Shown piece by piece: positions 1 to 64,000 of a DNA stretch of 64,000 nucleotides. Every line of letters begins with the position of its first letter. Position 1 is the first letter of the stretch. Source of the DNA: Nocardioides houyundeii (GTDB lineage Bacteria; Actinomycetota; Actinomycetes; Propionibacteriales; Nocardioidaceae); NCBI RefSeq assembly GCF_002865585.1, contig NZ_CP025581.1:248001-312000 (forward strand), in the 5' to 3' direction. A program made the position numbers and the translations under genes. The notes beneath the pieces were generated by a model. That model had not been told where the DNA came from. It saw nothing but the letters and a program-made list of their open reading frames with translations, and ran no database searches.

Positions 1-1
1 C

Positions 2-958
2 GAGAAGGGCAAGCCCTTCGAGCGGGACATGGACTACATCGGAGACCGGGTCCTCGCCGGGAAGCGCTCCTCGGACCCGCACGACGCCGAGTACGGAGGC
101 CGCGACGACGTCCAGGTCTGGCCCGTGCAGCCCGGGCGCTACCGCCTGGTGGCCGCCCCGGCCTGTCCGTGGGCCAACCGCTCCATCATCGTGCGCGAGC
201 TGCTCGGCCTGACCGAGGTGATCAGCCTGGGCAAGCCGGGGCCCACCCACGACAAGCGCAGCTGGACCTTCGACCGCGACCCGGGCGGGCGGGACCCCGT
301 GCTCGGGATCGAGCGGCTGCAGGAGGCCTACCTCAACCGGTTCCCGGACTACCCCAAGGGCATCACCGTCCCGGCGATCGTGGACGTGGAGACCAAGCAG
401 GTCGTCACCAACGACTTCCCCTGGATCACCCACGACCTCTTCTTCGAGTGGCGCGAACACCACCGCCCGGACGCTCCCGACCTCTGGCCCGAGGACCTGC
501 GCGAGGAGATGGAGCAGGTGATGAAGCGGGTCTTCACCGAGGTCAACAACGGCGTCTACCGCTGCGGCTTCGCCGGCTCCCAGGAGGCCTACGACGCGGC
601 GTACGACCGGCTGTGGGCCGCGATGGACTGGCTCGAGGAGCGCCTCACCGACCGCCGCTACCTGATGGGCGAGGCGATCACCGAGGCCGACGTGCGGCTG
701 TTCACCACGCTGGTCCGCTTCGATCCGGTCTACCACGGCCACTTCAAGTGCAACCGCAACAAGCTGACCGAGATGCCGGCGCTGTGGGGCTATGCCCGCG
801 ACCTGTTCCAGACCCCCGGCTTCGGCGAGACGGTCGACTTCGAGCAGATCAAGGCGCACTACTACGTGGTGCACACCGACATCAACCCGTCCGGGATCAT
901 CCCCAAGGGGCCGGAGCTGGAGTCCTGGCGCACCGCGCACGGGCGCGACCGCCTCTGA
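2..958 (+). CDS. Glutathionyl-hydroquinone reductase-like (xi-class GST), 5' partial
   Basis: Probable reductive deglutathionylase of the YqjG/ECM4 (xi-class GST) family; in mycothiol-using actinobacteria the thiol partner may be mycothiol (inference). The reading frame is open from base 2 with residues EKGKPFERD before the first Met (position 29). Family members carry a similar stretch before the conserved DYI, so the true start lies outside the window. The thioredoxin-like domain carries the family's active-site motif CPWA (Cys 46 counted from the Met at 29), followed by an all-helical C-terminal domain with FAGSQEAYDAAY and LMGEAITEADVRLF. At least 318 aa are present, close to the usual 320-350. 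It is followed 7 bp later by the DUF72 gene, so the two may be co-transcribed. Confidence 0.9.
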   Translation, partial: EKGKPFERDMDYIGDRVLAGKRSSDPHDAEYGGRDDVQVWPVQPGRYRLVAAPACPWANRSIIVRELLGLTEVISLGKPGPTHDKRSWTFDRDPGGRDPVLGIERLQEAYLNRFPDYPKGITVPAIVDVETKQVVTNDFPWITHDLFFEWREHHRPDAPDLWPEDLREEMEQVMKRVFTEVNNGVYRCGFAGSQEAYDAAYDRLWAAMDWLEERLTDRRYLMGEAITEADVRLFTTLVRFDPVYHGHFKCNRNKLTEMPALWGYARDLFQTPGFGETVDFEQIKAHYYVVHTDINPSGIIPKGPELESWRTAHGRDRL

Positions 959-965
959 GCCCGCG

Positions 966-1784
966 ATGACCGGTGACCTGCGTGTCGGCATCAGCGGCTG
1001 GCGCTACGCCGGCTGGCGAGGCGACTTCTACCCCAAGGGCCTGCCCCAGCGCCGGGAGCTGGAGTACGCCGCGGAGCACCTGACCTCGATCGAGATCAAC
1101 GGCTCCTTCTACTCCCTGCAGCGCCCCACGTCGTACGCCGCGTGGCGCGAGGCGACCCCCGAGGACTTCGTCTTCGCCGTCAAGGGCGGCCGGTTCATCA
1201 CCCACCTCAAGCGGCTGCGCGACGTCGAGACGGCGCTCGCCAACTTCTTCGCCTCCGGGGTGCTGGCCCTGGGCCCCAAGCTCGGCCCGCTGCTGTGGCA
1301 GCTCCCGGCCAACCTCGCCTACGACCACGACGTGCTGGACGCCTTCCTGGCGCAGCTGCCCCGGAGCACCACCGCGGCGCTCGAGCTGGCCCGTCGCCAC
1401 GACGACAAGCTGGCCGAGGACCGGGTCCACCTGGCCACCGACGCCGACCGGGTGCTGCGCCACGCCCTGGAGTTCCGCTCCGAGACCTTCCTCGACCCCG
1501 GTGCCTACGACCTGCTGCGCCGGCACCACGTCGCCTGCGTGCTGGCCGACACCGCGGGCCGCTGGCCCAAGGTGGAGCAGGACACCGCCGACTTCCGCTA
1601 CGTGCGGCTGCACGGGGACGCGGAGCTCTACGCCAGCGGGTACGGCGACCCGGCGCTGGACGAGTGGGCCGCCCGCTGCCGGCGCTGGTCCGAGTCCGGC
1701 CAGGACGTCTTCGTCTACTTCGACAACGACGCGAAGGGCTTCGCGCCCTACGACGCGATGGGGCTCATCTCCCGGCTGCGCTGA
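966..1784 (+). CDS. DUF72 family protein
   Basis: A 272-aa protein with the DUF72 (YecE-like) TIM-barrel signature: VGISGWRYAGWRGDFYP at the N terminus, then IEINGSFYSLQRP and the C-terminal VYFDNDAKGFAPYDAM. The biochemical function of the family is unsettled; structures resemble TIM-barrel nucleases or phosphodiesterases. I chose the ATG at 966 because the family signature begins six residues later and longer in-frame starts overlap the preceding gene. It sits 7 bp downstream of the GST-like gene. A second DUF72 domain occurs in this window, fused to a transporter at 59461-61671, and the two are clearly divergent. Confidence 0.9.
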   Translation: MTGDLRVGISGWRYAGWRGDFYPKGLPQRRELEYAAEHLTSIEINGSFYSLQRPTSYAAWREATPEDFVFAVKGGRFITHLKRLRDVETALANFFASGVLALGPKLGPLLWQLPANLAYDHDVLDAFLAQLPRSTTAALELARRHDDKLAEDRVHLATDADRVLRHALEFRSETFLDPGAYDLLRRHHVACVLADTAGRWPKVEQDTADFRYVRLHGDAELYASGYGDPALDEWAARCRRWSESGQDVFVYFDNDAKGFAPYDAMGLISRLR

Positions 1785-1917
1785 GTCACGCGCTGGACCA
1801 GGGGGATGCGCAGATTGCGCAGCCGCCCGGACGCGGGCTGCATCCCTGCGGCAGGTCCGGGTACGTCGAAGCATCGTCAGACGCACCATCCGTCATCGTC
1901 GCACGAGAGGAGAGGCC

Positions 1918-2610
1918 ATGAGCAGCACTGATGCCTCCGCCGCAGGAACCGCCAAGGATGAGGCCAGTCGCCTGGCCGGCACCACCAAGGACGAAGTGAG
2001 GTCGGTCGCGGAAGAGGCCAAGACCCAGGCGCGCAACGTCATGGGGGACGCGCGCACCATGGTCGACGAGCAGTCGCGCACCGGCCGCGACCGGCTGGTC
2101 GAGACCGCCCGCACCTTCGGTCAGGACCTCGAGGAGATGGCCGACAACGGTCCCGGCGGCATGGCCGGCGACCTGGCTCGCCAGGTCGCGGGCAAGGCGC
2201 GCGAGCTCGGCGACCGCCTCGACGGCCGCGAGCCCTCGGAGATCCTCGAGGACGTGCGCAGCTTCGCCCGGGAACGGCCCGGCACCTTCCTCCTCGGCGC
2301 ACTGGCCGCGGGGCTGGTCTTCGGCCGCGTGGCCCGCGGCGCCAAGGACGCCTCCGGCTCGGACTCGGGCTCGGGCATGGGCTCGGGCATGGGGTCCGGA
2401 TCGGCCTCGGGCAGCTCGACCGGGTCGGCCCCGGTCGGCACCGGTGACGAGGGCGTCGGCCTGTGGACCGGGCCGCCGGCTGGCGGCGCTGTCTCGCCCC
2501 CGCCGGGTGCGGTCTCCCCGGGTCCGGTAGCGGGCGCTCCGGCGCCCGGATCGCCCGGGACCGGTTCGTCCACCCCGCTGTACGACGAGACGCGCGGGAC
2601 CACGCCGTGA
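1918..2610 (+). CDS. Hypothetical membrane-anchored protein, Ala/Lys helical N terminus and Gly/Ser/Pro tail
   Basis: A 230-aa protein. Residues 1-110 are a highly charged amphipathic helix (repeated TAKDEA/TTKDEV-like segments). One hydrophobic segment follows (TFLLGALAAGLVFGRVA, about 119-135), preceded by REPSEILEDVRSFARERPG, a membrane-anchor pattern common in actinobacterial DUF3618-associated proteins. The remainder is low-complexity Gly/Ser/Met and Pro-rich sequence. The RBS GAGAGGAGAGG precedes the ATG at 1918. It is first of three tightly coupled genes (GTGA overlap with the holin-like gene, then DUF3618). I infer an envelope or stress role; no enzymatic motif is visible. Confidence 0.8.
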   Translation: MSSTDASAAGTAKDEASRLAGTTKDEVRSVAEEAKTQARNVMGDARTMVDEQSRTGRDRLVETARTFGQDLEEMADNGPGGMAGDLARQVAGKARELGDRLDGREPSEILEDVRSFARERPGTFLLGALAAGLVFGRVARGAKDASGSDSGSGMGSGMGSGSASGSSTGSAPVGTGDEGVGLWTGPPAGGAVSPPPGAVSPGPVAGAPAPGSPGTGSSTPLYDETRGTTP

Positions 2611-3083
2611 GCGTCACCGGGGGACCCGGCGACCCTGTGCACCCGACGCCGGACCCGCTGCACTCGACGGATCCCCTGCACCAGGGCGGCACGCTGCCCC
2701 CGACGGAGACCCGCTCGCTGGGCGACATCATCGGTGACATCACGGCTGGGCTCAGCAACCTGATCAAGCAGGAGATGGAGCTGGCTCGCACCGAGATCAA
2801 GCAGGAGGTCTCCACGCTCGGCAAGGGAGCCGGGCTGCTGGGAGGCGCGGGAGTCGCAGGCCACCTGATGCTCCTCTTCCTCTCCCTGGCGGTCGTCTAC
2901 CTGCTCGACAACTGGATGCCGACCGAGCTGGCGGCGTTGATCGTCGCCATCGTGTGGGGTGTCGCAGCCGCCGTGCTGGGTGCCCGCGGTCGCAAGGAGA
3001 TCAAGGAAGCAGACCCGCAGCTGCCCAAGACGCAGCAGACCTTGAAGGAGGACGTGCAATGGGCCAAAGCCCAGAAGAGCTGA
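2607..3083 (+). CDS. Phage holin family (DUF1469/Actinobacterial holin-X-like) membrane protein
   Basis: A 158-aa protein starting at GTG 2607, which overlaps the stop of the previous gene (GTGA). The N-terminal 35 residues are Pro-rich. Then comes the family signature LGDIIGDITAGLSNLIKQE followed by an amphipathic helix (MELARTEIKQEV), and two transmembrane helices (about residues 79-98 and 105-125) ending in a basic tail. This matches the DUF1469 family, named for phage holins but chromosomal and widespread in actinobacteria, where it accompanies DUF3618 genes. There are no phage genes around, so a lytic role is unlikely; membrane or envelope structuring is the better guess. Confidence 0.85.
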   Translation: MSVTGGPGDPVHPTPDPLHSTDPLHQGGTLPPTETRSLGDIIGDITAGLSNLIKQEMELARTEIKQEVSTLGKGAGLLGGAGVAGHLMLLFLSLAVVYLLDNWMPTELAALIVAIVWGVAAAVLGARGRKEIKEADPQLPKTQQTLKEDVQWAKAQKS

Positions 3084-3754
3084 GCGCCGAGGAGCGCAGG
3101 CAGCAGGAGCTGAACCGGGACATCGAGCGCACGCGCAGCCAGCTGAGCCGCGACGTCGACGAGCTCGGCGACAAGGTGAGCCCGAGCCAGGTGATGGAGC
3201 GTCGCAAGCAGGCGGTCCGTGGGCGGGTCGTGGGTCTCAAGGACAAGGTCATGGGCTCCGCCCAGGGCGCGGTCGGCTCGGTCCAGAGCGGCGGTCAGTC
3301 CGCCGGTCACTCGATCACCGGCACCGCCTCCGACGCGGCCTCCGGGGCGAAGGACACCGCCACCGGCGCCGTCCAGTCCCTCGGCCGGCAGGCCGAGGGC
3401 AACCCGCTGGCAGCGGGCGTCATCGCGTTCGGTGCCGGCATGCTGATCTCCTCGCTCATCCCAACCAGCCGGGCCGAGCAGCGCCTCGCCCAGCAGGGCG
3501 TGGACGCCGCCAAGGAGCATGGCCAGCCCGTCATCGACCAGGCCAAGTCCATGGCCGGTGACGTCGGCCAGCAGCTGAAGGAGACCGCCCAGCAAGGGGC
3601 GGCCGAGGTGAAGTCCTCGGCGCAGGACTCCGCAGAGTCTCTCAGGTCTGAGGGCCAGAGTTCGGCCCAGAACGTCCGGGAGTCAACATCGGGATCCAGC
3701 AGCGGGACCGAGACCGGCTCCAGTGGTTCAGGCAGTTCTGGTTCCACGGTCTGA
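3059..3754 (+). CDS. DUF3618 domain-containing protein
   Basis: A 231-aa protein. Residues 15-55 match DUF3618 (ELNRDIERTRSQLSRDVDEL followed by KVSPSQVMERRK). A helical Ala/Gly region follows with a short hydrophobic segment near 120-137 (NPLAAGVIAFGAGMLISSL), then LEA-like amphipathic repeats (QQLKETAQQGAAEVKSSAQD) and a Ser/Gly tail. The start at ATG 3059 has a strong RBS (AAGGAGG, 7-nt spacing) inside the end of the holin-like gene, so translation is coupled. It is third gene of the operon. Its 3' end overlaps the convergent gene at 3728-4453 by 27 bp. Confidence 0.85.
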   Translation: MGQSPEELSAEERRQQELNRDIERTRSQLSRDVDELGDKVSPSQVMERRKQAVRGRVVGLKDKVMGSAQGAVGSVQSGGQSAGHSITGTASDAASGAKDTATGAVQSLGRQAEGNPLAAGVIAFGAGMLISSLIPTSRAEQRLAQQGVDAAKEHGQPVIDQAKSMAGDVGQQLKETAQQGAAEVKSSAQDSAESLRSEGQSSAQNVRESTSGSSSGTETGSSGSGSSGSTV

Positions 3755-4453
3755 GGGGGGTGGCCGGGCGTCTCCGCGAGGGGCGTCCGGCTCACACCCA
3801 CCCGTGTCCGGCCGCCCGGCGCGGCTCCCGGCGTACGACGACCGTCGCACCCGAGCCAGCCAGGCGGGCACGAAGTGCCACCCCGGCGGCTCGTTGAGCA
3901 CCGGGTCGAAGTCCGGCGTCGGTCGCCGCGGCCCGGTCACCACCAGCTCTCCGCGCTGCAGCTCTGCCGCGGCGCTGGCCACTCGGAGCCGGATCCGCAC
4001 CGGGAGCCGGCCCGCGAGCTGATCCACCTCGACGCCGGTCAGCCGGTGGTCCGCCAGTTCCGCCAGCACCAGCACCCGGGTGCGGTCGACCGACTCCCAG
4101 GGCAACAGCGAGGTGAAGGTGGCGCGACCCCACGACGCGGCCGGCCACAGCGCCCACCGCCGCCACCCACGGGTGCCGGGCGAGGTGGCCAGCAGCACGT
4201 CCACGGCTCCGCCGGCATCGGGGTAGCGGAACGCGATCCCCAGGATGTCGGGCAGCCTCGCGGGCAGGCCGATCGCCTTGGACATCCGCACCACGCACTC
4301 GGTGCGCCCGGTCGGCAGCGGTCCGGCGCCCTGGATCTCCAGGTGTCCGGCCAGCACCTCCCCGCGCGGGTGGAAGAAGCGGGCGGACCGGGCTCGCGAG
4401 CCCAGCCGGAAGGTCTCGCGGGCGACCGCGGACAGCGCTGGTACGACGTCCAT
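3728..4453 (-). CDS. Hypothetical protein, catalase-fold-like
   Basis: A 241-aa protein. Segments HPRGEVLAGHLEIQG, CVVRMSKAIGLPARLPDILG and IAFRYPDAGGAVDVLLAT resemble the beta-barrel core of the catalase superfamily (HPKG..., VRFSRG..., DVRGMAVRF), but no haem-ligand Tyr or active-site His/Asn pair is evident. It may be one of the haem-less catalase-like proteins common in actinobacteria. The C-terminal 40 residues are Arg/Pro-rich and probably disordered. Start: ATG 4453 has a -10-like TACAGG six bases upstream, suggesting a leaderless mRNA; an in-frame start at 4486 is less likely. It converges with the DUF3618 gene. Confidence 0.6.
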   Translation of the reverse strand: MDVVPALSAVARETFRLGSRARSARFFHPRGEVLAGHLEIQGAGPLPTGRTECVVRMSKAIGLPARLPDILGIAFRYPDAGGAVDVLLATSPGTRGWRRWALWPAASWGRATFTSLLPWESVDRTRVLVLAELADHRLTGVEVDQLAGRLPVRIRLRVASAAAELQRGELVVTGPRRPTPDFDPVLNEPPGWHFVPAWLARVRRSSYAGSRAGRPDTGGCEPDAPRGDARPPPSDRGTRTA

Positions 4454-4498
4454 GCCAGGCCTGTACCCACCTGGACCTTGACCCACGTGATGGGGGGA

Positions 4499-5590
4499 TC
4501 AGGGCCTGACCCAGCGCCCGATCCGCGGCAGCCCGTCGACCCAGTTCAGCCGGGCGGCGTACATCGCCCGCTGGGCCCGCTGCTTGGTCCGCTTGGACCA
4601 GTCGAAGCCGCTGGAGCAGGGCCGGACGATCCGGTGGCAGGTCCACCCGTGCAGGAAGATCCGGTTCCCCGCCACGTCGGCGCCGCCGGGGCCGCACAGG
4701 CCGGTGGTCGCCCGGTCCAGCAGCACGCCGTACTCGGGGGCGCTCCAGTCGGTCAGCACCGGCGAGCGCAGCCAGATGGTGCGGTAGGTGCACCGCGTGT
4801 AGTCGCCCTCGGAGAGCAGCAGCACCCACCCCTCGGGTTGAGCGACGAGCACCGGGTTCTCCAGCACTCCGTCGTGCCGCAGCAGCTCGATGCTGACGGC
4901 GCCGGGGTGCACCCCGGTGCCGGTGCGGTCCAGCTGCACCAGCCGGATCGAGGAGGGGATCCGGTCGGTCTTGTAGAGCAGCACCAGCCCGTCCGAGCCC
5001 TGGTGCACCGACGGGTCGATCACCCCGGCGCGGGGGAGCGTGGCGTCCGTTGGGACCAGCGGGTCGCCTGCTGGCGGCGTCTTGACGTACGACGGGCAGA
5101 CCAGCGGCGCGTCTCCCACCGGGGTGAACCCCCGCAGCGCGGAGCGGGACCGGGCCACGCCGATGCACCGTCCGTACGGCCCCAGCCCCTTGACCGGGGC
5201 GGAGTAGTAGAGCAGCCACCAGCCGCGGACCCGGGTGACGTCCGCGGCCCAGATGTCGCCGGCTCGGGACCAGGAGGGCAGCCTGCTCAGCGCGGGGCCG
5301 CCGCGCTGCCAGCGGCCGTTGCGCGACCGGACCCAGGCGCGCGGGGCGCGTTCCCCGGTGGCGAAGCCGACGTACCCGCCGCCGAGCCGCTCCACCGCGG
5401 GATCGGCGAAGTTGCTCGCCACGATCGGCTTCGGGCTGCCGATCACCGTGGGCGGGCCGGGCTCGGCCCGGGCCGGCAGCGCCGCCAGTGTGGTCGTCCC
5501 GGCGAGCGCCAGGACGCCTGCCAGCACCAGCAGGAGCAGGGTGGTGCGGGTCCCCCGCGCGGGCGCGTCCCGGCGCGGGTCAGGGGTCAT
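4499..5590 (-). CDS. Secreted glycoside hydrolase family 43-like five-bladed propeller protein
   Basis: A 363-aa protein with an N-terminal signal peptide (hydrophobic stretch about residues 18-37, cleavage near ARAEP). The mature part shows GH43/62-type propeller features: SNFADPAVERLGGGYVGFAT (the DPA motif holding the usual catalytic base Asp), DIWAADVTRVRGWWLLYYSA, then VIDPSVHQGSDGLVLLYK and GVLENPVLV. GH43 enzymes act on arabinan, xylan or related side chains; the substrate here is unknown. Start: ATG 5590 lies seven bases after a TAGCCT -10 box read on the minus strand, giving a leaderless mRNA. It is divergent from the AraC-type regulator starting 60 bp away, which could control it. 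Confidence 0.8.
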   Translation of the reverse strand: MTPDPRRDAPARGTRTTLLLLVLAGVLALAGTTTLAALPARAEPGPPTVIGSPKPIVASNFADPAVERLGGGYVGFATGERAPRAWVRSRNGRWQRGGPALSRLPSWSRAGDIWAADVTRVRGWWLLYYSAPVKGLGPYGRCIGVARSRSALRGFTPVGDAPLVCPSYVKTPPAGDPLVPTDATLPRAGVIDPSVHQGSDGLVLLYKTDRIPSSIRLVQLDRTGTGVHPGAVSIELLRHDGVLENPVLVAQPEGWVLLLSEGDYTRCTYRTIWLRSPVLTDWSAPEYGVLLDRATTGLCGPGGADVAGNRIFLHGWTCHRIVRPCSSGFDWSKRTKQRAQRAMYAARLNWVDGLPRIGRWVRP

Positions 5591-5597
5591 GGCGCCG

Positions 5598-5603
5598 AGG
5601 CTA
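5598..5603 (-). promoter_or_regulatory. -10 box of leaderless promoter for the GH43-like gene
   Basis: TAGCCT on the minus strand, followed by seven bases and the ATG at 5590. No Shine-Dalgarno sequence is available for that start. Confidence 0.5.
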
Positions 5604-5649
5604 GTGCGCCGAGGGCATGGGTGCGCATCGGCGCGGGTACACCGTGCGC

Positions 5650-6585
5650 ATGCACCTTCGACCACTTCGCTTGGAGACCGCCGACGTCTCCGCGGCCGAG
5701 AGCCTGCTGCGAGGCAGCCTGGTGGGTGTGGAGTCGCTGGAGTTCGGACCCGACCTGTCCCTGGACATCAGCGGGGTGCGCGGCGACGACTTCAGCGTGA
5801 TGCGGCTGACGCACTCCTCGGTGGCGCGGTTGATCACCGGTCCCCCGGGGAACCTGCACGTGCTGGAGGTGCTGCGCGGCTCGGCACGCCTGGGAGTGCG
5901 AGGAGTGGAGACGACGCTGCGTCCCGGGCAGGTGATCGCCATCGACTCCGGCTCGCGGGTCCGGCTCGCCAGCGACCGGCTCAGCGTCGGGATCGTCACG
6001 CTGTCCCGCGACCTGCTGGCGGCCGCGGCCGACGAGCCGAGCGCCACCATCTCCTTCCCCGACCACTCGCCGCTCTCCGCGGACTGGCCCGAGCAGTGGC
6101 GCGGTGCGGTGCGCCGCCTCAACCGCGAGGTGCTGGGGCGCTCGGAGGCCCGCGGCGAGCCCAGGGTGGTCGCAGACCTGGTGTCGGCGCTGGCCGTCAG
6201 CGCCCTGGCGGGGTTCGCCCACGAGCTGCAGGACCGGCACCGGGAGCCCGGACCCAGCGCGGTGCGTCGGGCCACGGCGTTCATCGACCAGAACGCCGAC
6301 CAGCCGATGACGGTGGCCGAGATCGCCCGGGCCGCGCACACCAGCGTGCGGGCGCTGCAGCAGGCCTTCGCCCGGCACCACGACAGCAGCCCCACGGCGT
6401 ACCTGCGCCAGGTGCGGCTGGAGCGGGCGCACCGCGAGCTGCTCCAGGCAGACCCGGACGACGGGGTGACGGTGGCCGAGGTGGCCGCCCGGTGGGGCTT
6501 CGCCCAGCCCGGTCGGTTCGCCGCGCACTACCGCGAGGCCTACGGCCGGCTGCCCAGCGACAGCCTTCGCGCCCAGCCCATGTAG
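5650..6585 (+). CDS. AraC family transcriptional regulator
   Basis: A 311-aa regulator. The N-terminal ~200 residues form a sensing domain of the type found in AraC_binding_2 regulators (VMRLTHSSVARLITG, LRPGQVIAIDSG). The C-terminal ~95 residues hold the double helix-turn-helix (MTVAEIARAAHTSVRALQQA, then TAYLRQVRLERAHRELL and VAEVAARWGFAQPGRFAAHY). Start: ATG 5650 follows TACACC by six bases (leaderless pattern); an ATG at 5617 with a poorly spaced GAGGG is the alternative. Likely targets are the divergent GH43-like gene or the downstream 2-oxoacid dehydrogenase operon; neither is proven. Confidence 0.9.
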   Translation: MHLRPLRLETADVSAAESLLRGSLVGVESLEFGPDLSLDISGVRGDDFSVMRLTHSSVARLITGPPGNLHVLEVLRGSARLGVRGVETTLRPGQVIAIDSGSRVRLASDRLSVGIVTLSRDLLAAAADEPSATISFPDHSPLSADWPEQWRGAVRRLNREVLGRSEARGEPRVVADLVSALAVSALAGFAHELQDRHREPGPSAVRRATAFIDQNADQPMTVAEIARAAHTSVRALQQAFARHHDSSPTAYLRQVRLERAHRELLQADPDDGVTVAEVAARWGFAQPGRFAAHYREAYGRLPSDSLRAQPM

Positions 6586-6597
6586 GTTGCTCTCACA

Positions 6598-6613
6598 TGT
6601 GTTGTCGGTCACA
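6598..6613 (+). promoter_or_regulatory. CRP/GlxR-like site upstream of the 2-oxoacid dehydrogenase operon
   Basis: TGTGTTGTCGGTCACA, which is the CRP-family consensus TGTGA-N6-TCACA with one mismatch in the left arm. It lies about 87 bp upstream of the E1alpha start and just after a possible -10 box TAGGTT (6582-6587). Binding is inferred. Confidence 0.4.
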
Positions 6614-6699
6614 CCCCCGACCGGCGACCCGTGCGAGACGACAGGCGCACTGGCGCGGCGGTGATCCCGCGGCTGCCAGGTGAGAAGAAGGAGTGCAGC

Positions 6700-7866
6700 G
6701 TGAGCCACCACGGATTCGGACCGGACCTGGTCGAGGTCTTCGGGCCCTCGCAGTCCGACGGAGGACCAGAGCTGGTCCAGCTGCTCACCCCGGAGGGGGA
6801 GCGCGTCCACCACCCGGAGTTCGACCGGGACTTCAGCGCCGAGGAGCTGCGCGGCTTCTACCGCGACATGGTGCTGACCCGGCGCATCGACACCGAGGCC
6901 ACCGCCCTGCAGCGCCACGGCGAGCTCGGGATCTGGGCCCAGCTGCTCGGCCAGGAGGCCGCCCAGATCGGCGCCGGCCGGGCGCTGCGCCCCCAGGACC
7001 ACGTCTTCCCCACCTACCGCGAGCACGGCGTCGCGTGGTGCCGGGGCATCGACCCGCTGGCCCTCCTCGGCCTCTTCCGCGGGGTCGACCACGGGTCCTG
7101 GGACCCGGAGGAGAAGCACTTCGGGCTCTACACGATCGTGATCGGCGCGCAGGCCCTGCACGCCACCGGCTACGCCATGGGCATGCAGCGCGACGGCGTC
7201 GTCGGCACCGGCGACCCGGACCGCGACGCGGCCGTGGTCGCGCACTTCGGGGACGGCGCCTCCAGCCAGGGCGACGTCAACGAGGCCTTCATCTTCGCCG
7301 CCTCCTACAACGCCCCGGTGGTGTTCTTCTGCCAGAACAACCAGTGGGCAATCTCCGAGCCGATCGAGCGGCAGTCCCGGATCCCGCTCTACCAGCGGGC
7401 CCTGGGCTTCGGGTTCCCCGGCGTCCGGGTCGACGGCAACGACGTGCTGGCGACGTACGCCGTGACCCAGGCGGCGCTGCAGCGGGCGCGGGACGGCCAG
7501 GGGCCGACGCTGGTGGAGGCCTACACCTACCGGATGGGCGCCCACACCACCACCGACGACCCGACCCGCTACCGGCTCTCCGACGACGTGGAGCGCTGGA
7601 AGCTGCGCGACCCGATCTCCCGGGTGGAGGTCTACCTGCGGCGCAACGGCCTGGTCGACGACGACTTCATCGACACGGTGCGCGCCGAGGCCGACCAGCT
7701 CGGCCACGACCTGCGCGAGGGCTGCAAGGCGATGCCGGACCCGCAGCCGCTGGACATGTTCGACCACGTCTACGCCGAGGAGACCCCTGAGCTGCGCGCC
7801 GAGCGCGAGGGCTTCGCGGCCTACCTCGCCCAGTTCGACGGACACAGCGTCGAGGGGAGGCGCTGA
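6700..7866 (+). CDS. 2-oxoacid dehydrogenase E1 component, alpha subunit (pyruvate or branched-chain type)
   Basis: A 388-aa thiamine-diphosphate-dependent E1alpha, which decarboxylates a 2-oxoacid and reductively acylates the lipoyl group of E2. Visible features are the ThDP/Mg-binding motif GDGASSQGDVNEAFIFAA ending in NN, the phosphorylation-loop region YRMGAHTTTDDPTRYR, and LQRHGELGIWAQLLGQEAAQ. The length and the FGVPG-like FGFPGVRVDGND stretch fit actinobacterial PdhA/BkdA. Start: GTG 6700 has AAGAAGGAG seven bases upstream, better than a possible upstream start at 6631. The stop overlaps the E1beta ATG (TGATG). No E3 gene is present. Pyruvate and branched-chain oxoacid specificity cannot be separated here. 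Confidence 0.93.
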   Translation: MSHHGFGPDLVEVFGPSQSDGGPELVQLLTPEGERVHHPEFDRDFSAEELRGFYRDMVLTRRIDTEATALQRHGELGIWAQLLGQEAAQIGAGRALRPQDHVFPTYREHGVAWCRGIDPLALLGLFRGVDHGSWDPEEKHFGLYTIVIGAQALHATGYAMGMQRDGVVGTGDPDRDAAVVAHFGDGASSQGDVNEAFIFAASYNAPVVFFCQNNQWAISEPIERQSRIPLYQRALGFGFPGVRVDGNDVLATYAVTQAALQRARDGQGPTLVEAYTYRMGAHTTTDDPTRYRLSDDVERWKLRDPISRVEVYLRRNGLVDDDFIDTVRAEADQLGHDLREGCKAMPDPQPLDMFDHVYAEETPELRAEREGFAAYLAQFDGHSVEGRR

Positions 7867-8849
7867 TGGCCATCCAGCGGATCACCCTGGCCAAGGGGCT
7901 CAACTCCGGGCTGCGCAAGGCGATGGAGGACGACCCCAAGGTGCTGGTGATGGGGGAGGACGTCGGCAAGCTCGGCGGGGTCTTCCGGATCACCGACGGG
8001 CTGCAGAAGGACTTCGGCGAGGACCGGGTCATCGACTCCCCGCTGGCCGAGTCCGGCATCGTGGGCACGGCGGTGGGCCTGGCGCTGCGGGGCTACCGGC
8101 CGGTGGTGGAGATCCAGTTCGACGGCTTCGTCTACCCGGCGTACGACCAGATCGTGTGCCAGGTCGCCAAGATGCACTACCGGTCCAAGGGCCGCTCGAA
8201 GATGCCGATGGTCATCCGCATCCCGTTCGGCGGCGGCATCGGCGCGGTCGAGCACCACAGCGAGTCGCCGGAGGCGCAGTTCGCGCACACCCCGGGAATC
8301 AAGGTCGTGGCCTGCTCCAACCCGGTCGACGGCTACTGGATGATCCAGCAGGCCATCGCCTGCGACGACCCGGTCGTCTTCCTCGAGCCCAAGCGGCAGT
8401 ACCACGCCGACAAGGCCGACCTCGACGACTCCGTCGACCCCGACCCGCTCTTCTCCTCCCGGGTGGTGCGGCGCGGCCAGGACGTCACGCTGCTGGCCTA
8501 CGGGCCGACGGTGAAGACCGCCCTGTCGGCGGCCGAGGCCGCGGCCAACGAGGGCACCTCGCTGGAGGTGATCGACCTGCGCACGCTCTCCCCGCTGGAC
8601 CTGGGCCCGGTGTACGAGTCGGTGCGCCGCACCGGCCGCGCGGTGATCACCCACGAGGCCCACGTCAACCTGGGCATGGGCTCCGAGGTCGCGGCGCGGA
8701 TCACCGAGGAGTGCTTCTACAGCCTGGAGGCCCCGGTGCTGCGGGTGGGCGGCTTCGACACGCCGTACCCGGCGTCGCGGATCGAGGAGGACTTCCTCCC
8801 CGACCTGGACCGGGTGCTGGACGCCGTCGACCGCTCGCTCAAGTTCTAG
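7866..8849 (+). CDS. 2-oxoacid dehydrogenase E1 component, beta subunit
   Basis: A 327-aa transketolase-like E1beta that completes the alpha2beta2 E1 heterotetramer. Conserved stretches are MGEDVGKLGGVFRITDGL, DSPLAESGIVGTAVGLAL (the Glu here activates ThDP), RMPFGGG-like RIPFGGGIGAVEHHSESPE, and the C-terminal domain EVIDLRTLSPLDL. The ATG overlaps the stop of the alpha gene, so translation is coupled and stoichiometric. It is followed by the E2 gene after 28 bp. Confidence 0.95.
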   Translation: MAIQRITLAKGLNSGLRKAMEDDPKVLVMGEDVGKLGGVFRITDGLQKDFGEDRVIDSPLAESGIVGTAVGLALRGYRPVVEIQFDGFVYPAYDQIVCQVAKMHYRSKGRSKMPMVIRIPFGGGIGAVEHHSESPEAQFAHTPGIKVVACSNPVDGYWMIQQAIACDDPVVFLEPKRQYHADKADLDDSVDPDPLFSSRVVRRGQDVTLLAYGPTVKTALSAAEAAANEGTSLEVIDLRTLSPLDLGPVYESVRRTGRAVITHEAHVNLGMGSEVAARITEECFYSLEAPVLRVGGFDTPYPASRIEEDFLPDLDRVLDAVDRSLKF

Positions 8850-8877
8850 CCCGCAACTTCTAGCAGGAAGGGCCGAG

Positions 8878-10278
8878 ATGGCCGAGTTCAAGCTGCCCGA
8901 CGTCGGCGAGGGCCTCACCGAGGCCGAGCTCGTCTCCTGGAAGGTCCAGGCGGGTGACCTCGTGGAGATCAACCAGGTGATCTGCGAGATCGAGACCGCC
9001 AAGTCGATCGTGGAGCTGCCCAGCCCGTACGCCGGCACGGTGCTGTCGCTGCTGGTGGTCGAGGGGGAGACGGTCGAGGTGGGTACCGCGATCATCGCGA
9101 TCGGCGAGCAGGTGGCCGAGATGGTGATCGACCTGTCCAACCCCGCCGCCAGCGGTGGGGGCGAGGGCGAGTCGCTGGTCGGACGCAACAAGGCCGACCG
9201 TGGCCCGCAGCGCCGGGCCCGCAAGGGCTCCGCGTCCCCGGCCACCGACGCCGGGGCCCAGACCCAGCTCCAGGTCCAGGGCGCGTTCGCCGCCGGCGGC
9301 GCCATGCCGCTGGAGGTGGCCCCGGCCGACGAGCCGGCGGTGCCCGCCCGCGAGCCCGAGCCGGCACCGGCCAGCCTGCGCGCCCTGGCCAAGCCCCCGG
9401 TGCGCAAGCTCGCCAAGGATCTCGGGGTGGACCTGACCCGGTTGGCCGCGAGCGGTCCCGGCGGCACGGTGACCCGGGCGGACGTGGAAGCCGCGGCCGC
9501 CGCGACGGAGTCGGCGCCCGCGCCGATGCCCGAGCAGTACGCCGACCTCGGCCGGCCCGGCGTCCACCCGATGACCGGCGCCCGGGAGACCCGCGAGCCG
9601 ATCAAGGGCGTGCGCAAGATGATGGGGCAGGCGATGGTCGACTCGGCCTTCACCGCCCCCCACGTCACGGAGTGGATCACCGTGGACGTGACCGCGACCG
9701 TGGAGCTCGTCGAGCGGCTCAAGGGCCGCCCCGAGCTCCGCGACGTCAAGGTCAGCCCGCTGCTGGTGCTGGCCCGGGCCTGCCTGCTGGCGATGCGGCG
9801 TACCCCGGCGATCAACTCCTTCTGGGACCAGGCCGCCCAGGAGGTGGTCTACAAGGGCTACGTCAACCTCGGGATCGCCGCGGCGACACCGCGCGGACTG
9901 GTGGTGCCCAACATCAAGGACGCCGACAGCCTCTCGCTGGTGGAGCTGGCGCGGGCCCTGGGCGAGCTCACCGCCACCGCGCGAGAGGGCCGGACGCAGC
10001 CCGCCGAGATGAGTGGCGGCACCTTCACGATCACCAACGTCGGGGTCTTCGGGGTGGACGCCGGGACGCCGATCATCAACCCCGGCGAGTCCGCCATCCT
10101 GTGCTTCGGGGCGGTCCGCAAGCAGCCGTGGGTAGTGGACGACGACATCGTGGTGCGCCAGGTGACGACGCTGGCGCTCTCCTTCGACCACCGGCACGTG
10201 GACGGCCAGCAGGGCTCGCAGTTCCTGGCCGACGTGGCCGGGATCCTGGAGGACCCGGGGACCGCGCTGCTGTTCTGA
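8878..10278 (+). CDS. 2-oxoacid dehydrogenase E2, dihydrolipoamide acyltransferase
   Basis: A 466-aa E2 with the standard three-part layout. An N-terminal lipoyl domain (residues 1-80) has the lipoylated Lys 42 in EIETAKSIVEL. After an Ala/Pro linker, a peripheral E1/E3-binding domain lies around 165-205 (PPVRKLAKDLGVDLTRLAAS). The catalytic acyltransferase domain ends in SFDHRHVDG, with His 438 and Asp 442 as the expected catalytic pair. The single lipoyl domain is typical of branched-chain-type E2. RBS-like GGAAGGG precedes the ATG. It is last gene of the E1alpha-E1beta-E2 operon. Confidence 0.95.
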   Translation: MAEFKLPDVGEGLTEAELVSWKVQAGDLVEINQVICEIETAKSIVELPSPYAGTVLSLLVVEGETVEVGTAIIAIGEQVAEMVIDLSNPAASGGGEGESLVGRNKADRGPQRRARKGSASPATDAGAQTQLQVQGAFAAGGAMPLEVAPADEPAVPAREPEPAPASLRALAKPPVRKLAKDLGVDLTRLAASGPGGTVTRADVEAAAAATESAPAPMPEQYADLGRPGVHPMTGARETREPIKGVRKMMGQAMVDSAFTAPHVTEWITVDVTATVELVERLKGRPELRDVKVSPLLVLARACLLAMRRTPAINSFWDQAAQEVVYKGYVNLGIAAATPRGLVVPNIKDADSLSLVELARALGELTATAREGRTQPAEMSGGTFTITNVGVFGVDAGTPIINPGESAILCFGAVRKQPWVVDDDIVVRQVTTLALSFDHRHVDGQQGSQFLADVAGILEDPGTALLF

Positions 10279-10372
10279 CCCGCGGCGGTGCGGGCGGCCG
10301 CGAGCTGGGCAGTTCGCGCCGACGTACGTCGTTTCGCTGCAAAGCCGAGCGGCCGTACCCATTATTAGGTAC

Positions 10373-11599
10373 GTGTTCCCGACGACTCCAGCTCATGGCC
10401 TCGGCGTAGACCGCGGATCGGACCTCCTGCTCGTGCGCCACCGGACCGGCGTGCTGGTCCTGGTCGCGTTGATCGCGGCGGGTCTGGGTCTGGGCACGCC
10501 CGTGCACGGCGAGGTCTCGCGGGCGGTGGCGGTGCACGGCGCCGCGACCCCCGGGGAGATCTCGCAGACCGCGCAGCGGGCGCACCGCGCCAACCCGCGC
10601 AACCCGCTGGCGGGCCGGGTCTGGGGTGTCTACCAGGGTCCGCAGGACCAGGTGTGGGCTCCGTACCAGGCGGCCACCGGCAAGGCGAAACGGCTGATCG
10701 GCAAGATCGCGCTCCGCCCCCGGACCAAGTGGTACGGCGCGTTCGTGCCCGACGAGCAGATCGGCAGCCGGGTCGCGGACTACATCGCCTCCTCGCAGCA
10801 GGGCGACCCGCAGGCGCTGGTCCAGCTCGCCGTCTTCCGGATGCAGCCGTGGGAGCAGGACGCCTGCTCGCGTTCCGCCACGGACCAGGAGCGGCGCAGC
10901 TACCGGACCTGGATCAAGAACCTGGCCGCCGGGATCGGGTCCACCCCCACCCTGGTGGTGATGCAGCCCGACGGGCCGTTCCTGTGGTGCGTGCCGCGGC
11001 CGCGGGCCACCGCGCGCCAGCTGCGCTTCGCGACCCGCACCCTCGCCGCGCTGCCCAACACGTCCGTCTACATCGACGCGGGGGCCGCTGACTGGTGCGA
11101 GAACGGCAAGGGCAACGACCCCGAGCGCTGCGCCGAGATCCTGGAGCGCACCGGGATCGAGTTCGCCCGCGGCTTCGCGCTGGACTCCACCCACTACACC
11201 GGCCCGGCGGAGAACATCCGGCACGGCGCGGAGATCGCCGCGGTGCTGCGTCGCCACGGCTACGGCCGCAAGCACTTCATCGTGGACACCGCCAAGAGCG
11301 GTCGCCCCACCGCCTGGGAGGACGTCGTCCCGGCCGCGAAGGGGGACGAGAAGGACAACGCCCGCACCTGCCGCACCAGGCGGCAGAAGCGCTGCGTCAC
11401 GCTGGGCGTCCCGCCCACCGCGCAGGCCTGGCACCGGGGCTGGGGGCTGTCGCCCGACGTGCGCGCGCTGGCGGCCCGGCACGTGGACGGCTTCGTCTGG
11501 TTCGGGCGCCCCTGGCTGTACAACCAGGCCGACCCCTTCGTGCAGAAGCGGGCCCTGTCCATGGCCCGCAGCACCCGGTGGCCGGGCCCGGGCAACTGA
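10373..11599 (+). CDS. Secreted glycoside hydrolase family 6-like protein (copy 1)
   Basis: A 408-aa exported protein resembling the GH6 endoglucanase/cellobiohydrolase fold: NPLAGRVWGVYQGP, KWYGAFVPDEQIGSRVADYI, LVQLAVFRMQPWEQDAC, VYIDAGAADW and FALDSTHYTGPAENI are aligned GH6 core blocks. The canonical catalytic-acid block of GH6 (IPxRDC) is replaced by QPWEQDAC, so substrate or activity may differ. The hydrophobic signal segment is at about residues 26-44, unusually far from the GTG start; an internal GTG at 10433 would give a conventional signal peptide. CATTAT seven bases before GTG 10373 suggests leaderless transcription. A paralogue lies at 26050-27312. Confidence 0.8.
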   Translation: MFPTTPAHGLGVDRGSDLLLVRHRTGVLVLVALIAAGLGLGTPVHGEVSRAVAVHGAATPGEISQTAQRAHRANPRNPLAGRVWGVYQGPQDQVWAPYQAATGKAKRLIGKIALRPRTKWYGAFVPDEQIGSRVADYIASSQQGDPQALVQLAVFRMQPWEQDACSRSATDQERRSYRTWIKNLAAGIGSTPTLVVMQPDGPFLWCVPRPRATARQLRFATRTLAALPNTSVYIDAGAADWCENGKGNDPERCAEILERTGIEFARGFALDSTHYTGPAENIRHGAEIAAVLRRHGYGRKHFIVDTAKSGRPTAWEDVVPAAKGDEKDNARTCRTRRQKRCVTLGVPPTAQAWHRGWGLSPDVRALAARHVDGFVWFGRPWLYNQADPFVQKRALSMARSTRWPGPGN

Positions 11600-11635
11600 T
11601 TTTGTCTTCACCGGTTTCGCCCGCCGCCGACGGGG

Positions 11636-11641
11636 TAGGAC
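11636..11641 (+). promoter_or_regulatory. -10-like box (TAGGAC) before a GTG start
   Basis: TAGGAC, six bases before the GTG at 11648. It is a weaker version of the leaderless promoter pattern seen repeatedly in this window, lacking the final T at the sixth position. Confidence 0.35.
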
Positions 11642-11647
11642 TCGGCC

Positions 11648-12886
11648 GTGACTGCGCCTGCCCGGATCGGCCCCTATCTCGTGGGGCCCCGCATCGGCCG
11701 GGGGGAGATCGGCGTGGTGCACGCGGCCACCGACGACGTGGCCGGCCGCCAGGTCGCGCTCAAGCTGATCGGCACCCAGGTCGCCGACGACCGAGAGTTC
11801 CGCGCCACGTTCGCCCGTGAGGCGCGCAAGCTCTCCTCGCTTCGCTCCGAGCACGTGGTGCCGCTCCATTCCTTCGGCGAGGCCGACGGTCACCTCTACC
11901 TGGCCACCGACCTGTTCCCCGACGGCGACCTCGCCCGGATGCTGCAGCGCTTCGGCCCACCGCCCCTGAGCCAGGCGCTGGAGCTGGTCGCCCAGGTGGC
12001 CGACGGTCTGGCCGACGCGCACGCGGTGGGGCTGATCCACGCCGACCTCAAGCCCTCCAACGTGATGCTGCGCCGCGAGGGTGCCGGCTTCCGGGCCTGC
12101 CTGGTGGACTTCGGGCTGGCCCGCGGCGCCGCGGCCTGGATGGCCCCCGAGCTGCACCACGGTGCTCGGCCCGACGTCGGCACCGACGTCTACGCGCTCG
12201 GCTGCGTGCTGTGGGCCGCCCTGTCGGGCCAGCCGCCGTACGCCGGGGGCACCGACTTCCGCACCGCACAGGCCCACCTGGACTCACCCGTGCCGCAGCT
12301 GGCGGACGGCTCGCCGCTGGAGCAGCGCGTCAACGCCATCCTGCGCCGCGCGCTCTCCAAGGACCCCGCGGGCCGGCACCCGTCGGCCGCCCAGCTGCGC
12401 GACGACCTGGTCGCGGCCCAGGCGCTGCCCGGACCGGGATCGAGTCCCGCCGCGCCGGTGCTCGCTCCCCGCCGACCAGCCCGCCGGAGCGCGGTGCGAC
12501 GAGCCGCAGTACGACGCACCTCGGTGCGGACAGCCGGCGTGGCGGTGGCGCTGCTCGCGGCAGCCGCCCTGGGCGTCGCGGGGACCCTGCTGGTCGTCGA
12601 CCAGGAGACCGAGCCGCCCGCGGCCTCGGTCTCCTCGGTCCCGGTCGCTCCGGACGAGGCGGTGGCGGTGGACAACATGGCGACGGCGTTCGCCGAGCAG
12701 CTCGTGGTGGGTCCGGACAAGGCTGAGTGCATCGCCCAGACGTGGATCGACGCGGTGGGCGTGGCCTCCCTGGTGGACGCCCGGTTCCTGGACTCCCGGA
12801 TGGACTTCTACGACCGGGACCTGGAGACCGTGGACTCCGACCTCAAGGACCAGCTCGCGCTGGCGGTGCGGAGCTGCCTGTCCTGA
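11648..12886 (+). CDS. Serine/threonine kinase-like membrane protein lacking an activation loop
   Basis: A 412-aa protein. Kinase landmarks are present: the glycine loop IGRGEIGVVH, Lys 39 in VALKLI, a catalytic loop HADLKPSN (131-138, with Ala in place of the usual Arg, so a non-RD kinase), and DFG at 154-156. APE follows at 166-168 after only nine residues, where PknB-type kinases have about 20 with phosphorylated Thr. A Pro/Arg-rich juxtamembrane linker, one TM helix (about 297-320) and a ~90-residue extracytoplasmic domain with two Cys follow. Catalysis may be phosphorylation-independent or lost. The start is GTG 11648. Confidence 0.85.
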   Translation: MTAPARIGPYLVGPRIGRGEIGVVHAATDDVAGRQVALKLIGTQVADDREFRATFAREARKLSSLRSEHVVPLHSFGEADGHLYLATDLFPDGDLARMLQRFGPPPLSQALELVAQVADGLADAHAVGLIHADLKPSNVMLRREGAGFRACLVDFGLARGAAAWMAPELHHGARPDVGTDVYALGCVLWAALSGQPPYAGGTDFRTAQAHLDSPVPQLADGSPLEQRVNAILRRALSKDPAGRHPSAAQLRDDLVAAQALPGPGSSPAAPVLAPRRPARRSAVRRAAVRRTSVRTAGVAVALLAAAALGVAGTLLVVDQETEPPAASVSSVPVAPDEAVAVDNMATAFAEQLVVGPDKAECIAQTWIDAVGVASLVDARFLDSRMDFYDRDLETVDSDLKDQLALAVRSCLS

Positions 12887-13008
12887 CGCCTGGGGCACGC
12901 GGCGCGCCGGGCTGGGTTCCACGAATCTCGTGTTGTGGTGTCAAAGTGCCTACTCACGCGTAGGTTGTGTCCCTGCACGGAGGGATCGAGAGTGACGAGG
13001 GGTCTGCA

Positions 13009-13905
13009 GTGACGTGTCCGAGGTGTGACGAGGCACTGGCGAGCGCGACCAAGTGGTGTCCCCACTGTGGCTTCCAGCAGCTGCTCCCGGCGACTCTGGG
13101 ACCGACCAAGCCGCTCTCCAGGCCGCTGCTGCGAGGCACCCCGACCCCCGTGCCCGCCGGCTCCGGGTCCTCGGCGCGCGAGGTGAGCGCCGTCTTCGGG
13201 ATTCTCGTGGTGACCGGGCTGCTCCTGCTCGCGATGAGCGTCTTCCCAGGAGAGGGTGACACCCCGGCAGCAGGCGGGGGCCAGAGCCTTTCCGAGCCCC
13301 CGGCCGACACGGTGCTCGTGCCCGGTCCGGACGGCGACGAGCCGACCCCCGAGGCCTGGCCCAGCGGTTCGGCCAGTCCGTCGTCGGGCGCGTCGGCCAG
13401 TCCGTTGGCGAGCGCGTCCGGCACTCCGTCGTCGAGCCCCGCAGCCAGCGCCACGCCGAGCCCCACGAACGGCCCGACCGCCAGCGGCACCGCGAAGCCC
13501 TCGCCGACCGCGAAGCCGACCGGCAAGCCGGGTGAGCCCCGGAAGCCCCGGACCCCCAAGCCCACCAGCGGGCCGACCCGGACGCAGAACCCCACGCCCC
13601 AGCCCAGCGCCACCCCTGAGCCCACCCCCACCATCGCGCCGACGCCAACGCCCACGCCGACGCCGCCACCCACGCCGGTGCCGACCGTCAGCGTGCCCGT
13701 GGGCCCGTCGCCCGCGGAGGCGGCCAAGGGCCTGAAGCCGCTCCTGAACTGTGGGAACCTGGTCAGCTCGGTCTCCTACCCGGTCGCGGTCGAGTACTGG
13801 CGAAGGCAGCTCAAGCCGCTGTGGCTGGACTGGAACCTCGACGGTCGTCCGTGCAACGAGACGGGCTTCTACTCCGCCGCGGTCGTGAAGGCCTACTTCG
13901 GCTGA
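13009..13905 (+). CDS. Zinc-ribbon, single-pass membrane protein with long Ser/Pro/Thr-rich region
   Basis: A 298-aa protein. It begins with a zinc ribbon, CPRCDEALASATKWCPHC (CxxC-12-CxxC), at residues 3-20. A TM helix follows at about 63-83 (VFGILVVTGLLLLAMSVF), then ~150 residues of Ser/Ala then Pro/Thr-rich low complexity. The last ~60 residues are compact, with two Cys and the stretch DWNLDGRPC reminiscent of an excalibur-type calcium loop (weak). Start: GTG 13009 has GAGGGG six bases upstream; the in-frame GTG at 12967 lies directly on a TAGGTT -10 box and would not be transcribed. Function unknown; it follows the kinase gene and may be its partner (inference). Confidence 0.75.
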   Translation: MTCPRCDEALASATKWCPHCGFQQLLPATLGPTKPLSRPLLRGTPTPVPAGSGSSAREVSAVFGILVVTGLLLLAMSVFPGEGDTPAAGGGQSLSEPPADTVLVPGPDGDEPTPEAWPSGSASPSSGASASPLASASGTPSSSPAASATPSPTNGPTASGTAKPSPTAKPTGKPGEPRKPRTPKPTSGPTRTQNPTPQPSATPEPTPTIAPTPTPTPTPPPTPVPTVSVPVGPSPAEAAKGLKPLLNCGNLVSSVSYPVAVEYWRRQLKPLWLDWNLDGRPCNETGFYSAAVVKAYFG

Positions 13906-13919
13906 GTCTCGCGGCCGGC

Positions 13920-15397
13920 TCAGCGCAGGTAGCGCGCCGCCCGCGACTCCGGGGTGCCCGGCCCGACGCTGAGCAGCCGGGTCAGCTCGTACTCCAGCAC
14001 GGCGCCGATGCGGCGGCAGAAGTCGACCGGCTCGTCGGCGGCGTCCGGGTGCTCGGCGACGATCCGGTCCACGATGCCGAGCTCGTGCAGGTCGATGGCG
14101 CGCACGCACTGGGACCGGGCCATGTCCGGGGCGTGGTCGGTGTCGCGGTGCACGATGGCGCTCGCGCCCTCCGGGGGCAGCGGGGAGAGCCAGGCGTGCT
14201 GGGCGGCGACCACCCGGTCGGCGGGCAGCAGGGCGAGTGCCCCGCCCCCGTTGCCCTCGCCCATCATCAGGCACAGGGTCGGGGCCTCGAGGGTGACCAG
14301 GTCCTCCAGGCAGCGCGCGATCTCCCCGGCGAGGCCGCCGTTCTCGGCGTCCGCGGACAGCGCCGCGCCCTGGGTGTCGATCACGGTGACCAGGGGCACG
14401 CCGAGCTCGGAGGCGAGCCGCATCCCGCGCCGCGCCTCGCGCAGCGCTCCCGGCCCCATCGGGTGGTCGGTGGTCTGGCCGCGGCGGTCCTGCCCGAGGA
14501 AGACGCACGGCGCCGCGCCGAAGCGGGTCAGTGCGAAGAGCAGCCCGGGGTCCGACTCGCCCTGCCCGGTGCCGTTGAGCGGGATCACGTTGGTCGCGGC
14601 GTAGCGCAGCAGCCGCCGTACGCCGGGGCGGTCCGGACGGCGCGAGCGGGTCACCACGTCCCAGGCGTCGATGTCGCCGATCGGCTCGGTGCCCGGGTCC
14701 TCGACCGGGGGCAGCGGCAGCCGGGCGCGCTCGAGCACGTCCAGGGTGCGCCGCAGGATGTTGGGGACCTCCTCGGGGCCATCACCCCGTCGACGATGCC
14801 GCGCTCGAAGAGGTTCTCCGAGGTCTGCACGCCCTCGGGGAACGGCTTGCCGTAGAGCGCCTCGTAGACCCGCGGTCCCAGGAAGCCGACCAGGGCGCCC
14901 GGCTCCGCCACGGTGAGGTGACCGGTGGAGCCCCACGAGGCCATCACGCCGCCGGTGGTGGGGTGCCGCAGGTAGACCAGGTAGGGCAGCCCGGCGCGCT
15001 TGTGCGCCGCGACGGCCTCGGAGATCCGGACCATCTGCACGAAGGCCGCGGTGCCCTCCTGCATCCGGGTGCCGCCGCTGACCGGAGCGCCCAGCAGCGG
15101 CAGGCCCTCGGCGGTGGCCCGGTGGATCGCCGACACCAGCCGGTCGGCGGTGGCGCGCCCGATGGAGCCGGCGAGGAAGCCGAACTCGCTGACAACCACG
15201 GCCACCCGGTGGCCGTCCATCCGTCCCTCGCCGCTGACCAGCGCCTCGTCGACGCCGGACTTCTCCCGGGCGGCCGCCAGCTGCGCGGCGTACGCCGGGG
15301 CGACGTCGCCGTGCTCGGCCGGCGAGTCCCAGGAGATCCAGGAGCCGTCGTCCAGGACCAGGTCGATCAGCTGCCGGGAGTCCAGACGAGTGGTCAC
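13920..15397 (-). pseudogene. Acyl-CoA carboxyltransferase (AccD/AccA-like), single-base frameshift
   Basis: It would encode about 492 aa with fused beta- and alpha-type carboxyltransferase halves, transferring CO2 from carboxybiotin to an acyl-CoA. The N-terminal half reads from GTG 15397 (GEGRMDGHRVAVVVSEFGFL, APVSGGTRMQEGT, ASWGSTGHLTVAEPGALVGF) to FERGIVDGVMAP. It then slips frame at the GGGG run 14775-14778 (plus strand), and the C-terminal half continues as EEVPNILRRTLDVLERA, MRLASELGVPLVTVIDTQGA and GEGNGGGALALLPADRVVAA to the stop. Adding one base in that run restores one continuous protein. The loss is either a sequencing error or a real inactivation. TACGCT lies seven bases before the GTG (leaderless pattern). 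Confidence 0.85.
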
Positions 15398-15404
15398 GGG
15401 CGTG

Positions 15405-15410
15405 AGCGTA
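15405..15410 (-). promoter_or_regulatory. -10 box of leaderless promoter for the carboxyltransferase
   Basis: TACGCT on the minus strand, seven bases before the GTG start at 15397. Confidence 0.45.
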
Positions 15411-15557
15411 GGCCACGCAGGGCGGGCCGACCGGCGGCGGCCCGGGGCCTGGCGGACCTCCCGCAGGGGTGGTCAGGCGGACCGGTGACCCCTAGGGTCG
15501 CAAGGGCGGGGCCGTGCCGGGAGGGCTGCGGTCACGCCGAAGGCTTGGGAGGGCCGC

Positions 15558-16745
15558 ATGAGCACACGCACGCACGCACGTATCTCGCTGACCGGGGTGC
15601 TGACCCTGGTGCTCGGGCTGGTGCTCGGGCTGGTGATGTCGGCCCTCGCGCCGAGCGCCATCGCCCAGCAGGCGCCGGGTGAGGTCGCCGGCACGGTCAC
15701 CAGCCAGCACTCCGGCGGGCCGCTGGTCGGGGTGACCGTCGACTTCAGCGTGGTCGAGGGGGGCTCCTCGCAGCTGGTCGCCAGCGCGGTCACCGACGCG
15801 GAGGGCCGCTACACCGCCACCGTCCCGGTGGGGACCTACCGGGTCGAGATCCGCGAGCCTGGTCGGATGCTGCCGACGGTCAGCCTGACCCGTGAGGTGA
15901 CCGCGTCAGGGGTCCTGGACCTGGTCCTGGACGACAGCGTCACCGAGCTCTACGGCCAGGTGACGGCCGGCGGGGTGCCGATCCGGGCGACCATCGAGCT
16001 GCAGGTCAAGACCCCGACACCGTTCCCCGTGACGGTCGTCAGCACCACCACCGACGCCCAGGGCAACTACCGGCTGTCCAACCTCGGCGTGGGTGAGTAC
16101 TACGTCTTGGCCACTCCCGAGGACCCCCGCTACGCCGCCCAGTACTACCCGGGCGTGGCCACCTGGCAGGAGGCGCAGAAAGTCGCGACGCCCCGCGCGG
16201 AGCCCCTCGACTTCGACCTGTCGCCGCTGCCGTCGAGCGAGAGCTCCATCCGGGGCCGGGTCACCGCCGAGGGTCAGCCGCTCGAGGGGGTGACCGCGCT
16301 CCTGGGCCTGTACCGCGAGGACGCGCAGGGACGGAGGCAGGCTGTCCCGGGCTTCATCAAGTTCCCCGGCAGCGGGGGCAACTACGTCATCGAGAACCTC
16401 TCGCCCGGCACCTACTTCGTGAGCGCCTCGCAGTACGGCGGGGACCAGTACTCCCCGACGTTCTTCCGGGACGCGGTGAGCATCAACGACGCGGAGCCGA
16501 TCGTGCTGGACGGCACCGCCGCCGACGTGGCCGTCGCGGACCTCGACCTGAAGGCGGCCCCGACCCCGACCCCGACGCCGACCGTTACCCCGACGCCGAC
16601 GGTTACCCCGACACCGACGGTTACCCCGACGCCGACGCCGACGCCGTGGTGGCGCCAGATCTGCTCTGCTCCGCCCACCGGCCCCTCCTGGTACCAGGTG
16701 CTGGTGCGCTGGGCGTGCCGCACCGTCCAGCCGCTGCGCGGCTGA
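15558..16745 (+). CDS. Secreted protein with carboxypeptidase-regulatory-like beta-sandwich repeats and Thr-Pro tail
   Basis: A 395-aa protein. The signal peptide covers about residues 1-37 (VLTLVLGLVLGLVMSALAPS then AIAQQ). The mature part has at least three carboxypeptidase-regulatory-like/prealbumin-type domains, recognisable by repeated GxVT...G.PL.GV and DAEGRYTATVPVGTYRVE, DAQGNYRLSNLGVGEYYVLA and GGNYVIENLSPGTYFVSA. A TPTPTV repeat (about residues 335-360) leads to a C-terminal 30 residues with two Cys and WYQVLVRWACRTVQPL. RBS GGGAGG precedes the ATG. Probably a cell-surface or extracellular binding protein; no catalytic motif. The stop lies within a hairpin shared with the convergent epimerase gene. 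Confidence 0.8.
   Translation: MSTRTHARISLTGVLTLVLGLVLGLVMSALAPSAIAQQAPGEVAGTVTSQHSGGPLVGVTVDFSVVEGGSSQLVASAVTDAEGRYTATVPVGTYRVEIREPGRMLPTVSLTREVTASGVLDLVLDDSVTELYGQVTAGGVPIRATIELQVKTPTPFPVTVVSTTTDAQGNYRLSNLGVGEYYVLATPEDPRYAAQYYPGVATWQEAQKVATPRAEPLDFDLSPLPSSESSIRGRVTAEGQPLEGVTALLGLYREDAQGRRQAVPGFIKFPGSGGNYVIENLSPGTYFVSASQYGGDQYSPTFFRDAVSINDAEPIVLDGTAADVAVADLDLKAAPTPTPTPTVTPTPTVTPTPTVTPTPTPTPWWRQICSAPPTGPSWYQVLVRWACRTVQPLRG
16584..16637 (+). repeat. 18-bp tandem repeat encoding TPTPTV units
   Basis: Three copies of an 18-bp unit beginning GTTACCCCGACGCCGACG (phases at 16584, 16602 and 16620, one with an A substitution). They lie inside the secreted beta-sandwich gene and encode the Pro/Thr linker; the array is prone to slippage. 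Confidence 0.8.
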
Positions 16746-16761
16746 GCGCGGCGGCTCAGCC
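16740..16761. terminator. Hairpin overlapping both convergent stop codons
   Basis: GGCTGAGC, a six-base loop, then GCTCAGCC. The stems contain the TGA of the plus-strand secreted gene and the TGA of the minus-strand epimerase gene. Without a T-run it is only a plausible bidirectional terminator. Confidence 0.45.
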
Positions 16762-17760
16762 CGGGCGCGACGACGCGACCCGCCAGTCCTGGAGGAGGGA
16801 GGCCTCCTCCTCCAGGGCCAGGCCGGTCCGGGCCCCGCCAGGCGTGCTGCTCAGCCAGGCCAGGGTGTCCCGGGCGGTCTCGGCGTGCGGCCGCAGCCTC
16901 AGCCCGGCCGCCATGCTGGGCGCCGGGTCGTGGGCGACCAGCCCGTCGTGCTCTGGCCGGGGGAGCCACAGCGGGATGGACCTCGGCCCCGCCCACGGCT
17001 GCACGCCCCGGGACTGCAGGAAGTCCTGGTCCACCCAGGTGAGCTCCGGGGTGGCGCCCACCCCGGCGGCGACCCGGTCCAGCAGGTCTCCCAGCGGCAC
17101 GATCTCGCCGACCGCGTCGAAGACGCCGGCGGTACGGCGCTCGGCCAGGTCCACGATCCAGCTCGCCAGGTCGCGGACGTCGATGATCTGCACCAGGTCG
17201 TCCGGTCGGCCGGGGGCCAGCACCTCGACGTGCGCCCCGTGTGCCTGGGCCAGCCGCCAGGGCCAGTAGGTGAAGCGGCCGGTGTTGTCGTCCGGCCCGC
17301 TGACCAGACCCGGACGGACGATCGTGGCCGAGGCCGCTCCGCGTAGCACCGCCTGCTCGCAGGCGACCTTCATCTGCCCGTAGATCTCGGGCGACTCGTA
17401 AGGGTCGCCGTCGGTGTGGCGGGGCTCGTGCAACCGCAGCGTCGCCGGCGTCCCTGCGACGTCGGTGTCCGGGTAGACGTTGATCGTGGAGACGAAGACC
17501 CAGTGGGCGTCGGGCATGCCGGCCACGGCGGTCCGCACCTGGGAGGGCAGCCGGGCCACGTCGACCACCGCGTCCCACCGCTCCTCGGTCACCGAGGCCG
17601 GCCCGGGGTTCGTCCGGTCCCAGGGCAGGTGAGTGGTTCCGGCCGCCACCGCGCCGGAGACGCCGCGGCAGGCGCAGGCCACCTGGTGCCCCCGGCCGAC
17701 GGCGTCGCGCGCCACGGCGCGGGAGAGGAACTGGGTGCCGCCCAAGACCAGCAGTCTCAT
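16756..17760 (-). CDS. NAD-dependent epimerase/dehydratase (extended SDR)
   Basis: A 334-aa extended short-chain dehydrogenase. The N-terminal MRLLVLGGTQFLSRAVARDA is a variant of the GxxGxxG nucleotide-binding loop. VFVSTINVY and SPEIYGQMK carry the YxxxK catalytic pair, and IVRPGLVSGPDDNTGRF is a substrate-side motif. It resembles the family annotated as reductases or UDP-sugar epimerase-like in actinobacteria; the substrate is not deducible. ATG 17760 was chosen because the Rossmann motif starts there and GGGGGG precedes it. It converges with the secreted beta-sandwich gene and is divergent from the small VOC gene. Confidence 0.85.
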   Translation of the reverse strand: MRLLVLGGTQFLSRAVARDAVGRGHQVACACRGVSGAVAAGTTHLPWDRTNPGPASVTEERWDAVVDVARLPSQVRTAVAGMPDAHWVFVSTINVYPDTDVAGTPATLRLHEPRHTDGDPYESPEIYGQMKVACEQAVLRGAASATIVRPGLVSGPDDNTGRFTYWPWRLAQAHGAHVEVLAPGRPDDLVQIIDVRDLASWIVDLAERRTAGVFDAVGEIVPLGDLLDRVAAGVGATPELTWVDQDFLQSRGVQPWAGPRSIPLWLPRPEHDGLVAHDPAPSMAAGLRLRPHAETARDTLAWLSSTPGGARTGLALEEEASLLQDWRVASSRPG

Positions 17761-17869
17761 CCCCCCACGCAACCTGGGAGACCTGCGTGGGGGCAAGACG
17801 GACACGCCGGTGTCCACGTCATTAGTTTTGTATCTTGTCGTGTCTCGTCACTTGACCAGCAGGAGAAGC

Positions 17870-18226
17870 ATGTCCGTCGCCCGCATCGCCTCGATCAACC
17901 TCGAGTGCCCCGATCCCGTCGTCCTGGCCGGCTTCTGGGCCGCCCTCCTCGGTGGCGAGGTCGCGGTCGAGACGCCCGACTTCTGCGCCGTCAAGGTCGA
18001 CTCGATCTACCTGGGCGCCGTCCGTGTCCAGGGCTACCTGCCGCCCACCTGGCCGTCGGCCGAACGGTCGCAGCAGCTCCACCTCGACCTCGCGGTCGAG
18101 GACCTCGACGCCGCCGAGGAGGAGGCGCTGCGCCTCGGCGCGACCAAGGAGTCCGAGCAGCCGAGCCCGGAGCGGTCCCGGGTCCTGCGCGACCCGGCCG
18201 GCCACCCGTTCTGCCTCCGGGCCTAG
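17870..18226 (+). CDS. VOC family (glyoxalase-like) protein
   Basis: A 118-aa single VOC domain. The opening RIASINLECPDPVVLAGFWA and closing VLRDPAGHPFCLRA are typical of the glyoxalase-like domain (PF18029) subgroup. AGGAGAAGC immediately precedes ATG 17870. Members are usually of unknown substrate; some are resistance or ring-cleavage related, with no evidence here. The 110 bp between it and the divergent epimerase contain an AT-rich stretch (17821-17840) that probably holds its promoter. Confidence 0.85.
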   Translation: MSVARIASINLECPDPVVLAGFWAALLGGEVAVETPDFCAVKVDSIYLGAVRVQGYLPPTWPSAERSQQLHLDLAVEDLDAAEEEALRLGATKESEQPSPERSRVLRDPAGHPFCLRA

Positions 18227-18255
18227 CTCGCGGCCGCCACGGGCGACGCTCCCGG

Positions 18256-18816
18256 TCAGGCACCGCCGCGCAGCAGCGGCCTCGCGAGCTTGCGACCGTG
18301 GTGGATCTGGGCCTTGACGGTGCCCAGGGGCACGTCGAGCTGAGTGGCGATGTCGTCGTAGGCCAGGCCGTAGACGTCCCGCAGCACCAGCGGCTGCACC
18401 AGCGTGGGGTGGTCGCGCTCGATCGTCTCCAGAGCCTCCAGCAGGTCCAGCCGGGTGCCGGCGATGATGCTGGTGGTGCGCGGGTCCGGGCGCTCCAGCG
18501 GCGCGTCGTCGGTGGGCGTGGCCAGGTTCTTCAACCGGCGGTACGTCGTCCGGGCGCTGTTGAGGGCCACCACGTGCAGCCAGGTGGTGAAGCGTCCCCG
18601 CCCGTGCCACTGCCCGATCTTGCCCGCCACGCTGAGCAGCGCCTCCTGGCTGGCGTCCTCGGCGTCGTCGGAGTACGGCAGCACGCCCCGGCACAGGTTG
18701 AGCACCCTGGGGCGCACCTGGGCCAGCAGCAGCTCCATGGCGTCGCGGTCGCCGGTCTGGGCGCGCCGCGCGAGGTCGTCCACCTCGTCCGGGCTCAGCG
18801 GCTCGGGCAGTGTCAT
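18256..18816 (-). CDS. ECF-type RNA polymerase sigma factor
   Basis: A 186-aa sigma-70 family factor. Region 2 spans about residues 25-85 (MELLLAQVRPRVLNLCRGVL, SDDAEDASQEALLSVAGKIG, GRGRFTTWLHVVALNSART). Region 4 has TLVQPLVLRDVYGLAYDDIA and LDVPLGTVKAQIHHGRK. ATG 18816 has GGAGCGGAGAGG upstream. No anti-sigma gene is adjacent. Instead a Ser/Thr kinase with an extracytoplasmic domain starts 50 bp away on the other strand, so phosphorylation-dependent control is conceivable (inference). Confidence 0.92.
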   Translation of the reverse strand: MTLPEPLSPDEVDDLARRAQTGDRDAMELLLAQVRPRVLNLCRGVLPYSDDAEDASQEALLSVAGKIGQWHGRGRFTTWLHVVALNSARTTYRRLKNLATPTDDAPLERPDPRTTSIIAGTRLDLLEALETIERDHPTLVQPLVLRDVYGLAYDDIATQLDVPLGTVKAQIHHGRKLARPLLRGGA

Positions 18817-18854
18817 CGCACGCCTCTCCGCTCCGGGAACCTGGACGCAGGCAA

Positions 18855-18860
18855 CATAAT
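18855..18860 (+). promoter_or_regulatory. -10 box of leaderless promoter for the Ser/Thr kinase
   Basis: CATAAT, six bases before the GTG at 18867. The region is shared with the divergent sigma-factor leader, so the two promoters are nearly back to back. Confidence 0.5.
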
Positions 18861-18866
18861 GCAGCG

Positions 18867-20306
18867 GTGCCCCCACCCGTGACGCTCGGCCGCTACCCGG
18901 TGCGTCGGCGCCTGGGCGCGGGGGCCTTCGCCACGGTGTGGCTGGCGCACGACGAGCAGCTGGACTCCCCGGTCGCGATCAAGGTGCTGGCCGACAACTG
19001 GGCCGGCGACGGGCACGTGCGTCAGCGCTTCGTGGAGGAGGGGCGCTTCCTGCGCAAGGTGGAATCGCCGTACGTGGTGCCGGTCTACGACGCCGGCGAG
19101 CTGGAGGACGGGCGTCCGTTCCTGGTGATGGCCTACGCCGACCAGGGCACGCTCGGCGAGTGGCTGTCCCGGGGGCCGATGACCCGCGCCCAGGCGCTGC
19201 AGGTGATCACCGAGGTGGGTGCCGGACTGACGGCACTGCACACCCGCGGGGTGCTGCACCGGGACGTGAAGCCGGGCAACGTGCTGCTGCGCAGCGATGA
19301 CGGCCGGGTCCGGGCGATGCTGGCCGACCTGGGTCTGGGCAAGGAGCTGGACATGTCGTCGCGGTTGACGGTGATCGCCGGGACCCCGTCGTACGTCGCC
19401 CCGGAGCAGGCCCGCGGTGAGGCGCTGGACGGCCGTGCCGACCTGTTCTCCCTGGCAGCCCTGGCCTACCTGCTGCTGGCCGGTCGTCCGGTGTGGTCCC
19501 ACCAGTCGCTGACCGTGGCCGCCGCGCCGCCACCGGTGCCGCCGATGGGGGAGGCGGTCCCGGCGGAGGTCGAGGCCGTGGTGCGGCGCGGTCTGGCGAC
19601 CGACCGGGAGCAGCGGCCGGACTCGGTGCGGGAGTTCACCTCGGCCCTGCTGGCCGCGGCCGGTGGACGCAGCGAGGCCGCACCCACCCAGTCCGGGGCC
19701 CTGGCCGGGTCGGAGCCCAAGCGGACCGTGCTGGACCCGGCTGAGCACCGTCCCGGATCCCTCTCCCGGGCCCGTTCGTCGCGCCGCCGGCTCTCCTGGC
19801 GGCACGGGATGGTCGCGGTCGCCGCGCTGGCGCTGGGCGTGGGCGGGGGATGGGCGGTCGGGGAGCTGACCCGGTCCGAGACCCGCCGGGTCGACGAGGG
19901 GACGGTGTCGGTGGAGGTCCCGCGGGCGTGGACCGCCTCGGTGCAGGACGCCGGGTGGATGCCACCGGGCTCCGAGCGCGACTTCCCCGCCCTGGCGCTG
20001 GGCACCGGCGCGGACTGGCGCGAGGCCGGGTACGGCGTCTTCGTCGGGCTGCTGCCGGGCAGCGACCTGCCCGCAGCGGTGCCCGGGCACGCCGAGTGCA
20101 GCGAGCAGGGTCGCCCGGTCCCGGAACGGCGCGGCGACGACGAGCTGCTCACCGTCGTGCACCGGGGCTGTCCGGGAGCGGCGTCGGTGGTCGTGGAGCG
20201 TGTCGTGCAGGTCGCGGCCGACCGGCTGCTGTGGGTGCAGGTCCGCAGCGCCGACCGCGCGACCGCCGAGCAGGTGCTGGCCAGCGTGGAGCTGGACGGC
20301 GGCTGA
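18867..20306 (+). CDS. PknB-type serine/threonine protein kinase, membrane-anchored
   Basis: A 479-aa kinase with all key residues: glycine loop LGAGAFATVW, Lys 39 in VAIKVL, HRDVKPGN (131-138), DLG (154-156, Leu replacing Phe), and a normal-length activation loop ending GTPSYVAPEQ. A Pro/Ala/Arg-rich linker and one TM helix (about 313-333, MVAVAALALGVGGGWAVGEL) lead to a ~140-residue extracytoplasmic domain with two Cys. There are no PASTA repeats. GTG 18867 was chosen over longer in-frame starts because of the CATAAT box six bases upstream. It is divergent from an ECF sigma factor. Confidence 0.93.
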   Translation: MPPPVTLGRYPVRRRLGAGAFATVWLAHDEQLDSPVAIKVLADNWAGDGHVRQRFVEEGRFLRKVESPYVVPVYDAGELEDGRPFLVMAYADQGTLGEWLSRGPMTRAQALQVITEVGAGLTALHTRGVLHRDVKPGNVLLRSDDGRVRAMLADLGLGKELDMSSRLTVIAGTPSYVAPEQARGEALDGRADLFSLAALAYLLLAGRPVWSHQSLTVAAAPPPVPPMGEAVPAEVEAVVRRGLATDREQRPDSVREFTSALLAAAGGRSEAAPTQSGALAGSEPKRTVLDPAEHRPGSLSRARSSRRRLSWRHGMVAVAALALGVGGGWAVGELTRSETRRVDEGTVSVEVPRAWTASVQDAGWMPPGSERDFPALALGTGADWREAGYGVFVGLLPGSDLPAAVPGHAECSEQGRPVPERRGDDELLTVVHRGCPGAASVVVERVVQVAADRLLWVQVRSADRATAEQVLASVELDGG

Positions 20307-20321
20307 CCGGCGCCGCGGCGC

Positions 20322-20840
20322 TCAGGCCGGGCGCGCCAGCTTGCCGAAGACGCTGCGGTGGAAGACCAGCGGTTGGAAGGTCTCCGAGTGCGCCACCGCG
20401 TGCAGCCGCAGCAGCACGATCGTGTGGTCCCCGGCCACCACCTCGTCGTGGATGGTGCAGTCGAAGTGGGCGAGCCCCTCGACCGGGAACAGCGCCCCCT
20501 GCTCGCTGACCCGCACCGGGACGTCGTCGAAGCGCTGGTCGACCGGGCCGGCGAGCTGTCGGCACACCTGTCCGTGGTGGTCGGCCAGCACCGTGACCCC
20601 CAGGTGCGGAGCCAGGCGCAGGTCGGGCCAGGTCTTGGAGGAGTTCGCGATCGAGAACGACACCAGCGGCGGGTCGAGGCTGACCGAGGTGAAGGAGCTG
20701 GCCGCCAGCCCGGTCGCCCGGCCGTCAACCTCCGCGGCCACCGCGACGACGCCGCTGGGGAAGGTGCCGAAGGCCTGTCGCAGCTGCACCGGGTCCAGGT
20801 CCTGGTTGGTGCTGAGCGGGTTGCTGGCGGGGTCGGTCAT
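20322..20840 (-). CDS. Flavin reductase family protein (FMN-binding split barrel)
   Basis: A 172-aa flavin:NAD(P)H reductase of the HpaC/PheA2-like family, which typically supplies reduced flavin to a two-component monooxygenase. Signature stretches are LRQAFGTFPSGVVAVAAEVD, TGLAASSFTSVSLDPPLVSF and FDCTIHDEVVAGDHTIVLLR. Its ATG overlaps the stop of the NADPH-FMN-reductase gene (ATGA), so both are co-translated. No monooxygenase is adjacent, but four LLM monooxygenases occur elsewhere in the window. Confidence 0.92.
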   Translation of the reverse strand: MTDPASNPLSTNQDLDPVQLRQAFGTFPSGVVAVAAEVDGRATGLAASSFTSVSLDPPLVSFSIANSSKTWPDLRLAPHLGVTVLADHHGQVCRQLAGPVDQRFDDVPVRVSEQGALFPVEGLAHFDCTIHDEVVAGDHTIVLLRLHAVAHSETFQPLVFHRSVFGKLARPA

Positions 20841-21370
20841 GCCGGCACCCCGGCCCGGGCGGTGACCAGCACCCGCACGTCGTCGGCGACGGCGTCCAGC
20901 CAGTCGGCGTACGCCGTGGGGTCGTCGTGCGCGGCGTCGAGCACGTAGAGCCCGCGCACCGTGCGGCCGCCGAGCTCGTCCAGGAGCGGGCGCAGGGTGT
21001 GCTCCGGCGCCAGCGCGTGGGCGGGTCCGCCGCCGAGCATCAGCGGCACCGCGACCCCGCGCAGCCCCGTGCCGCCGGCGAAGCGGTCCAGGAAGATCTT
21101 CAGCAGGCCGGTGTAGGTGGCCTTGTAGGTGGGGCTCGCGACCACCACCAGGTCGGCGGCGCCGACCTGGGCCACCAGCTCGGTGACGCCCGCGTCGGAC
21201 CAGTCCAGGAGGCGCCCGCCCAGGGTGCCGAGATCGACGACCAGGTCGGGTGCGGAGCCCGCCAGCGCGGTCGCGACGTGGGTCGCGGCGGCCAGGGTGC
21301 GCGACGCCGGCTTGGGGTTGCCGACCACCACCGCGACGCGGGGGCGAACGGGGAAGAGGGGCTGGCTCAT
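20837..21370 (-). CDS. NADPH-dependent FMN reductase (SsuE/MsuE-like flavodoxin fold)
   Basis: A 177-aa protein with VAVVVGNPKPASRTLAAATH (flavin phosphate loop), DLVVVASPTYKATYTGLLKIF and MLGGGPAHALAPEHTLRPLL, all typical of the SsuE/MsuE-type FMN reductases that serve FMNH2-dependent sulfonate monooxygenases. ATG 21370 has AGGAG close upstream. The upstream region (21380-21420) is AT-rich for this genome and probably carries the promoter. Being paired with a second flavin reductase is notable; the two could channel reduced flavin to LLM enzymes under sulfur limitation (inference). Confidence 0.9.
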   Translation of the reverse strand: MSQPLFPVRPRVAVVVGNPKPASRTLAAATHVATALAGSAPDLVVDLGTLGGRLLDWSDAGVTELVAQVGAADLVVVASPTYKATYTGLLKIFLDRFAGGTGLRGVAVPLMLGGGPAHALAPEHTLRPLLDELGGRTVRGLYVLDAAHDDPTAYADWLDAVADDVRVLVTARAGVPA

Positions 21371-21462
21371 GTCACTCCTGGAGGCTTTTGAACTAATGTC
21401 TATCAAGATACTCCAGAATAAAGCCACGAGCAGTCATGGTCCCGGATGCTGAGCCCGGCGCG

Positions 21463-22095
21463 TCAGCCCTGGCGCAGGCCCGCGGCCACCCGGTCCAGGA
21501 GCTCCTCGGCCCCCGCCGCGTCCCGGGCCCGGCCGCTCACGTTGACCTCCACCTCCGCGTCGGGACCGTCGCCCAGGTCCACCCAACGCACGAAGTTGTG
21601 ACGCTGGTGGCCGAGGTCGTCGATGTAGGTGTACTCCAGGCCGTCGGCGCCCAGCGAGGTCGAGCGCACCCCGCGCTCCTGCTCGCGGACCGAGGCGAGC
21701 CGGGCCGCGCGGTGCTCGGCGACGCCCGCCTGCTGGCTGCCCACGTGCTCGACGCGCAGCACGAAGGTGTCGTTGGGGTTGCCCCGCACCTTCCACTTGA
21801 ACTCGTTCGGGGCGTTGCTGATCCGCACCCAGGCAGCCGGGACCGGGAACGTCACCCGGGTGGGCCCCTCGCCGAACGACGTCTCCTCCAGTGCCAGCCC
21901 GGTGGGCAGGGGGGCCGCGTCCGGGTCCGGGGTGATCTCCTCGCCGGCGGCCGTCGGCACGCTCGGTGCGGCCGCCGGCACCGGGACCGCCCGGCCCGAG
22001 GCGCGCACCGGATCGGCGGCGTACGACGCGGCGTAGCCGGCGCCCGCGCCGAGGCAGAGCAGCAGCCCCGTCGCTGCCAGTCCCCGTCCGCTCAT
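21463..22095 (-). CDS. Hypothetical exported protein
   Basis: A 210-aa protein starting MSGRGLAATGLLLCLGAGAG, an N-terminal signal or anchor segment without a clear lipobox. An Ala/Pro linker leads to a single folded domain (FPVPAAWVRISNAPNEFKWK, GLEYTYIDDLGHQRHNFVRW). This pattern is frequent as the extracytoplasmic part of actinobacterial Ser/Thr kinases and related exported proteins. ATG 22095 follows TATCTT by seven bases on the minus strand (leaderless). Function unknown. Confidence 0.75.
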   Translation of the reverse strand: MSGRGLAATGLLLCLGAGAGYAASYAADPVRASGRAVPVPAAAPSVPTAAGEEITPDPDAAPLPTGLALEETSFGEGPTRVTFPVPAAWVRISNAPNEFKWKVRGNPNDTFVLRVEHVGSQQAGVAEHRAARLASVREQERGVRSTSLGADGLEYTYIDDLGHQRHNFVRWVDLGDGPDAEVEVNVSGRARDAAGAEELLDRVAAGLRQG

Positions 22096-22102
22096 GGGCG
22101 CC

Positions 22103-22108
22103 AAGATA
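22103..22108 (-). promoter_or_regulatory. -10 box of leaderless promoter for the exported protein
   Basis: TATCTT on the minus strand, seven bases before ATG 22095. Confidence 0.5.
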
Positions 22109-22161
22109 GTCGCGCCATCGTCGAACCGGGTGCTGTCCGGCGAGCCCGGACCCGTCCGGAG

Positions 22162-22680
22162 TCAGTCCAGGATCTTGGCGTCCCGGTGCAGCTCGCGGTG
22201 CTCCTCGTAGATGGCCGCGTTGAGGTGCAGCCGGGCGACCTCGTCCTCGGTGAGCTCGCGGCGCACCTTGCCCGGGACGCCCGCGACCAGGGTGCGGGGC
22301 GGCACCTGCATGCCCTCGGTGACCAGGGCCCCGGCCGCGATGAGCACCTCGTCGCCGATGACCGCGCCGTTCATCACCGTGGCTCCCATGCCGACCAGCA
22401 CGTGGTCGCCGACCGTGGCACCGTGGATGACCGCGCCGTGGCCGACCGAGACACCAGCGCCGAGGGTCAGCGGCTTGCCCGCGTCCACGTGGAAGACGCA
22501 GTTGTCCTGCACGTTGGAGCCGGGGCCGATGGTGATCGGCTCGTTGTCGGCCCGCAGCACGGCACCGTAGAAGACCGAGGCTCCCTCGGCCAGGTGGACG
22601 GAGCCGACCAGGGTCGCGTTGGGGGCGACCCAGGCGGAGTCGGGCACGACGGGGGAGCGGTCTCCAAGGGCGATCAGCAT
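22162..22680 (-). CDS. Gamma-class carbonic anhydrase family protein
   Basis: A 172-aa left-handed beta-helix protein with hexapeptide repeats. The three zinc-ligand histidines of the gamma-CA family are recognisable in [13 protein letters not shown] and [18 protein letters not shown]. The catalytic status is uncertain, as many of these (YrdA/PaaY-like) have other or weak activity. ATG 22680 follows TACGGT by seven bases (leaderless); longer in-frame starts would run into the divergent promoter region. It shares a 62-bp region containing a perfect CRP-type site with the divergent SGNH hydrolase gene. Confidence 0.92.
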
Positions 22681-22687
22681 GGGGGCA

Positions 22688-22693
22688 ACCGTA
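22688..22693 (-). promoter_or_regulatory. -10 box of leaderless promoter for the gamma-CA gene
   Basis: TACGGT on the minus strand, seven bases before ATG 22680. Confidence 0.5.
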
Positions 22694-22706
22694 GCGAGGC
22701 TCCCTC

Positions 22707-22722
22707 TGTGACTGCGATCACA
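22707..22722. promoter_or_regulatory. CRP/GlxR-type operator between divergent genes
   Basis: TGTGACTGCGATCACA, an exact match to the CRP-family consensus TGTGA-N6-TCACA. It is centred 28 bp upstream of the SGNH start and 34 bp from the gamma-CA start, covering the -35 zones of both leaderless promoters, so repression is the likelier outcome. Actinobacterial cAMP regulators (GlxR/Crp) use this consensus; binding here is inferred. Confidence 0.65.
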
Positions 22723-22730
22723 TCGGGTGT

Positions 22731-22736
22731 TACCGT
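22731..22736 (+). promoter_or_regulatory. -10 box of leaderless promoter for the SGNH hydrolase
   Basis: TACCGT, six bases before GTG 22743. Confidence 0.5.
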
Positions 22737-22742
22737 CCGTTT

Positions 22743-24074
22743 GTGCGCCGAACGATTCCGCTGCTGCTGTCCGCCCTCGTCCCCGTGATGGCCGTCCTGG
22801 CCTGGATGCCACCCAGCCAGGCGGACCCCGGCGGCTTCAGCGTGGTGTGGGACAAGGGTCCGGGCGGCGAGCGGTACGTCGCCCTGGGTGACTCCTTCGC
22901 CTCCGGCCCCGGCATCGCGCCGCAGCGCCCCGAGGGCTGCACCCGCAGCGAGCGCAACTTCTCCACCCTGTTCGCCCAGGCGCTCGACGTCGACGCGTTC
23001 ACCGACGCCAGCTGCGGGGGCGCCACCACCAAGGAGCTGTTCGCCGCCCAGGGCGCCGGCAGCGCGGCCAACCCCCGGCAGCTCGACGCGCTGTCCGCGG
23101 ACACCACCCTGGTCACCTTCGGCACCATCGGCGGCAACGACATCGGGCTGGTGCAGCTGGCGGCCAGCTGCTTCACCACGAACTGCGTCCCGACGTCGGG
23201 CGACCCGTACGCGGCGAAGTTCGACGCCCTGAAGACCCAGCTGACCAAGGGCGTCGCAGAGGCGATGACCAAGGCGCCCGACGCCCAGATCCTGGTCGTC
23301 GGCTACGGCACCTACCTGCCGCCCGCCGGCTGCGTCGACGTCTTCGGCGGTGCGCTGACGCTGGAGGAGTTCGGCTACGTGCAGAGCCAGATCGACCGGA
23401 TGTCGGACACCCTCGAGGCCGTGGCCGTCGAGCAGGGCGTGGACTTCGTCGACATGCGCGACATCCCCGGCTCGGTCGACCACACCGCGTGTGCGGCTCC
23501 CGAGCGGCAGTGGATCCGGGCCCTCAACACCTACAACGACGGCGTCACGCTGCACCCCTCGGCCTGCGGCATGTCCGCCATGGCCCAGCACCTGACCCGC
23601 ACCCTCGAGGACCTCCGCGGCTTCCCGCAGACGCCCTTCGACGACTCGTGCGTCAGCGCCGGCGGCCCCGCCTCGACCCCGGCGCCCAGCCCCACGGCGA
23701 CGCCGACCGTGTCGCCGACTGCCAGCCCGACGGCCACCCCCACGGCGACCCCCACGACGGCGGCGCAGCCCACCCGCGAGACCCGTCTCGCGGCGCTGCG
23801 TGCCGAGGCCCGCACGGTGCGGGTCCGTGCCTCCTGCGTGGGCGGCACCAAGGTGCGGCTCGGGATGCGCGGCGACACCGACCACGTCACCCGGGTGCGC
23901 TTCGTCGTCGGCGGCCAGAGGGTGGCCGTGGCCCCGGAGGCGCCGTTCCGGGTCACCGCCCAGGCGGGCACGGTGCGGCACAGCGGCCTGGTCAAGGCCA
24001 AGGTGACGCTGCGCGACGGCGACCTCAGGATCGGCCGTCACAAGACCGTCGAGCGGCCCCGTTGCCTGCGGTGA
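22743..24074 (+). CDS. Secreted SGNH/GDSL hydrolase with Thr-Pro linker and C-terminal domain
   Basis: A 443-aa exported esterase or lipase-type enzyme. Signal peptide residues 1-27 end at SQADP. The SGNH blocks are present: GDSFASG with nucleophile Ser 51, GGND, and LHPSACG with the catalytic His. The layout resembles Streptomyces SCO-type lipases. A TPTATPT linker (about 305-340) leads to a ~95-residue basic domain ([20 protein letters not shown]) like the repeat domains found after actinobacterial secreted hydrolases. Start: GTG 22743, leaderless. A second SGNH hydrolase is at 37948-39699. Confidence 0.92.
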
Positions 24075-24111
24075 CCTTGTGCGTCGCTGACGCTGCGGCG
24101 ATCATCGGAGG

Positions 24112-24522
24112 ATGGACGTAGGCCTCCTGGTCCAGCTGGGCGTCGTCGTCGCCTTTTTGGTCCTGCTCTGGGTGCTGCCTGACTGGGTGGCCTACCGCGA
24201 GCGTGCCCGGAGGATGGTCCATCTCCTCGGGGTCGACGCTCCCGAGCCGCCGGCCCCGACCGGCCCGCCGGTCCAGCGGATCGCCGCCGACGCCCAGCGG
24301 ATCCGCTCGGCGATCCGGCAGGCTCCCGCAGGGACGCCGGTCGCCCGGATGCGCGGCTGGCAGCAGGCCTACGACGACGTGCTGGTCGTGGCCTGCGAGG
24401 CGCTGGACCTGGAGCAGCGCCTGGGCCGCCTGCCGCCCGGCGTCCAGCGCGACCTGGAGCGCGAGCGGGTGGAGCGGATGCTGGTGCGGGCCGGTCTGCT
24501 CGCGGGCAGCGTCGACCGCTAG
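24112..24522 (+). CDS. Hypothetical single-pass membrane protein
   Basis: A 136-aa protein with one N-terminal TM helix (about residues 4-22, LLVQLGVVVAFLVLLWVLP), a basic stop-transfer segment (YRERARR), and a cytoplasmic helical domain (AADAQRIRSAIRQAPAGTPV and WQQAYDDVLVVACEALDLEQ). This is a recurrent actinobacterial arrangement with no assigned function. ATG 24112 directly follows GGAGG with no proper spacing, so the start mechanism is unclear. It lies 37 bp after the SGNH hydrolase gene. Confidence 0.75.
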   Translation: MDVGLLVQLGVVVAFLVLLWVLPDWVAYRERARRMVHLLGVDAPEPPAPTGPPVQRIAADAQRIRSAIRQAPAGTPVARMRGWQQAYDDVLVVACEALDLEQRLGRLPPGVQRDLERERVERMLVRAGLLAGSVDR

Positions 24523-24528
24523 CGCAGA

Positions 24529-25203
24529 TCAGCGCGGCGGGAACACGCAGAACTCGTTGCCCTCGGGGTCGGCCAGCACCGTCCACTGCGGCTGGTCCCA
24601 CAGATGGGTCGCACCCCGGTCGAGCAGCTCCTCCGCCCGCCCCACGACGTCCCAGTGCAGCCGGTTGGGCTCGGTGCGCGGCTCGGGCACCGGCCCGAAG
24701 TCCAGCGTCATCCGGTCGTCGACGGCCACGCCGGTCAAGGTCCACCAGTCGCCGTGGGGGTCGCGGGTCGGGGTCGCGCCGAACAGCTCGCCCCACCACT
24801 GGGCCAGGTGCTCGGGGTCGGCGCAGTCGATGGCGACGCCGTGGAGGCGGTAGTCCGGCACCTGGTCGGCGCCGCGCTCGAACCCGCAGAACTCGTTGCC
24901 CTCGGGGTCGGCCAGCACCGTCCAGTCGAAGCCGGTCTCCGAGGACGGTGCCAGCACCGTGGCGCCGAGGGCGACCAGGTCGTCGACCGAGGCGCAGTCG
25001 ACGTCGAGGTGGAGCCGGTTCTTGACCCGGTGCGGCCGGTCCACCTGGTTGACCCACACGGTGTGGCGCGGCGTGGGGCCGGTGAGCCGATCGGGGTCGG
25101 CCGGGTCGGCGACCTCCAGGCCGCTGACGGCGGACCAGAACCGCGACTGGGAGCCGACGTCGAGGGCGTCGATGCACAGGTCCTGCCAGGTCACGAGGCT
25201 CAT
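24529..25203 (-). CDS. Two-domain VOC (glyoxalase-like) protein
   Basis: A 224-aa protein made of two tandem VOC domains (about residues 1-110 and 111-224). Each ends in the identical WTVLADPEGNEFC, encoded by a perfect 40-bp direct repeat. Domain starts are ITWQDLCIDALDV-like and LHGVAIDCADPEHLAQWWGE. The PF18029 glyoxalase-like type is likely; the substrate is unknown. ATG 25203 was chosen because the fold begins right there; upstream in-frame codons are Arg/Pro-rich spacer. It converges with the TM protein gene and is divergent from the K+ channel. Confidence 0.88.
   Translation of the reverse strand: MSLVTWQDLCIDALDVGSQSRFWSAVSGLEVADPADPDRLTGPTPRHTVWVNQVDRPHRVKNRLHLDVDCASVDDLVALGATVLAPSSETGFDWTVLADPEGNEFCGFERGADQVPDYRLHGVAIDCADPEHLAQWWGELFGATPTRDPHGDWWTLTGVAVDDRMTLDFGPVPEPRTEPNRLHWDVVGRAEELLDRGATHLWDQPQWTVLADPEGNEFCVFPPR
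24546..24585 (+). repeat. 40-bp direct repeat, copy 1, inside the VOC gene
   Basis: Identical over 40 bp to 24885-24924. It encodes the same C-terminal strand of each VOC domain, which suggests recent gene conversion between the two halves or a young internal duplication. Confidence 0.85.
24885..24924 (+). repeat. 40-bp direct repeat, copy 2, inside the VOC gene
   Basis: Partner of 24546-24585, 339 bp apart, which matches one VOC-domain length (113 codons). Confidence 0.85.
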
Positions 25204-25339
25204 GAGTCCAGTCAAGCGGTTCCAGGTCGCGGCCGCCACTGCAGGACGACCCGTTCTCCTGCGCGTCCCGTGGTCCCTCGGCGAGGATGCCGGCTGTGCG
25301 CGTTGGACCGGCGCATCCCGACGATCCGATGGGCATGAA

Positions 25340-26008
25340 ATGGGACGTACCCGCGACTCGGCTGTGACGCGCTGGGAGCGCCGCACAGAGGTCCCGCTGA
25401 TGCTCCTCGTGCTGGCGTTCGTGGTTGCCTACGCGTGGCCGGTCCTCGATCCGCGCCTCGACCAGGACCTCAGGACGTTCCTGACCGCGCTCTCGTGGGG
25501 CGTGTGGGTCGCCTTCGCCGTGGACCTCGCCATCCGGCTGTTCCTCGCCGAGGAGCGGAAGACGTACGCCGCGCAGCACTGGTACGACGTCGCGCTGGTG
25601 GTGCTGCCGATCCTTAGGCCGCTGCGACTCCTTCGACTCCTCGCGCTCCTGCGGATCCTCGACCGCTCGGCCGCCAGCAACTTTGCGGGCCGGGTCCTGG
25701 TCTATGCCGCCTCGGTGGCGGTGATGGCCGTGGGCCTCGGTGGCCTGGCAGTCCTGGACGCCGAGCAGGACGCTGCCGGGGCGAACCTCACCTCGTTCGG
25801 CGATGCCGTCTGGTGGGCTTGCACGACGGTGACGACCGTCGGCTACGGAGATCGGTTCCCGGTCACCTTCGAGGGGCGCGCGGTGGCCGTCGTGCTCATG
25901 GTCGTCGGCATCGGTCTCGTCGGCTCCGTGACCGCCTCGCTTGCCTCATGGATGCTCGCCCGCATCGAGGAGGAACGTCGTACCGGGCGGGACCGGGAAT
26001 CGTCCTAG
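25340..26008 (+). CDS. Voltage-gated-like potassium channel (ion transport 2 domain)
   Basis: A 222-aa channel subunit. Several TM helices (about 20-38, 50-70, 82-95) form a reduced voltage-sensor-like module with an Arg/Leu-rich segment (LRPLRLLRLLALLRILDR) resembling S4. A pore domain follows with selectivity filter TTVTTVGYGDRFP (about residues 155-167) and a final helix. The TVGYGD motif establishes K+ selectivity. ATG 25340 was preferred; longer in-frame starts overlap the divergent VOC gene. No cytoplasmic RCK domain is present. Confidence 0.92.
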   Translation: MGRTRDSAVTRWERRTEVPLMLLVLAFVVAYAWPVLDPRLDQDLRTFLTALSWGVWVAFAVDLAIRLFLAEERKTYAAQHWYDVALVVLPILRPLRLLRLLALLRILDRSAASNFAGRVLVYAASVAVMAVGLGGLAVLDAEQDAAGANLTSFGDAVWWACTTVTTVGYGDRFPVTFEGRAVAVVLMVVGIGLVGSVTASLASWMLARIEEERRTGRDRESS

Positions 26009-26035
26009 CGGGCAGCCGAATCCTTCCTCGGTCGC

Positions 26036-26041
26036 TAAGGT
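26036..26041 (+). promoter_or_regulatory. -10 box upstream of GH6-like copy 2
   Basis: TAAGGT, eight bases before ATG 26050, consistent with a leaderless or very short-leader mRNA. Confidence 0.4.
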
Positions 26042-26049
26042 GCCTGGTC

Positions 26050-27312
26050 ATGCCCAAGATCCGCCGTGGCCACCGCGACGCGCTCGTCAAGTACCTCCTC
26101 GCGCTGTCGTTCACCGTGGTGTCGGCGCTCGCCACCGCTCCGGCGCCGCAGCTCTCGCCCGCCCTGGACGAGGCGGCCACGAGGCTGGCGAGACTGCCCG
26201 CGTCGGACGGCCCCGGGGTGAACGGGCCCGGCAACGGGCGGGGCACCGGGAAGGGCAAGGCGGGCAAGGCCGAGACCAAGAAGCAGCAGGCGGACAAGCG
26301 TCGGGCCAAGAAGAAGGCGGCGGCACGGAAGGCCGCCCCGGCGAGCGACAACCCGCTGGTCGGGCACCCGATGGGCGTCTACCAGGGGCCCGGCGACCAG
26401 GCGTGGGCGCCGTACGTGAACTCCAGCGGGGCCAACCGCGAGCTGCTCGCGAAGATCGCGCTGCGCCCCAAGGCCAAGTGGTTCGGTGCCTGGATCGCGG
26501 ACCGCAGCATCCGGGCCAGCGTCGCCGACTACGTCGCCAACAGCACCGGCGGCGACCCCAACGTCCTGGTGCAGATGGCGGTGTTCCGCATGGTCCCCTG
26601 GGAGCACGAGGCGTGCCGTCGGCTGCCCACCCCGGGCGAGCAGGCCAGCTACCGGTTCTGGATCGACGAGTTCGCCGCCGGCGTCGGCGCCGCCCACGCC
26701 GCCATCGTGCTCCAGCCCGACGGTCCGTTCGCGCTGTGCGCCCCCGGCGGCTCCCGGCTGCCCTCGGAGCTGGTGAAGTACGCCGCCACCAGGTTCGCCG
26801 CGCTGCCGAACACCCACGTCTACATCGACGCCGGTGCCGCCGACTGGCCCAAGGACAACCCCGCAGAGGCCGCCGAGATCCTGGTGCGAGCAGGAGTGGG
26901 ACAGGTTCGCGGGTTCGCGCTCAACTCCACCCACTACGTCGCGGTGGCCGACGACATCGCCTTCGGCACCAAGGTGGTCGCCGAGCTGGCCCGCCGCGGC
27001 ATCCCCGGCCGGCACTTCGTCATCAACACCTCCTCCAACGGCCAGGGCTTCGAGTTCAGCCAGGGCCGCGGCAACCACCCCGACAACGCCAACGTGTGCC
27101 GCACGCCGGCGGAACGGGTCTGCGTGACCCTCGGCATCCCGCCCACCGTCGACGTGGCCAACCCGCGCTGGGGGCTGGGCGAGGAGCTGTCGGCCGCCGC
27201 GGCCGAGCACGTGGACGCCTACCTGTGGTTCGGCCGGCCGTGGCTGAACATGCAGAACGACCCGTTCGTGCTGGACCGGGCGCTGGCGATGGCGCGCACC
27301 ACTCCCTGGTAG
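26050..27312 (+). CDS. Secreted glycoside hydrolase family 6-like protein (copy 2)
   Basis: A 420-aa paralogue of the protein at 10373-11599. An N-terminal signal segment (VKYLLALSFTVVSALATAPA) is followed by a ~50-residue Lys/Gly/Ala-rich basic linker absent from copy 1, perhaps a cell-wall tether. The GH6 core blocks are NPLVGHPMGVYQGP, KWFGAWIADRSIRASVADYV, MAVFRMVPWEHEAC, VYIDAGAADWP, FALNSTHYVAVADDI and YLWFGRPWLNMQNDPF. As in copy 1, the catalytic-acid block IPxRDC is replaced (VPWEHEAC). No cellulose-binding module is present. The two copies lie 15 kb apart with unrelated neighbours. Confidence 0.82.
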   Translation: MPKIRRGHRDALVKYLLALSFTVVSALATAPAPQLSPALDEAATRLARLPASDGPGVNGPGNGRGTGKGKAGKAETKKQQADKRRAKKKAAARKAAPASDNPLVGHPMGVYQGPGDQAWAPYVNSSGANRELLAKIALRPKAKWFGAWIADRSIRASVADYVANSTGGDPNVLVQMAVFRMVPWEHEACRRLPTPGEQASYRFWIDEFAAGVGAAHAAIVLQPDGPFALCAPGGSRLPSELVKYAATRFAALPNTHVYIDAGAADWPKDNPAEAAEILVRAGVGQVRGFALNSTHYVAVADDIAFGTKVVAELARRGIPGRHFVINTSSNGQGFEFSQGRGNHPDNANVCRTPAERVCVTLGIPPTVDVANPRWGLGEELSAAAAEHVDAYLWFGRPWLNMQNDPFVLDRALAMARTTPW

Positions 27313-27362
27313 CCCGCGTCCCGCGCCCCGTGGCCGCGACCGAAGGTGCCCGGGTCAGGACT

Positions 27363-27368
27363 TACGAT
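27363..27368 (+). promoter_or_regulatory. -10 box of leaderless promoter for the amino-acid ABC operon
   Basis: TACGAT, six bases before ATG 27375. Confidence 0.5.
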
Positions 27369-27374
27369 TCGCCC

Positions 27375-28292
27375 ATGCGCCTTCGCCCCGTCTCCGCCCG
27401 TCCCGCCGTACGCCGTCGCGTCGGCGCCTTCGCTCTCGCTCCGCTGCTGCTGGTGGGTTCCGCGTGCGCCCCGACCGAGGACGCGGACGACGAGGCCACC
27501 GACAGCGAGACCGGTGCCAGCGACGCCGAGGTCACCGACCCCGCGGCCTGTGCCGAGGACGCGGTGCGCAAGCCCGGCACCCTGACCATCGCGACGGACT
27601 CCCCGGCGTACGAGCCGTGGTTCACCGACAACGACCCCACCACCGGCGAGGGCTTCGAGTCGGCCGTGGCCTACGAGGTGGCCAAGCGCCTCGGCTTCGA
27701 CGCCGACGCCGTCACGTGGGTCACGGTGCCGTTCAACACCTCCTACAAGCCCGGGCCCAAGGAGTTCGACTTCGACATCAACCAGATCTCGGTCACCCCC
27801 GAGCGGGCCGAGCGCGTCGACTTCTCCTCCGGCTACTACTCCGCCGCCCAGGCCGTGATCGCACTGGAGGAGAACGCCGCCGCCCAGGCCACCAGCCTGG
27901 AGGACCTCAAGGGCCTGCGCCTCGGCGCCCAGACCGGCACCACCTCGCTCACCGCGATCCGCGACCAGATCCAGCCCGACGCCGAGATCTCCGTCTTCGA
28001 GGACACCAACGCCGCCAAGCAGGCGATGATGAACGACCAGGTCGACGCGATCGTCGCGGACCTGCCCAGCGCCTTCTACATCACCGCCGCGGAGATCCCG
28101 CAGGCCTCGATCACCGGTCAGTTCCAGCCCGACTCCGAGGACCAGGAGACGTTCGGCCTGCTCTTCGAGAAGGGCAGCGAGCTGGTCGGCTGCGTCGACG
28201 CCGCGCTGGCCGAGATGGACACCGACGGCACCCTGGCCCAGCTGCAGCAGGCGTGGCTCTCCGACACGGTCGGCGTTCCCGAGCTCCAGTGA
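27375..28292 (+). CDS. Amino-acid ABC transporter substrate-binding lipoprotein
   Basis: A 305-aa family-3 solute-binding protein. The N-terminal lipoprotein signal has lipobox LVGSAC (acylated Cys near residue 32), then an acidic linker. The PBPb fold shows GTLTIATDSPAYEPWF, GFESAVAYEVAKRLGFD, EFDFDINQISVTPERAERVD and GQTGT-like GAQTGTTSLTAIRD. It captures a polar amino acid outside the membrane and delivers it to the permease encoded next. The GTG of the permease overlaps its stop, so the three genes form one operon. The ligand is not deducible. Confidence 0.93.
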   Translation: MRLRPVSARPAVRRRVGAFALAPLLLVGSACAPTEDADDEATDSETGASDAEVTDPAACAEDAVRKPGTLTIATDSPAYEPWFTDNDPTTGEGFESAVAYEVAKRLGFDADAVTWVTVPFNTSYKPGPKEFDFDINQISVTPERAERVDFSSGYYSAAQAVIALEENAAAQATSLEDLKGLRLGAQTGTTSLTAIRDQIQPDAEISVFEDTNAAKQAMMNDQVDAIVADLPSAFYITAAEIPQASITGQFQPDSEDQETFGLLFEKGSELVGCVDAALAEMDTDGTLAQLQQAWLSDTVGVPELQ

Positions 28293-29167
28293 GCCGGCCA
28301 GACCCGGCGTACGCCGCCACGGCTGACTGGCAGCCGAGCGAGCGCGAGCTGGACCGGCGCCGGGTCCGGCGCACGCTGCACCGCCGCTCGCTGGGCGTCG
28401 CGACGCTGACCACGCTCGTCGTCTTCGGGGCGCTGGCGGCCGTGGTCGTCTCATCGCCCGGCTGGGGAGTGGTGCAGGAGTACTTCTTCGACCTCGACCA
28501 CGCCCGGGACTCGTTCCCCGCGATCTGGGCGGGTTTCTGGCTCAACGTCAAGATGTTCCTGATCGCCGAGCCGCTGATCCTGCTGCTGGGACTGGGTCTG
28601 GCGCTGGCCCGCCAGGCCCGCGTGGCGTGGCTGACCCCGCTCCGGCTGCTGGCCGTGCTCTACACCGACCTGTTCCGGGGCGTGCCGACCATCCTGCTGG
28701 TGGTGCTGCTGGCCTTCGGGATGCCTGCGCTGCAGCTCCAGGGCGTCCCCAACGACCGGTTCTTCTGGGCGCTGGTGGCGCTGGTGCTCTCCTACGGCGC
28801 CTACGTCGCGGAGGTCTTCCGTGCCGGCATCGAGTCGGTGCACCCCTCCCAGCTGGCCAGTGCCGAGACGCTGGGGCTGACCCGGGCGCAGGCGATGCGC
28901 CACGTGGTGGTGCCGCAGGCGGTGCGCCGCGTCGTACCGCCGCTGCTCAACGACTTCGTCTCCCTGCAGAAGGACACCGCGCTGGTCTCCACCGTCGGCA
29001 TCTTCGACGCCGTCTTCGCCGCCCGCGACTACGGCAACTACAACTTCAACGACACGCCCCTGGTGGTGGTGGCGCTGTTCTTCGTGGTCATCACCATCCC
29101 GTTGGCCCGGCTCACCGACCACCTGCAGAAGCGGGTCGCGGCCCGGGAGCGGGCGGGTGCGCGATGA
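28289..29167 (+). CDS. Amino-acid ABC transporter permease (HisM/GlnP-type)
   Basis: A 292-aa permease. A ~45-residue cytoplasmic N-terminal extension precedes the first TM helix (VATLTTLVVFGALAAVVVSS). The HEQRYF-type His/Glu/Gln family core has YTDLFRGVPTILLVVLLAFG, SYGAYVAEVFRAGIESV and the EAA loop ASAETLGLTRAQAMRHVVVPQA. The single permease probably forms a homodimer. GTG 28289 overlaps the preceding TGA; its own stop overlaps the ATPase ATG. Confidence 0.93.
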   Translation: MSRPDPAYAATADWQPSERELDRRRVRRTLHRRSLGVATLTTLVVFGALAAVVVSSPGWGVVQEYFFDLDHARDSFPAIWAGFWLNVKMFLIAEPLILLLGLGLALARQARVAWLTPLRLLAVLYTDLFRGVPTILLVVLLAFGMPALQLQGVPNDRFFWALVALVLSYGAYVAEVFRAGIESVHPSQLASAETLGLTRAQAMRHVVVPQAVRRVVPPLLNDFVSLQKDTALVSTVGIFDAVFAARDYGNYNFNDTPLVVVALFFVVITIPLARLTDHLQKRVAARERAGAR

Positions 29168-29925
29168 CCGCCCCGACCTCCGCGGAGCCGCTGCTGCGGG
29201 TGCGCGGCCTGCGCAAGACGTACGGCGACCGGGTGGTGCTGCACGACATCGACCTCGACGTCGCCCCCGGTGACGTGATCTGCCTGATCGGGTCCTCCGG
29301 CTCCGGCAAGTCCACCCTGCTGCGCTGCCTCAACCTGCTCGAGGAGATCGACGACGGCCTGATCGAGCTGGCCGGGGTCGACATCTCCGACCCGCGCACG
29401 GACCGCCGGGCGGTGCGCTCGCAGATGGGGATGGTCTTCCAGGCCTACAACCTTTTCCCGCACCTGAGCGTGCTGGACAACATCACCCTGGCCCCGCGCA
29501 AGGTGCACGGCGTGGGGCGTGCCGAGGCCGAGCAGCGGGCCCGCGACCTGCTCGCCCGGTTCGGTCTGGCCGACAAGGCCGCCGCGCACCCCGACCGCCT
29601 CTCCGGCGGTCAGCAGCAGCGGGTCGCGCTGGTCCGCGCGCTGGCGACGAGCCCGGCGCTGCTGCTGCTCGACGAGATCACCGCGGCCCTGGACCCCGAG
29701 CTGGTCGGCGACGTGCTGGGGGCGGTGCGGAGCCTGGCGCAGGAGGGGACGACCTTGGTGCTGGCCACCCACGAGATGTCGTTCGCCCGCGAGGTGGCGA
29801 CCCGGGTCTGCTTCCTCGACGGGGGCCGGATCCTGGAGCAGGGTGCGCCCGCCGACATCTTCTCCAGCCCGCGGGAGGCGCGGACGCGGCAGTTCCTCGA
29901 CCGGGTGCTGAGCGAGCGGGGTTGA
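29164..29925 (+). CDS. Amino-acid ABC transporter ATP-binding protein
   Basis: A 253-aa ABC ATPase of the GlnQ/HisP type: Walker A GSSGSGKST, Q-loop MGMVFQAYNLFPHL, signature LSGGQQQR, Walker B LLLLDEITAALDPE and the H-loop Asp/His region ATHEMSFAREV. Ile-Thr-Ala replaces the common PTSA after the catalytic Glu, a mild variation also seen in other actinobacterial members. ATG overlaps the permease stop (ATGA). It energises import through the permease dimer. Confidence 0.95.
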   Translation: MTAPTSAEPLLRVRGLRKTYGDRVVLHDIDLDVAPGDVICLIGSSGSGKSTLLRCLNLLEEIDDGLIELAGVDISDPRTDRRAVRSQMGMVFQAYNLFPHLSVLDNITLAPRKVHGVGRAEAEQRARDLLARFGLADKAAAHPDRLSGGQQQRVALVRALATSPALLLLDEITAALDPELVGDVLGAVRSLAQEGTTLVLATHEMSFAREVATRVCFLDGGRILEQGAPADIFSSPREARTRQFLDRVLSERG

Positions 29926-29936
29926 GGGCTGGATCC

Positions 29937-30455
29937 TCAGATGCCGTTGAGGTCGAGGTGGACGGAGAACCCGTTGCCCACGCGGTCGCCTGCCGGCGCG
30001 GCGAGCCCGGCCAGCACACCCACCGCGACCGCGAGGAGCAGCAGGCCTCGGGCGAGGGGCTGCAGCTCGGCCTTGGTCAGGGTGCGCTGCCGACGCAGGT
30101 AGTCGCTGGTGGAGAAGTTGACCATGGCCACCAGCTGGACCAGGGAGACCGCCAGGGCGACCAACCAGAGGGCGTTCGCCGACTCCCCAGCGCTCCAGAG
30201 CGCCACCACCGGCTGGAGACCGACGGCGATCCACGCGAGCACCAGCCGGACGGTGCGCCCGTGCAGCACCCCCACGGAGCCCCAGGTGAGGAGCGCGGCA
30301 CCCACCGCCGCCGAGAGCAGCACGGAGATCGGCCCGGAGTCGGTGAAGCCGCGATCGACGACGTCCAGCAGCTGCATCGCCAGGAAGGTCCATCCCAGGA
30401 TCCAGGCGGAGCCGGGCAGCGTCGGGGTCGTCGTCTTGTCCGCAACGTCGGTCAC
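29937..30455 (-). CDS. Hypothetical multi-pass membrane protein
   Basis: A 172-aa protein with about four or five hydrophobic helices (WILGWTFLAMQLLDVVD, ISVLLSAAVGAALLTWGSVG, LVLAWIAVGLQPVVAL, ALWLVALAVSLVQLVAMVNF, GLLLLAVAVGVLAGLA). No family motif is recognised. GTG 30455 overlaps the stop of the flavodoxin gene (GTGA), so the two are co-translated. The 3' end converges with the amino-acid ABC operon 11 bp away. Confidence 0.65.
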   Translation of the reverse strand: MTDVADKTTTPTLPGSAWILGWTFLAMQLLDVVDRGFTDSGPISVLLSAAVGAALLTWGSVGVLHGRTVRLVLAWIAVGLQPVVALWSAGESANALWLVALAVSLVQLVAMVNFSTSDYLRRQRTLTKAELQPLARGLLLLAVAVGVLAGLAAPAGDRVGNGFSVHLDLNGI

Positions 30456-30940
30456 GGGCTGAGTGTGGCACCCCAGCGCTGTGCCCGCTCGATCTCGTGC
30501 TCGAGCAGTGGGCCCTCCAGTTCCTCCACGTAGAAGCTCTCCACCGCGATGAGACGGCCAAGGTGGTGCCGCTTCACGCTCCTGGCGGCTGCCTTGGCCG
30601 CCGACCCGGGGAGGGAGCGCACCTTCGCGACCCGGGTGTCGAAGGTGGCGACCGCGACCTGGTCCGAAGGTGCCTGCGCCTCCAGCCACTCGCGGATCCC
30701 GCGACCCTCGTGGCCCGGCGCCGCGCCCTTGGTGGTGGCGTCCTTGCGGGTGGACTCCCGACTCATGGAGAACGCGTGCGTGGGGCCGCCCACGACCAGC
30801 AGGTCGACGACGGCGGGGAGCGTGGGGGGCGCGTCCCCGACCTCGAGCGCCGGTACGTCGGGGCCCAGCCCGCGTGCCACCGCCCGGGCGATCGCGCGGG
30901 TGTTGCCCCACATCGACTCGTAGACCACCAGGGTGCTCAT
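30452..30940 (-). CDS. Flavodoxin-domain protein
   Basis: A 162-aa protein with the flavodoxin FMN phosphate loop YESMWGNTRAIARAVARGL at the very N terminus and VVDLLVVGGPTHAFSMSR, a family stretch near the isoalloxazine ring. VAVATFDTRVAKVRSLPGSA follows. It may act as a redox carrier or as a small flavodoxin of the type seen with stress functions in actinobacteria. ATG 30940 starts exactly at the fold. It is first in a two-gene unit with the membrane protein. Confidence 0.88.
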   Translation of the reverse strand: MSTLVVYESMWGNTRAIARAVARGLGPDVPALEVGDAPPTLPAVVDLLVVGGPTHAFSMSRESTRKDATTKGAAPGHEGRGIREWLEAQAPSDQVAVATFDTRVAKVRSLPGSAAKAAARSVKRHHLGRLIAVESFYVEELEGPLLEHEIERAQRWGATLSP

Positions 30941-31035
30941 GGCGGGGGTGCGTTCTTCATGCCCCCCACGTTCCTCCGTCCGCGCCACGCCGACCAGTGC
31001 TTGCGCGTGTGAGGTGACAGATAGTCCGGTCGGTC

Positions 31036-31041
31036 TAGAGT
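31036..31041 (+). promoter_or_regulatory. -10 box of leaderless promoter for the MTHFR-like operon
   Basis: TAGAGT, six bases before ATG 31048. Confidence 0.5.
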
Positions 31042-31047
31042 CGGGGA

Positions 31048-32055
31048 ATGGTCCTCGGCTGCCCCAAGACGATGACCTACGGGCCGTGCGGCGGGGTGCG
31101 CGACGACGCCTCGTGCGAGCTCGACACGCGGCCGTGCCCGTTCGCCGGGCCGGACGCGACCGTCGTGGCGTGGGAGCGCCCGCCGAGCGAGCCCACCTTG
31201 CCGGGCAGCTCGTTGCTCGCCGCGGCCGGGCGCGGCCCGGTCGTGCTCACCGACCTCACCATCCCGTCGTTCGACCCTGCCGGCGTCGCGGCCGTCACCC
31301 GCACGCTGGCCGGCTCCTGCGACGCGCTGCTGGTGGGGGAGCACCAGAACCGGCCGGACTTCCCGCCGACCCTGATGGCCGCCCTGATCGCCGAGGCCGG
31401 GGGCGTCGCCTGGGTGACGCTGGCCTGCCGCGACCGCAACCGGCTGGTGCTGGAGCAGGAGCTCGCCGGCCTCGCCGTCGCGGGCGTCGACGGGGTGCTG
31501 TGCGTGACCGGGGACGTGCGCGCCCAGGGCGTGCGACCCGACGTCACCCAGGTCTTCGACCTCGACGGCACCCAGCTCGCGGCGCTGGCCCGGGAGGCCG
31601 GTCACGCGGTCGCCGTACCGGAGTCGCCCGCGGCCCTGCCGCGACACCTGCGGCCCGCCCGCCTAGTGGAGAAGCAGCGCGCCGGGGCGCACCTGGCCGT
31701 CCTGAACCACGTGCGCAGCCCCGAGGAGGTGGCGGCGTTCGTGGCGGCCTCCCGCGCCCTCGGCCTGACCATCCCGGTGATCGCGGCGGTCGCGGTCTAC
31801 AGCGACGAGCGGTCCGCGCGGCTGCTGCAGAACTTCCCCGGGCTCCACCTGGACGACGCCCAGGTCACGCAGGTGCTGGGCGCCTCCGACGTACGATCCG
31901 CGGGCGTCGAGGCGGCCGTGCGCGAGGCGCGGGCGATGCTGGCCATCGACGGCGTGGCGGGGGTCAACCTGTCCGGTCTGGGCTCCGGCGCCGGGGCGAT
32001 GGCCGGCGCACAGGTCAAGGCCGAGGTGGGCAACCGGATCCGGGAGGACAGATGA
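31048..32055 (+). CDS. Methylenetetrahydrofolate reductase family protein with N-terminal Cys motif
   Basis: A 335-aa protein. It opens with a cysteine-rich motif, CPKTMTYGPCGGVRDD plus two further Cys (residues 5-36), like the zinc/Fe-S domain that elsewhere sits C-terminal to MetF-type reductases (CPKxxxNGPCGG). A TIM-barrel region follows with ADALLVGEHQNRP-like and VTGDVRAQGVRPDVTQVFDL segments, typical of divergent actinobacterial MTHFR proteins. It may therefore interconvert methylene- and methyl-tetrahydrofolate, or accept methyl groups in demethylation. Leaderless ATG 31048. It is followed by a methyltransferase with ATGA overlap, supporting a one-carbon role. Confidence 0.8.
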   Translation: MVLGCPKTMTYGPCGGVRDDASCELDTRPCPFAGPDATVVAWERPPSEPTLPGSSLLAAAGRGPVVLTDLTIPSFDPAGVAAVTRTLAGSCDALLVGEHQNRPDFPPTLMAALIAEAGGVAWVTLACRDRNRLVLEQELAGLAVAGVDGVLCVTGDVRAQGVRPDVTQVFDLDGTQLAALAREAGHAVAVPESPAALPRHLRPARLVEKQRAGAHLAVLNHVRSPEEVAAFVAASRALGLTIPVIAAVAVYSDERSARLLQNFPGLHLDDAQVTQVLGASDVRSAGVEAAVREARAMLAIDGVAGVNLSGLGSGAGAMAGAQVKAEVGNRIREDR

Positions 32056-32837
32056 GCGAAGCAGAGGCGATGGCCGACGAGTTCGACACCATCGCGTGGT
32101 GGACGGCCTCGGCGGTCGCGGAGCTCGGGGAGGACCATGCCCTGCCGGCTGCGTGCCGGGGCAGCGGCAGCCCGGCTGCGCTCGCCTGGCTGGCCTCCTC
32201 GATGGAGCTGGGTCAGGGCACCCGGCTGCTGGACTCCGGTGCCGGGGTCGGCGGTCCCGCGGAGTACGCCGCCCGCTCGTACGGCGTGCGCCCGGTCCTG
32301 GCCGAGCCCATGGAGGGCGCCTGTCGCGCGGCGCGCCGCCTCTTCCGGCGCCCCGTCGTGGTCTCCGACGGGCTGCGACTGCCCTTCCCGGACGCGGCCT
32401 TCGACGCCGCCTGGTCGCTGGGCGTGCTGTGCACCGTGGAGGACAAGCGGGCCTACCTGAGCGAGCTTCGGCGCACAGTGGTCCCGGGCGGTGCCGTGGG
32501 GCTGCTCGTCTACACCCGGGCCGTCGACGACCTGCCCGACCAGCCCGAGGGCAACCACTTCCCCAGCCACGACGAGCTCGTCGCCGACCTGGCGGCGGTC
32601 GGGCTCGAGCTGGACGACGAGACCGCGCTGGCCGACGTCGCGGCCACCCCCGAGGACTGGGACGAGGCCGCTTCCCGGGTCGAGGAGGTCGTGGCGCGCG
32701 AGCACCGCGACGACGAGCGCTGGCAGCGCGCCCAGGCCCAGCAGGAGACGATCGCCGGGCTGATCGGTGACGAGCTCGTCGTCGGCGTGCTCCTCACCTG
32801 CCGCACGCCAGTGCCGTCTGACATCGTGGAGCAATGA
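32052..32837 (+). CDS. Class I SAM-dependent methyltransferase
   Basis: A 261-aa protein with motif I LLDSGAGVGGPAEYAA, acidic LAEPMEGACRAARRLF, then FPDAAFDAAWSLGVLCTVED (motif IV region) and LRRTVVPGGAVGLLVYTR. This is a small-molecule methyltransferase of the UbiE/COQ5 type; the substrate is unknown. ATG overlaps the MTHFR-like stop, and its own stop overlaps the epimerase ATG, so all three are translationally coupled. Confidence 0.88.
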   Translation: MSEAEAMADEFDTIAWWTASAVAELGEDHALPAACRGSGSPAALAWLASSMELGQGTRLLDSGAGVGGPAEYAARSYGVRPVLAEPMEGACRAARRLFRRPVVVSDGLRLPFPDAAFDAAWSLGVLCTVEDKRAYLSELRRTVVPGGAVGLLVYTRAVDDLPDQPEGNHFPSHDELVADLAAVGLELDDETALADVAATPEDWDEAASRVEEVVAREHRDDERWQRAQAQQETIAGLIGDELVVGVLLTCRTPVPSDIVEQ

Positions 32838-33754
32838 CCTCCACCACCCGCCCGCCCCTGCCCGTCGTCGTCGTGACCGGTGCCAACGGCCTCGTCGGCA
32901 GCCACGTCGTCGCCGCGCTGGCCGCACGAGGGGCGACGGTGCGGGCCGTCGTACGCCGTCCGGGGACGGCGCCCGCGATCCCCGGGGTCGAGGAGCGGGT
33001 GGGGGAGTTCTCCGACCCGGCGTTCGCCGGCCACGTGGTCGCGGGCGCCGACACCCTCGTCACCACCGTGCACCCGTTGAGCGGGGACGCCCAGACCCAG
33101 CTCGAGGTCGGGTACGCCGGCACCCTGGTGATCGTGGAGGCCGCCGCCGAGGCGGGGGTCCAGCGGCTGGTGCACCTGTCGACGGCGGCCGTCTACGACC
33201 GCCGCCCCGGGGTCGGCGACGTCGACGAGCACGCCGCGCTGGCGCCGGACGACCCGGGCGACTACGCGGTGATCAAGCGGGACCTGGACCTGGCGCTGTC
33301 CGAGGTGAGCGGCCTGACCCGGGTGCTGCTGCGGCCCCCGGCGATCCTCGGCCCGGGGGAGTCCTCGGTGTGGAACACCCTGCGCCCGGCGGACATCGCC
33401 CGCGACGAGGCGGAGCGGCACGCGGTGCCGGAGAAGTCGTTCGCCTGGGTGCACGTCGACGACCTGGCGGCGCTGGCCGCCGACGTGGCGGCCGGCCTGG
33501 TGGCGACCGCGAACGACCCGGACGACGGACCGGTGGAGGGCGCGTGCACCCCGGTCAACGTGGCCGGCGGCCCGGCGACGCTGCGGGACTACTACGGCGC
33601 GGTGACCGAGGCGCTGGGTGTGGAGCCGGTGTGGGAGGAGGGCCCGGCGTGGACCGGGCAGATCCTCTCCGACCGGGCCCGGCGCTGGGGCTGGGAGCCG
33701 AAGGTCGACCTGGACCAGGCGCTGGGCGAGCTGAAGGACGGCCTGCGGCGCTGA
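32834..33754 (+). CDS. NAD-dependent epimerase/dehydratase (extended SDR)
   Basis: A 306-aa protein with GxxGxxG motif VTGANGLVGSHVVAAL, LVHLSTAAVYDRRPG with the catalytic Ser/Thr, and DYAVIKRDLDLAL carrying the YxxxK pair. RVLLRPPAILGPGESS is the usual substrate-side signature. It is third gene of the MTHFR-like operon (ATGA overlap). The role in that operon is not evident. Confidence 0.88.
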   Translation: MTSTTRPPLPVVVVTGANGLVGSHVVAALAARGATVRAVVRRPGTAPAIPGVEERVGEFSDPAFAGHVVAGADTLVTTVHPLSGDAQTQLEVGYAGTLVIVEAAAEAGVQRLVHLSTAAVYDRRPGVGDVDEHAALAPDDPGDYAVIKRDLDLALSEVSGLTRVLLRPPAILGPGESSVWNTLRPADIARDEAERHAVPEKSFAWVHVDDLAALAADVAAGLVATANDPDDGPVEGACTPVNVAGGPATLRDYYGAVTEALGVEPVWEEGPAWTGQILSDRARRWGWEPKVDLDQALGELKDGLRR

Positions 33755-33788
33755 CGGGCCGGGGCGCGACGAGGGAGAGGGGCTGCGG

Positions 33789-34427
33789 ATGCGACCGTCT
33801 GCAGCGGAGGTCTGGCCGGTCGTCCATGCGGAGCGGGATCGGCTGGCCGACGACCTGGCGGATCTGACCGCGGAGCAGTGGCGGACCCCGTCGCTGTGTG
33901 CCGGCTGGGACGTGCACGACGTCCTGGCGCACCTGGTGCACACCGCCAGGACCACCCGGCTGTCGTTCGCTCGCGACATGGTGATGGCGCGCGGCAGCTT
34001 CGACCGGGTCAACGACCGCGGGATCACCCGTCAGCAGAGCGCCGAGCCGCGCGACACCCTGGCGTCCCTGCGAGCGGCGAGCGACCTCACGCGGACGCCG
34101 CCGGCGAACCTGGCGACGCGTCTGGTCGAGGCGATCGTGCATGGGGAGGACATCCGCCGCCCGCTCGGGATCCACGGGGCCTACCCGCACCCGGCGACGA
34201 TCGCGGCGCTCGGCTACCAGGTCCGGACGCCCGTCTCCTTCGGTGGAGGGCGGGAGCGCGTGTCCGGCCTGAGGTTGGTGGAGGCCTCCTCCGGCACCAG
34301 CTGGGGCGACGGTCCCGAGGTGGTGGGCCCCGCCCTCGACCTGCTGCTCGCGGTCAGCGGTCGCCCGGTCGCTGCGGCGCGGCTCACCGGCGACGGCGCC
34401 CCGCGGCTGCTGGGGGGCGTGGCGTGA
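33789..34427 (+). CDS. Maleylpyruvate isomerase-fold mycothiol-dependent enzyme
   Basis: A 212-aa protein of the MDMPI/DinB-like superfamily: LCAGWDVHDVLAHLVHTART and VEAIVHGEDIRRPLG carry the His/Glu/Asp metal ligands typical of actinobacterial mycothiol-dependent isomerases and S-transferases. It implies mycothiol as the organism's thiol. GAGGGAGAGGGG precedes ATG 33789. It is 34 bp after the epimerase gene, probably part of the same operon. The substrate is unknown. Confidence 0.85.
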   Translation: MRPSAAEVWPVVHAERDRLADDLADLTAEQWRTPSLCAGWDVHDVLAHLVHTARTTRLSFARDMVMARGSFDRVNDRGITRQQSAEPRDTLASLRAASDLTRTPPANLATRLVEAIVHGEDIRRPLGIHGAYPHPATIAALGYQVRTPVSFGGGRERVSGLRLVEASSGTSWGDGPEVVGPALDLLLAVSGRPVAAARLTGDGAPRLLGGVA

Positions 34428-34433
34428 CCCGTC

Positions 34434-34931
34434 TCAGCTCGTGGAAGCAGGGGGCTGCCAGCCGCCCTCGTCGCGGATCGAGCGCATGATCCGCTGGGTG
34501 ATCTGACGCAGCTGCCTCTGCTGAGCCTGCGTCAGCGGATCGAGGACGAGTCGGTGCACCGTGGCCACGTGTCCGGGGGTGGCCTGCTCCACCTTCCGTG
34601 ACCCCAGGTCGGAGAGGGTCGCCAGGGTGTACCGCCCGTCGCTCGGGTCGGTCTCGCGCCGCAGCCAGCCCTTGGTCTCCAGGCGCGAGACCGCTCGGGA
34701 GAGCCGGGACAGGGAGCTGTTGGCGTAGCCCGCCAGCACGCTGAGGCGCAGCGTCCGGTCGGGCGCCTGGGCGAGCGCGTAGAGGAGGCCGTACTCGAAG
34801 TGCGTCAGCTCGGCGTCCCGCTGCAGCTGGGCGTCGAGCGCGGAGGGCAGCCACTCCAGCACGGTGGCCAGGGAGGCCCAGGTCTCGAGGTCCTCGCCGA
34901 TGAGCTCTGCGGGGGTGCTGGGGTCCGACAT
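34434..34931 (-). CDS. MarR family transcriptional regulator (a)
   Basis: A 165-aa winged-helix regulator: LTHFEYGLLYALAQAPDRTL, LAGYANSSLSRLSRAVSRLE (recognition helix) and WLRRETDPSDGRYTLATL (wing with the family DxxDGR). ATG 34931 follows TACCCT by six bases (leaderless). It is divergent from an SDR gene, and the 133-bp gap has two palindromes that are probably its operators. Confidence 0.92.
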   Translation of the reverse strand: MSDPSTPAELIGEDLETWASLATVLEWLPSALDAQLQRDAELTHFEYGLLYALAQAPDRTLRLSVLAGYANSSLSRLSRAVSRLETKGWLRRETDPSDGRYTLATLSDLGSRKVEQATPGHVATVHRLVLDPLTQAQQRQLRQITQRIMRSIRDEGGWQPPASTS

Positions 34932-34937
34932 GGCAGC

Positions 34938-34943
34938 AGGGTA
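34938..34943 (-). promoter_or_regulatory. -10 box of leaderless promoter for marR (a)
   Basis: TACCCT on the minus strand, six bases before ATG 34931. Confidence 0.5.
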
Positions 34944-34962
34944 CGGGACGTCACGCCGAGGT

Positions 34963-34986
34963 GATGACTTGATCAGGAAAGTCATC
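34963..34986. promoter_or_regulatory. Palindrome 1, candidate MarR operator
   Basis: GATGACTT, eight-base spacer, AAGTCATC: perfect 8-bp arms in the divergent marR/SDR intergenic region, just upstream of the marR -10 box. Confidence 0.5.
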
Positions 34987-34996
34987 CGGCCTACGG

Positions 34997-35018
34997 TTCA
35001 CTTGACTGAGCAAGTGAA
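34997..35018. promoter_or_regulatory. Palindrome 2, candidate MarR operator
   Basis: TTCACTTG, six-base spacer, CAAGTGAA: perfect 8-bp arms. It starts at the end of a possible -10 box TACGGT (34992-34997) for the SDR gene, so binding would block initiation. Confidence 0.55.
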
Positions 35019-35064
35019 TCGGCTGCCCGAGGGGCGGCGCTACCGGACCGGATGATGGGAAGAC

Positions 35065-35856
35065 ATGGATCTGCAACTGGCGGGCAAGTCGGCGTTCGTG
35101 AGCGGCTCGACGCAAGGAATCGGCTATGCGATCGCGCAGGGGCTGTTGCGAGAGGGCGCGGCGGTCGTGATCAACGGCCGGGACGCCGACCGGGTCCGCG
35201 CGGCGGTGGCCACCCTGGAGGCGGCGGTGCCCGGTGCGGCCGTCTCCGGGGTCGCCGCGGACTTCGCCGACCCGGAGCAGGTGTCGCGGCTGCTGGAGTC
35301 CCTGGGCGACCTCGACATCCTGGTCAACAACGTCGGCCTGTTCGAGCTCCGCCCGTTCGCAGAGATCGCGGACCAGGAGTGGCAGCGCTACTTCGAGGTC
35401 AACCTGATGAGCAGCGTGCGGCTGTCGCGGTACGTGCTGCCCGGGATGCTGGCGCGGACCTGGGGTCGCATCCTCTTCGTGGGGAGCGAGTCGGGGGTGA
35501 ACGTGCCGGCCGACATGCTCCACTACGGCGTCACGAAGGCCGGGATGCTGGCGCTCGCCAACGGGCTGGCCAAGCTCACCCGCGGCACCGAGGTCACGGT
35601 GAACACCATCCTCGGCGGACCGACGTACTCCGACGGGGTCGCTGGCACCGTCGCCCGGATCGCGGCGGCCCAGGGCATCCCGGGCGAGGTGCTGAAGGGC
35701 GCCATCATCGGCCAGAACCAGACCTCGCTGCTGGAGCGGTTCATCGAGCCGGGCGAGATCGCCAACCTTGCGCTCTACCTCGCGAGCCCGCTCTCCGCTG
35801 CCACCAACGGAGCCGCGGTGCGGGCGGACGGGGGAGTCCTCACCGCCATGCTGTGA
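35065..35856 (+). CDS. SDR family oxidoreductase
   Basis: A 263-aa classical short-chain dehydrogenase: STQGIGYAIAQGLLREGAAV (a TGxxxGxG variant with Ser), NNVG, catalytic Ser in ILFVGSESGVNVPA, and YGVTK (YxxxK). This subgroup resembles 3-oxoacyl-ACP-reductase-like proteins of unknown substrate. GGGAAG precedes ATG 35065. It is divergent from marR (a) and probably repressed by it. Confidence 0.93.
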   Translation: MDLQLAGKSAFVSGSTQGIGYAIAQGLLREGAAVVINGRDADRVRAAVATLEAAVPGAAVSGVAADFADPEQVSRLLESLGDLDILVNNVGLFELRPFAEIADQEWQRYFEVNLMSSVRLSRYVLPGMLARTWGRILFVGSESGVNVPADMLHYGVTKAGMLALANGLAKLTRGTEVTVNTILGGPTYSDGVAGTVARIAAAQGIPGEVLKGAIIGQNQTSLLERFIEPGEIANLALYLASPLSAATNGAAVRADGGVLTAML

Positions 35857-35911
35857 GGTGCCGGCGCAGGCGCGGGTCGTCGCCGAAGCAAGAACATTCC
35901 ACTTCATGACG

Positions 35912-36083
35912 TATGGTTCATCGTGTTGAAGGGATGGCTCCTAGAGCCGTCTTGGCCGCACACCATGTCGCGGCTTGTATCTCGTACTCCTGGTTTTCGG
36001 TTCGCTGGACATCAGCTCAGTTTGGATGTCTTCAGCGGCCCGCGGAGCACAGTGCTCCCCGGTACCGAACAAAGGAACAGATC
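35912..36083 (+). promoter_or_regulatory. Promoter and long 5' leader of the cold-shock gene
   Basis: The 227 bp between the SDR gene and the cold-shock gene have no credible coding region. TATGGT at 35912-35917 is a good -10 box, which would give a leader of about 160 nt before ATG 36084. Long structured leaders are usual for cspA-type mRNAs, where they act in temperature-dependent translation. The leader is less G+C-rich than its surroundings. Confidence 0.5.
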
Positions 36084-36287
36084 ATGGCACAGGGCACCGT
36101 TAAGTGGTTCAACGCTGACAAGGGCTTCGGCTTCATCGCTCAGGATGGTGGCGGCGAGGACGTGTTCGTCCACTTCTCCGCGATCCAGTCCGGTGGCTAC
36201 AAGTCGCTCGACGAGAACCAGAAGGTCGAGTTCGACCTCGCCCAGGGCCCCAAGGGTCCCCAGGCTGAGAACGTCCGCGTCTCCTGA
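36084..36287 (+). CDS. cspA: Cold-shock protein, CspA family
   Basis: A 67-aa single OB-fold protein beginning [20 protein letters not shown] with RNP1 (KGFGFI) and RNP2 (VFVHFSAI), then [20 protein letters not shown]. It binds single-stranded RNA or DNA as a chaperone. RBS AAAGGAACAG precedes ATG 36084; an upstream in-frame start at 35913 would add non-conserved residues encoded by the leader. A strong hairpin terminator follows nine bases after the stop. Confidence 0.97.
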
Positions 36288-36295
36288 TTTAACTC

Positions 36296-36332
36296 CGAAG
36301 AGCCCCGACCGCACTGCGGTCGGGGCTCTTCG
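36296..36332 (+). terminator. Strong hairpin terminator of the cold-shock gene
   Basis: Arm CGAAGAGCCCCGACCGCA and its exact reverse complement, separated by one base (in practice a 17-bp stem with a three-base loop ACT), followed by a short T-rich stretch (CATTTA). Classic intrinsic terminator for a high-G+C genome. Confidence 0.85.
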
Positions 36333-36368
36333 TGCATTTACCCCTCATCGCGTCCCGCAGCCCGGCGC

Positions 36369-36485
36369 TCAGCTCTCGGACTGCAGCCGGATCCCCGCCA
36401 GCAGCAGGTCCAGCGCCCGCCAGCGGTCGGCGTACCTGCGCAGGAACTCGGCCGGCTCGAGACCGCTCTCCACGAACTCCTTCGC
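36369..36485 (-). pseudogene. C-terminal remnant of a TetR-type regulator
   Basis: About 38 codons ending at the stop 36369-36371 read KEFVESGLEPAEFLRRYADR then WRALDLLLAGIRLQSES, a good match in style to the last helices of TetR family proteins, but with no start or HTH upstream. At about 36485 the sequence switches to unrelated plus-strand coding-like sequence (GERVTFLVLAVIVGLVATFG, one TM helix, to a stop at 36596-36598) that lacks its own start. The junction looks like a deletion scar removing the 5' ends of two divergent genes. Confidence 0.45.
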
Positions 36486-36622
36486 TCTTCCACGGCGAGC
36501 GGGTCACCTTCCTGGTGCTGGCGGTGATCGTGGGCCTGGTCGCGACCTTCGGCTTGCTCTCCCTCACCGACTCCCGTGCCGCCACCGAGGAGCACTGAGG
36601 AAGGGAGGCCGGGGACGAGCTC

Positions 36623-37708
36623 TCACGGGATGACGCGGGCGTCGCGGTACTGCTGGGCGTAGTCGAAGAACGTCTTCCGGGAGTCGCGGGTCGCGGAGAA
36701 GCCCGCGGCGCGGCTCTTGTTCATGTCGGTGACGACCTCGATCTCGCGCCCCAGGTCGGCGTCGGAGTGCCACCAGGACGCGACGCGGGACAGGTCCGGC
36801 TCCACCAGGTCGTACTTGGCTGCCATCTCCCGCCACAGCGGCTCCGTGCCGGCCATCGAGGCCTCCAGCGTGCGCGGCGCCCCGGCGTACCCCTCCCACT
36901 CCAGGTCGAACCACGCCGCGATCTGGGGCCAGAGCCAGCGCCACCGGAAGACGTCGCCGTTGGCGGTGTTGAACGCCTGGTTCCGACCCGCGGGCGTCCG
37001 CGCGGCCCAGGTCATCTGCTCGGCGAGCAGGCCGGCGTCGGTGACGTCGGTCAGCGAGTTCCACTGCTTCTCCGAGCCGGGGAAGACGAAGGGCAGGTGC
37101 CGCTCGCGGCACAGCGAGGCGTAGGCGCACAGGGTGGCGACCATGTTCATCGCGTTGCCGGTGGCGAACCCGAACACCGTGTGGGAGCGGTGCACGCTCC
37201 AGGTGAACCCGTCGCGCTCGGCGGCGGCGAAGAGCTCGTCCTCCTGGGCGTAGTAGAAGTTGGGGTAGGGCAGCCGCTCCTCGTCCTCGTGGAACGGGGT
37301 GTCCGGCATCGCGCCCTGGCCGTAGGCCTCGAAGGGGCCGAGGTAGTGCTTGAGCCCGGTCATCAGGGCAACGTGCTTGAGCGACTTGCCCGGAGACAGC
37401 GCCGCCAGGAGGTCACGCACGGCGCCGCCGTTGACCCGGATGTTCTCGGACTCGGTCTCCATCCGGGTCCACGCGGTGATCGCCACGAACTCCGGCGCCA
37501 CGTCGGCCAGCGCCGTGGCCAGCCCCGCGGGGTCGCCGAGGTCGGCACGGACGGGGCGTACGTCGGGGTGGGGCGTCGAGCCGCTGCGTGAGAGGCCATA
37601 GGTCTCCCAGCCGTCCTCGAGGAGTCGCCGGGCGACGGACTGCCCCACGATCCCGGTGGCTCCGACGACCAGGGCGCGCCCCGGTGAGGTGGTTGCTGAC
37701 TCGGACAT
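36623..37708 (-). CDS. PRISE-type SDR (progesterone 5-beta-reductase/iridoid-synthase-like enone reductase)
   Basis: A 361-aa atypical extended SDR. N-terminal VVGATGIVGQSVARRLLEDG binds NADPH. The PRISE hallmark motifs are MTGLKHYLGPFEAYG (the catalytic Lys/His region) and PYPNFYYAQEDELF (the NFYYxxED motif), plus WSVHRSHTVFGFATGNAMN and NTANGDVFRWRWLWP. Family members reduce activated C=C bonds of enones by 1,4-addition. GAGAGG precedes ATG 37708. A palindrome GTGGTC-TG-GACCAC lies 42 bp upstream, and a TetR fragment lies just downstream. Confidence 0.9.
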   Translation of the reverse strand: MSESATTSPGRALVVGATGIVGQSVARRLLEDGWETYGLSRSGSTPHPDVRPVRADLGDPAGLATALADVAPEFVAITAWTRMETESENIRVNGGAVRDLLAALSPGKSLKHVALMTGLKHYLGPFEAYGQGAMPDTPFHEDEERLPYPNFYYAQEDELFAAAERDGFTWSVHRSHTVFGFATGNAMNMVATLCAYASLCRERHLPFVFPGSEKQWNSLTDVTDAGLLAEQMTWAARTPAGRNQAFNTANGDVFRWRWLWPQIAAWFDLEWEGYAGAPRTLEASMAGTEPLWREMAAKYDLVEPDLSRVASWWHSDADLGREIEVVTDMNKSRAAGFSATRDSRKTFFDYAQQYRDARVIP

Positions 37709-37749
37709 GGCAGTCCTCTCGCGGTGGGGGATCGGTCTACGACACCAGT

Positions 37750-37763
37750 GTGGTCTGGACCAC
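37750..37763. promoter_or_regulatory. TetR-type palindrome upstream of the PRISE gene
   Basis: GTGGTC, two bases, GACCAC: perfect 6-bp arms in the 239-bp gap between the PRISE gene and the SGNH fusion gene. A plausible operator for a TetR regulator, possibly the one now truncated at 36369. The rest of the gap shows no gene or clear signal. Confidence 0.4.
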
Positions 37764-37947
37764 TTTGGTCTTTGCGCCCGGCCCGGCTTACGGTGCTCCG
37801 GCCGGCGTTACCGGGAGGGGCGGCGTCGGCGCCGGGGTGTCACACGCCGACACCCGGAGGTCTCCGCACACCCGCGGTCCCAGCTCCCTCCCCGCTTCCC
37901 CCGGCTGCAGCCCCTCGGACTCGCACACCTCGGGAAGGTTCCCTCTC

Positions 37948-39699
37948 TTGTCACGCCTCAGCGCCACGTTGGCGCTCACTCTCGTCGGCTCCGTGGCCGC
38001 CGTCCTGGCCGGCTCGACGCCGGCCCAGGCCGCCGTGCCGACACGTCCCTTCGACCACTACGTCGCGCTCGGCGACTCGTTCACCGCGGGCCCGTTGATC
38101 CCGCCGACCAGCCTGGCGCCGTGTGCGCGCTCGACCAACAACTACCCGCGGATCCTGGCCGATCGGCTGGGCGTGAAGCTCACCGACGTCTCGTGCTCCT
38201 CGGCCCGCACCGAGCACATGACCACCCCTCAGGAGGGCATCCTCGGCACCGCGCCGCCGCAGTTCGACGCGCTGCGCCCCGACACCGACCTGGTCACCCT
38301 CGGCATCGGCGGCAACGACGGCGGCCTCTTCGGCACGCTGATCGACGAGTGCCCCGCGCTCGCCCCCAGCGACCCGGAGGGCTCGCCGTGCCAGGACGAG
38401 TTCACCCAGGGCGGCGTCGACCTGATGGCCGCCAAGATCGTCAAGACCAAGCAGGACGTGCTCGGCGTGCTCGACGGCATCCGCGAGCGGTCGCCGTACG
38501 CCGAGGTGGCGGTCGTCGGCTACCTCCGCCTGATGCCGGAGAGCGGCTCGTGCACCAACGGCGCGGTCCCGATGACCGGCAAGGACATGCTCTGGGCCGA
38601 CAGCCTCCAGCGCCAGCTGAACACCGCGCTGGCCGAGGCCGCGGCGGAGCGCGGCGCGAAGTACGTCGACCTGTACGGCCCCTCGCGCGGCCACGACGCC
38701 TGCGCGGGCGAGGACGCTTGGGTGCAGGGCAAGTGGATCGACATCCTCAAGGCGATGGAGTACCACCCGTTCGCCTCCGGCATGGAGGCCGGCGCGAAGA
38801 TCGTCTACGAGACCCTCTTCGGCACCGACCTGGCCCGCGGCCGGCAGGTCCAGGCCTCGGGCACCGAGCACGGCTACGCACCGTCGTACGCCGTGGACAA
38901 CGACACCTCGACCCGCTGGGCCAGCGGTGAGTGGGCGGACGGCGCCTGGCTGCAGGTCGACCTCGGCGCCCGCCGGTCGGTGGACCGGCTGGTGCTCAAC
39001 TGGGAGAAGGCGTACGCCGCCGGCTACCGGATCGAGGTCTCCGACGACGGCGCCACCTGGCGCACCGTGTGGGAGACGATCAACGGGGACGGCGGGCACG
39101 ACACCGCCACCTTCGACGCCACGCAGGCTCGTTACGTCCGGGTCAGTGCCGCCAAGCGCGCGACGCGCTACGGCATCTCGCTCTTCGACCTGGAGGTCTA
39201 CGGGCCGGCGGAGTCGGGGTCCCCGGGAGCGGGCACCGGAGCCGGGACGGGAGCGGGCACGGCGACGCAGGTTCCCGCGCCCACCGCGACCGAGACCAGC
39301 GCCGGCGCCACGACGGAGCAGCGGCGGGTCAACGCCACGGTGCTCGGCTCGCCCCGGCCCGACCGGGTCCGGGTGCGACTGGCCGACGGGAGCAAGGCCG
39401 TGGTCCGGCTCGTCGGGGTGAAGCAGCCCCGGTCGTCGTGTCGTCCCGCCGCCCGGAAGGCGGCCCGGAAGGTGCTGGCCAAGGGCAAGAAGGTGGTCCT
39501 GGTCCGCGACGCCCGAGCATCCGGCAAGCGCGCCTCGAGCCGCTACGTGATGGTGGGCGGCAAGGACCTGGGGAAGCGACTGGTGCGCGGCGGTCACCTG
39601 CTGGTGGCCAAGGGGTCCTTCACCAAGCGCAAGGCCTACACCAAGGTGCAGCGCGCCGCGCGGAAGCACGGACGCGGCTCGTGGGGCGGCTGCCGCTGA
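37948..39699 (+). CDS. Secreted SGNH hydrolase with F5/8-type C (CBM32) and SNase-like C-terminal domain
   Basis: A 583-aa exported three-domain protein. Signal peptide about 1-29 (LALTLVGSVAAVLAGS, APAQAA-like cleavage). The SGNH domain (30-290) has GDSFTAG (Ser 44), GGND and YHPFASG with the catalytic His. A discoidin/F5-8C domain (about 295-415) has ASGTEHGYAPSYAVDNDTST and WLQVDLGARRSVDRLVLNWE, a carbohydrate-binding type. After a Gly/Thr/Ala linker, residues ~460-583 resemble a staphylococcal-nuclease fold (VVRLVGVKQP, LVRGGHLLV), but the catalytic Asp40 and Glu43 positions are Lys and Arg. Start: TTG 37948 with GGGAAGG upstream; longer in-frame starts lack a signal peptide. Confidence 0.85.
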   Translation: MSRLSATLALTLVGSVAAVLAGSTPAQAAVPTRPFDHYVALGDSFTAGPLIPPTSLAPCARSTNNYPRILADRLGVKLTDVSCSSARTEHMTTPQEGILGTAPPQFDALRPDTDLVTLGIGGNDGGLFGTLIDECPALAPSDPEGSPCQDEFTQGGVDLMAAKIVKTKQDVLGVLDGIRERSPYAEVAVVGYLRLMPESGSCTNGAVPMTGKDMLWADSLQRQLNTALAEAAAERGAKYVDLYGPSRGHDACAGEDAWVQGKWIDILKAMEYHPFASGMEAGAKIVYETLFGTDLARGRQVQASGTEHGYAPSYAVDNDTSTRWASGEWADGAWLQVDLGARRSVDRLVLNWEKAYAAGYRIEVSDDGATWRTVWETINGDGGHDTATFDATQARYVRVSAAKRATRYGISLFDLEVYGPAESGSPGAGTGAGTGAGTATQVPAPTATETSAGATTEQRRVNATVLGSPRPDRVRVRLADGSKAVVRLVGVKQPRSSCRPAARKAARKVLAKGKKVVLVRDARASGKRASSRYVMVGGKDLGKRLVRGGHLLVAKGSFTKRKAYTKVQRAARKHGRGSWGGCR

Positions 39700-39714
39700 C
39701 CTGAGCGCGACGGA

Positions 39715-39751
39715 CTCCTCGGTCAGGTCGGAGCCAGACCTGGCCGAGGAG
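39715..39751. terminator. Bidirectional hairpin between convergent genes
   Basis: CTCCTCGGTCAGGTC, seven-base loop, GACCTGGCCGAGGAG: a 15-bp stem with one G-T mismatch that can pair as G-U. It lies between the SGNH fusion gene and the convergent thiol-dioxygenase-like operon; there is no T-run. Confidence 0.6.
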
Positions 39752-39772
39752 GCTCGCTGCCCGGGCCCTGCC

Positions 39773-40351
39773 TCAGCGTGCCCAGGTGGAGGTGAACCAG
39801 TGCACGGCCCCGGTCTCCGGGTCGTAGCTGCGCCGCGGCAGGGTGCCGATGTCGGCGCCGTAGACGTGGATGCCGATCACCGGCTCGGCGCCACCGCACG
39901 AGACCTGGTGCACGTCGTCGTCGGTGGTGCAGCACACCGTCACCTCACCGGCGGTCCACGAGTCGCTGCCCTCGGCGACCAGCGGGACGTCCGGTGCCGC
40001 GGGCTTGTGGAAGCGGGTCTCGACCTCGACACCGCTGTAGATGCCCACCACGCCCCAGGTCTCGTGGCCGTGCACCGGCGTGCCCTGGCCGACGTCCCAG
40101 ACGGCGCTGGCGATCGAGAAGGCGCCGTCGGCGGCGACGTGCAGCGGGTACATCACGTAGCGCTCCGGGTCGGGCCGTCGCAGCAGCTCCGGGATCTCGA
40201 AGCCGCTGCGGAGCAGTGCGGTGAGCTCCCCGTGGACCGCCGCGGTCAGGGCCTGCTCGTCCAGGCCCTGGTCGATCAGCGCCCGCACGGTGGCGGCGAA
40301 CTCCGCCACCTCGGGGATGTCGCTCTGCACGGGGACGATCTCCCTTGTCAT
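39773..40351 (-). CDS. Thiol dioxygenase-like cupin (cysteine/3-mercaptopropionate dioxygenase family)
   Basis: A 192-aa cupin. The non-haem iron site is visible: VGQGTPVHGHETWGVVGIYS gives the HxH pair, with a third His in VIGIHVYGADIG, preceded by DDDVHQVSCG. The HxHxTWGVVG form is closer to mercaptopropionate dioxygenases than to mammalian cysteine dioxygenase. The expected reaction is thiol + O2 to sulfinate. ATG 40351 overlaps the crotonase stop (TGATG). It is last gene of a six-gene operon whose other members (LLM monooxygenases, CoA-transferase, crotonase) suggest breakdown of a sulfur-containing acid. Confidence 0.8.
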   Translation of the reverse strand: MTREIVPVQSDIPEVAEFAATVRALIDQGLDEQALTAAVHGELTALLRSGFEIPELLRRPDPERYVMYPLHVAADGAFSIASAVWDVGQGTPVHGHETWGVVGIYSGVEVETRFHKPAAPDVPLVAEGSDSWTAGEVTVCCTTDDDVHQVSCGGAEPVIGIHVYGADIGTLPRRSYDPETGAVHWFTSTWAR

Positions 40352-41091
40352 CACACGCTCTCTCTCTGACGGGACGGCTGGCGGGACGGCTGACGGGGTG
40401 TGGCGGCATAGGCCAGGACGCGCTCCTGCAGGCCGGGCTCGGCCACCGAGCGGGCGAGCGCGGCGAGAGCGCCGTCGGCGTCGTAGGCACGGGCCTGGGC
40501 CAGCAGACCGGGCCGGGCGATCGGAGCGGTGAGCGCCCAGGTGCGCAGCACGGCGTCGACGCAGGGTTCCGGGTCGTCGGCGAGCTCGGTGAGCAGCCCC
40601 TCGCCGAGTGCCTCCGACGCGTCCCGCCGGCGGCCGCCGTCCAGGGCCCGGTGGGCGCCGGCCTGCGAGGAGAGCCGCGCCGTGCCCAGGACGACGCCGA
40701 AGGCCGAGCCCGGGAACCGGAACGATGCTCCCGGGGTGCCGATCCGCCTGTCGCAGGCCAGCGCGAGGTCGGCACCGGCGCCGATCGCGGCGCCCTCGAC
40801 CACCGCGACGGTCAGGCAGGGCAGGGTCAGCAGCCGCTCCAGGACGAGGCCGATGCGCAGCAGCCGATGGGCCAGCGACCCGTCGGTCTCCTGGGGCAGG
40901 TCGGCGAGGTCGAGCCCGGCGGCGAAGTGCCGGTCGTTGCCGCGCAGCACCAGCGCGTCGGGGCGGGCCTCCGCGGCCTCCTCCAGCACGCCGTGGAGCG
41001 CCTCGACCAGCTCGGTGGAGAGCGCGTTGGCGCGGTCCGGCCGGTCGAGCGCGACCTGCCAGACCGCGCCGCGCCGGACCCGGAGCGTCAC
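40351..41091 (-). CDS. Enoyl-CoA hydratase/isomerase family protein (crotonase)
   Basis: A 246-aa crotonase. The oxyanion-hole segments are DRHFAAGLDLADLP and VVEGAAIGAGADLALACDRR. The usual catalytic Glu of the PE.xLG block is not obvious: the corresponding FPGSAFGVVLGTARL has Gly/Ser, so it may act as an isomerase, hydrolase or desulfinase-like variant rather than a hydratase. GTG 41091 overlaps the CoA-transferase stop (GTGA) and was preferred over ATG 41103. It acts on the CoA thioester made by the preceding gene product (inference). Confidence 0.85.
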   Translation of the reverse strand: MTLRVRRGAVWQVALDRPDRANALSTELVEALHGVLEEAAEARPDALVLRGNDRHFAAGLDLADLPQETDGSLAHRLLRIGLVLERLLTLPCLTVAVVEGAAIGAGADLALACDRRIGTPGASFRFPGSAFGVVLGTARLSSQAGAHRALDGGRRRDASEALGEGLLTELADDPEPCVDAVLRTWALTAPIARPGLLAQARAYDADGALAALARSVAEPGLQERVLAYAATPRQPSRQPSRQRESV

Positions 41092-42281
41092 CGCGCCGCC
41101 CATTCGGCGAGCACCTCGGCGGTGTCGTGGCCGAGCAGCGGCGCCGCCCGGTCCAGCCGCGGGTCGAGCCCCGCGATCCGCGCGGGGAACACCACGGCCG
41201 GCGTCGGGCCGGCCAGCGGCACCTCCAGCTCGTCCACCAGCCCGGTGTCGCTGACGTGCCGGTCGGCGAGCATCTCGCCGAAGGTGTTGACCGGACCGCA
41301 CGGGACCCCGCGGGCGCGCAGCTCGGTGAGCCAGTGCTCCCGCTTCTCCCGGTGGAACTGCTCCTGGAGCAGCGCCTCGAGGTCGTGCTGGTGCGCGACC
41401 CGGTCGAGCTGGGTCAGGAACCGGGGATCGGTCACCAGCCCAGGCAGCCCGACGACCTCGGCGACGGCGTGCCACAGCCGGTCGTTGCCCGCCGCGACCG
41501 TGAACTCCCCGTCGGCGGCCGCGAACCCCTGGTACGGCGCGTTGCGCGGGTGCGCGGTCCCCAGACGTTGCGGCTCCCGGCCCGACCCCCAGTACTCGCT
41601 CGTCTGCAGCGCCGAGACCCCGATGAGGCAGTCCAGCATGGGGCAGTCCACGTGCACCGAACGTCCGCTGTCGCGGACCTGCGGCAGCAGCGCGGCGATG
41701 GTGTAGGCGGCGTACAGGCCGGCGGTGAAGTCGCCGACCGGCACTCCCGCCTTCACCGGGTGCCCGTCGGGGTCGCCGGTGACGCTCATCAGCCCGGACA
41801 TGCCCTGGATGACCACGTCGTAGGCGCCGTCGTTGACGTACGGGCTGGAGAGTCCGTAGCCGGAGATCGAGCAGTAGACCAGCCCCGGGTGGCCCGCGGT
41901 GACCTCGTCGTAGCCGAGCCCGAGCCGGTCGAGCACGCCCGGACGGTAGTTCTCCACCACCACGTCCGCGGCCTCGATCAGCTGCCGGGCGTGCGCGAGC
42001 TGGGCCGGGTCCTTCAGGTCCGCGACCACCGAGCGCTTGTTGCGGTTCACCGAGGCGAAGTTGTGGCTGAACCGCTGCTCGCCGTCGGCGGAGGTGGCGA
42101 ACGGCGGCCAGGCGCGCATCTGGTCACCGCTCGGCGGCTCCACCTTGACGACGTCGGCGCCGAGGTCGGCCAGCAGCATCCCGGCGAACGGCCCGGCGGC
42201 CACGTGCGCCAGCTCCACCACCCGGACGCCCTCGAGGGGTCGACGCAGCGGGGGAGCGGCTGGACGACTGCGCTCAGGCAC
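41088..42281 (-). CDS. Family III CoA-transferase (CaiB/BaiF)
   Basis: A 397-aa CoA-transferase: LEGVRVVELAHVAAGPFAGM, LADLGADVVKVEPPSGDQMR, ASVNRNKRSVVADLKDP, VVVENYRPGVLDRLGLGYDE and YCSISGYGLSSPYVNDGAYD. The catalytic Asp is expected in the VDCPMLDCLIGV region. It activates a carboxylic acid by CoA exchange. Family III enzymes activate 3-sulfinopropionate in known mercaptopropionate/thiodipropionate degraders, which fits the dioxygenase in this operon. GTG 42281 overlaps the LLM stop by eight bases. Confidence 0.93.
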   Translation of the reverse strand: MPERSRPAAPPLRRPLEGVRVVELAHVAAGPFAGMLLADLGADVVKVEPPSGDQMRAWPPFATSADGEQRFSHNFASVNRNKRSVVADLKDPAQLAHARQLIEAADVVVENYRPGVLDRLGLGYDEVTAGHPGLVYCSISGYGLSSPYVNDGAYDVVIQGMSGLMSVTGDPDGHPVKAGVPVGDFTAGLYAAYTIAALLPQVRDSGRSVHVDCPMLDCLIGVSALQTSEYWGSGREPQRLGTAHPRNAPYQGFAAADGEFTVAAGNDRLWHAVAEVVGLPGLVTDPRFLTQLDRVAHQHDLEALLQEQFHREKREHWLTELRARGVPCGPVNTFGEMLADRHVSDTGLVDELEVPLAGPTPAVVFPARIAGLDPRLDRAAPLLGHDTAEVLAEWAAR

Positions 42282-43296
42282 TGGCCACCTCGGGAACGGG
42301 TGCGATGACGTGCTCGGCGAAGAGCTCCTTGCCGGCGCGCCAGGTGGCCGGGTCGAGGCCGGGGGAGTCCGCGTGGTGGTAGGTCATGGTGTGGCCGAGG
42401 CGGCCCTGGAGCTGCTCGAACTTCTCGCGCACCTCCGCCGGGCTGCCGACCAGGGCGGTGCTGGTGGCCAGGTAGGACTCGAAGTCGTCGTACGGCAGCC
42501 GGCCGAAGACCTGGCCGAACTGCTGCATCTGGCAGTCGAACGCCGGCCGGAACTGCCGGCGGGCGTCCTGGCTGCTCGCGGCGACGTGCACCCCGGCGAC
42601 CCCGACGCCGACCTGGACCTCGGCCGCGTCGCGGCCGTTCGCGGCCCACTCCTCCCGGTAGGTCGCGAGGTGCTGAGCCACCGCGTCGATCGTGGCGAAG
42701 AGGTTGCCGCTGACGAGCCGTTCGCCCCAGGCCGCCGGCCGGGCGGCCGACTCGCGCGAGGAGAGCCCGGCGTGCCAGACGGGGATCCGCGGCTGCCTCG
42801 GCGGGGGCGAGAGCTCGACGCCGTCGAGGGCGGGCCGGAGCCCACCGTCGTACGTCGCGGAGCGGTTGTGCCACAGGTCGCGCAGCAGCTCGTACGACGC
42901 GACCGTCAGGGGCGTCTGCTGCTCGGCGCTGATGCCGAAGACCTTGGCGGAGGTCGGGCCGAGGCCGGTCCCGATGATGAGCTCGAGCCGTCCACCCGAG
43001 AGCTGGTCCACCGTGGCGTAGTCCTCGTAGGCCCGCACCGGGTCGTGCATGGCGATCGTGGTGGCGGCGGTGAACAGGCGGATCGTCGACGTGCGAGCCG
43101 CGAGGTAGCCCAGCAGCACGGCCGGCGACGAGCTCAGGTACGTCGGCTCGTGGCGCTCGCCGACGCCGAACCCGTCGAACCCGAGGCTCTCGGCGAACGC
43201 GGCGGTGTCGCCGAGCTGCCGGTAGCGCTGGGAGACGTCGGCGCCCGGCTCGTGCGGGATGAGGCTCATCAGCATGAAGCGGTGCTGCGGGCTCAT
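42274..43296 (-). CDS. LLM class flavin-dependent oxidoreductase (monooxygenase B of the operon)
   Basis: A 340-aa luciferase-like TIM-barrel enzyme: FAESLGFDGFGVGERHEPTY, ARTSTIRLFTAATTIAMHDP, RAYEDYATVDQLSGGRLELI and GTGLGPTSAKVFG. This type uses FMNH2 (or F420H2) with O2. It differs from the DszA/NtaA-type enzyme encoded upstream, so the operon has two LLM enzymes. ATG 43296 overlaps the hydrolase stop (ATGA). Confidence 0.9.
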   Translation of the reverse strand: MSPQHRFMLMSLIPHEPGADVSQRYRQLGDTAAFAESLGFDGFGVGERHEPTYLSSSPAVLLGYLAARTSTIRLFTAATTIAMHDPVRAYEDYATVDQLSGGRLELIIGTGLGPTSAKVFGISAEQQTPLTVASYELLRDLWHNRSATYDGGLRPALDGVELSPPPRQPRIPVWHAGLSSRESAARPAAWGERLVSGNLFATIDAVAQHLATYREEWAANGRDAAEVQVGVGVAGVHVAASSQDARRQFRPAFDCQMQQFGQVFGRLPYDDFESYLATSTALVGSPAEVREKFEQLQGRLGHTMTYHHADSPGLDPATWRAGKELFAEHVIAPVPEVASA

Positions 43297-44036
43297 GCCG
43301 TGACCCCGTCCAGGGCGAGCTCGCTGACGATCGCCGGCAGGTCGCGTCCCAGGCGCAGGGACTCCAGGAAGAGCACGATGGTCGCCGCGACCGCGCGGTG
43401 CGTGGCGTCGTTGAGCACGTCGTGCCGTCCGCCGTGGACCACCTTGACCACGGCGTGGGGCACGCCGGCGTACGGCGCGACGGCCTCGTCCAGGGCCGTG
43501 ACGGTGTCGGCGTCCCCGTGCAGCACCAGCGTGGGCTGCTCCGGTACGACGGGTGCCTCCCAGTCGCGGGGAAGCGGCAGGTTGAGCGCGCCGCGCTCGA
43601 AGGCGCTGTCGCCCTCGAGGACTCCGCGGTGCACGGGGCACGCCGAGCGCGCGTCCAGCTCGGCCGCCCAGTCGTCCACGCCGGCCCAGGAGGCCGAGGA
43701 GGCCGACGCGGCACCGGCGATGATCGCCGCGTCCGCGTGCACGTCGTCGGCCACCCGACCCACCCAGCTGGCCCCGGTGTCGGCGCCGAGCAGCACCTTG
43801 GGGGCCGGCAGGGACTCGTCGGCGACCAGCTTCTCCAGGACCGTGCGGCTGCCCTCGGTGTCGTCGAGGTCCAGGGCTACCAGCCGCACCTTCCAGCTCT
43901 CCGCCGCGATGCGCCGGCCGAAGCGCTGGTACTGCGCCGTTGTTTCACCCCGGCCCGGGACGACGATGAGCGTCCCGCGCGGGACCGCGCCGGTCGGCTC
44001 GTCCCAGGCGTCCGGGCCCCGCTCCCCGGTGCTCAT
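43293..44036 (-). CDS. Alpha/beta hydrolase fold protein with Asp in the nucleophile elbow
   Basis: A 247-aa protein. The fold is indicated by GTLIVVPGRGETTAQYQRFG, TLVLHGDADTVTALDEAVAP (acid Asp) and VKVVHGGRHDVLNDATHRAV (catalytic His). The elbow GADTG (84-88) has Asp 86 where esterases have Ser, as in epoxide hydrolases and haloalkane dehalogenases. It may thus use a covalent aspartyl intermediate, or be an inactive or atypical variant. ATG 44036 overlaps the upstream LLM stop, and its stop overlaps the next LLM start; both LLM enzymes flank it in the operon. Confidence 0.78.
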   Translation of the reverse strand: MSTGERGPDAWDEPTGAVPRGTLIVVPGRGETTAQYQRFGRRIAAESWKVRLVALDLDDTEGSRTVLEKLVADESLPAPKVLLGADTGASWVGRVADDVHADAAIIAGAASASSASWAGVDDWAAELDARSACPVHRGVLEGDSAFERGALNLPLPRDWEAPVVPEQPTLVLHGDADTVTALDEAVAPYAGVPHAVVKVVHGGRHDVLNDATHRAVAATIVLFLESLRLGRDLPAIVSELALDGVTA

Positions 44037-45391
44037 GCGCTCGCGCCCGAGGTGCGCGCCGCGGCGTACCTGTTGGCCGGGACCGGAAGGCCCAGGTTGC
44101 CGCGCAGGGTGTCGGACTCGTAGTCCTTCCGGTAGACGCCGCGCTCCTGGAGGATCGGCACCACCTCCTGCACGAAGCGGGAGAAGTTCGCCGGGTGCCC
44201 GGTGTGGATGTTGAAGCCGTCGGCGGCCCGCGCCTCCCACCACTCGACGAGCTTGTCGGCGACGGTCGACGGCGATCCCACGAACTCGCGCTTGCGCCAC
44301 ACCCGGGTGGACTCGACGGCCTCGCGCAGGGTCCAGCCGTTGTCGACGGCGCGCTTCGTGATCGCCTGCGCCTGGGTGTAGAACGAGCGCTCGCCGTAGG
44401 CGAGGGTCTCGGCCGGGAAGGGGGCGTCGAGGTCGTACTGGGTGAAGTCGTGCCAGCCGAACGGGCGCCCGAACTCCCCCAGCGCGGCCTCGAAGGTGTG
44501 GTCCACCTCGTGGTAGTGCGCCTCGAGCTCGCGGGCCTCCTCGTCGGTGTCGGCCACGACCACCTGGACCCCCGGCATCACCACGAGCTCGTCGGGGTTG
44601 CGGCCGAACTTGTCCCGGGCCCGGGCCTTGATGTCGGTGTAGAACGCCTGGCCGCTCGGCACGTCGGGTGCGTGGGTGAAGATGCCCTCGCCCACGCTGG
44701 CGCCGAGGTCACGGCCCTGGTCGGAGTCGCCGGCCTGGAAGATCACCGGGGCGCCCTGGCGCGAGCTCTCGATGTTGAGCGGGCCCCGGACCTTGAAGTA
44801 CTCGCCCTCCCAGTTCAGCGTGTGCTGCTTCGCGGCGTCGAGGAACTGCCCGGTCTCCCGGTTGCGCGGGAAGGCGTCGTCCTCGTAGGAGTCCCACAGC
44901 GCGCGGGCGAGCTCGACGTACTCCCGGGCCCGCCCGTAGCGGGTGTCGTAGTCGTACATCTCGTCGAGGCCGTAGTTGAGTGCGGTCCCGGCGTCGCCGG
45001 TGGTGACCACGTTCCAGCCGGCGCGGCCGCCGCTGATCAGGTCGAGCGAGGCGAGGCGGCGCACCAGGTTGAACGGGCTGTTGAAGCTGGTCGTCAAGGT
45101 GCCGACCAGACCGATGTTGGTGGTGTGGGTCGCCAGCGCGCTCAGCAGGGTGAGCGGCTCCAGCCGGTTGAGGTAGTGCGGCGGCGAGTACGGGGTGATG
45201 AACTGGCTGTCGACGATGAAGAGCAGGTCGAACTTCGCCGCCTCGGCCTCCTTGACGGCCTTGAGGTACCAGCCGATGTTGACGCTCGCGTCGCCCGGGA
45301 TGTCCGGGTCGTGCCAGAGCGTGTGCTGACCGGGGCCGCCGGTCGGGGTGGTGACCGCCCCCAGGTGAATCTGCCGCTTCGCCATCATCAT
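44033..45391 (-). CDS. NtaA/SnaA/DszA family FMNH2-dependent monooxygenase (monooxygenase A, first gene of operon)
   Basis: A 452-aa LLM enzyme of the NtaA/SnaA/DszA group (usual length 430-460), which includes sulfone monooxygenases and nitrilotriacetate monooxygenase. Typical blocks are AKRQIHLGAVTTPTGGPGQH, FDLLFIVDSQFITPYSPPHY, EPLTLLSALATHTTNIGLVG, ISGGRAGWNVVTTGDAGTAL and SRQGAPVIFQAGDSDQGRD. It needs a separate flavin reductase; none is in the operon, though two lie at 20-21 kb. Three consecutive ATGs occur (45391, 45388, 45385); the first follows TATCAC by seven bases. It is divergent from the LysR gene. Confidence 0.93.
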   Translation of the reverse strand: MMMAKRQIHLGAVTTPTGGPGQHTLWHDPDIPGDASVNIGWYLKAVKEAEAAKFDLLFIVDSQFITPYSPPHYLNRLEPLTLLSALATHTTNIGLVGTLTTSFNSPFNLVRRLASLDLISGGRAGWNVVTTGDAGTALNYGLDEMYDYDTRYGRAREYVELARALWDSYEDDAFPRNRETGQFLDAAKQHTLNWEGEYFKVRGPLNIESSRQGAPVIFQAGDSDQGRDLGASVGEGIFTHAPDVPSGQAFYTDIKARARDKFGRNPDELVVMPGVQVVVADTDEEARELEAHYHEVDHTFEAALGEFGRPFGWHDFTQYDLDAPFPAETLAYGERSFYTQAQAITKRAVDNGWTLREAVESTRVWRKREFVGSPSTVADKLVEWWEARAADGFNIHTGHPANFSRFVQEVVPILQERGVYRKDYESDTLRGNLGLPVPANRYAAARTSGASA

Positions 45392-45440
45392 CCAATCCGT
45401 GATACGCGCCCGAACCTCTCGAGTCGCATTGAACACAATC

Positions 45441-45452
45441 TCAACTAAGTTA
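45441..45452. promoter_or_regulatory. Candidate LysR operator, copy 1 (TCAACTAAGTTA)
   Basis: An AT-rich 12-mer with the 9-bp palindrome AACTAAGTT, in the 139-bp divergent region between the catabolic operon and lysR. Eleven of its 12 bases recur upstream of the ABC importer (46533-46544). Confidence 0.45.
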
Positions 45453-45530
45453 CGAGACAATGTCCAACAATGAGTCACCACTTCATCCATCACGTCCGCT
45501 GATGGGTAGGACGGACAGGTCTGCCGAGCA

Positions 45531-46430
45531 ATGCCAGGAACCCTCGACATCACCCCGCTGCGCAGCTTCGTCGCCGTCGCTGACAACGGCGGCTTCCAGC
45601 GAGCCGCCGACGCGCTGCACCTGAGCCAGGCGGCCGTCAGCCAGCACGTACGCCGTCTGGAGCTGGCCGTGGGGCGGCGGCTGTTCGAGCGGGACGGGCG
45701 GTCCTCGCGGTTCACCCACGACGGCGAGGCGCTGCTCGGCTACGCGCGCCGGCTGCTGGAGCTGCACGACCGCACCCTGGCCCACTTCCTCCCCGACGAG
45801 GTCCCGGCGCTGGCCATCGGCTCCACCGAGCACGCCGCGGCCCAGCTGCTGCCCGCCCTGACCGGCGCCATGGGCAGTGCCCTGCTCCGGCACGAGGTGC
45901 GCCTGCGGCTCGACCGCGGCGTCCGCCTGCGGGAGGACCTCGCCGCGGGTCGGCTCGACCTGGCGATCCTGCCGGGACCGACGGCGAACCCCGAGCTCGA
46001 CGGGTCGGCCAGTGCCCTGACCGTCGGCTCGCTCGAGCTCACCTGGTACGCCGCCCCCGGGTGGAGGCTGCCCGGTGACGGCACGGTGCCGATCGTCGTC
46101 TTCGAGAGCCCGTGCGCGCTGCGGGTGCGCGCGGTGGAGACGCTGAACGCCCACGGGCTCAGTCCGAGCGTGGTCGGCGAGGCGGTCCAGCTCGCCGGGG
46201 TGCAGGCGGCCGCCGCCGCGGGCGTGGGGGTCGCGCTGATGGCCACGCTGGGCCAGGTGCCCACGGGTCTCGTCGAGGTCGAGGACCTGCCGCTGGTGCC
46301 GCCGCTGGAGTTCGCGGTGTGGGGGCGCTCCGGGATCGACCCCGGGCTGCTCGCCTTCGTCGCCGACGCCCTGGGCCGGACGGTGGCCGCCGCCCCACGT
46401 GCGGAGCGGGGTGTCGACGTGGCGGTGTGA
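45531..46430 (+). CDS. LysR family transcriptional regulator
   Basis: A 299-aa LysR-type regulator. The winged HTH spans residues 5-65 (LRSFVAVADNGGFQRAADAL, LSQAAVSQHVRRLELAVGRR). The effector domain shows RLREDLAAGRLDLAILPGPT and VQLAGVQAAAAAGVGVALMA. It sits between the divergent catabolic operon and the ABC importer, so it is the obvious local regulator of both. ATG 45531; no strong RBS is visible. Confidence 0.93.
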   Translation: MPGTLDITPLRSFVAVADNGGFQRAADALHLSQAAVSQHVRRLELAVGRRLFERDGRSSRFTHDGEALLGYARRLLELHDRTLAHFLPDEVPALAIGSTEHAAAQLLPALTGAMGSALLRHEVRLRLDRGVRLREDLAAGRLDLAILPGPTANPELDGSASALTVGSLELTWYAAPGWRLPGDGTVPIVVFESPCALRVRAVETLNAHGLSPSVVGEAVQLAGVQAAAAAGVGVALMATLGQVPTGLVEVEDLPLVPPLEFAVWGRSGIDPGLLAFVADALGRTVAAAPRAERGVDVAV

Positions 46431-46532
46431 GCGCGGTGACCCATCGCGCTGGGCGATGAATGCGGCGAGAAAGCGTTGTTGGACTCCAGGCGTCCTGACG
46501 GGCACCCTCGTACCCGTCCCGGATTAAGTCGA

Positions 46533-46544
46533 TCAACTAACTTA
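46533..46544. promoter_or_regulatory. Candidate LysR operator, copy 2 (TCAACTAACTTA) and importer promoter
   Basis: It differs from the motif at 45441-45452 at one base and overlaps a probable -10 element (TTATATTCA, 46542-46550). The transcript would have a leader of about 90 nt before ATG 46644. Confidence 0.45.
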
Positions 46545-46643
46545 TATTCAGGACTCGCAGCCGCCTCAGCGGTGGCGCCCGATCCACGGGGTCCTGACGA
46601 CCCCGGCAGCGCGGCCTGGCCGCAAGAAAGGCTGAATCGCACC

Positions 46644-48244
46644 ATGAGGAAGAAGTCGCGCCCCACCCTGGCTGCGCCCGCCCCCCGCGGCACCGTCCGC
46701 CGTCGCACGAACCGCGTGCGGCGCTCCCTCGTCGCCGCGTCCGCGGCCGTCCTGACCGCCTCGCTCCTGGCCGCCTGCGGTGGCTCGAGCTCGTCCGGTG
46801 CCGCCGGCAGCGGCACCGGGGGCGTCCTCAACATCGCCAACCCCGGCGACGTGCCGGCGTACGACCCGGTGGTGCTCGGCCCCACCGCAACCACCCAGAC
46901 GCTCTCGCTGATCTACGAGCCCCTCTTCACCCTCGACGAGGCCGGCAAGATCCAGCCGGCCCTCGCGACCGAGTACACCTTCAACGACAAGGGCGACCGG
47001 CTCTCGCTGACCCTGCGCAAGGGGCTGACGTTCCAGGACGGTTCCCCGCTCGACGCCGAGGCCGTCGTCTACCACCTCGAGCGCGGCCTCTCCCAGGAGA
47101 ACTCGGCGCTGAAGGCGGCGTACCACGAGATCAAGAGCGTGAAGGCGGTGGACGCCACCCACGTCCAGATCGACCTCATCCGGACCGACTTCGGATTCCC
47201 GCTGATCCTGGCGAACCGCTCCGCCCTGATTGCCAGCAAGCAGGCCGCGGAGAGCGACCTGAAGACCCTCAACGCCACCGGTCCCGTGGGGCGGGCCCGT
47301 TCAAGGTGGTCAAGGTCGTGCCCGGCGCGTCGATCACGCTGGAGAAGTGGGACGGCTACTGGGACGCCGACAACATCAAGATCGACAGCGTCAAGGTCAG
47401 CCTGCAGACCGACCCGGCCACGGTGCTCTCCGGTCTGCAGACCGGCGTCTACAACTTCGCGCTCAGCCTGTCGCCGCAGAACGTCGAGTCGGCCAAGTCC
47501 TCAGGCCTGAAGGTGTGGGCGGACACGGCGGCCAACTGGGTCGCCGCGTTCGTCAACGTCAACAAGAAGATCGCCCCCTTCACCAACCCCAAGGTCGTCG
47601 AGGCGTTCAACGCCGCCATCGACCGCGAGGCGTTCGTAAAGAACCTGACCTTCGGGCTCGGTGTCGCGAGCGCCAACCCGGTGCCCTCGAACAACCCGGC
47701 GTTCAACCCCGCCATCGACGAGGAGATCGCCTTCGACCCGGCGAAGGCCAAGAAGCTGCTCGCCGAGTCGGGCGAGAAGGACCTCTCGATCGAGGTCCAC
47801 GTCTTCCCGACGACGTCGGCTCCCGCGGAGCAGCTCCAGCAGCAGCTGGAGGCCGTGGGCTTCAAGGTCAAGATCGTCGCCGACGACACCACGTCGTTCT
47901 ACCCCGGCTACTACGGCAAGACCCAGCAGGCCGCGGTCTACGGCTACGTGGGGCGGGACAACAAGCTGCTCGCCCTCGACGAGCACTTCTCGGAGTCCGG
48001 CATCCTGAACCTCTCCGCGACCGAGGACCCGGCCTACACCGCCGCGCGGCAGAAGGTACTCACCACCCCGCTCGACGACCCGAACTACGACGACTACCTC
48101 CAGGCTGCCGCCAAGGTCGGCGTCGAGACCGGCGGCAGCGTCTTCCTCTACACCTCGCCCACCGCCTCGGTGACGTCGGCGGACGTCTCCGACTTCGGCA
48201 AGACCGACGGCTTCTTCCGCTGGAACGGGATCACGGTCGGATGA
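46644..48244 (+). pseudogene. ABC importer solute-binding lipoprotein (SBP family 5), single-base frameshift
   Basis: It would encode 533 aa. A lipoprotein signal ends LTASLLAACGG. The family-5 fold in frame 1 has GGVLNIANPGDVPAYDPVVL, YEPLFTLDEAGKIQPALATE and LSLTLRKGLTFQDGSPLDAE up to LNATGPVG. At the GGGG run 47288-47291 the frame slips, and the second frame resumes GAGPFKVVKVVPGASITLEK, WDGYWDADNIKIDSVKVSLQ and on to FFRWNGITVG. One extra G restores GPVGAGPFKV, exactly the family consensus GTGPF. Probably a sequencing error, since all partner genes are intact. The stop overlaps the permease ATG. Confidence 0.88.
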
Positions 48245-49254
48245 CCGTGCTCGCGGAGAGCGGGACGGACTGGACCGTCCGGCCCGCCCTCCACCGTCTG
48301 CGGCGGGTCGCCGCCGGCGCGGGGCGGCTGCTGGCCGCCTTCGTCCCGGTCTTTCTGCTCGGCTCGATCTTCACCTTCCTGCTGGGCGCGTTGAGCGGGC
48401 GGAGCCCGGCGGTCATCCAGCTGGGCGAGAACGCCACGCCGGAGGCGGTCGAGGCGATGAACAAGGAGTGGGGCCTGGACCGGCCCTTCCTCGTCCAGTA
48501 CGTCGACTGGCTCGGCGACGTGCTCCGCGGCGACTTCGGGGTGAGCTGGGCGAACAACACCCCGGTCAGCGAGCTGCTCGCCGGCCGGGCGGCGATCAGC
48601 CTCTCCGTGGCGGTGCTCGCCCTGGTGCTGGGCGTCGTCGTCGGGTCGGCCCTCGGCGCCCTGGCCGCGCACTACCACGGCTCGTGGTTCGACCGGGGCG
48701 TCACGATCTTCACCTCGATCATCTCCGTGATGCCGCCCTTCATCGTGGGCATCGCGCTGATCGTCGTCGTGGCGGTCCGCTTCGAGTGGCTCCCCGCCGC
48801 CAGCTACGTGCCGTTCGAGCAGGGGCTCTGGCCGTGGCTGAGCCACATCATCCTGCCGGCGCTGGCGCTCAGCCTGGACACCATCTCCGACATGGCGCGG
48901 CAGCTGCGCGTGGGCCTGCTCAACACCTCGAAGGAGAACTACGTGACCGGGGCGATCGTGCGCGGTCTCAGCCCTCGCCGGGTGTTCTTCGTCCACACCC
49001 TGCGCAACGGCGTCGGTCCGGCCATCGCCGTGCTCGGGCTCAAGTTCCCCAACCTGCTCGGCGGTGCGGTGGTCACGGAGTCGATCTTCCAGCTCTCCGG
49101 CTACGGCCTGTTCTCCGCGCAGTCGGCGATCAAGGGCGACGTCCCGGCCGTCCAGGCCGTGCTGGTGGTCGCGGTGATCCTCGTCGTCGTCTTCAACCTG
49201 GTCGTCAACGCGGTCCTCGCCCTGCTCATCCCGGCATCGAAGAGAGGTGTGTGA
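48241..49254 (+). CDS. ABC transporter permease 1 (DppB/OppB-type)
   Basis: A 337-aa permease with six TM helices. Family blocks are WGLDRPFLVQYVDWLGDVLR (GDFGxS-type loop GDFGVSWANNTPVSELL), ALGALAAHYHGSWFDRG, and the EAA-like region YVTGAIVRGLSPRRVFFVHT with GGAVVTESIFQLSGYG. It pairs with permease 2 for oligopeptide, nickel or opine-type import. ATGA overlap with the binding-protein gene. Confidence 0.93.
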   Translation: MTVLAESGTDWTVRPALHRLRRVAAGAGRLLAAFVPVFLLGSIFTFLLGALSGRSPAVIQLGENATPEAVEAMNKEWGLDRPFLVQYVDWLGDVLRGDFGVSWANNTPVSELLAGRAAISLSVAVLALVLGVVVGSALGALAAHYHGSWFDRGVTIFTSIISVMPPFIVGIALIVVVAVRFEWLPAASYVPFEQGLWPWLSHIILPALALSLDTISDMARQLRVGLLNTSKENYVTGAIVRGLSPRRVFFVHTLRNGVGPAIAVLGLKFPNLLGGAVVTESIFQLSGYGLFSAQSAIKGDVPAVQAVLVVAVILVVVFNLVVNAVLALLIPASKRGV

Positions 49255-50165
49255 TGGTCCGCAACGTGCTGCGGCTCCGGAGCGGGCAGGTGGCGGTGAC
49301 GATGCTGGCGCTCCTGGTCCTGCTCGCCGTCCTCGGCGGCTTCCTGGCGCCGTACGAACCCAACGCCACCGTCGGGGACCCCCTGACCGGTCCCTCGGGA
49401 GGGCACTGGCTCGGCGCCGACTACCTCGGGCGCGACGTGCTGAGCCGCCTGCTCGCGGGCTCCGCGCTGAGCCTCGCCGGCGCGCTGTTCGTCGCGGTCC
49501 TGGCCTTCCTCCTCGGGACGGTGCCGGGCATGCTGTCGATCTACCTCGGCCGGACGTTCGAGTGGATCTCGCTGCGGCTGACCGACACCCTGATCGCGCT
49601 GCCGTTCCTGGTTTTCGCGGTGGCGATGACGGCCCTGCTCGGCAACGGCGTGGTGCAGGCGCTCTTCGCGGTCGGCATCCTGCTCGCCCCCGTCTTCTAC
49701 CGCGTGGCGCGCAGCGCCACGATGGGCGTCGAGAGCTCGCAGTACGTCGAAGCGGCCGTCCTGGCCGGGGCCAGCACCAGCTGGGTGGTCTCCAAGCACG
49801 TGCTGGTCAAGGTGCTGCCGCCGCTGGCGATCTCGTTCGCGACGACCCTGGGCATGGGCCTGGTGGTCATCGCGAGCCTGACGTTCCTCTCCATCGGTGT
49901 CACCCCGCCCACCGCGACCTGGGGCGGCGTGCTGGCCACCGACCTCCAGTTCATCGCGATCCGGCCCTTCGCCCCGTTCGTCCCGGTCGTGCTCATCCTC
50001 GTCTCGGTGCTGGCCTGCAACCTGCTCGCCGACGCCATCCGGGACGTGACGGGCGAGTCGGGCCGGCAGCTCCTCGCCGCTCGGGAGGCCAGGCGGTCAC
50101 GCCGTCGCCCCCTGGTCGCGGCACCATCCCCCGCTGGAACCCCCGAAGGAGACACCCATGTCTGA
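49254..50165 (+). CDS. ABC transporter permease 2 (DppC/OppC-type)
   Basis: A 303-aa permease. The N-terminal TM helix and periplasmic loop carry LAPYEPNATVGDPLTGPSGG then HWLGADYLGRDVLSRLLAGS, the typical DppC signature. The cytoplasmic EAA loop reads YVEAAVLAGASTSWVVSKHV. The C-terminal ~25 residues are basic and Pro-rich. ATG 49254 overlaps the permease 1 stop, and its end overlaps the first ATPase start by eight bases. Confidence 0.93.
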   Translation: MVRNVLRLRSGQVAVTMLALLVLLAVLGGFLAPYEPNATVGDPLTGPSGGHWLGADYLGRDVLSRLLAGSALSLAGALFVAVLAFLLGTVPGMLSIYLGRTFEWISLRLTDTLIALPFLVFAVAMTALLGNGVVQALFAVGILLAPVFYRVARSATMGVESSQYVEAAVLAGASTSWVVSKHVLVKVLPPLAISFATTLGMGLVVIASLTFLSIGVTPPTATWGGVLATDLQFIAIRPFAPFVPVVLILVSVLACNLLADAIRDVTGESGRQLLAAREARRSRRRPLVAAPSPAGTPEGDTHV

Positions 50166-51003
50166 CAGCGTTCTCACCGTGCGGGACCTCGAGATCACCA
50201 ACACGGTGACGGGAGCACCGCTCGTCCACCGGGTGGACCTCGACCTGCGGCGGGGCCAGGTGCTGGGCATCGTCGGCGAGTCCGGAAGCGGCAAGACGAT
50301 CACGATCCGCGCCGTGCTCGGCATCCTGCCGCACGTCCTGGAGATCACCCGCGGCTCCATCGAGATCCTGGGCCGAGCGACGACCAGCTTCAGCGCCCAG
50401 GACTGGATCGACACCCGAGGCACCGTCATCTCGGCGGTGTTCCAGGACCCGGGCTCCTACCTCAACCCCTCCATCCGCATGGGCAAGCAGGTCCAGGAGG
50501 TGCTGCGCGTCAAGAAGGGCCTGTCCCGTGCCGAGGCGCGGGCCGAGACCCTGCGTCTCTTCGAGGCAGTGCACCTGCGCGACCCCGAGCTGGTCTACCA
50601 GCAGTACACCCACGAGCTGTCCGGCGGCATGCTGCAGCGGGTGCTGATCGCCGCGGCCATCGCGCTGGGACCCGAGGTCCTCATCGCCGACGAGGCCACC
50701 ACCGCCCTGGACGTGACCGTGCAGGCCGAGATCCTCGACCTCCTCGTGGAGCTCAAGGAGAGGGAGGGGCTCTCCCTCGTGGTGATCTCCCACGACCTGG
50801 CGGTCGTCGCCCAGCTGTGCGACGACGTCCTGGTGATGCGGGACGGGGAGGTCATCGAGCATGGCACCGCCGAGGCCGTGCTGCGCTCCCCGCAGCACGA
50901 GTACACCCAGCTGCTCATCGCCGAGCACGAGCGGTACGGGCTCGACTACTTCTTCGCCAAGCACGCCCTCGCCTCGTCACGGAAGGTCGCCACCTATGCC
51001 TGA
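50158..51003 (+). CDS. ABC transporter ATP-binding protein 1 (DppD/OppD-type)
   Basis: A 281-aa ATPase: Walker A VGESGSGKTI, Q-loop ISAVFQDPGSYLNPSI, signature LSGGMLQR, Walker B VLIADEATTALDV, and H-loop VISHDLAVVAQLCDDVLVM. The C-terminal oligopeptide-transporter extension with the Fe-S Cys cluster of some DppD/DppF proteins is absent or very short. It is coupled to permease 2 and ATPase 2 by overlaps. Confidence 0.94.
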   Translation: MSDSVLTVRDLEITNTVTGAPLVHRVDLDLRRGQVLGIVGESGSGKTITIRAVLGILPHVLEITRGSIEILGRATTSFSAQDWIDTRGTVISAVFQDPGSYLNPSIRMGKQVQEVLRVKKGLSRAEARAETLRLFEAVHLRDPELVYQQYTHELSGGMLQRVLIAAAIALGPEVLIADEATTALDVTVQAEILDLLVELKEREGLSLVVISHDLAVVAQLCDDVLVMRDGEVIEHGTAEAVLRSPQHEYTQLLIAEHERYGLDYFFAKHALASSRKVATYA

Positions 51004-51889
51004 CCTGCCCCGCACCCGTCCGCTGCTCGCCCTCGAGCGCATCGACGTGCACTACGGCCGTGGCCGCACCAGCACTCACGTCATCCATGACGTGAGCCTC
51101 CAGGTCGCCCGCGGCGAGATCGTCGGACTCATCGGGGAGAGCGGCTCGGGCAAGTCCACGATCGCGCGCGCGGTCCTCGGCCTGGTGGGGCTCAGCGGCG
51201 GTGACATCCATGTCGACGGTGAGCACGTCAACGTCCACTCGCGGGCCCAGCGCCGCGCCTTCCGGCGCCGCGGCGTCGTGCAGTACGTCTTCCAGGATCC
51301 GCTGCGCAGCCTCGACGGCGACGTCTCGATCGGCGACTCGATCGCGGAGCCGCTCCGCATCCGCGGCGGCCTGTCCCGGGCGGCGGTCAAGGAGAAGGTC
51401 CGCGAGTACGCCGGCAAGGCCCGGCTCGACGTTCAGCTGCTCGACTGCTATCCGGCCGAGATCTCGGGTGGGCAGCGACAGCGCGCGGCCATCGCACGGG
51501 CGCTGATCACCGAGCCCAAGCTGCTGATCCTCGACGAGCCCGTGAGCGCGCTCGACGCGGCGACCCGGGTGCGGATCATCGACGGTCTGACCGCCCTGCG
51601 CGACGAGGGCATCGGCATGCTCTACATCTCCCACGACCTCGGCTCGGTGGCCGGCGTGACTGACCGCACCGTGGTGCTGAGCCAGGGAGTCGTGGTGGAG
51701 TCCGGCCGCACCCAGGACGTGGTCACCGACCCGCAGCACCTCTACACCAGGCTGCTCGTCGGCTCGGCGCCGCTGCTCTCGGGGGAGGCGCTGACCCGGC
51801 ATGAGCGCAACGAGCTTCGCAGGCAGCTGAGTCAGGCCTTCTTGGACAGCGACGAGGCCAGGGACCAGGGCCCTAGTCTTCGGACATGA
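50996..51889 (+). CDS. ABC transporter ATP-binding protein 2 (DppF/OppF-type)
   Basis: A 297-aa ATPase: Walker A GESGSGKSTIARAVLGLVG, QYVFQDPLRSLDGDVSIGDS (a DPxxSL block), signature ISGGQRQRAAIARAL, Walker B LLILDEPVSALDA and YISHDLGSVAGVTDRTVVL. It completes a five-gene importer (SBP, two permeases, two ATPases). ATG 50996 lies within the ATPase 1 gene. The -10 box of the next gene (51874) lies inside its last codons. Confidence 0.94.
   Translation: MPDLPRTRPLLALERIDVHYGRGRTSTHVIHDVSLQVARGEIVGLIGESGSGKSTIARAVLGLVGLSGGDIHVDGEHVNVHSRAQRRAFRRRGVVQYVFQDPLRSLDGDVSIGDSIAEPLRIRGGLSRAAVKEKVREYAGKARLDVQLLDCYPAEISGGQRQRAAIARALITEPKLLILDEPVSALDAATRVRIIDGLTALRDEGIGMLYISHDLGSVAGVTDRTVVLSQGVVVESGRTQDVVTDPQHLYTRLLVGSAPLLSGEALTRHERNELRRQLSQAFLDSDEARDQGPSLRT
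51874..51879 (+). promoter_or_regulatory. -10 box of leaderless promoter inside the ATPase 2 gene
   Basis: TAGTCT, six bases before ATG 51886. It lets the downstream secreted-protein gene be transcribed independently of the importer. Confidence 0.45.
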
Positions 51890-53169
51890 ACGCACGGGGG
51901 CTCGGACTGATGGTGACGGCGCTGTTGACTGCGCTGCTGACGACACTTCTCGGGGGCCAGGCCGCCACGGCGGCTTCTCTCGAAGCTGCGGCACCTGCCG
52001 ACAACGGGCCGCGCTTCCTGGAGGACTACCCCAGCTTCTCGCCCAACGGGGACGGGGACCATGACCGTCTCGAGGTCGGCTACCAGCTCCGAGTCGGCGC
52101 TGTCGTCCAGATCCGGGTAGAGCCGCGCACCAAGGTTGCGCCGTTCACCGTCGCGCTCGGGTGGAAGCCAGCAGGCCGCCACACCTGGAGGTGGAACGGG
52201 CGGACCCCACAGGGGAGGCTCGTGCCAGAGGGCTTGTACGAGGTCCACCTCCTGACGCCACAGGGTCGCGCGGAGTCGTTCGCGTCGCTGGACCTGACGT
52301 TCGAGTCAGGGGTCTTCGTCTCGGAGCGCTTCGGTGCCCCTCGCGACCAGGTCTCCAAGGTCTACCCGCGCTCCGTCGCCGTCCGGGACGGCGTACGCCT
52401 GTTCGTCGGCCGGGTTTCCGACGGTGAGGTGCGAAGCGGTGTCGTGACCTTCCGCAACGCGTCCGGTGGCGTCGTGCTGCGCCGTGACCTGCGTTCCCTG
52501 GACCGGGACGACGAGCTGATCTGGGAGGGTCGCGACAGTCGGGGACGCCCGCTGCCGCCAGGTCGCTACCTCGCCACTGTGTCGGGGGCCGACAGGCTGG
52601 GCAACGAGGGCGCCAGCAAGCCGCTGCGGCTGTGGGTCTCCCAGGATCGCCTGGTGTGGCGTCAACGGACCCGGGTGCTGACGGCGCAGAAGGCGTGGAT
52701 CTCGCCGTGCAGCGGCAGTACGACTCCCGAGTGCCAGATGACCGTCCCCGGTGGGGAGGTGACGCCCAGTGTCCGTCTCGCGGGCGGACTGACCCACCGG
52801 GCTGAGCCGAGCCAACCCTTCATGGGAAGAGCCCGGTCACAGCACTTCCTGGCGGTGCCGAAGGCAGTGCGCGGGGTGGACGCCATCCGGGTCGCCTTCG
52901 CCGGTGAGCCGACGAACCCGGGCGGGACCGACGTCGGCCACCTCTCCGCGGGAGCGGGCGGGCCGGGAGCCGAGGCCATGGTGTCCTCCGGCAGCACAGG
53001 ACGAACGCGATGGGTCGAGGACCCGGTCTATGGCGACGGGGTCGAGCGCTCGGACCGCGACCGCCGGCGACTGCCGGGCGCTTACTGGGAGTTCTGGACC
53101 GAAGGGGATGACGCGTTCGACGTGGGCACCTTCACGGTGAGCCTCCGCTACCTGGCCGTCGCCGGGTAG
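51886..53169 (+). CDS. Secreted protein with FlgD-Ig-like domains
   Basis: A 427-aa exported protein. The signal peptide (LGLMVTALLTALLTTLLGG then QAATAAS) ends near residue 31. Mature sequence begins with SFSPNGDGDHDRLEVGYQLR, the SPNGDGxxD calcium-type motif seen before gliding-motility/FlgD-Ig domains. Two FlgD-Ig repeats follow (HTWRWNGRTPQGRLVPEGLY and LIWEGRDSRGRPLPPGRYLA), then a C-terminal beta-rich domain with a Cys pair. No catalytic motif. ATG overlaps the ATPase 2 stop, but a leaderless promoter is present, so membership in the importer operon is doubtful. Confidence 0.8.
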   Translation: MNARGLGLMVTALLTALLTTLLGGQAATAASLEAAAPADNGPRFLEDYPSFSPNGDGDHDRLEVGYQLRVGAVVQIRVEPRTKVAPFTVALGWKPAGRHTWRWNGRTPQGRLVPEGLYEVHLLTPQGRAESFASLDLTFESGVFVSERFGAPRDQVSKVYPRSVAVRDGVRLFVGRVSDGEVRSGVVTFRNASGGVVLRRDLRSLDRDDELIWEGRDSRGRPLPPGRYLATVSGADRLGNEGASKPLRLWVSQDRLVWRQRTRVLTAQKAWISPCSGSTTPECQMTVPGGEVTPSVRLAGGLTHRAEPSQPFMGRARSQHFLAVPKAVRGVDAIRVAFAGEPTNPGGTDVGHLSAGAGGPGAEAMVSSGSTGRTRWVEDPVYGDGVERSDRDRRRLPGAYWEFWTEGDDAFDVGTFTVSLRYLAVAG

Positions 53170-53326
53170 CCAGCCCCGGTCACCGGCAAGAACGAAGGCA
53201 CGAGTGCGGCTCGTTGGGTCGGCGTGGAGCCACCCTGCTGGGGGCGCAGCGCAGCACGACCCTTGATCGACTCAGGCAAGCACGTCCTTGAGACAAAGCA
53301 ACTCGCGCGGGTGGCCACAGGGCCGT

Positions 53327-54223
53327 TCAGGCGCGCGCCGCGGCGACCTCACGTCGTACGGCGGGGGCCACCTCGGCCGCGAACAGCTCGGTGGTGGCGG
53401 TGTCGTCGGAGGGGAGGATGAACCCGCTGGTGCCGTAGGTGAGGGCGATGTCGGTGAGCTCCTCGACCCACTGCTCGGGCGGGCCCTGGAGGACGCCGGT
53501 GCTGGTGCGGGCGAAGGCGCCGGAGATGTTGAGGAAGCGTCGTACGGCACGGGGGTCCCGCCCGGCGGACTCGACGCCCTCGTCGATGTGCTTGTTCATG
53601 GCGGTGAGGTCGGCGGCGCCGCCGGGCAGGTAGGGCAGGGAGGGCAGCCAGCCGTCGGCGACCCGGCCGGTCAGGTCCAGCATGCGTGGCTTGTAGGCGC
53701 CGATCCAGATGCCGGGGTGGTGGGCCGGCGCCGGTCCGCGCTTGGCGCCGCTGACCGAGTAGTGGGTGCCGGTGACGCTCAGGCCGCCCGGCTGGTCGGT
53801 GTCCCAGATGCCGCGGATGATGGTGACCGCCTCCTCCAGGGCCGCGATCGACTCGCCAGCGGTCCGCCGAGGCCCGCCCATGGCCTCCACGCCGTCCCAG
53901 AAGGCACCGGCGCCGATGCCGAGCTCGACGCGTCCGCCGGAGAGCAGGTCGGCCGTGGCGACGCTGCGGGCGAGCACGGCGGGCGGGCGCAGCGGCAGGT
54001 TGGTTACGTTGGCGCTGAGGTGGATCCGCTCGGTACGGGCCGCGGCGTAGGCGATCAAGGTCCAGGTGTCGTGGAACTTCGCGACGTACGGGTGGTCCTG
54101 GAAGGTGACCAGGTCCAGGCCGGCCCGGTCGGCCACGATCGCCTGCTCCACCGCGTGGTGGACCGGCTGGTTGGTCGGGGTGACGAAGGTGCCGAAAAGC
54201 AGGTCGTGTCCGTAGTCGGTCAT
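53327..54223 (-). CDS. LLM class flavin-dependent oxidoreductase (F420-type)
   Basis: A 298-aa luciferase-like protein: VEQAIVADRAGLDLVTFQDH, RIHLSANVTNLPLRPPAVLA, TADLLSGGRVELGIGAGAFW and HHPGIWIGAYKPRMLDLTGR. These features fit actinobacterial F420-dependent LLM oxidoreductases. ATG 54223 overlaps the stop of the FAD-oxidase gene; it is third gene of the MarR-controlled azoR operon. The 157 bp on its 3' side (53170-53326) hold nothing I recognise. Confidence 0.9.
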   Translation of the reverse strand: MTDYGHDLLFGTFVTPTNQPVHHAVEQAIVADRAGLDLVTFQDHPYVAKFHDTWTLIAYAAARTERIHLSANVTNLPLRPPAVLARSVATADLLSGGRVELGIGAGAFWDGVEAMGGPRRTAGESIAALEEAVTIIRGIWDTDQPGGLSVTGTHYSVSGAKRGPAPAHHPGIWIGAYKPRMLDLTGRVADGWLPSLPYLPGGAADLTAMNKHIDEGVESAGRDPRAVRRFLNISGAFARTSTGVLQGPPEQWVEELTDIALTYGTSGFILPSDDTATTELFAAEVAPAVRREVAAARA

Positions 54224-55593
54224 GCGAGGCTCCTGGTGGGTGGGGTGGCGAGGTTGAAGTTGTCGCGGAACAGGTTGGTCGGGTCGAGCTCGGCCTTCAG
54301 GGCCCGCAGCCGGGCCAGGGTGGCCGGCGGGAACGCCTCGAGGATGCGGTCGGGGCCGGTGTCGGTCTCGAAGCTCAGGTAGCTGCCGGACAGGTGCGGC
54401 CGGAGCTGGTCCCAGGCGCGGTCGACGCGCTGGGCGTTGGCGCCCATGGCGACGATGGAGAATCGGGCGTCGCGGTGCGCGAAGGCCGTCGCGTCCCGGG
54501 GCACGTCGGCGACCGCCCCGCCCATGCTGCGCAGCTGGAACCAGTGCACCGCGCCGCTGGCGAGCAGCCGCGCGCTCGCAGCGGCGACCTCGGGCGTGAG
54601 CTCGGTGACCAGCCCGGACCGGGAGACCGGCTCGCCGCGTCCCTGGTGCGGCGCGTCGGGGAACATGTTCATCACCGCCGCGTACGGCGCGATCACCACC
54701 TGCTGCTGGACCAGCGGCGCGATCTCGGCGAACGGCTGGAGCTGCGCCACGACGACGTCGGGGTCGTCGGAGGCGACCATCGCCATGATCTGGGCGACCC
54801 CGGATCTGCCCATGATCAGGTTGGGGGTGGTCTCCCGTGGGGCGGCATCGGTGACGCGACCGAACTCCTCGAGGAACGCGGCCGGGTCGTCGACCCGGAA
54901 GGCGAGCTGGGCCCAGCCGATGTCGGGCACCTCGTCAACGGTGAACTCGAACGACGTGACGATGCCGAAGTTGGCGCCGGCGCCGCGGACGGCCCAGAAC
55001 AGCTCGGGGTGCTCGGTGTCGCTGGCCCGTACGACGGAGCCGTCGGCCAGCACCATCTCGACGGCGCGCAGGTGGTCGATGGTCAGACCGTGCTTGCGGC
55101 CCAGGAACCCGATGCCACCGGCGGTGGCCAGGCCACCGACCCCGACCCCGCCGTAGTCGCCCGAACCGAGCGCCCAGCCGTGGGGCTGGAGGGCGCTGGC
55201 GACGTGCTTCCACCGCGCGCCGGGCCCGACGCGGACGAGTCGACGGGATGCGTCGAGGACCTCGATCGCGTCCAGGGCGCCGACGTCGATGACGAGGCCG
55301 CCGTCGTTGGTGGAGCGACCGCTGATGCCGTGACCGCCGCTGCGGACTCCCAGCGGCAGGTGCTGGTGGCGCCGGGCGACCGCGACCGCCTCCACCACCT
55401 CGGCCGGGCTCTGCGGTCGGAGCACCAGCCCCGGGCTGCCGCCGCGCAGGTACGTCGACCGGACACCCGGGTACGCAGCGTCGCCGGGTTCCACCGCGGT
55501 CCCGGCCAGCACGTCGGGCAGTCCGTCGTAGTCGATCCCGGGACGGCGGTGCGCCCGGAGGTCGGATCGGACTGCCCGTCCGTGCTGCGTCAT
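54220..55593 (-). CDS. FAD-binding oxidoreductase, BBE-like (PCMH family)
   Basis: A 457-aa berberine-bridge-enzyme-like oxidase: VLRPQSPAEVVEAVAVARRH, LGVRSGGHGISGRSTNDGGL (His for 8-alpha FAD attachment) and GVGVGGLATAGGIGFLGRKH, with C-terminal LDPTNLFRDNFNL. The Cys that makes the second FAD link in bicovalent members is absent near GSGDYGGVG, so FAD is probably mono-covalent. It likely oxidises an alcohol, sugar or phenolic. RBS AAGAAGAGG precedes ATG 55593. It is second gene after azoR. Confidence 0.92.
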   Translation of the reverse strand: MTQHGRAVRSDLRAHRRPGIDYDGLPDVLAGTAVEPGDAAYPGVRSTYLRGGSPGLVLRPQSPAEVVEAVAVARRHQHLPLGVRSGGHGISGRSTNDGGLVIDVGALDAIEVLDASRRLVRVGPGARWKHVASALQPHGWALGSGDYGGVGVGGLATAGGIGFLGRKHGLTIDHLRAVEMVLADGSVVRASDTEHPELFWAVRGAGANFGIVTSFEFTVDEVPDIGWAQLAFRVDDPAAFLEEFGRVTDAAPRETTPNLIMGRSGVAQIMAMVASDDPDVVVAQLQPFAEIAPLVQQQVVIAPYAAVMNMFPDAPHQGRGEPVSRSGLVTELTPEVAAASARLLASGAVHWFQLRSMGGAVADVPRDATAFAHRDARFSIVAMGANAQRVDRAWDQLRPHLSGSYLSFETDTGPDRILEAFPPATLARLRALKAELDPTNLFRDNFNLATPPTRSLA

Positions 55594-55625
55594 GATGCGC
55601 CTCTTCTTGACCGGTCCTGGGTGGC

Positions 55626-56267
55626 TCAGGCGGCGCGCCGGGCCGCCAGCGCGGCTCCGGTCTCGACGGCAGCTTCCTCGGCGCTCTTGCGCATCACCGC
55701 CGCCAGCTCGGCGAACTCGTCGAGAGCGGGGTTGATGCCGACGAGGGTGAACTCGCGCTCGATCAGCGTCAGGTCCGCGCCCCACAGGTCGACCAGGATC
55801 CGACGCAGGTAGTCGGTGTTGTGGTCCCAGCCCTCGCGCGGGGTCCCGGCGCCGTAGGCGCCGCCGCGGGTGACCACCAGAGCGGTCGGGGTGCCCTCCA
55901 GCAGCCGGGCGCCCTGCGGTGCGCCGGCCAGCGCCAGGTCGATCCAGGACTTCACGTGCTGGGAGACGCCGAAGTTGTAGAGCGGGAGCGCGAGCACGGC
56001 CGTGGTGGCCTGCTGCAGCTCGTCGGCCAGCTGCTGCGCGAGGCCCAGAGCCTGGTGCTGCGCGTCAGTACGGTCCGTCTCCGCGGTGGCGCCGCCGACG
56101 ACCGCCGAGGCCCAGGCCTCCGCAGGCAGCGGGTCGCGGCCGAGGTGCCGGCGTACGACGGGGGCGTCGGGGTGCGCGGTGGTGAGCTCGGTGAGGACGA
56201 GGTCCCCCAGCGCGCTGCTGGCGGAGTGGTCGCCCTGGATGGAGGAATCGACACGAAGGATGGACAC
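55626..56267 (-). CDS. azoR: FMN-dependent NADH:quinone oxidoreductase / azoreductase
   Basis: A 213-aa flavodoxin-like reductase: ILRVDSSIQGDHSASSALGD (phosphate-binding loop), LALPLYNFGVSQHVKSWIDL and VVTRGGAYGAGTPREGWDHN, all AzoR/AcpD family signatures. It reduces quinones and azo compounds by two electrons, protecting against quinone stress. GTG 56267 with AGGAGA at proper spacing. Its promoter region carries the MarR operator, so it heads a MarR-repressed operon with the FAD oxidase and LLM genes. Confidence 0.92.
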   Translation of the reverse strand: MSILRVDSSIQGDHSASSALGDLVLTELTTAHPDAPVVRRHLGRDPLPAEAWASAVVGGATAETDRTDAQHQALGLAQQLADELQQATTAVLALPLYNFGVSQHVKSWIDLALAGAPQGARLLEGTPTALVVTRGGAYGAGTPREGWDHNTDYLRRILVDLWGADLTLIEREFTLVGINPALDEFAELAAVMRKSAEEAAVETGAALAARRAA

Positions 56268-56304
56268 GGGAGTCTCCTGACGAGGGGGCGCGAGGATCGA
56301 CCCC

Positions 56305-56354
56305 GCTTGAATGTTCAAGTCACACGGTAGCCGCTGTGACTTGAACATTCAAGC
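56305..56354. promoter_or_regulatory. Double MarR operator between azoR and marR (b)
   Basis: A perfect 19-bp inverted repeat (arm GCTTGAATGTTCAAGTCAC, 12-bp spacer, exact reverse complement). Each arm itself holds the palindrome TTGAA-TG-TTCAA (or its complement), so there are two operator sites facing the two divergent promoters. The right site ends eight bases before the marR -10 box. Confidence 0.8.
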
Positions 56355-56361
56355 CCCGCGC

Positions 56362-56367
56362 TATCCT
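56362..56367 (+). promoter_or_regulatory. -10 box of leaderless promoter for marR (b)
   Basis: TATCCT, six bases before GTG 56374; immediately downstream of the operator, consistent with autorepression. Confidence 0.55.
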
Positions 56368-56373
56368 GGGTAC

Positions 56374-56907
56374 GTGACCGCAGAGAAGGAGAGCCGGATC
56401 CACTCGGCCCAGGAGGACGAGCCGTGGCTGACGCCCGAGCAGCAGCGCGAGTGGCGCGGGCTCGTGGCACTGCTGATGACCCTTCCGGCCGCCCTGGACG
56501 CTCAGCTCAAGCGCGACGGCGGAGTGAACTCGTTCGAGTACCAGCTGCTCGCCGCCCTGGGGGAGGCGCCCGATCACAGGATGGTCCTCAGTGACCTGGC
56601 CCTGCTCGCCCAGGGATCGCTCTCGCGGATCTCGCACGCCGTGACGCGGCTCGAGCGCGCCGGCTGGGTGGAGCGAGGGTCCTGCTCCGTGCCCGGTGCT
56701 CGGCGCACGGAGGCCCGACTCACCGAGGCGGGCCTGGCCAAGCTCGAGGAGCTCGCCCCCGGTCACGCCCGCGAGGCGCGCCGGCTGGTGGTCGACAGAC
56801 TGACCCCGGAGCAGCTCGCTGCTCTGGGCGAGGCGGCTCGGACGATCGCCCGGGCCTGCGCCGAGGACGGGCCGCCCGAGTGTCGCGAGAAGATCGTCGA
56901 CTGCTGA
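56374..56907 (+). CDS. MarR family transcriptional regulator (b)
   Basis: A 177-aa winged-helix regulator: LTPEQQREWRGLVALLMTLP, FEYQLLAALGEAPDHRMVLS, LALLAQGSLSRISHAVTRLE (recognition helix) and VPGARRTEARLTEAG (wing). It is related in layout to marR (a) at 34434 but clearly distinct. Cys residues in the wing (CSVPGAR) and near the C terminus (ARACAEDGPPECREKIVDC) could serve thiol or quinone sensing, as in MhqR/QorR-type regulators (inference). Leaderless GTG 56374. Confidence 0.92.
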   Translation: MTAEKESRIHSAQEDEPWLTPEQQREWRGLVALLMTLPAALDAQLKRDGGVNSFEYQLLAALGEAPDHRMVLSDLALLAQGSLSRISHAVTRLERAGWVERGSCSVPGARRTEARLTEAGLAKLEELAPGHAREARRLVVDRLTPEQLAALGEAARTIARACAEDGPPECREKIVDC

Positions 56908-56948
56908 GCTCGTCGGCGGTGACCCGCGCGGGCGGCCTCCGGGGTCGA

Positions 56949-56954
56949 TAGCGT
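56949..56954 (+). promoter_or_regulatory. -10 box before the FNT-type channel gene
   Basis: TAGCGT, six bases before ATG 56961, a perfect leaderless arrangement. That ATG opens only a 12-codon frame as the sequence stands. Confidence 0.45.
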
Positions 56955-56974
56955 GTCGTCATGAACGCACCTCC

Positions 56975-57823
56975 TTGGCGACTGCGGTCCCGATCGTGAC
57001 CCGGCCGTCCGGTGGTTCCGACGACCTGGCGGCGCCGAAGGGCTCTCGCGAGGAACCCGAGCTGGAGGAGGCCTACGACCGCCTGGTCGACCAAGGGCAC
57101 GAGCGGCTGAGCCGCCCCCTGCTGCCACTGCTGTCGACCGGTCTCCTGGGTGGGGTCGACGTGGGCGTCGGGGTGCTGATGTACCTGGTGGTGCAGGCGG
57201 AGACGGGCAACCACCTGCTCGCCTCGCTCGCCTTCACCGTCGGCTTCGTGGCCCTGCTGCTGGCCAGCAGCGAGCTGTTCACCGAGAACTTCCTGGTGCC
57301 GGTGATGGCGGTGGTTGCCAAGGAGGGGACGCTCACCCAGCTGCTCAGGCTCTGGGTCGTCACGCTGGCGGCGAACCTGGTGGCCGGCTACGCCATGGCG
57401 GGGATGATCGTGGTGGCGCTGCCGGACGTGCACGAGGTGGCGGTGGAGGCCGGCTCGCACTACGCCCACCTGGGTGTGTCATGGCGCTCGTTCTTCCTCG
57501 CCGTGCTCGCCGGCGCAGTGATCACGCTGCTGACGCGGATGCAGAACGCGACCGAGAGCCTCGGTGTCCGCCTGGTCCCGGCTGTGCTGATGTCTTTCGT
57601 GCTCGTGGGCGCCCAGCTCTTCCACTCCGTGCTCGACTCGATCCTGATGTTCGCCGGGCTGTTGACCGGCGAGGCCGACTACGGCTACCTGGACTGGTTG
57701 GGAGCGCTCGGCTGGTCCGCGCTCGGCAACGTCGTCGGCGGACTCGTGCTCGTCACCGGCCTCCGTCTGCTGCGGGTCCCGCACCGGGTCGCCGAGAGCC
57801 GCGAGGAGGGGCAGACCGGCTGA
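56975..57823 (+). CDS. Formate/nitrite transporter (FNT) family channel, probable N-terminal frameshift
   Basis: As read, 282 aa from TTG 56975 (or GTG 56996). Six TM helices follow an N-terminal cytoplasmic helix (EEPELEEAYDRLVDQGHERL), with FTVGFVALLLASSELFTENF, LLRLWVVTLAANLVAGYAMA and LVGAQLFHSVLDSILMFAGL, an FNT arrangement (YfdC-like subgroup). The leaderless -10 box points to ATG 56961 in another frame; inserting one base in the CTCC run near 56970-56974 would give a 287-aa protein starting MNAPPLATAVPIVTRP. So either a base is missing in the sequence or translation starts at the weak TTG/GTG. Confidence 0.82.
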   Translation: MATAVPIVTRPSGGSDDLAAPKGSREEPELEEAYDRLVDQGHERLSRPLLPLLSTGLLGGVDVGVGVLMYLVVQAETGNHLLASLAFTVGFVALLLASSELFTENFLVPVMAVVAKEGTLTQLLRLWVVTLAANLVAGYAMAGMIVVALPDVHEVAVEAGSHYAHLGVSWRSFFLAVLAGAVITLLTRMQNATESLGVRLVPAVLMSFVLVGAQLFHSVLDSILMFAGLLTGEADYGYLDWLGALGWSALGNVVGGLVLVTGLRLLRVPHRVAESREEGQTG

Positions 57824-57870
57824 GCCGCCGGCGTTTCTCCCGGGTCATCGACGGGGAGTTAGTTTGAGGG

Positions 57871-58341
57871 GTGTTTCACGTCATGTTCCTCGAGCCCCGC
57901 ATCCCTCCCAACACGGGGAACGCGATCCGGATGGTCTCCGGGACCGGCGCCACCCTGCACCTGGTCGAACCGCTCGGCTTCGACCTCGAGGAGTCCAAGC
58001 TGAAGCGTGCGGGCCTGGACTACCACGACCTGGCCTCGGTCGAGGTGCACCCTGACCTCGACACCGCGCTCGCCGGCGAGGCGCTGGCCTCCTCCAGGGT
58101 GTTCGCCTTCACCGCGCACGCGACGCGTTGGTACACCGACATCGAGTTCCAGCCCGGCGACGTGCTGCTCTTCGGCCCGGAGCCGACGGGCCTGCCGGAC
58201 CAGGTGCTGAACCACGGCCGGGTGACGGAGCGGCTCCGGATCCCGATGGTGCCGGGCCGTCGCTCGCTGAACCTGTCGAACTCCGCAGCCGTGGTGACCT
58301 ACGAGGCCTGGCGGCAGCACGGGTTCCCCGGCGCCCACTAG
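57871..58341 (+). CDS. trmL: tRNA (cytidine(34)-2'-O)-methyltransferase
   Basis: A 156-aa SPOUT methyltransferase of TrmL size. The knot motifs are FLEPRIPPNTGNAIRMVSGT (motif 1), DVLLFGPEPTGLPDQVL (motif 2) and MVPGRRSLNLSNSAAVVTYE (motif 3). It methylates the wobble nucleotide of tRNA-Leu isoacceptors in characterised bacteria. GTG 57871 follows TAGTTT by five bases. Monocistronic by appearance. Confidence 0.95.
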   Translation: MFHVMFLEPRIPPNTGNAIRMVSGTGATLHLVEPLGFDLEESKLKRAGLDYHDLASVEVHPDLDTALAGEALASSRVFAFTAHATRWYTDIEFQPGDVLLFGPEPTGLPDQVLNHGRVTERLRIPMVPGRRSLNLSNSAAVVTYEAWRQHGFPGAH

Positions 58342-58416
58342 GCACAGCGACGGATCACACCTGCTCCGGCACGTCCGGAGCGGAATAGACCCCCGCCCCC
58401 AGGCCGTTGGCACACC

Positions 58417-59406
58417 ATGACTGCGACCCCCATCTCGATCCTCGACCTCGCCCAGATCGCAGCCGGAGGCAGCGCCGCCGACAGCTTCCGGACCAGCGTC
58501 GAGATCGCCCAGCTCGCGGAGCGCAGCGGCTACCGTCGCGTCTGGTACGCCGAGCACCACAACATGCCGACCATCGCGTCCTCGGCGACCGCCGTACTCA
58601 TCGCGCACGTCGCGGCACACACGTCGTCCATCCGTCTTGGGGCCGGCGGGGTGATGCTGCCCAACCACTCCCCGCTGGTGATCGCCGAGCAGTTCGGCAC
58701 CCTGGCGACGCTGCACCCGGACCGGATCGACCTCGGGCTGGGCCGTGCTCCCGGGAGCGACCAGAACACGATGCGCGCCCTGCGCCGGGACCCGAGATCG
58801 GCCGAGTCGTTCCCCAGCGACGTCCAGGAGCTTCAGGGCTACCTGACCGGCAGGTCGCAGATCCCCGGTGTCGAGGCCGTCCCGGGCACCGGGACGAACG
58901 TGCCCCTCTACATCCTCGGCTCCTCGCTCTTCGGGGCCCAGCTGGCGGCCGCGCTGGGTCTGCCCTACGCCTTCGCCTCGCACTTCGCGCCTCAGGCGCT
59001 GCAACAGGCCGTGGCGACGTACCGCCGCAGCTTCCAGCCGTCCGAGCAGCTCGCCGAGCCCTACGTCATCGCCGGCGCCAACGTGGTCGCCGCCGACTCC
59101 AGCGAGGAGGCCCACGCGCTGCTGCGGGAGTCCCAGCGACTGCGGGTCAGCCAGCTCGTCGGCCGGGGTCGCACCTTCAGCGACGCCGAGGCCGACGCCG
59201 TCCTCGACTCGCCGTCGGGCCAGCAGATCAAGCAGATGAGCCACTACACCGCCGTGGGCAACCCTGACGAGGTCCGCGAGTACCTCGACAAGTTCGCCGT
59301 GCACGCCGACGCCGACGAGCTGATCGTCGCCTCGATGGCGCGCAGCACCGAGGCGACGCTGCGCTCCTTCGAGCTGCTGAGCCAGGTGGCAGACCTGGCG
59401 GGATGA
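58417..59406 (+). CDS. LLM class flavin-dependent oxidoreductase (luciferase-like)
   Basis: A 329-aa luciferase-like protein: [60 protein letters not shown] and [20 protein letters not shown]. This belongs to the YhbW-like LLM group (alkanal monooxygenase-like), common as single genes with unknown substrate. A small hairpin CTCCGG-N5-CCGGAG (58364-58380) lies in the 75-bp gap before it, perhaps the trmL terminator. It is followed after 54 bp by the MFS-DUF72 fusion. Confidence 0.93.
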
Positions 59407-59460
59407 CCGCCGGGCGAAGCGGCCGGGAACAGAGCGGGGCCGGTGCGGGTTGAGGGGCCC

Positions 59461-61671
59461 GTGAGTGCACCAGAGATCACCCGCGCCAGCGTCGGCCTTC
59501 GCAGCGAGCGGGGGCCGATCCTGCTGGCCGTCATGCTCAGCATCGGCCTGGTCGCCATCGACTCGACGATCCTGGCCACCGCGGTGCCCGCGGTCGTCGA
59601 CGACCTCGGCGGGTTCACGTCGTTCCCGTGGCTGTTCTCGATCTACCTGCTGGCCCAGGCCGTCGCGGTGCCGATCTACGGCAAGGTCGCCGACCTCTAC
59701 GGCCGCAAGCCGGTGATGCTGCTGGGCATCGGACTCTTCGTCCTCGGGTCGCTGCTGTGCGGCATCGCGTGGAGCATGCCGGCGCTCATCGTCTTCCGGC
59801 TGCTGCAGGGCCTGGGCGCCGGCGCCGTGCAGCCGATGGGCATGACGATCGTGGGCGACATCTACTCCATGGAGGAGCGCGCGAAGGTCCAGGGCTACAT
59901 CGCCAGCGTCTGGGCCACCGCGTCCATCGTGGGCCCGACGCTGGGCGGGGTCTTCGCCGACTACCTGTCGTGGCGCTGGATCTTCTTCGTGAACCTGCCG
60001 CTGGGCATCGCCGCCGGCTGGGTGATGTGGCGCCGCTTCGACGAGCGGGTGGAGCCGCGCAAGCACAGCATCGACTACCTGGGTGCCGTCTTGCTGGCCG
60101 CCGGGGGCACGCTGCTTCTGCTCGGCCTGCTCGAGGGCGGGGTGCGCTGGGAGTGGGCGTCGGTCCCCGGGGTCGCGATCTTCGTCGTCGCCGCCTTGCT
60201 GCTGGCCGCGTTCGTCGGGGTGGAGTCGCGGGCTCCGGAGCCGGTCCTGCCGCTGTGGATCTTCCGGCGCCGGGTGCTGAACGCGTCGAACTCGGGCGCC
60301 TTCGTCGTCGGCGTGCTGATGCTCGGGCTGACGTCGTACGTGCCGTTGTACGCCCAGGGCGTGCTCGGGCACGGCGCCCTGGTCGCCGGTCTGGCGCTGG
60401 CGTCGATGACGATCGGGTGGCCGATCGCGGCCTCCACGAGCGGGCGCTTCTACCTGTCGATGGGCTTCCGCAAGACGGTCCTGATGGGCTCGCTGTTCGT
60501 GATCGCCGGCGCGGCACTGCTGCTCCCGGTGAACGCCGACAGCGCGCTGTGGCAGCTGGCCCTGCCGTGCTTCGTGATGGGCATCGGGTTCGGGTACGTC
60601 GCCAGCCCCGGCGTCATCGTCGCGCAGTCCTCGGTGGGCTGGCAGCACCGCGGCGTGGCCACCGGCACCAACATGTTCTCGCGCTCGATGGGCAGCGCCG
60701 TCGGGGTGGCGGTCTTCGGCGCGATCGTGAACAGCCGGCTGGCCGGCAGCGCCGAGGGCGCCTCACTCGACCTCGAGCACCTCTCGGCCGGGGTGCTGGC
60801 GCCCGCGATCCACCTGGTGTTCGTCTGCTCCGCGGTGGTTGCCCTGGCACTGCTGCTCTCCGGGCTGCTCATGCCGCCGCATGCGGGCGAGGAGGCCCGT
60901 CGGCTCCTGAGTCGACCGATCGGACGGACCCGGCGACCACCTGAGAGGGTTGAGCACGTGGATGTTCGGGTGGGCCTGTGCGGCTGGACGGTCTCGCAGT
61001 CGTCGTACGTGCGTCGGTTCCCGGTCGTCGAGGTGCAGCACACCTTCTACGAGCCGCCGGCCGACGCCCTGCTGGCCCGCTGGCGCGCGCAGGTGCCGCC
61101 AGGCTTCGAGTTCACGATCAAGGCCTGGCAGGTCGTCACCCACGAGTCCAACAGCCCCACCTACCGGCGGATGAAGCAGCCGCTGCCGGCCAGTGCCCGG
61201 GGCCAGGTCGGGGCGTTCCGTACGACGCCTCCGGTGCTCGCGGCCTGGCAGCGGACCCTGGAGTGCGCCCGGGTCCTGCAGGCCACCGCCGTGCTGCTGC
61301 AGTGCCCGAAGAGCTTCCGTCCCACGGCCGAGAACGTGGCACGGCTGCGGACCTTCGTGTCGCAGGTGGAGCGGCCGACCGGGCGGCTGCTGTGGGAGCC
61401 TCGCGGCGAGTGGCCCACGCAGCTGCTCACCGAGCTGTGCGCCGAGCTGGACCTGGTCCACGTGGTCGACCCGATGCAGACCGAGACGGTGACGCCGGAG
61501 CAGACCTACTACCGGCTGCACGGCACCACGGGCTCGCGGCACGTCCACACCGATGACGAGCTGCGCCGGCTACGGGACCTCGTCGACGGTCGCCCATCGC
61601 CGTACGTCATGTTCAACAACCTGCCGCGCACCGGGGACGCGGAGCGGTTCCGCGACCTGCTCTCCGGCTGA
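59461..61671 (+). CDS. MFS transporter (DHA2/EmrB-type) fused to a DUF72 domain
   Basis: A 736-aa protein. Residues 1-~490 are a 14-TM drug:H+ antiporter of the EmrB/QacA type: AIDSTILATAVPAVVDDLGG (motif D1), GKVADLYGRKPVM (motif A) and VGPTLGGVFADYLSWRWIFF (motif C). After a basic linker (LLSRPIGRTRRPPERVEHV) the same frame continues into a ~235-residue DUF72 domain (VRVGLCGWTVSQSSYVRRFP, VEVQHTFYEPPADALLARWR, GSRHVHTDDELRRLRDLVDG). There is no stop between. A GTG at 60958 with GAGAGGGTTGAG upstream could also start DUF72 alone. GTG 59461 with GAGGGG is the chosen start. Confidence 0.88.
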   Translation: MSAPEITRASVGLRSERGPILLAVMLSIGLVAIDSTILATAVPAVVDDLGGFTSFPWLFSIYLLAQAVAVPIYGKVADLYGRKPVMLLGIGLFVLGSLLCGIAWSMPALIVFRLLQGLGAGAVQPMGMTIVGDIYSMEERAKVQGYIASVWATASIVGPTLGGVFADYLSWRWIFFVNLPLGIAAGWVMWRRFDERVEPRKHSIDYLGAVLLAAGGTLLLLGLLEGGVRWEWASVPGVAIFVVAALLLAAFVGVESRAPEPVLPLWIFRRRVLNASNSGAFVVGVLMLGLTSYVPLYAQGVLGHGALVAGLALASMTIGWPIAASTSGRFYLSMGFRKTVLMGSLFVIAGAALLLPVNADSALWQLALPCFVMGIGFGYVASPGVIVAQSSVGWQHRGVATGTNMFSRSMGSAVGVAVFGAIVNSRLAGSAEGASLDLEHLSAGVLAPAIHLVFVCSAVVALALLLSGLLMPPHAGEEARRLLSRPIGRTRRPPERVEHVDVRVGLCGWTVSQSSYVRRFPVVEVQHTFYEPPADALLARWRAQVPPGFEFTIKAWQVVTHESNSPTYRRMKQPLPASARGQVGAFRTTPPVLAAWQRTLECARVLQATAVLLQCPKSFRPTAENVARLRTFVSQVERPTGRLLWEPRGEWPTQLLTELCAELDLVHVVDPMQTETVTPEQTYYRLHGTTGSRHVHTDDELRRLRDLVDGRPSPYVMFNNLPRTGDAERFRDLLSG

Positions 61672-61688
61672 GTCCGCACGATCGGTCG

Positions 61689-62606
61689 CTACGAGTGGTC
61701 GCCCACCGCTCCCGCGAGCACTCGGGCCAGACGAGATGCCAGGTCTTGGAGCGTGGAGCCGTCCGGCTCGCCGTGATCGGGATTGATCTCGCACACGGTC
61801 AGGCCGCAGAAGTTGGGCGCGGCCACCAGCACCTCGAGCGCCGCCATCACGGTCTCCAGCTTCAGGGCAACGTTGCGGCGGGTGTTCTCGGCCAGCGGAG
61901 CGTCCGCGAAGTCGACCAGGTCGATGTCCAGGTGCAGCAACAGCCGGTCGAACTGCGCGGCCCATCCCTTCACCACCCGGGTGGCGGCCTCGACCGGGTC
62001 GTCACGTACCTCGTCGTGGTGGACCCAGGCGATGTCGCGCTCGTCGATGACGGTGCGCTCGAAGGCGGTCGGCTCCACCTGCCCGAACAGCAGGACCTGC
62101 TCAGGGTCCAGGAGCGGGACACGAGGACCGACCCCTGCGAGGCTCGCGACGGTCCCGTCCACACCGAGCAGGTGGGCCACTCCCATCCAGTCCAGCGCGC
62201 CGTCGTCGGTGCTCTGCGGAGTGTTCAGGTCGGCATCGTGGTCGAGGTAGACCAGGCCAAGGGTCCCCGGCGCCGTGGCGGCGCCGGCGACGGTCCCGAG
62301 CTCCACGGTGCAGTCACCGCCGAGGACCAGCACCTTCGAGCCCTCCGCGGCCAGGGCGTCTCGGACCCGGGACGCGACGCTGCTGGCGGTGTGGGTGACC
62401 AGGTCCGCGTTTCTCGCGCGCGGGTTGTCCCGGTCGGCTCGCATGCGGATCGTCTCGGTGTCACCCGCGTCCTCGACGTCCACGCCGTGCCCGCGGAGCA
62501 GGTCGATCAGGCCCGCGTCCCGCAATGCGCGCGGAGCCTGTTCCTGGCCAGGTCCGTAGGCCCCGGCGCTGCTCGGCGCTCCGATCACCGTCAGTCGGTT
62601 CGACAT
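61689..62606 (-). CDS. Arginase/ureohydrolase superfamily protein with altered metal ligands
   Basis: A 305-aa ureohydrolase-fold protein: LTVIGAPSSAGAYGPGQEQA, VLVLGGDCTVELGTVAG, LVYLDHDADLNTPQST and LLLHLDIDLVDFADAP. The Mn site of arginases needs His in GGDHS and His in DAHxD; here these are Cys 99 and Asp 124, while the Asp ligands (122, 126 and the LDIDxxDF pair) remain. Many actinobacterial paralogues share such changes, and activity on arginine, agmatine or guanidino acids is uncertain. ATG 62606. It converges with the MFS-DUF72 gene. Confidence 0.85.
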   Translation of the reverse strand: MSNRLTVIGAPSSAGAYGPGQEQAPRALRDAGLIDLLRGHGVDVEDAGDTETIRMRADRDNPRARNADLVTHTASSVASRVRDALAAEGSKVLVLGGDCTVELGTVAGAATAPGTLGLVYLDHDADLNTPQSTDDGALDWMGVAHLLGVDGTVASLAGVGPRVPLLDPEQVLLFGQVEPTAFERTVIDERDIAWVHHDEVRDDPVEAATRVVKGWAAQFDRLLLHLDIDLVDFADAPLAENTRRNVALKLETVMAALEVLVAAPNFCGLTVCEINPDHGEPDGSTLQDLASRLARVLAGAVGDHS

Positions 62607-62702
62607 GTGACCACTCTGGCGGAGCCCGCGGATCCCGGCAACCGTGCTCTGCGGTGGGCGCTACGGGCCCAGGAAACGCCTGACGGCGGGCAGCGGAGCG
62701 CT

Positions 62703-63449
62703 TCAGGAGACTCTCTTGAAGGAGATGTGCTTGACCCGGGGCTTGTGGCTCGGGGCGGTGACGATGACCCGGAGCAGGACCCGCTTGCCCTTCCAGCCGG
62801 GCCGCACCTTGGCCTTCAGGCCCTGCTTGACGACCTTCCCGCCCACGACCCACTTGTAGGCGATCATGCGGGGTTCGGTCACCGATCCACCGATCACCGG
62901 CCCCTCCAGGGGGTTGAGGCGCGTCTTGGTGACGCGCAGCGTCTTCCCGACCTTCGCCCGCCTGGGCGTACCGGGGGCCTTGGTGCTCCACGCGGCGATG
63001 TACGAGGCAGGTACGACGGTCGCTGGGCCGTCCTGCCAGGCATCGTCGCAGTCGCGCGGGTAGTCGCTCGGCGTCGGGACCTGCCCTGCGAGGACAGGCA
63101 TGGTCGGGTCGGAGAACGTGACGCGATACCCGACAGCCGGTCCGACGTCGTCGGGGTCCATCCGCTCCGAGACCGTGAAGCCGTCGTACCGGCTGGTAGC
63201 GCCCGCGCCGGCGAAGGACTCGGTCGTCACCACGCGGTCGCAGCCAGTGACGGTGACGGTGTAGGTCACATCCGCGGCGACGCCCTGGGAGAACGTGACG
63301 ATGACATCACTGATGGTGGCGTCCAGGACCTGGAACTGCTGATCGACCACGTGGATGTCCCGCGGCTCCGCCTGGGCGGAGGCAGGCACGGACAGTGCGA
63401 CGGCGGCCAACGCCGCGGACGTCGACAGGTTGACGGTGCGAACCTTCAC
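62703..63449 (-). CDS. Hypothetical secreted Ig-like protein
   Basis: A 248-aa exported protein. The signal peptide (NLSTSAALAAVALSVPASAQA) is cleaved near residue 27. The mature part has a beta-rich N-terminal half with a Cys pair (VTVTGCDRVVTTESFAGAGA, YPRDCDDAWQDGPA). The C-terminal repeat-type domain (KVGKTLRVTKTRLNPLEGPV, AYKWVVGGKVVKQGLKAKVR) is like the VGKxLxV...W...G modules of actinobacterial surface proteins. Start: GTG 63449 with GGGGGG four bases upstream; longer in-frame starts place the signal segment internally. Divergent from eutB. Function unknown. Confidence 0.75.
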   Translation of the reverse strand: MKVRTVNLSTSAALAAVALSVPASAQAEPRDIHVVDQQFQVLDATISDVIVTFSQGVAADVTYTVTVTGCDRVVTTESFAGAGATSRYDGFTVSERMDPDDVGPAVGYRVTFSDPTMPVLAGQVPTPSDYPRDCDDAWQDGPATVVPASYIAAWSTKAPGTPRRAKVGKTLRVTKTRLNPLEGPVIGGSVTEPRMIAYKWVVGGKVVKQGLKAKVRPGWKGKRVLLRVIVTAPSHKPRVKHISFKRVS

Positions 63450-63558
63450 ATTTCCCCCCGGAACTTCGCTGTTGGGCCTCATCCTGCCCGGGATCAGCCT
63501 CGAAGGTGACCCTCGAGAGAAAGCAGTCCACGCGCGACTCATGGGGGAGGGTAGGTCC

Positions 63559-64000
63559 GTGCGCATCTACCGGCAAGCCCTGCGAGGACACGGCTACGCC
63601 TTCCACGGACTGACCGACCTGCTGGCCAAGGCCTCCCCGCTGCGCTCCGGCGACGAGCTGGCCGGCTGCGCGGCCGAGGACCCGCTGGAGCGGGTGGCAG
63701 CCCAGGTGGCGCTGGCCGACGTACGGCTCACCGACTTCCTCGACGACCTCGTCGTCGCCTACGAGGACGACGAGGTCAGCCGGCTCATCGTGGACTCCCT
63801 GGACCGGGACGCCTTCTCGGCCGTCTCCGAGCTCACCGTCGGCGGTCTGCGGGACCACCTGCTGGAGACCGCCTCGGGTGCCGGTGCCGCCGCCGCGCTC
63901 GCGGCGCTCGCCCCGGGCCTGATGCCGGAGATGGCGGCGGCCGTCTCGAAGATCATGCGCAACCAGGACCTGGTCGTGGTGGCCCGGGCCGTCGACGTAC
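63559..64000 (+). CDS. eutB: Ethanolamine ammonia-lyase large subunit, 3' truncated by window end
   Basis: The first 147 codons of a frame that stays open to the window end. Residues AKASPLRSGDELAGCAAEDP then LERVAAQVALADVRL and VVAYEDDEVSRLIVDSLDRD match the N-terminal region of EutB (KANELRSGDVLAG, ERVAAKQVL, VIAYEEDxVTRLI). PEMAAAVSKIMRNQDLVVVA aligns with EutB SEVVAAVAKICSNADLI. EutB, with EutC and adenosylcobalamin, converts ethanolamine to acetaldehyde and ammonia. GTG 63559 has GGGAGGG eight bases upstream; ATG 63541 is an in-frame alternative. Confidence 0.9.
   Translation, partial: MRIYRQALRGHGYAFHGLTDLLAKASPLRSGDELAGCAAEDPLERVAAQVALADVRLTDFLDDLVVAYEDDEVSRLIVDSLDRDAFSAVSELTVGGLRDHLLETASGAGAAAALAALAPGLMPEMAAAVSKIMRNQDLVVVARAVDV

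Follow-up and report, generated by a model that had tools for sequence, protein, structure and literature searches.

In excerpts of two published accounts (PMC5373536, PMC6370202), sulfinates activated as CoA esters are desulfinated by a single enzyme type, the acyl-CoA-dehydrogenase-like Acd found in beta-proteobacteria. The cluster for 3-mercaptopropionate and dithiodipropionate catabolism in Advenella mimigardefordensis DPN7 comprises genes for LysR, a family III CoA-transferase, the Acd desulfinase, Mdo, AhpD and TctC (PMC5373536, in part), and shares with the thiodipropionate cluster of Variovorax paradoxus TBEA6 a thiol dioxygenase of the 3-mercaptopropionate dioxygenase (3MDO) kind and a family III CoA-transferase that activates the sulfinate to its CoA ester. 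In the mercaptosuccinate dioxygenase (Msdo) pathway, the thiol of a mercapto acid is also converted to a sulfinate by a thiol dioxygenase under LysR control, but sulfinosuccinate decays by itself and neither a CoA-transferase nor a crotonase stands in the neighbourhood listed in the excerpt of PMC5373536. Salvage of S-alkylcysteine and S-(2-succino)cysteine in Bacillus subtilis (CmoO-CmoJ, YxeK) employs CmoO ahead of CmoJ, which cuts S-alkylcysteine sulfoxides at the C-S bond, and the thiol is returned to cysteine (PMC10863075, in part). In the open-licence literature, as far as its excerpts go, no paper was found on a gene set of dioxygenase, CoA-transferase, crotonase and monooxygenase, and nothing useful was found there on thiodiglycolate or mercaptoacetate degradation or on sulfinoacetate.

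The window, a 64,000-nucleotide stretch of the Nocardioides houyundeii chromosome analysed as a whole, contains a minus-strand operon of six genes (39773-45385) in which every junction overlaps, as the sequence-only reading had described. LLM1 (44033-45385) overlaps an alpha/beta hydrolase gene (43293-44036) by 4 bp, the hydrolase overlaps LLM2 (42274-43296) by 4 bp, LLM2 overlaps a family III CoA-transferase gene (41088-42281) by 8 bp, the CoA-transferase overlaps a crotonase gene (40351-41091, GTG start) by 4 bp, and the crotonase overlaps a thiol dioxygenase gene (39773-40351 from an ATG, or from a GTG at 40354) by 1 or 4 bp, depending on the start chosen. The family labels given in that reading agree with the profile matches (Bac_luciferase twice, Hydrolase_4-type, CoA_transf_3 and ECH_1). 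The operon resembles the Advenella and Variovorax clusters in its dioxygenase and CoA-transferase and, for Advenella, in its LysR gene, but has a crotonase where those have Acd, with its acyl-CoA dehydrogenase fold; at its front end, two LLM flavin monooxygenases and a Dpp-type importer take the place of the disulfide reductase or Ech enzymes and of TctC. From the observed gene content, synteny, active-site residues and module distribution, we infer the reactions, their order, the substrate and a role for the Asp-type hydrolase: with a probability of about 47%, the locus encodes a pathway under LysR control that acts on a thioether- or mercapto-carboxylate and in which the crotonase is a sulfinoacyl-CoA desulfinase.

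The LysR-type regulator gene (45531-46430, plus strand; PF00126/PF03466) lies divergently, as had been noted, and is followed in the same orientation, opposite to the operon, by Dpp-type importer genes (46644-51889) that would take up the thioether- or mercapto-carboxylate. These encode a family 5 solute-binding protein (46644-48244), two ABC permeases in open frames with a conserved place in the importer (48241-49254 and 49251-50165), and two ABC ATPases (50158-51003, PF00005; 50996-51889, PF00005 at 103.5 bits), the second with an oligo_HPY-like end that scores 23.7 bits against PF08352, below the cut-off of 27.1. The importer had been called complete, and although its genes are present and divergent, the set is not intact: the frame of the binding protein is broken near 47290-47300, splitting it into 46644-~47297 and ~47300-48244, the latter carrying PF00496. 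A single frame spans the two halves in all 23 loci where they were matched close together, and the frameshift here would stem either from faulty sequencing or from recent damage to the gene.

The arrangement recurs in relatives within the family Nocardioidaceae. LLM1, CoA-transferase and dioxygenase lie within ~12 kb in at least 11 of 198 sampled family genomes, at least 10 of these with the crotonase. LLM1 was matched in 12 of the sampled family genomes, 11 of which carry the dioxygenase and CoA-transferase in the same cluster, so that the expected co-occurrence of the dioxygenase with LLM genes is seen for LLM1. These genome counts are lower bounds, because the searches scored only some of the first-look candidates, with a ceiling of 8 to 13 in each genome. 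A divergent LysR homologue with 54-59% identity sits beside LLM1 in all 10 family genomes opened that have the clustered genes. The conserved synteny places the arrangement beyond chance. A phylum-wide sample, with a match in at least 2 of 396 genomes, own included, was too sparse. LLM2 falls outside the conserved set: in a search that scored up to 10 candidates for each genome, it was matched at E<=1e-60 in at least 2 of the 198 family genomes, own included, and was rejected as a conserved operon part. Relatives carry an SsuD/MsuD-like LLM in its place, and an HpaC-like flavin reductase is present in 14 of 21 loci (L002-L022). The adjacent LLM3/FAD-oxidase genes (53327-55581) were considered as members of the system and left out, since similar genes lie near the dioxygenase in only 1 of 62 loci (L035).

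LLM1 is an FMN-dependent monooxygenase of the NtaA/DmoA family, scoring 465 bits against NCBIfam TIGR03860 (cut-off 280). Among known and solved enzymes it scores highest against YtnJ (391 bits), followed by 3sdo (343), DszA (227), EDTA monooxygenase (218) and DmoA (189), and a profile built from 11 LLM1 relatives gives YtnJ/MoxC 478, 3sdo 459 and DszA 297. The DszA/NtaA-type label proposed from sequence therefore stands for the family, whereas a DszA-type identity was rejected in favour of CmoJ/YtnJ as the closest solved TIGR03860 enzyme. The likeness to the B. subtilis salvage system extends, as far as the excerpt of PMC10863075 describes it, to a second LLM (here LLM2, of the CE1758/2I7G type) beside LLM1, as CmoO precedes CmoJ, and, in many relatives, to adjacent flavin reductase genes. 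Pfam and NCBIfam, however, identified no acetyltransferase or deacetylase among the six genes, unlike the CmoJ pathway with its N-acetyltransferase and deacetylase, and the released thiol would enter dioxygenase and CoA chemistry rather than return to cysteine. LLM2 or the SsuD-like enzyme, followed by the CmoJ-like LLM1, would oxidize the substrate and cleave its C-S bond to give a mercapto acid. The LLM1 family also includes NTA and EDTA monooxygenases, and 3sdo, the second-closest solved relative both singly and by profile, was deposited as a nitrilotriacetate (C-N) monooxygenase, which would suit an operon unrelated to sulfur in which the LLM enzymes cut C-N bonds and the cupin oxidizes another substrate. 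This is highly improbable given the closer match to CmoJ/YtnJ, the 3MDO Arg, His and Tyr retained in the cupin, and the sulfite dehydrogenase and sulfonate-type ABC/LLM genes beside the CoA-transferase, crotonase and dioxygenase in other loci.

The cupin yields no Pfam match at E<=0.001, but its best match is 3MDO (95 bits), followed by 4qma, a bacterial 'cysteine dioxygenase type I' (73 bits), with cysteine dioxygenase type 1 entries at 21 bits or less; mercaptosuccinate dioxygenase was rejected as its identity, the Msdo chain scoring 24 bits. The three iron-ligand histidines are kept (H94, H96 and H148, for H90, H92 and H142 of 3MDO), as are His162 and Tyr164, the equivalents of His157 and Tyr159, and Arg173, the equivalent of Arg168 in an alignment to 3uss that is ungapped in that stretch; each is present in all 28 operon-type sequences. 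According to the excerpt of PMC8050391, from which these residue roles are taken, Arg168 serves the substrate carboxylate and marks 3MDO as distinct from CDO. The Ser-His-Tyr motif (S155, H157, Y159) is incomplete, with Ser replaced by Gly in 28 of 28 actinobacterial, operon-type dioxygenases, which form another clade than the Advenella and Variovorax enzymes. By sequence, then, the cupin is of the 3-mercaptopropionate dioxygenase kind, in line with the thiol dioxygenase first suggested, and its active site is that of 3MDO except for one Ser. It would convert the thiol to a sulfinate.

The CoA-transferase is a full-length CoA_transf_3 protein (PF02515, 385 bits, residues 16-387) with succinate/glutarate-type relatives, scoring 309 bits against 4ed9 and 268 bits against succinate-hydroxymethylglutarate CoA-transferase. 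Its Asp217, which we take to be the catalytic residue, sits in a PMLD motif. The enzyme would activate the sulfinate to a sulfinoacyl-CoA, a step known in Advenella and Variovorax and proposed here. The hydrolase carries Asp86 where the nucleophilic Ser would stand, confirming the Asp elbow recognized earlier, and retains His205; neither residue varies across the 14 sequences aligned. Its predicted model (mean pLDDT 81) finds monoacylglycerol lipases and type II thioesterases as the best folds.

The crotonase matches 3isa, a Bordetella crotonase structure titled putative enoyl-CoA hydratase/isomerase, with no function in the entry title, at 136 bits alone and at 281 bits by profile, the next match being 145. 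3isa is also nearest to the predicted model (pLDDT 78), followed by general crotonases, and the fold search offered no functional hint beyond these; the two proteins share a subfamily by profile and fold, and the Asp/Gly pair in alignment. The catalytic Glu pair of enoyl-CoA hydratase, presumably E144 and E164, corresponds to Asp108 and Gly128, so the two-Glu signature of hydratases is absent. Asp and Gly occupy these positions in 35 of 35 aligned crotonases, a set that excludes L064 (in pieces) and L080 and includes L009, whose CoA-transferase lies beyond the contig end. The crotonase may split the C-S bond of the sulfinoacyl-CoA to give sulfite and an ordinary acyl-CoA. The substrate best suited to it would be an alpha-sulfinoacyl-CoA, for example one derived from mercaptoacetate, since expelling SO2 would generate an enolate that the oxyanion hole can hold, as in methylmalonyl-CoA decarboxylase; 3-sulfinopropionyl-CoA is a possible substrate.

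The hydratase Glu pair is the usual acid/base pair for elimination and, with both residues lost in all 35 sequences, that pair is gone. This weighs against an unlikely alternative in which the CoA-transferase activates the thioether acid itself and the crotonase beta-eliminates the thioether-CoA, releasing a thiol and leaving an enoyl-CoA; the dioxygenase would then serve only to remove the thiol, and desulfination would fall to another enzyme. Two LLM enzymes of the operon and its relatives could, moreover, already cleave the C-S bond, and the crotonase fills the Acd slot in a Cupriavidus locus (L079). In favour of elimination, Variovorax TBEA6 needs Ech-20 and Ech-30 for thiodipropionate, TDP-CoA beta-elimination is one published variant (PMC6370202, in part), and CoA-transferase/crotonase pairs exist with no dioxygenase nearby.

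Some loci depart from the common gene order. One family genome (G008/L098) keeps LLM1, CoA-transferase and dioxygenase with no crotonase between them, and L013 is without CoA-transferase and crotonase. The former would fit the established route for 3-mercaptopropionate, in a form where a desulfinase of the acyl-CoA-dehydrogenase type is encoded elsewhere and the crotonase handles the downstream carbon skeleton (e.g. acryloyl- or other enoyl-CoA), as would the Variovorax cluster, in which Act, AcdA, Mdo and crotonase-type genes lie together (PMC6370202, in part). That route is rated improbable here, given that acyl-CoA dehydrogenase models match none of the six operon genes, that in mapped relatives, among them L003, L008 and L010, the matches from LLM1 to the hydrolase abut with no room for a further gene, that the Asp/Gly motif speaks against plain hydration, and that crotonase and dioxygenase form a single ORF in L033. 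L003, from Pimelobacter simplex ATCC 6946, carries the whole operon. A SorA/SorT-like sulfite dehydrogenase gene lies between crotonase and dioxygenase in L025.

The trio of CoA-transferase, crotonase and thiol dioxygenase is also present in other actinobacteria and on plasmids of Bradyrhizobium, Polaromonas, Cupriavidus and Peribacillus. Its neighbours in Bradyrhizobium are genes for an ABC importer and for subunits resembling TPP decarboxylases; in Peribacillus they are an LLM gene and genes of the sulfonate-importer type. Cupriavidus campinensis L079 carries CoA-transferase, dioxygenase, crotonase, TctC and CMD/AhpD, with the crotonase in the slot that Acd occupies in the Advenella 3-mercaptopropionate cluster (PMC5373536, in part). 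Ten plasmids were fetched with CoA-transferase and crotonase, and the dioxygenase is present in four, among which the Polaromonas CoA-transferase and crotonase and the Peribacillus CoA-transferase are in pieces. It was not found in the fetched flanks of the other six, of which five have Rieske oxygenase genes (~8 kb off in Caballeronia) and one an LLM with a flavin reductase. These counts derive from 10 of 23 records with crotonase matches, the remainder being six plasmids of peanut Bradyrhizobium whose listing resembles that of the opened one, three Rhodococcus plasmids like L084 and four sphingomonads with 25% of the query matched, and from nine records opened among 30 listed of 567 with CoA-transferase matches (Polaromonas was opened via another match); they leave out L083 (a CoA-transferase with phosphonate genes) and L084 (a distant crotonase, no CoA-transferase). 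Operons without the crotonase, and CoA-transferase/crotonase pairs without the dioxygenase, are counterexamples to desulfination by the crotonase.

Among the explanations considered, the chain put forward at the outset, from import through oxidative C-S cleavage, sulfinate formation and CoA activation to a desulfinating crotonase, agrees best with the comparative evidence, with LLM1 moved towards CmoJ, a broken importer gene set, an unconserved LLM2 and a crotonase step that keeps its counterexamples. More tentatively, the crotonase subfamily that includes 3isa may consist of sulfinoacyl-CoA desulfinases, a second, independently evolved desulfinase fold acting via an enolate. With the family III CoA-transferase it would form a portable two-gene unit joined to lineage-specific sulfinate-making front ends: a thiol dioxygenase that follows LLM cleavage in actinobacteria, one that follows an enzyme resembling sulfopyruvate decarboxylase in Bradyrhizobium, and elsewhere a Rieske oxygenase or LLM, with no thiol dioxygenase, that could make the sulfinate directly from a sulfone. 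If true, a crotonase desulfinase would give a large superfamily a new reaction, hint at what the 3isa structure does, and point to thiol/thioether catabolism in Nocardioides, Nocardia and Bradyrhizobium, with CoA-transferase plus crotonase as a two-gene marker for finding it.

The window (positions 248001-312000 on one 3.84 Mb contig from a high-GC actinobacterium) contains six minus-strand genes (45385-39773) that overlap at every junction by 1 to 8 bases, with a LysR gene and a Dpp-type importer divergent from them, as the sequence-only reading had described. The importer had also been taken to be complete, but its solute-binding protein gene (46644-48244) is broken into two frames near 47290-47300, within a G/C-rich run; the two halves share one frame in each of the 23 loci that gave matches to both at short distance, and the break is either a sequencing error or a recent lesion. 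The intergenic region between LysR and LLM1, the first luciferase-like monooxygenase (LLM) gene of the run, spans 45386-45530 and holds a TCCAAC/GTTGGA element. In a by-eye count this element recurs in 11 of the 12 relatives compared (L013, L085-L094, L096) and is often adjoined by a GTGATG-N-CATCAC palindrome. This element is likely a LysR operator, a candidate proposed from sequence. Adjoining the operon end is a GDSL lipase gene (37753-39699) whose product has an F5/8 type C domain and ends in a weakly nuclease-like region. A neighbouring minus-strand cluster (53327-56348) encodes an F420-type LLM, a BagK/FevA-like FAD oxidase and a Flavodoxin_2 protein, and locus L035 has a comparable LLM/FAD pair close to a dioxygenase.

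LLM1 had been called DszA/NtaA-type. Its family, NCBIfam TIGR03860, stands (465 bits, cut-off 280), whereas the nearness to DszA does not: among solved relatives YtnJ/CmoJ comes first (391 bits), followed by 3sdo, deposited as a nitrilotriacetate monooxygenase (343), DszA (227), EDTA monooxygenase (218) and DmoA (189), and a profile from 11 LLM1 relatives scored YtnJ/MoxC at 478, 3sdo at 459 and DszA at 297. CmoJ is described as splitting the C-S bond of S-alkylcysteine sulfoxides, which are made by a second LLM, CmoO (PMC10863075). The second LLM in the window differs in type from that of the other operons, and its type was found in at least 2 of 198 family genomes, own included. The hydrolase carries the anticipated Asp at the nucleophile elbow in 14/14 sequences, and its predicted model is similar to monoacylglycerol lipases and type II thioesterases. 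On a plasmid of Novosphingobium sp. RL4 (L077, 15001-22722), LLM1 (64%) is found together with a Dpp-type importer and a further LLM1 gene, and LLM1-importer coupling therefore crosses phyla.

The cupin gave no Pfam match at E<=0.001, and scored 95 bits against 3-mercaptopropionate dioxygenase (3MDO) and 73 against 4qma, a bacterial protein named cysteine dioxygenase type I, with weak matches to mercaptosuccinate dioxygenase (24 bits) and cysteine dioxygenase type 1 entries (21 or less). The three iron-binding His, the His and Tyr of the SHY motif, and the Arg described as binding the substrate carboxylate in 3MDO (residue roles from PMC8050391, PMC10966181) are kept in 28/28 operon-type sequences, in agreement with the thiol-dioxygenase-like assignment; Gly takes the place of the SHY Ser in each of the 28, and the third iron ligand is preceded by a Cys-Cys pair. 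These residues are compatible with 3-mercaptopropionate as substrate, no less than with a C2 mercapto acid. On a tree of 23 dioxygenases, members of the trio (CoA-transferase, crotonase and thiol dioxygenase) fall into two groups with a long, fully supported branch between them and two changes of label; both groups also contain non-trio enzymes, and the Peribacillus sequence, on a long branch, is of unsure placement. The pair of CoA-transferase and crotonase has therefore worked with two dioxygenase lineages, by either two recruitments or one old association.

The dioxygenase query retrieved 62 loci in the species-genome collection. CoA-transferase and crotonase matches share the locus in 25 of them; L009, counted apart, has a crotonase near the dioxygenase and then a contig end; and the pair is missing in 36, including L013 and also L037, where there is a weak crotonase match alone. 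Operons of Nocardioides, Pimelobacter and Nocardia usually run from LLM1 through the binding protein, a pair of permeases, a pair of ATPases, an SsuD/MsuD-like LLM, the CoA-transferase, the crotonase and the dioxygenase to the hydrolase; among L002-L022, an HpaC-like flavin reductase follows in 14/21 loci and an SsuE-like one in 8/21. Counts from a sample of 198 Nocardioidaceae genomes are lower bounds, as part of the first-look candidates was scored: the dioxygenase (E<=1e-15) is present in at least 17, LLM1 (E<=1e-100) in at least 12, the CoA-transferase (E<=1e-90) in at least 14 and the crotonase (E<=1e-20) in at least 13. LLM1, CoA-transferase and dioxygenase are clustered in at least 11 of the 198, own included, with the crotonase in 10 of these 11, and a divergent LysR gene (54-59% identity) adjoins LLM1 in 10/10 relatives with clustered genes. 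The window is an outlier among these operons, with its different second LLM and an importer nearer to that of genome G191 (permeases 56-57%, ATPases 57-66%) than to those of other operons. G191 possesses LysR, LLM1, the importer, a second LLM1, an LLM2-like gene, the hydrolase and a flavin reductase, and no CoA-transferase, crotonase or dioxygenase match was found in the 19 kb examined. The system therefore splits into two separable halves: a front end of regulator, importer, monooxygenases, hydrolase and flavin reductase, and a back end of CoA-transferase, crotonase and thiol dioxygenase.

Ten distinct plasmids with the pair were compared. A thiol dioxygenase is in the cluster on four (Bradyrhizobium guangxiense, Polaromonas, Cupriavidus campinensis and Peribacillus) and was not found in the examined flanks of the pair on six. 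The B. guangxiense trio is accompanied by an Ssu-like ABC importer, an aldehyde dehydrogenase gene that runs divergently, and sulfopyruvate-decarboxylase-like subunits that reach 102 and 118 bits against cut-offs of 148 and 222. The Polaromonas CoA-transferase and crotonase are in pieces, as is the Peribacillus CoA-transferase; neighbours of the Peribacillus trio are an SsuD-like LLM and genes of the sulfonate-importer type. In four of the six plasmid loci where no thiol dioxygenase was found in the flanks (L066, L065/L081, L080, L074), the pair adjoins genes for a Rieske oxygenase, a VanB-type reductase and LysR; three of the four also carry a class III alcohol dehydrogenase and an AtoE-type transporter; this pathway may release formaldehyde. 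On the Caballeronia plasmid, Rieske genes lie ~8 kb from the pair, and on that of Rhodococcus JS3073 the pair is found with an LLM, an HpaC-like reductase and an MFS gene. The trio also occurs, with a Bradyrhizobium-like ABC importer, in actinobacteria that do not belong to the main group (L025, L043, G096/L095, G106/L097); its form in G106 is divergent, and G096 and L043 add an aldehyde dehydrogenase.

The CoA-transferase is a full-length family III enzyme with relatives of the succinate/glutarate type. The crotonase is closest to 3isa, titled a putative enoyl-CoA hydratase/isomerase, at 136 bits from the single sequence and 281 from a profile (next 145), and a fold search also points to 3isa. 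It had been read as lacking the usual Glu, and Asp and Gly indeed replace both hydratase Glu in 35/35 aligned crotonases of this kind; in contrast, L025_crot2, the one second-type crotonase included in the alignment, has Val and Glu. C-S heterolysis would be easier to reconcile with the loss of this acid/base pair than either hydration or elimination. The main rival is beta-elimination of a thioether-CoA, modelled on the Variovorax thiodipropionate pathway, where Ech enzymes are described as acting upstream, possibly in this role (PMC6370202), but elimination is less fitting given the 35/35 loss. Desulfination by the crotonase is further suggested by L033, where crotonase and dioxygenase form one stop-free 408-aa frame, and by L025, where a sulfite dehydrogenase of the SorA/SorT-like kind (177 bits against a cut-off of 600; PF00174, PF03404) lies between the two; no such gene was found near the trio in any other locus compared. 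The 3-mercaptopropionate cluster of Advenella is described as LysR, family III CoA-transferase, the acyl-CoA-dehydrogenase-like desulfinase Acd, the dioxygenase Mdo, an AhpD-domain protein and two TctC (PMC5373536). C. campinensis (L079) has a divergent IclR-type regulator, CoA-transferase, Mdo-type dioxygenase, crotonase, TctC-like protein and CMD/AhpD-family protein, so that the crotonase replaces Acd, though not on the same side of the dioxygenase. Genes of the CMD family are likewise found no further than ~3 kb from the dioxygenase in L021, L022, L026, L043, L095 and L097; L026 has neither a CoA-transferase nor a crotonase match at the locus.

Operons without the crotonase argue against desulfination by this enzyme. 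In G008, CoA-transferase and dioxygenase are ~100 bases apart with no crotonase between, and in L013 (Nocardia jiangxiensis, 8831-10594) one frame joins the thiol dioxygenase to an SsuD-like LLM, with CoA-transferase and crotonase absent, through either deletion or assembly collapse. Desulfination would fit the Rieske contexts without a thiol dioxygenase only on the speculative assumption that the oxygenase itself makes the sulfinate. As to the substrate, the Bradyrhizobium genes are suggestive of a C2 acid, with mercaptopyruvate giving mercaptoacetaldehyde and then mercaptoacetate; such an acid would lend itself to an enolate mechanism. A search of open-licence papers found no description of this gene set. 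The operon is real, conserved, sulfur-linked and catabolic, and is predicted to be a variant of the mercapto-acid/3-sulfinopropionate kind, in which the novel part would be a crotonase-type desulfinase.
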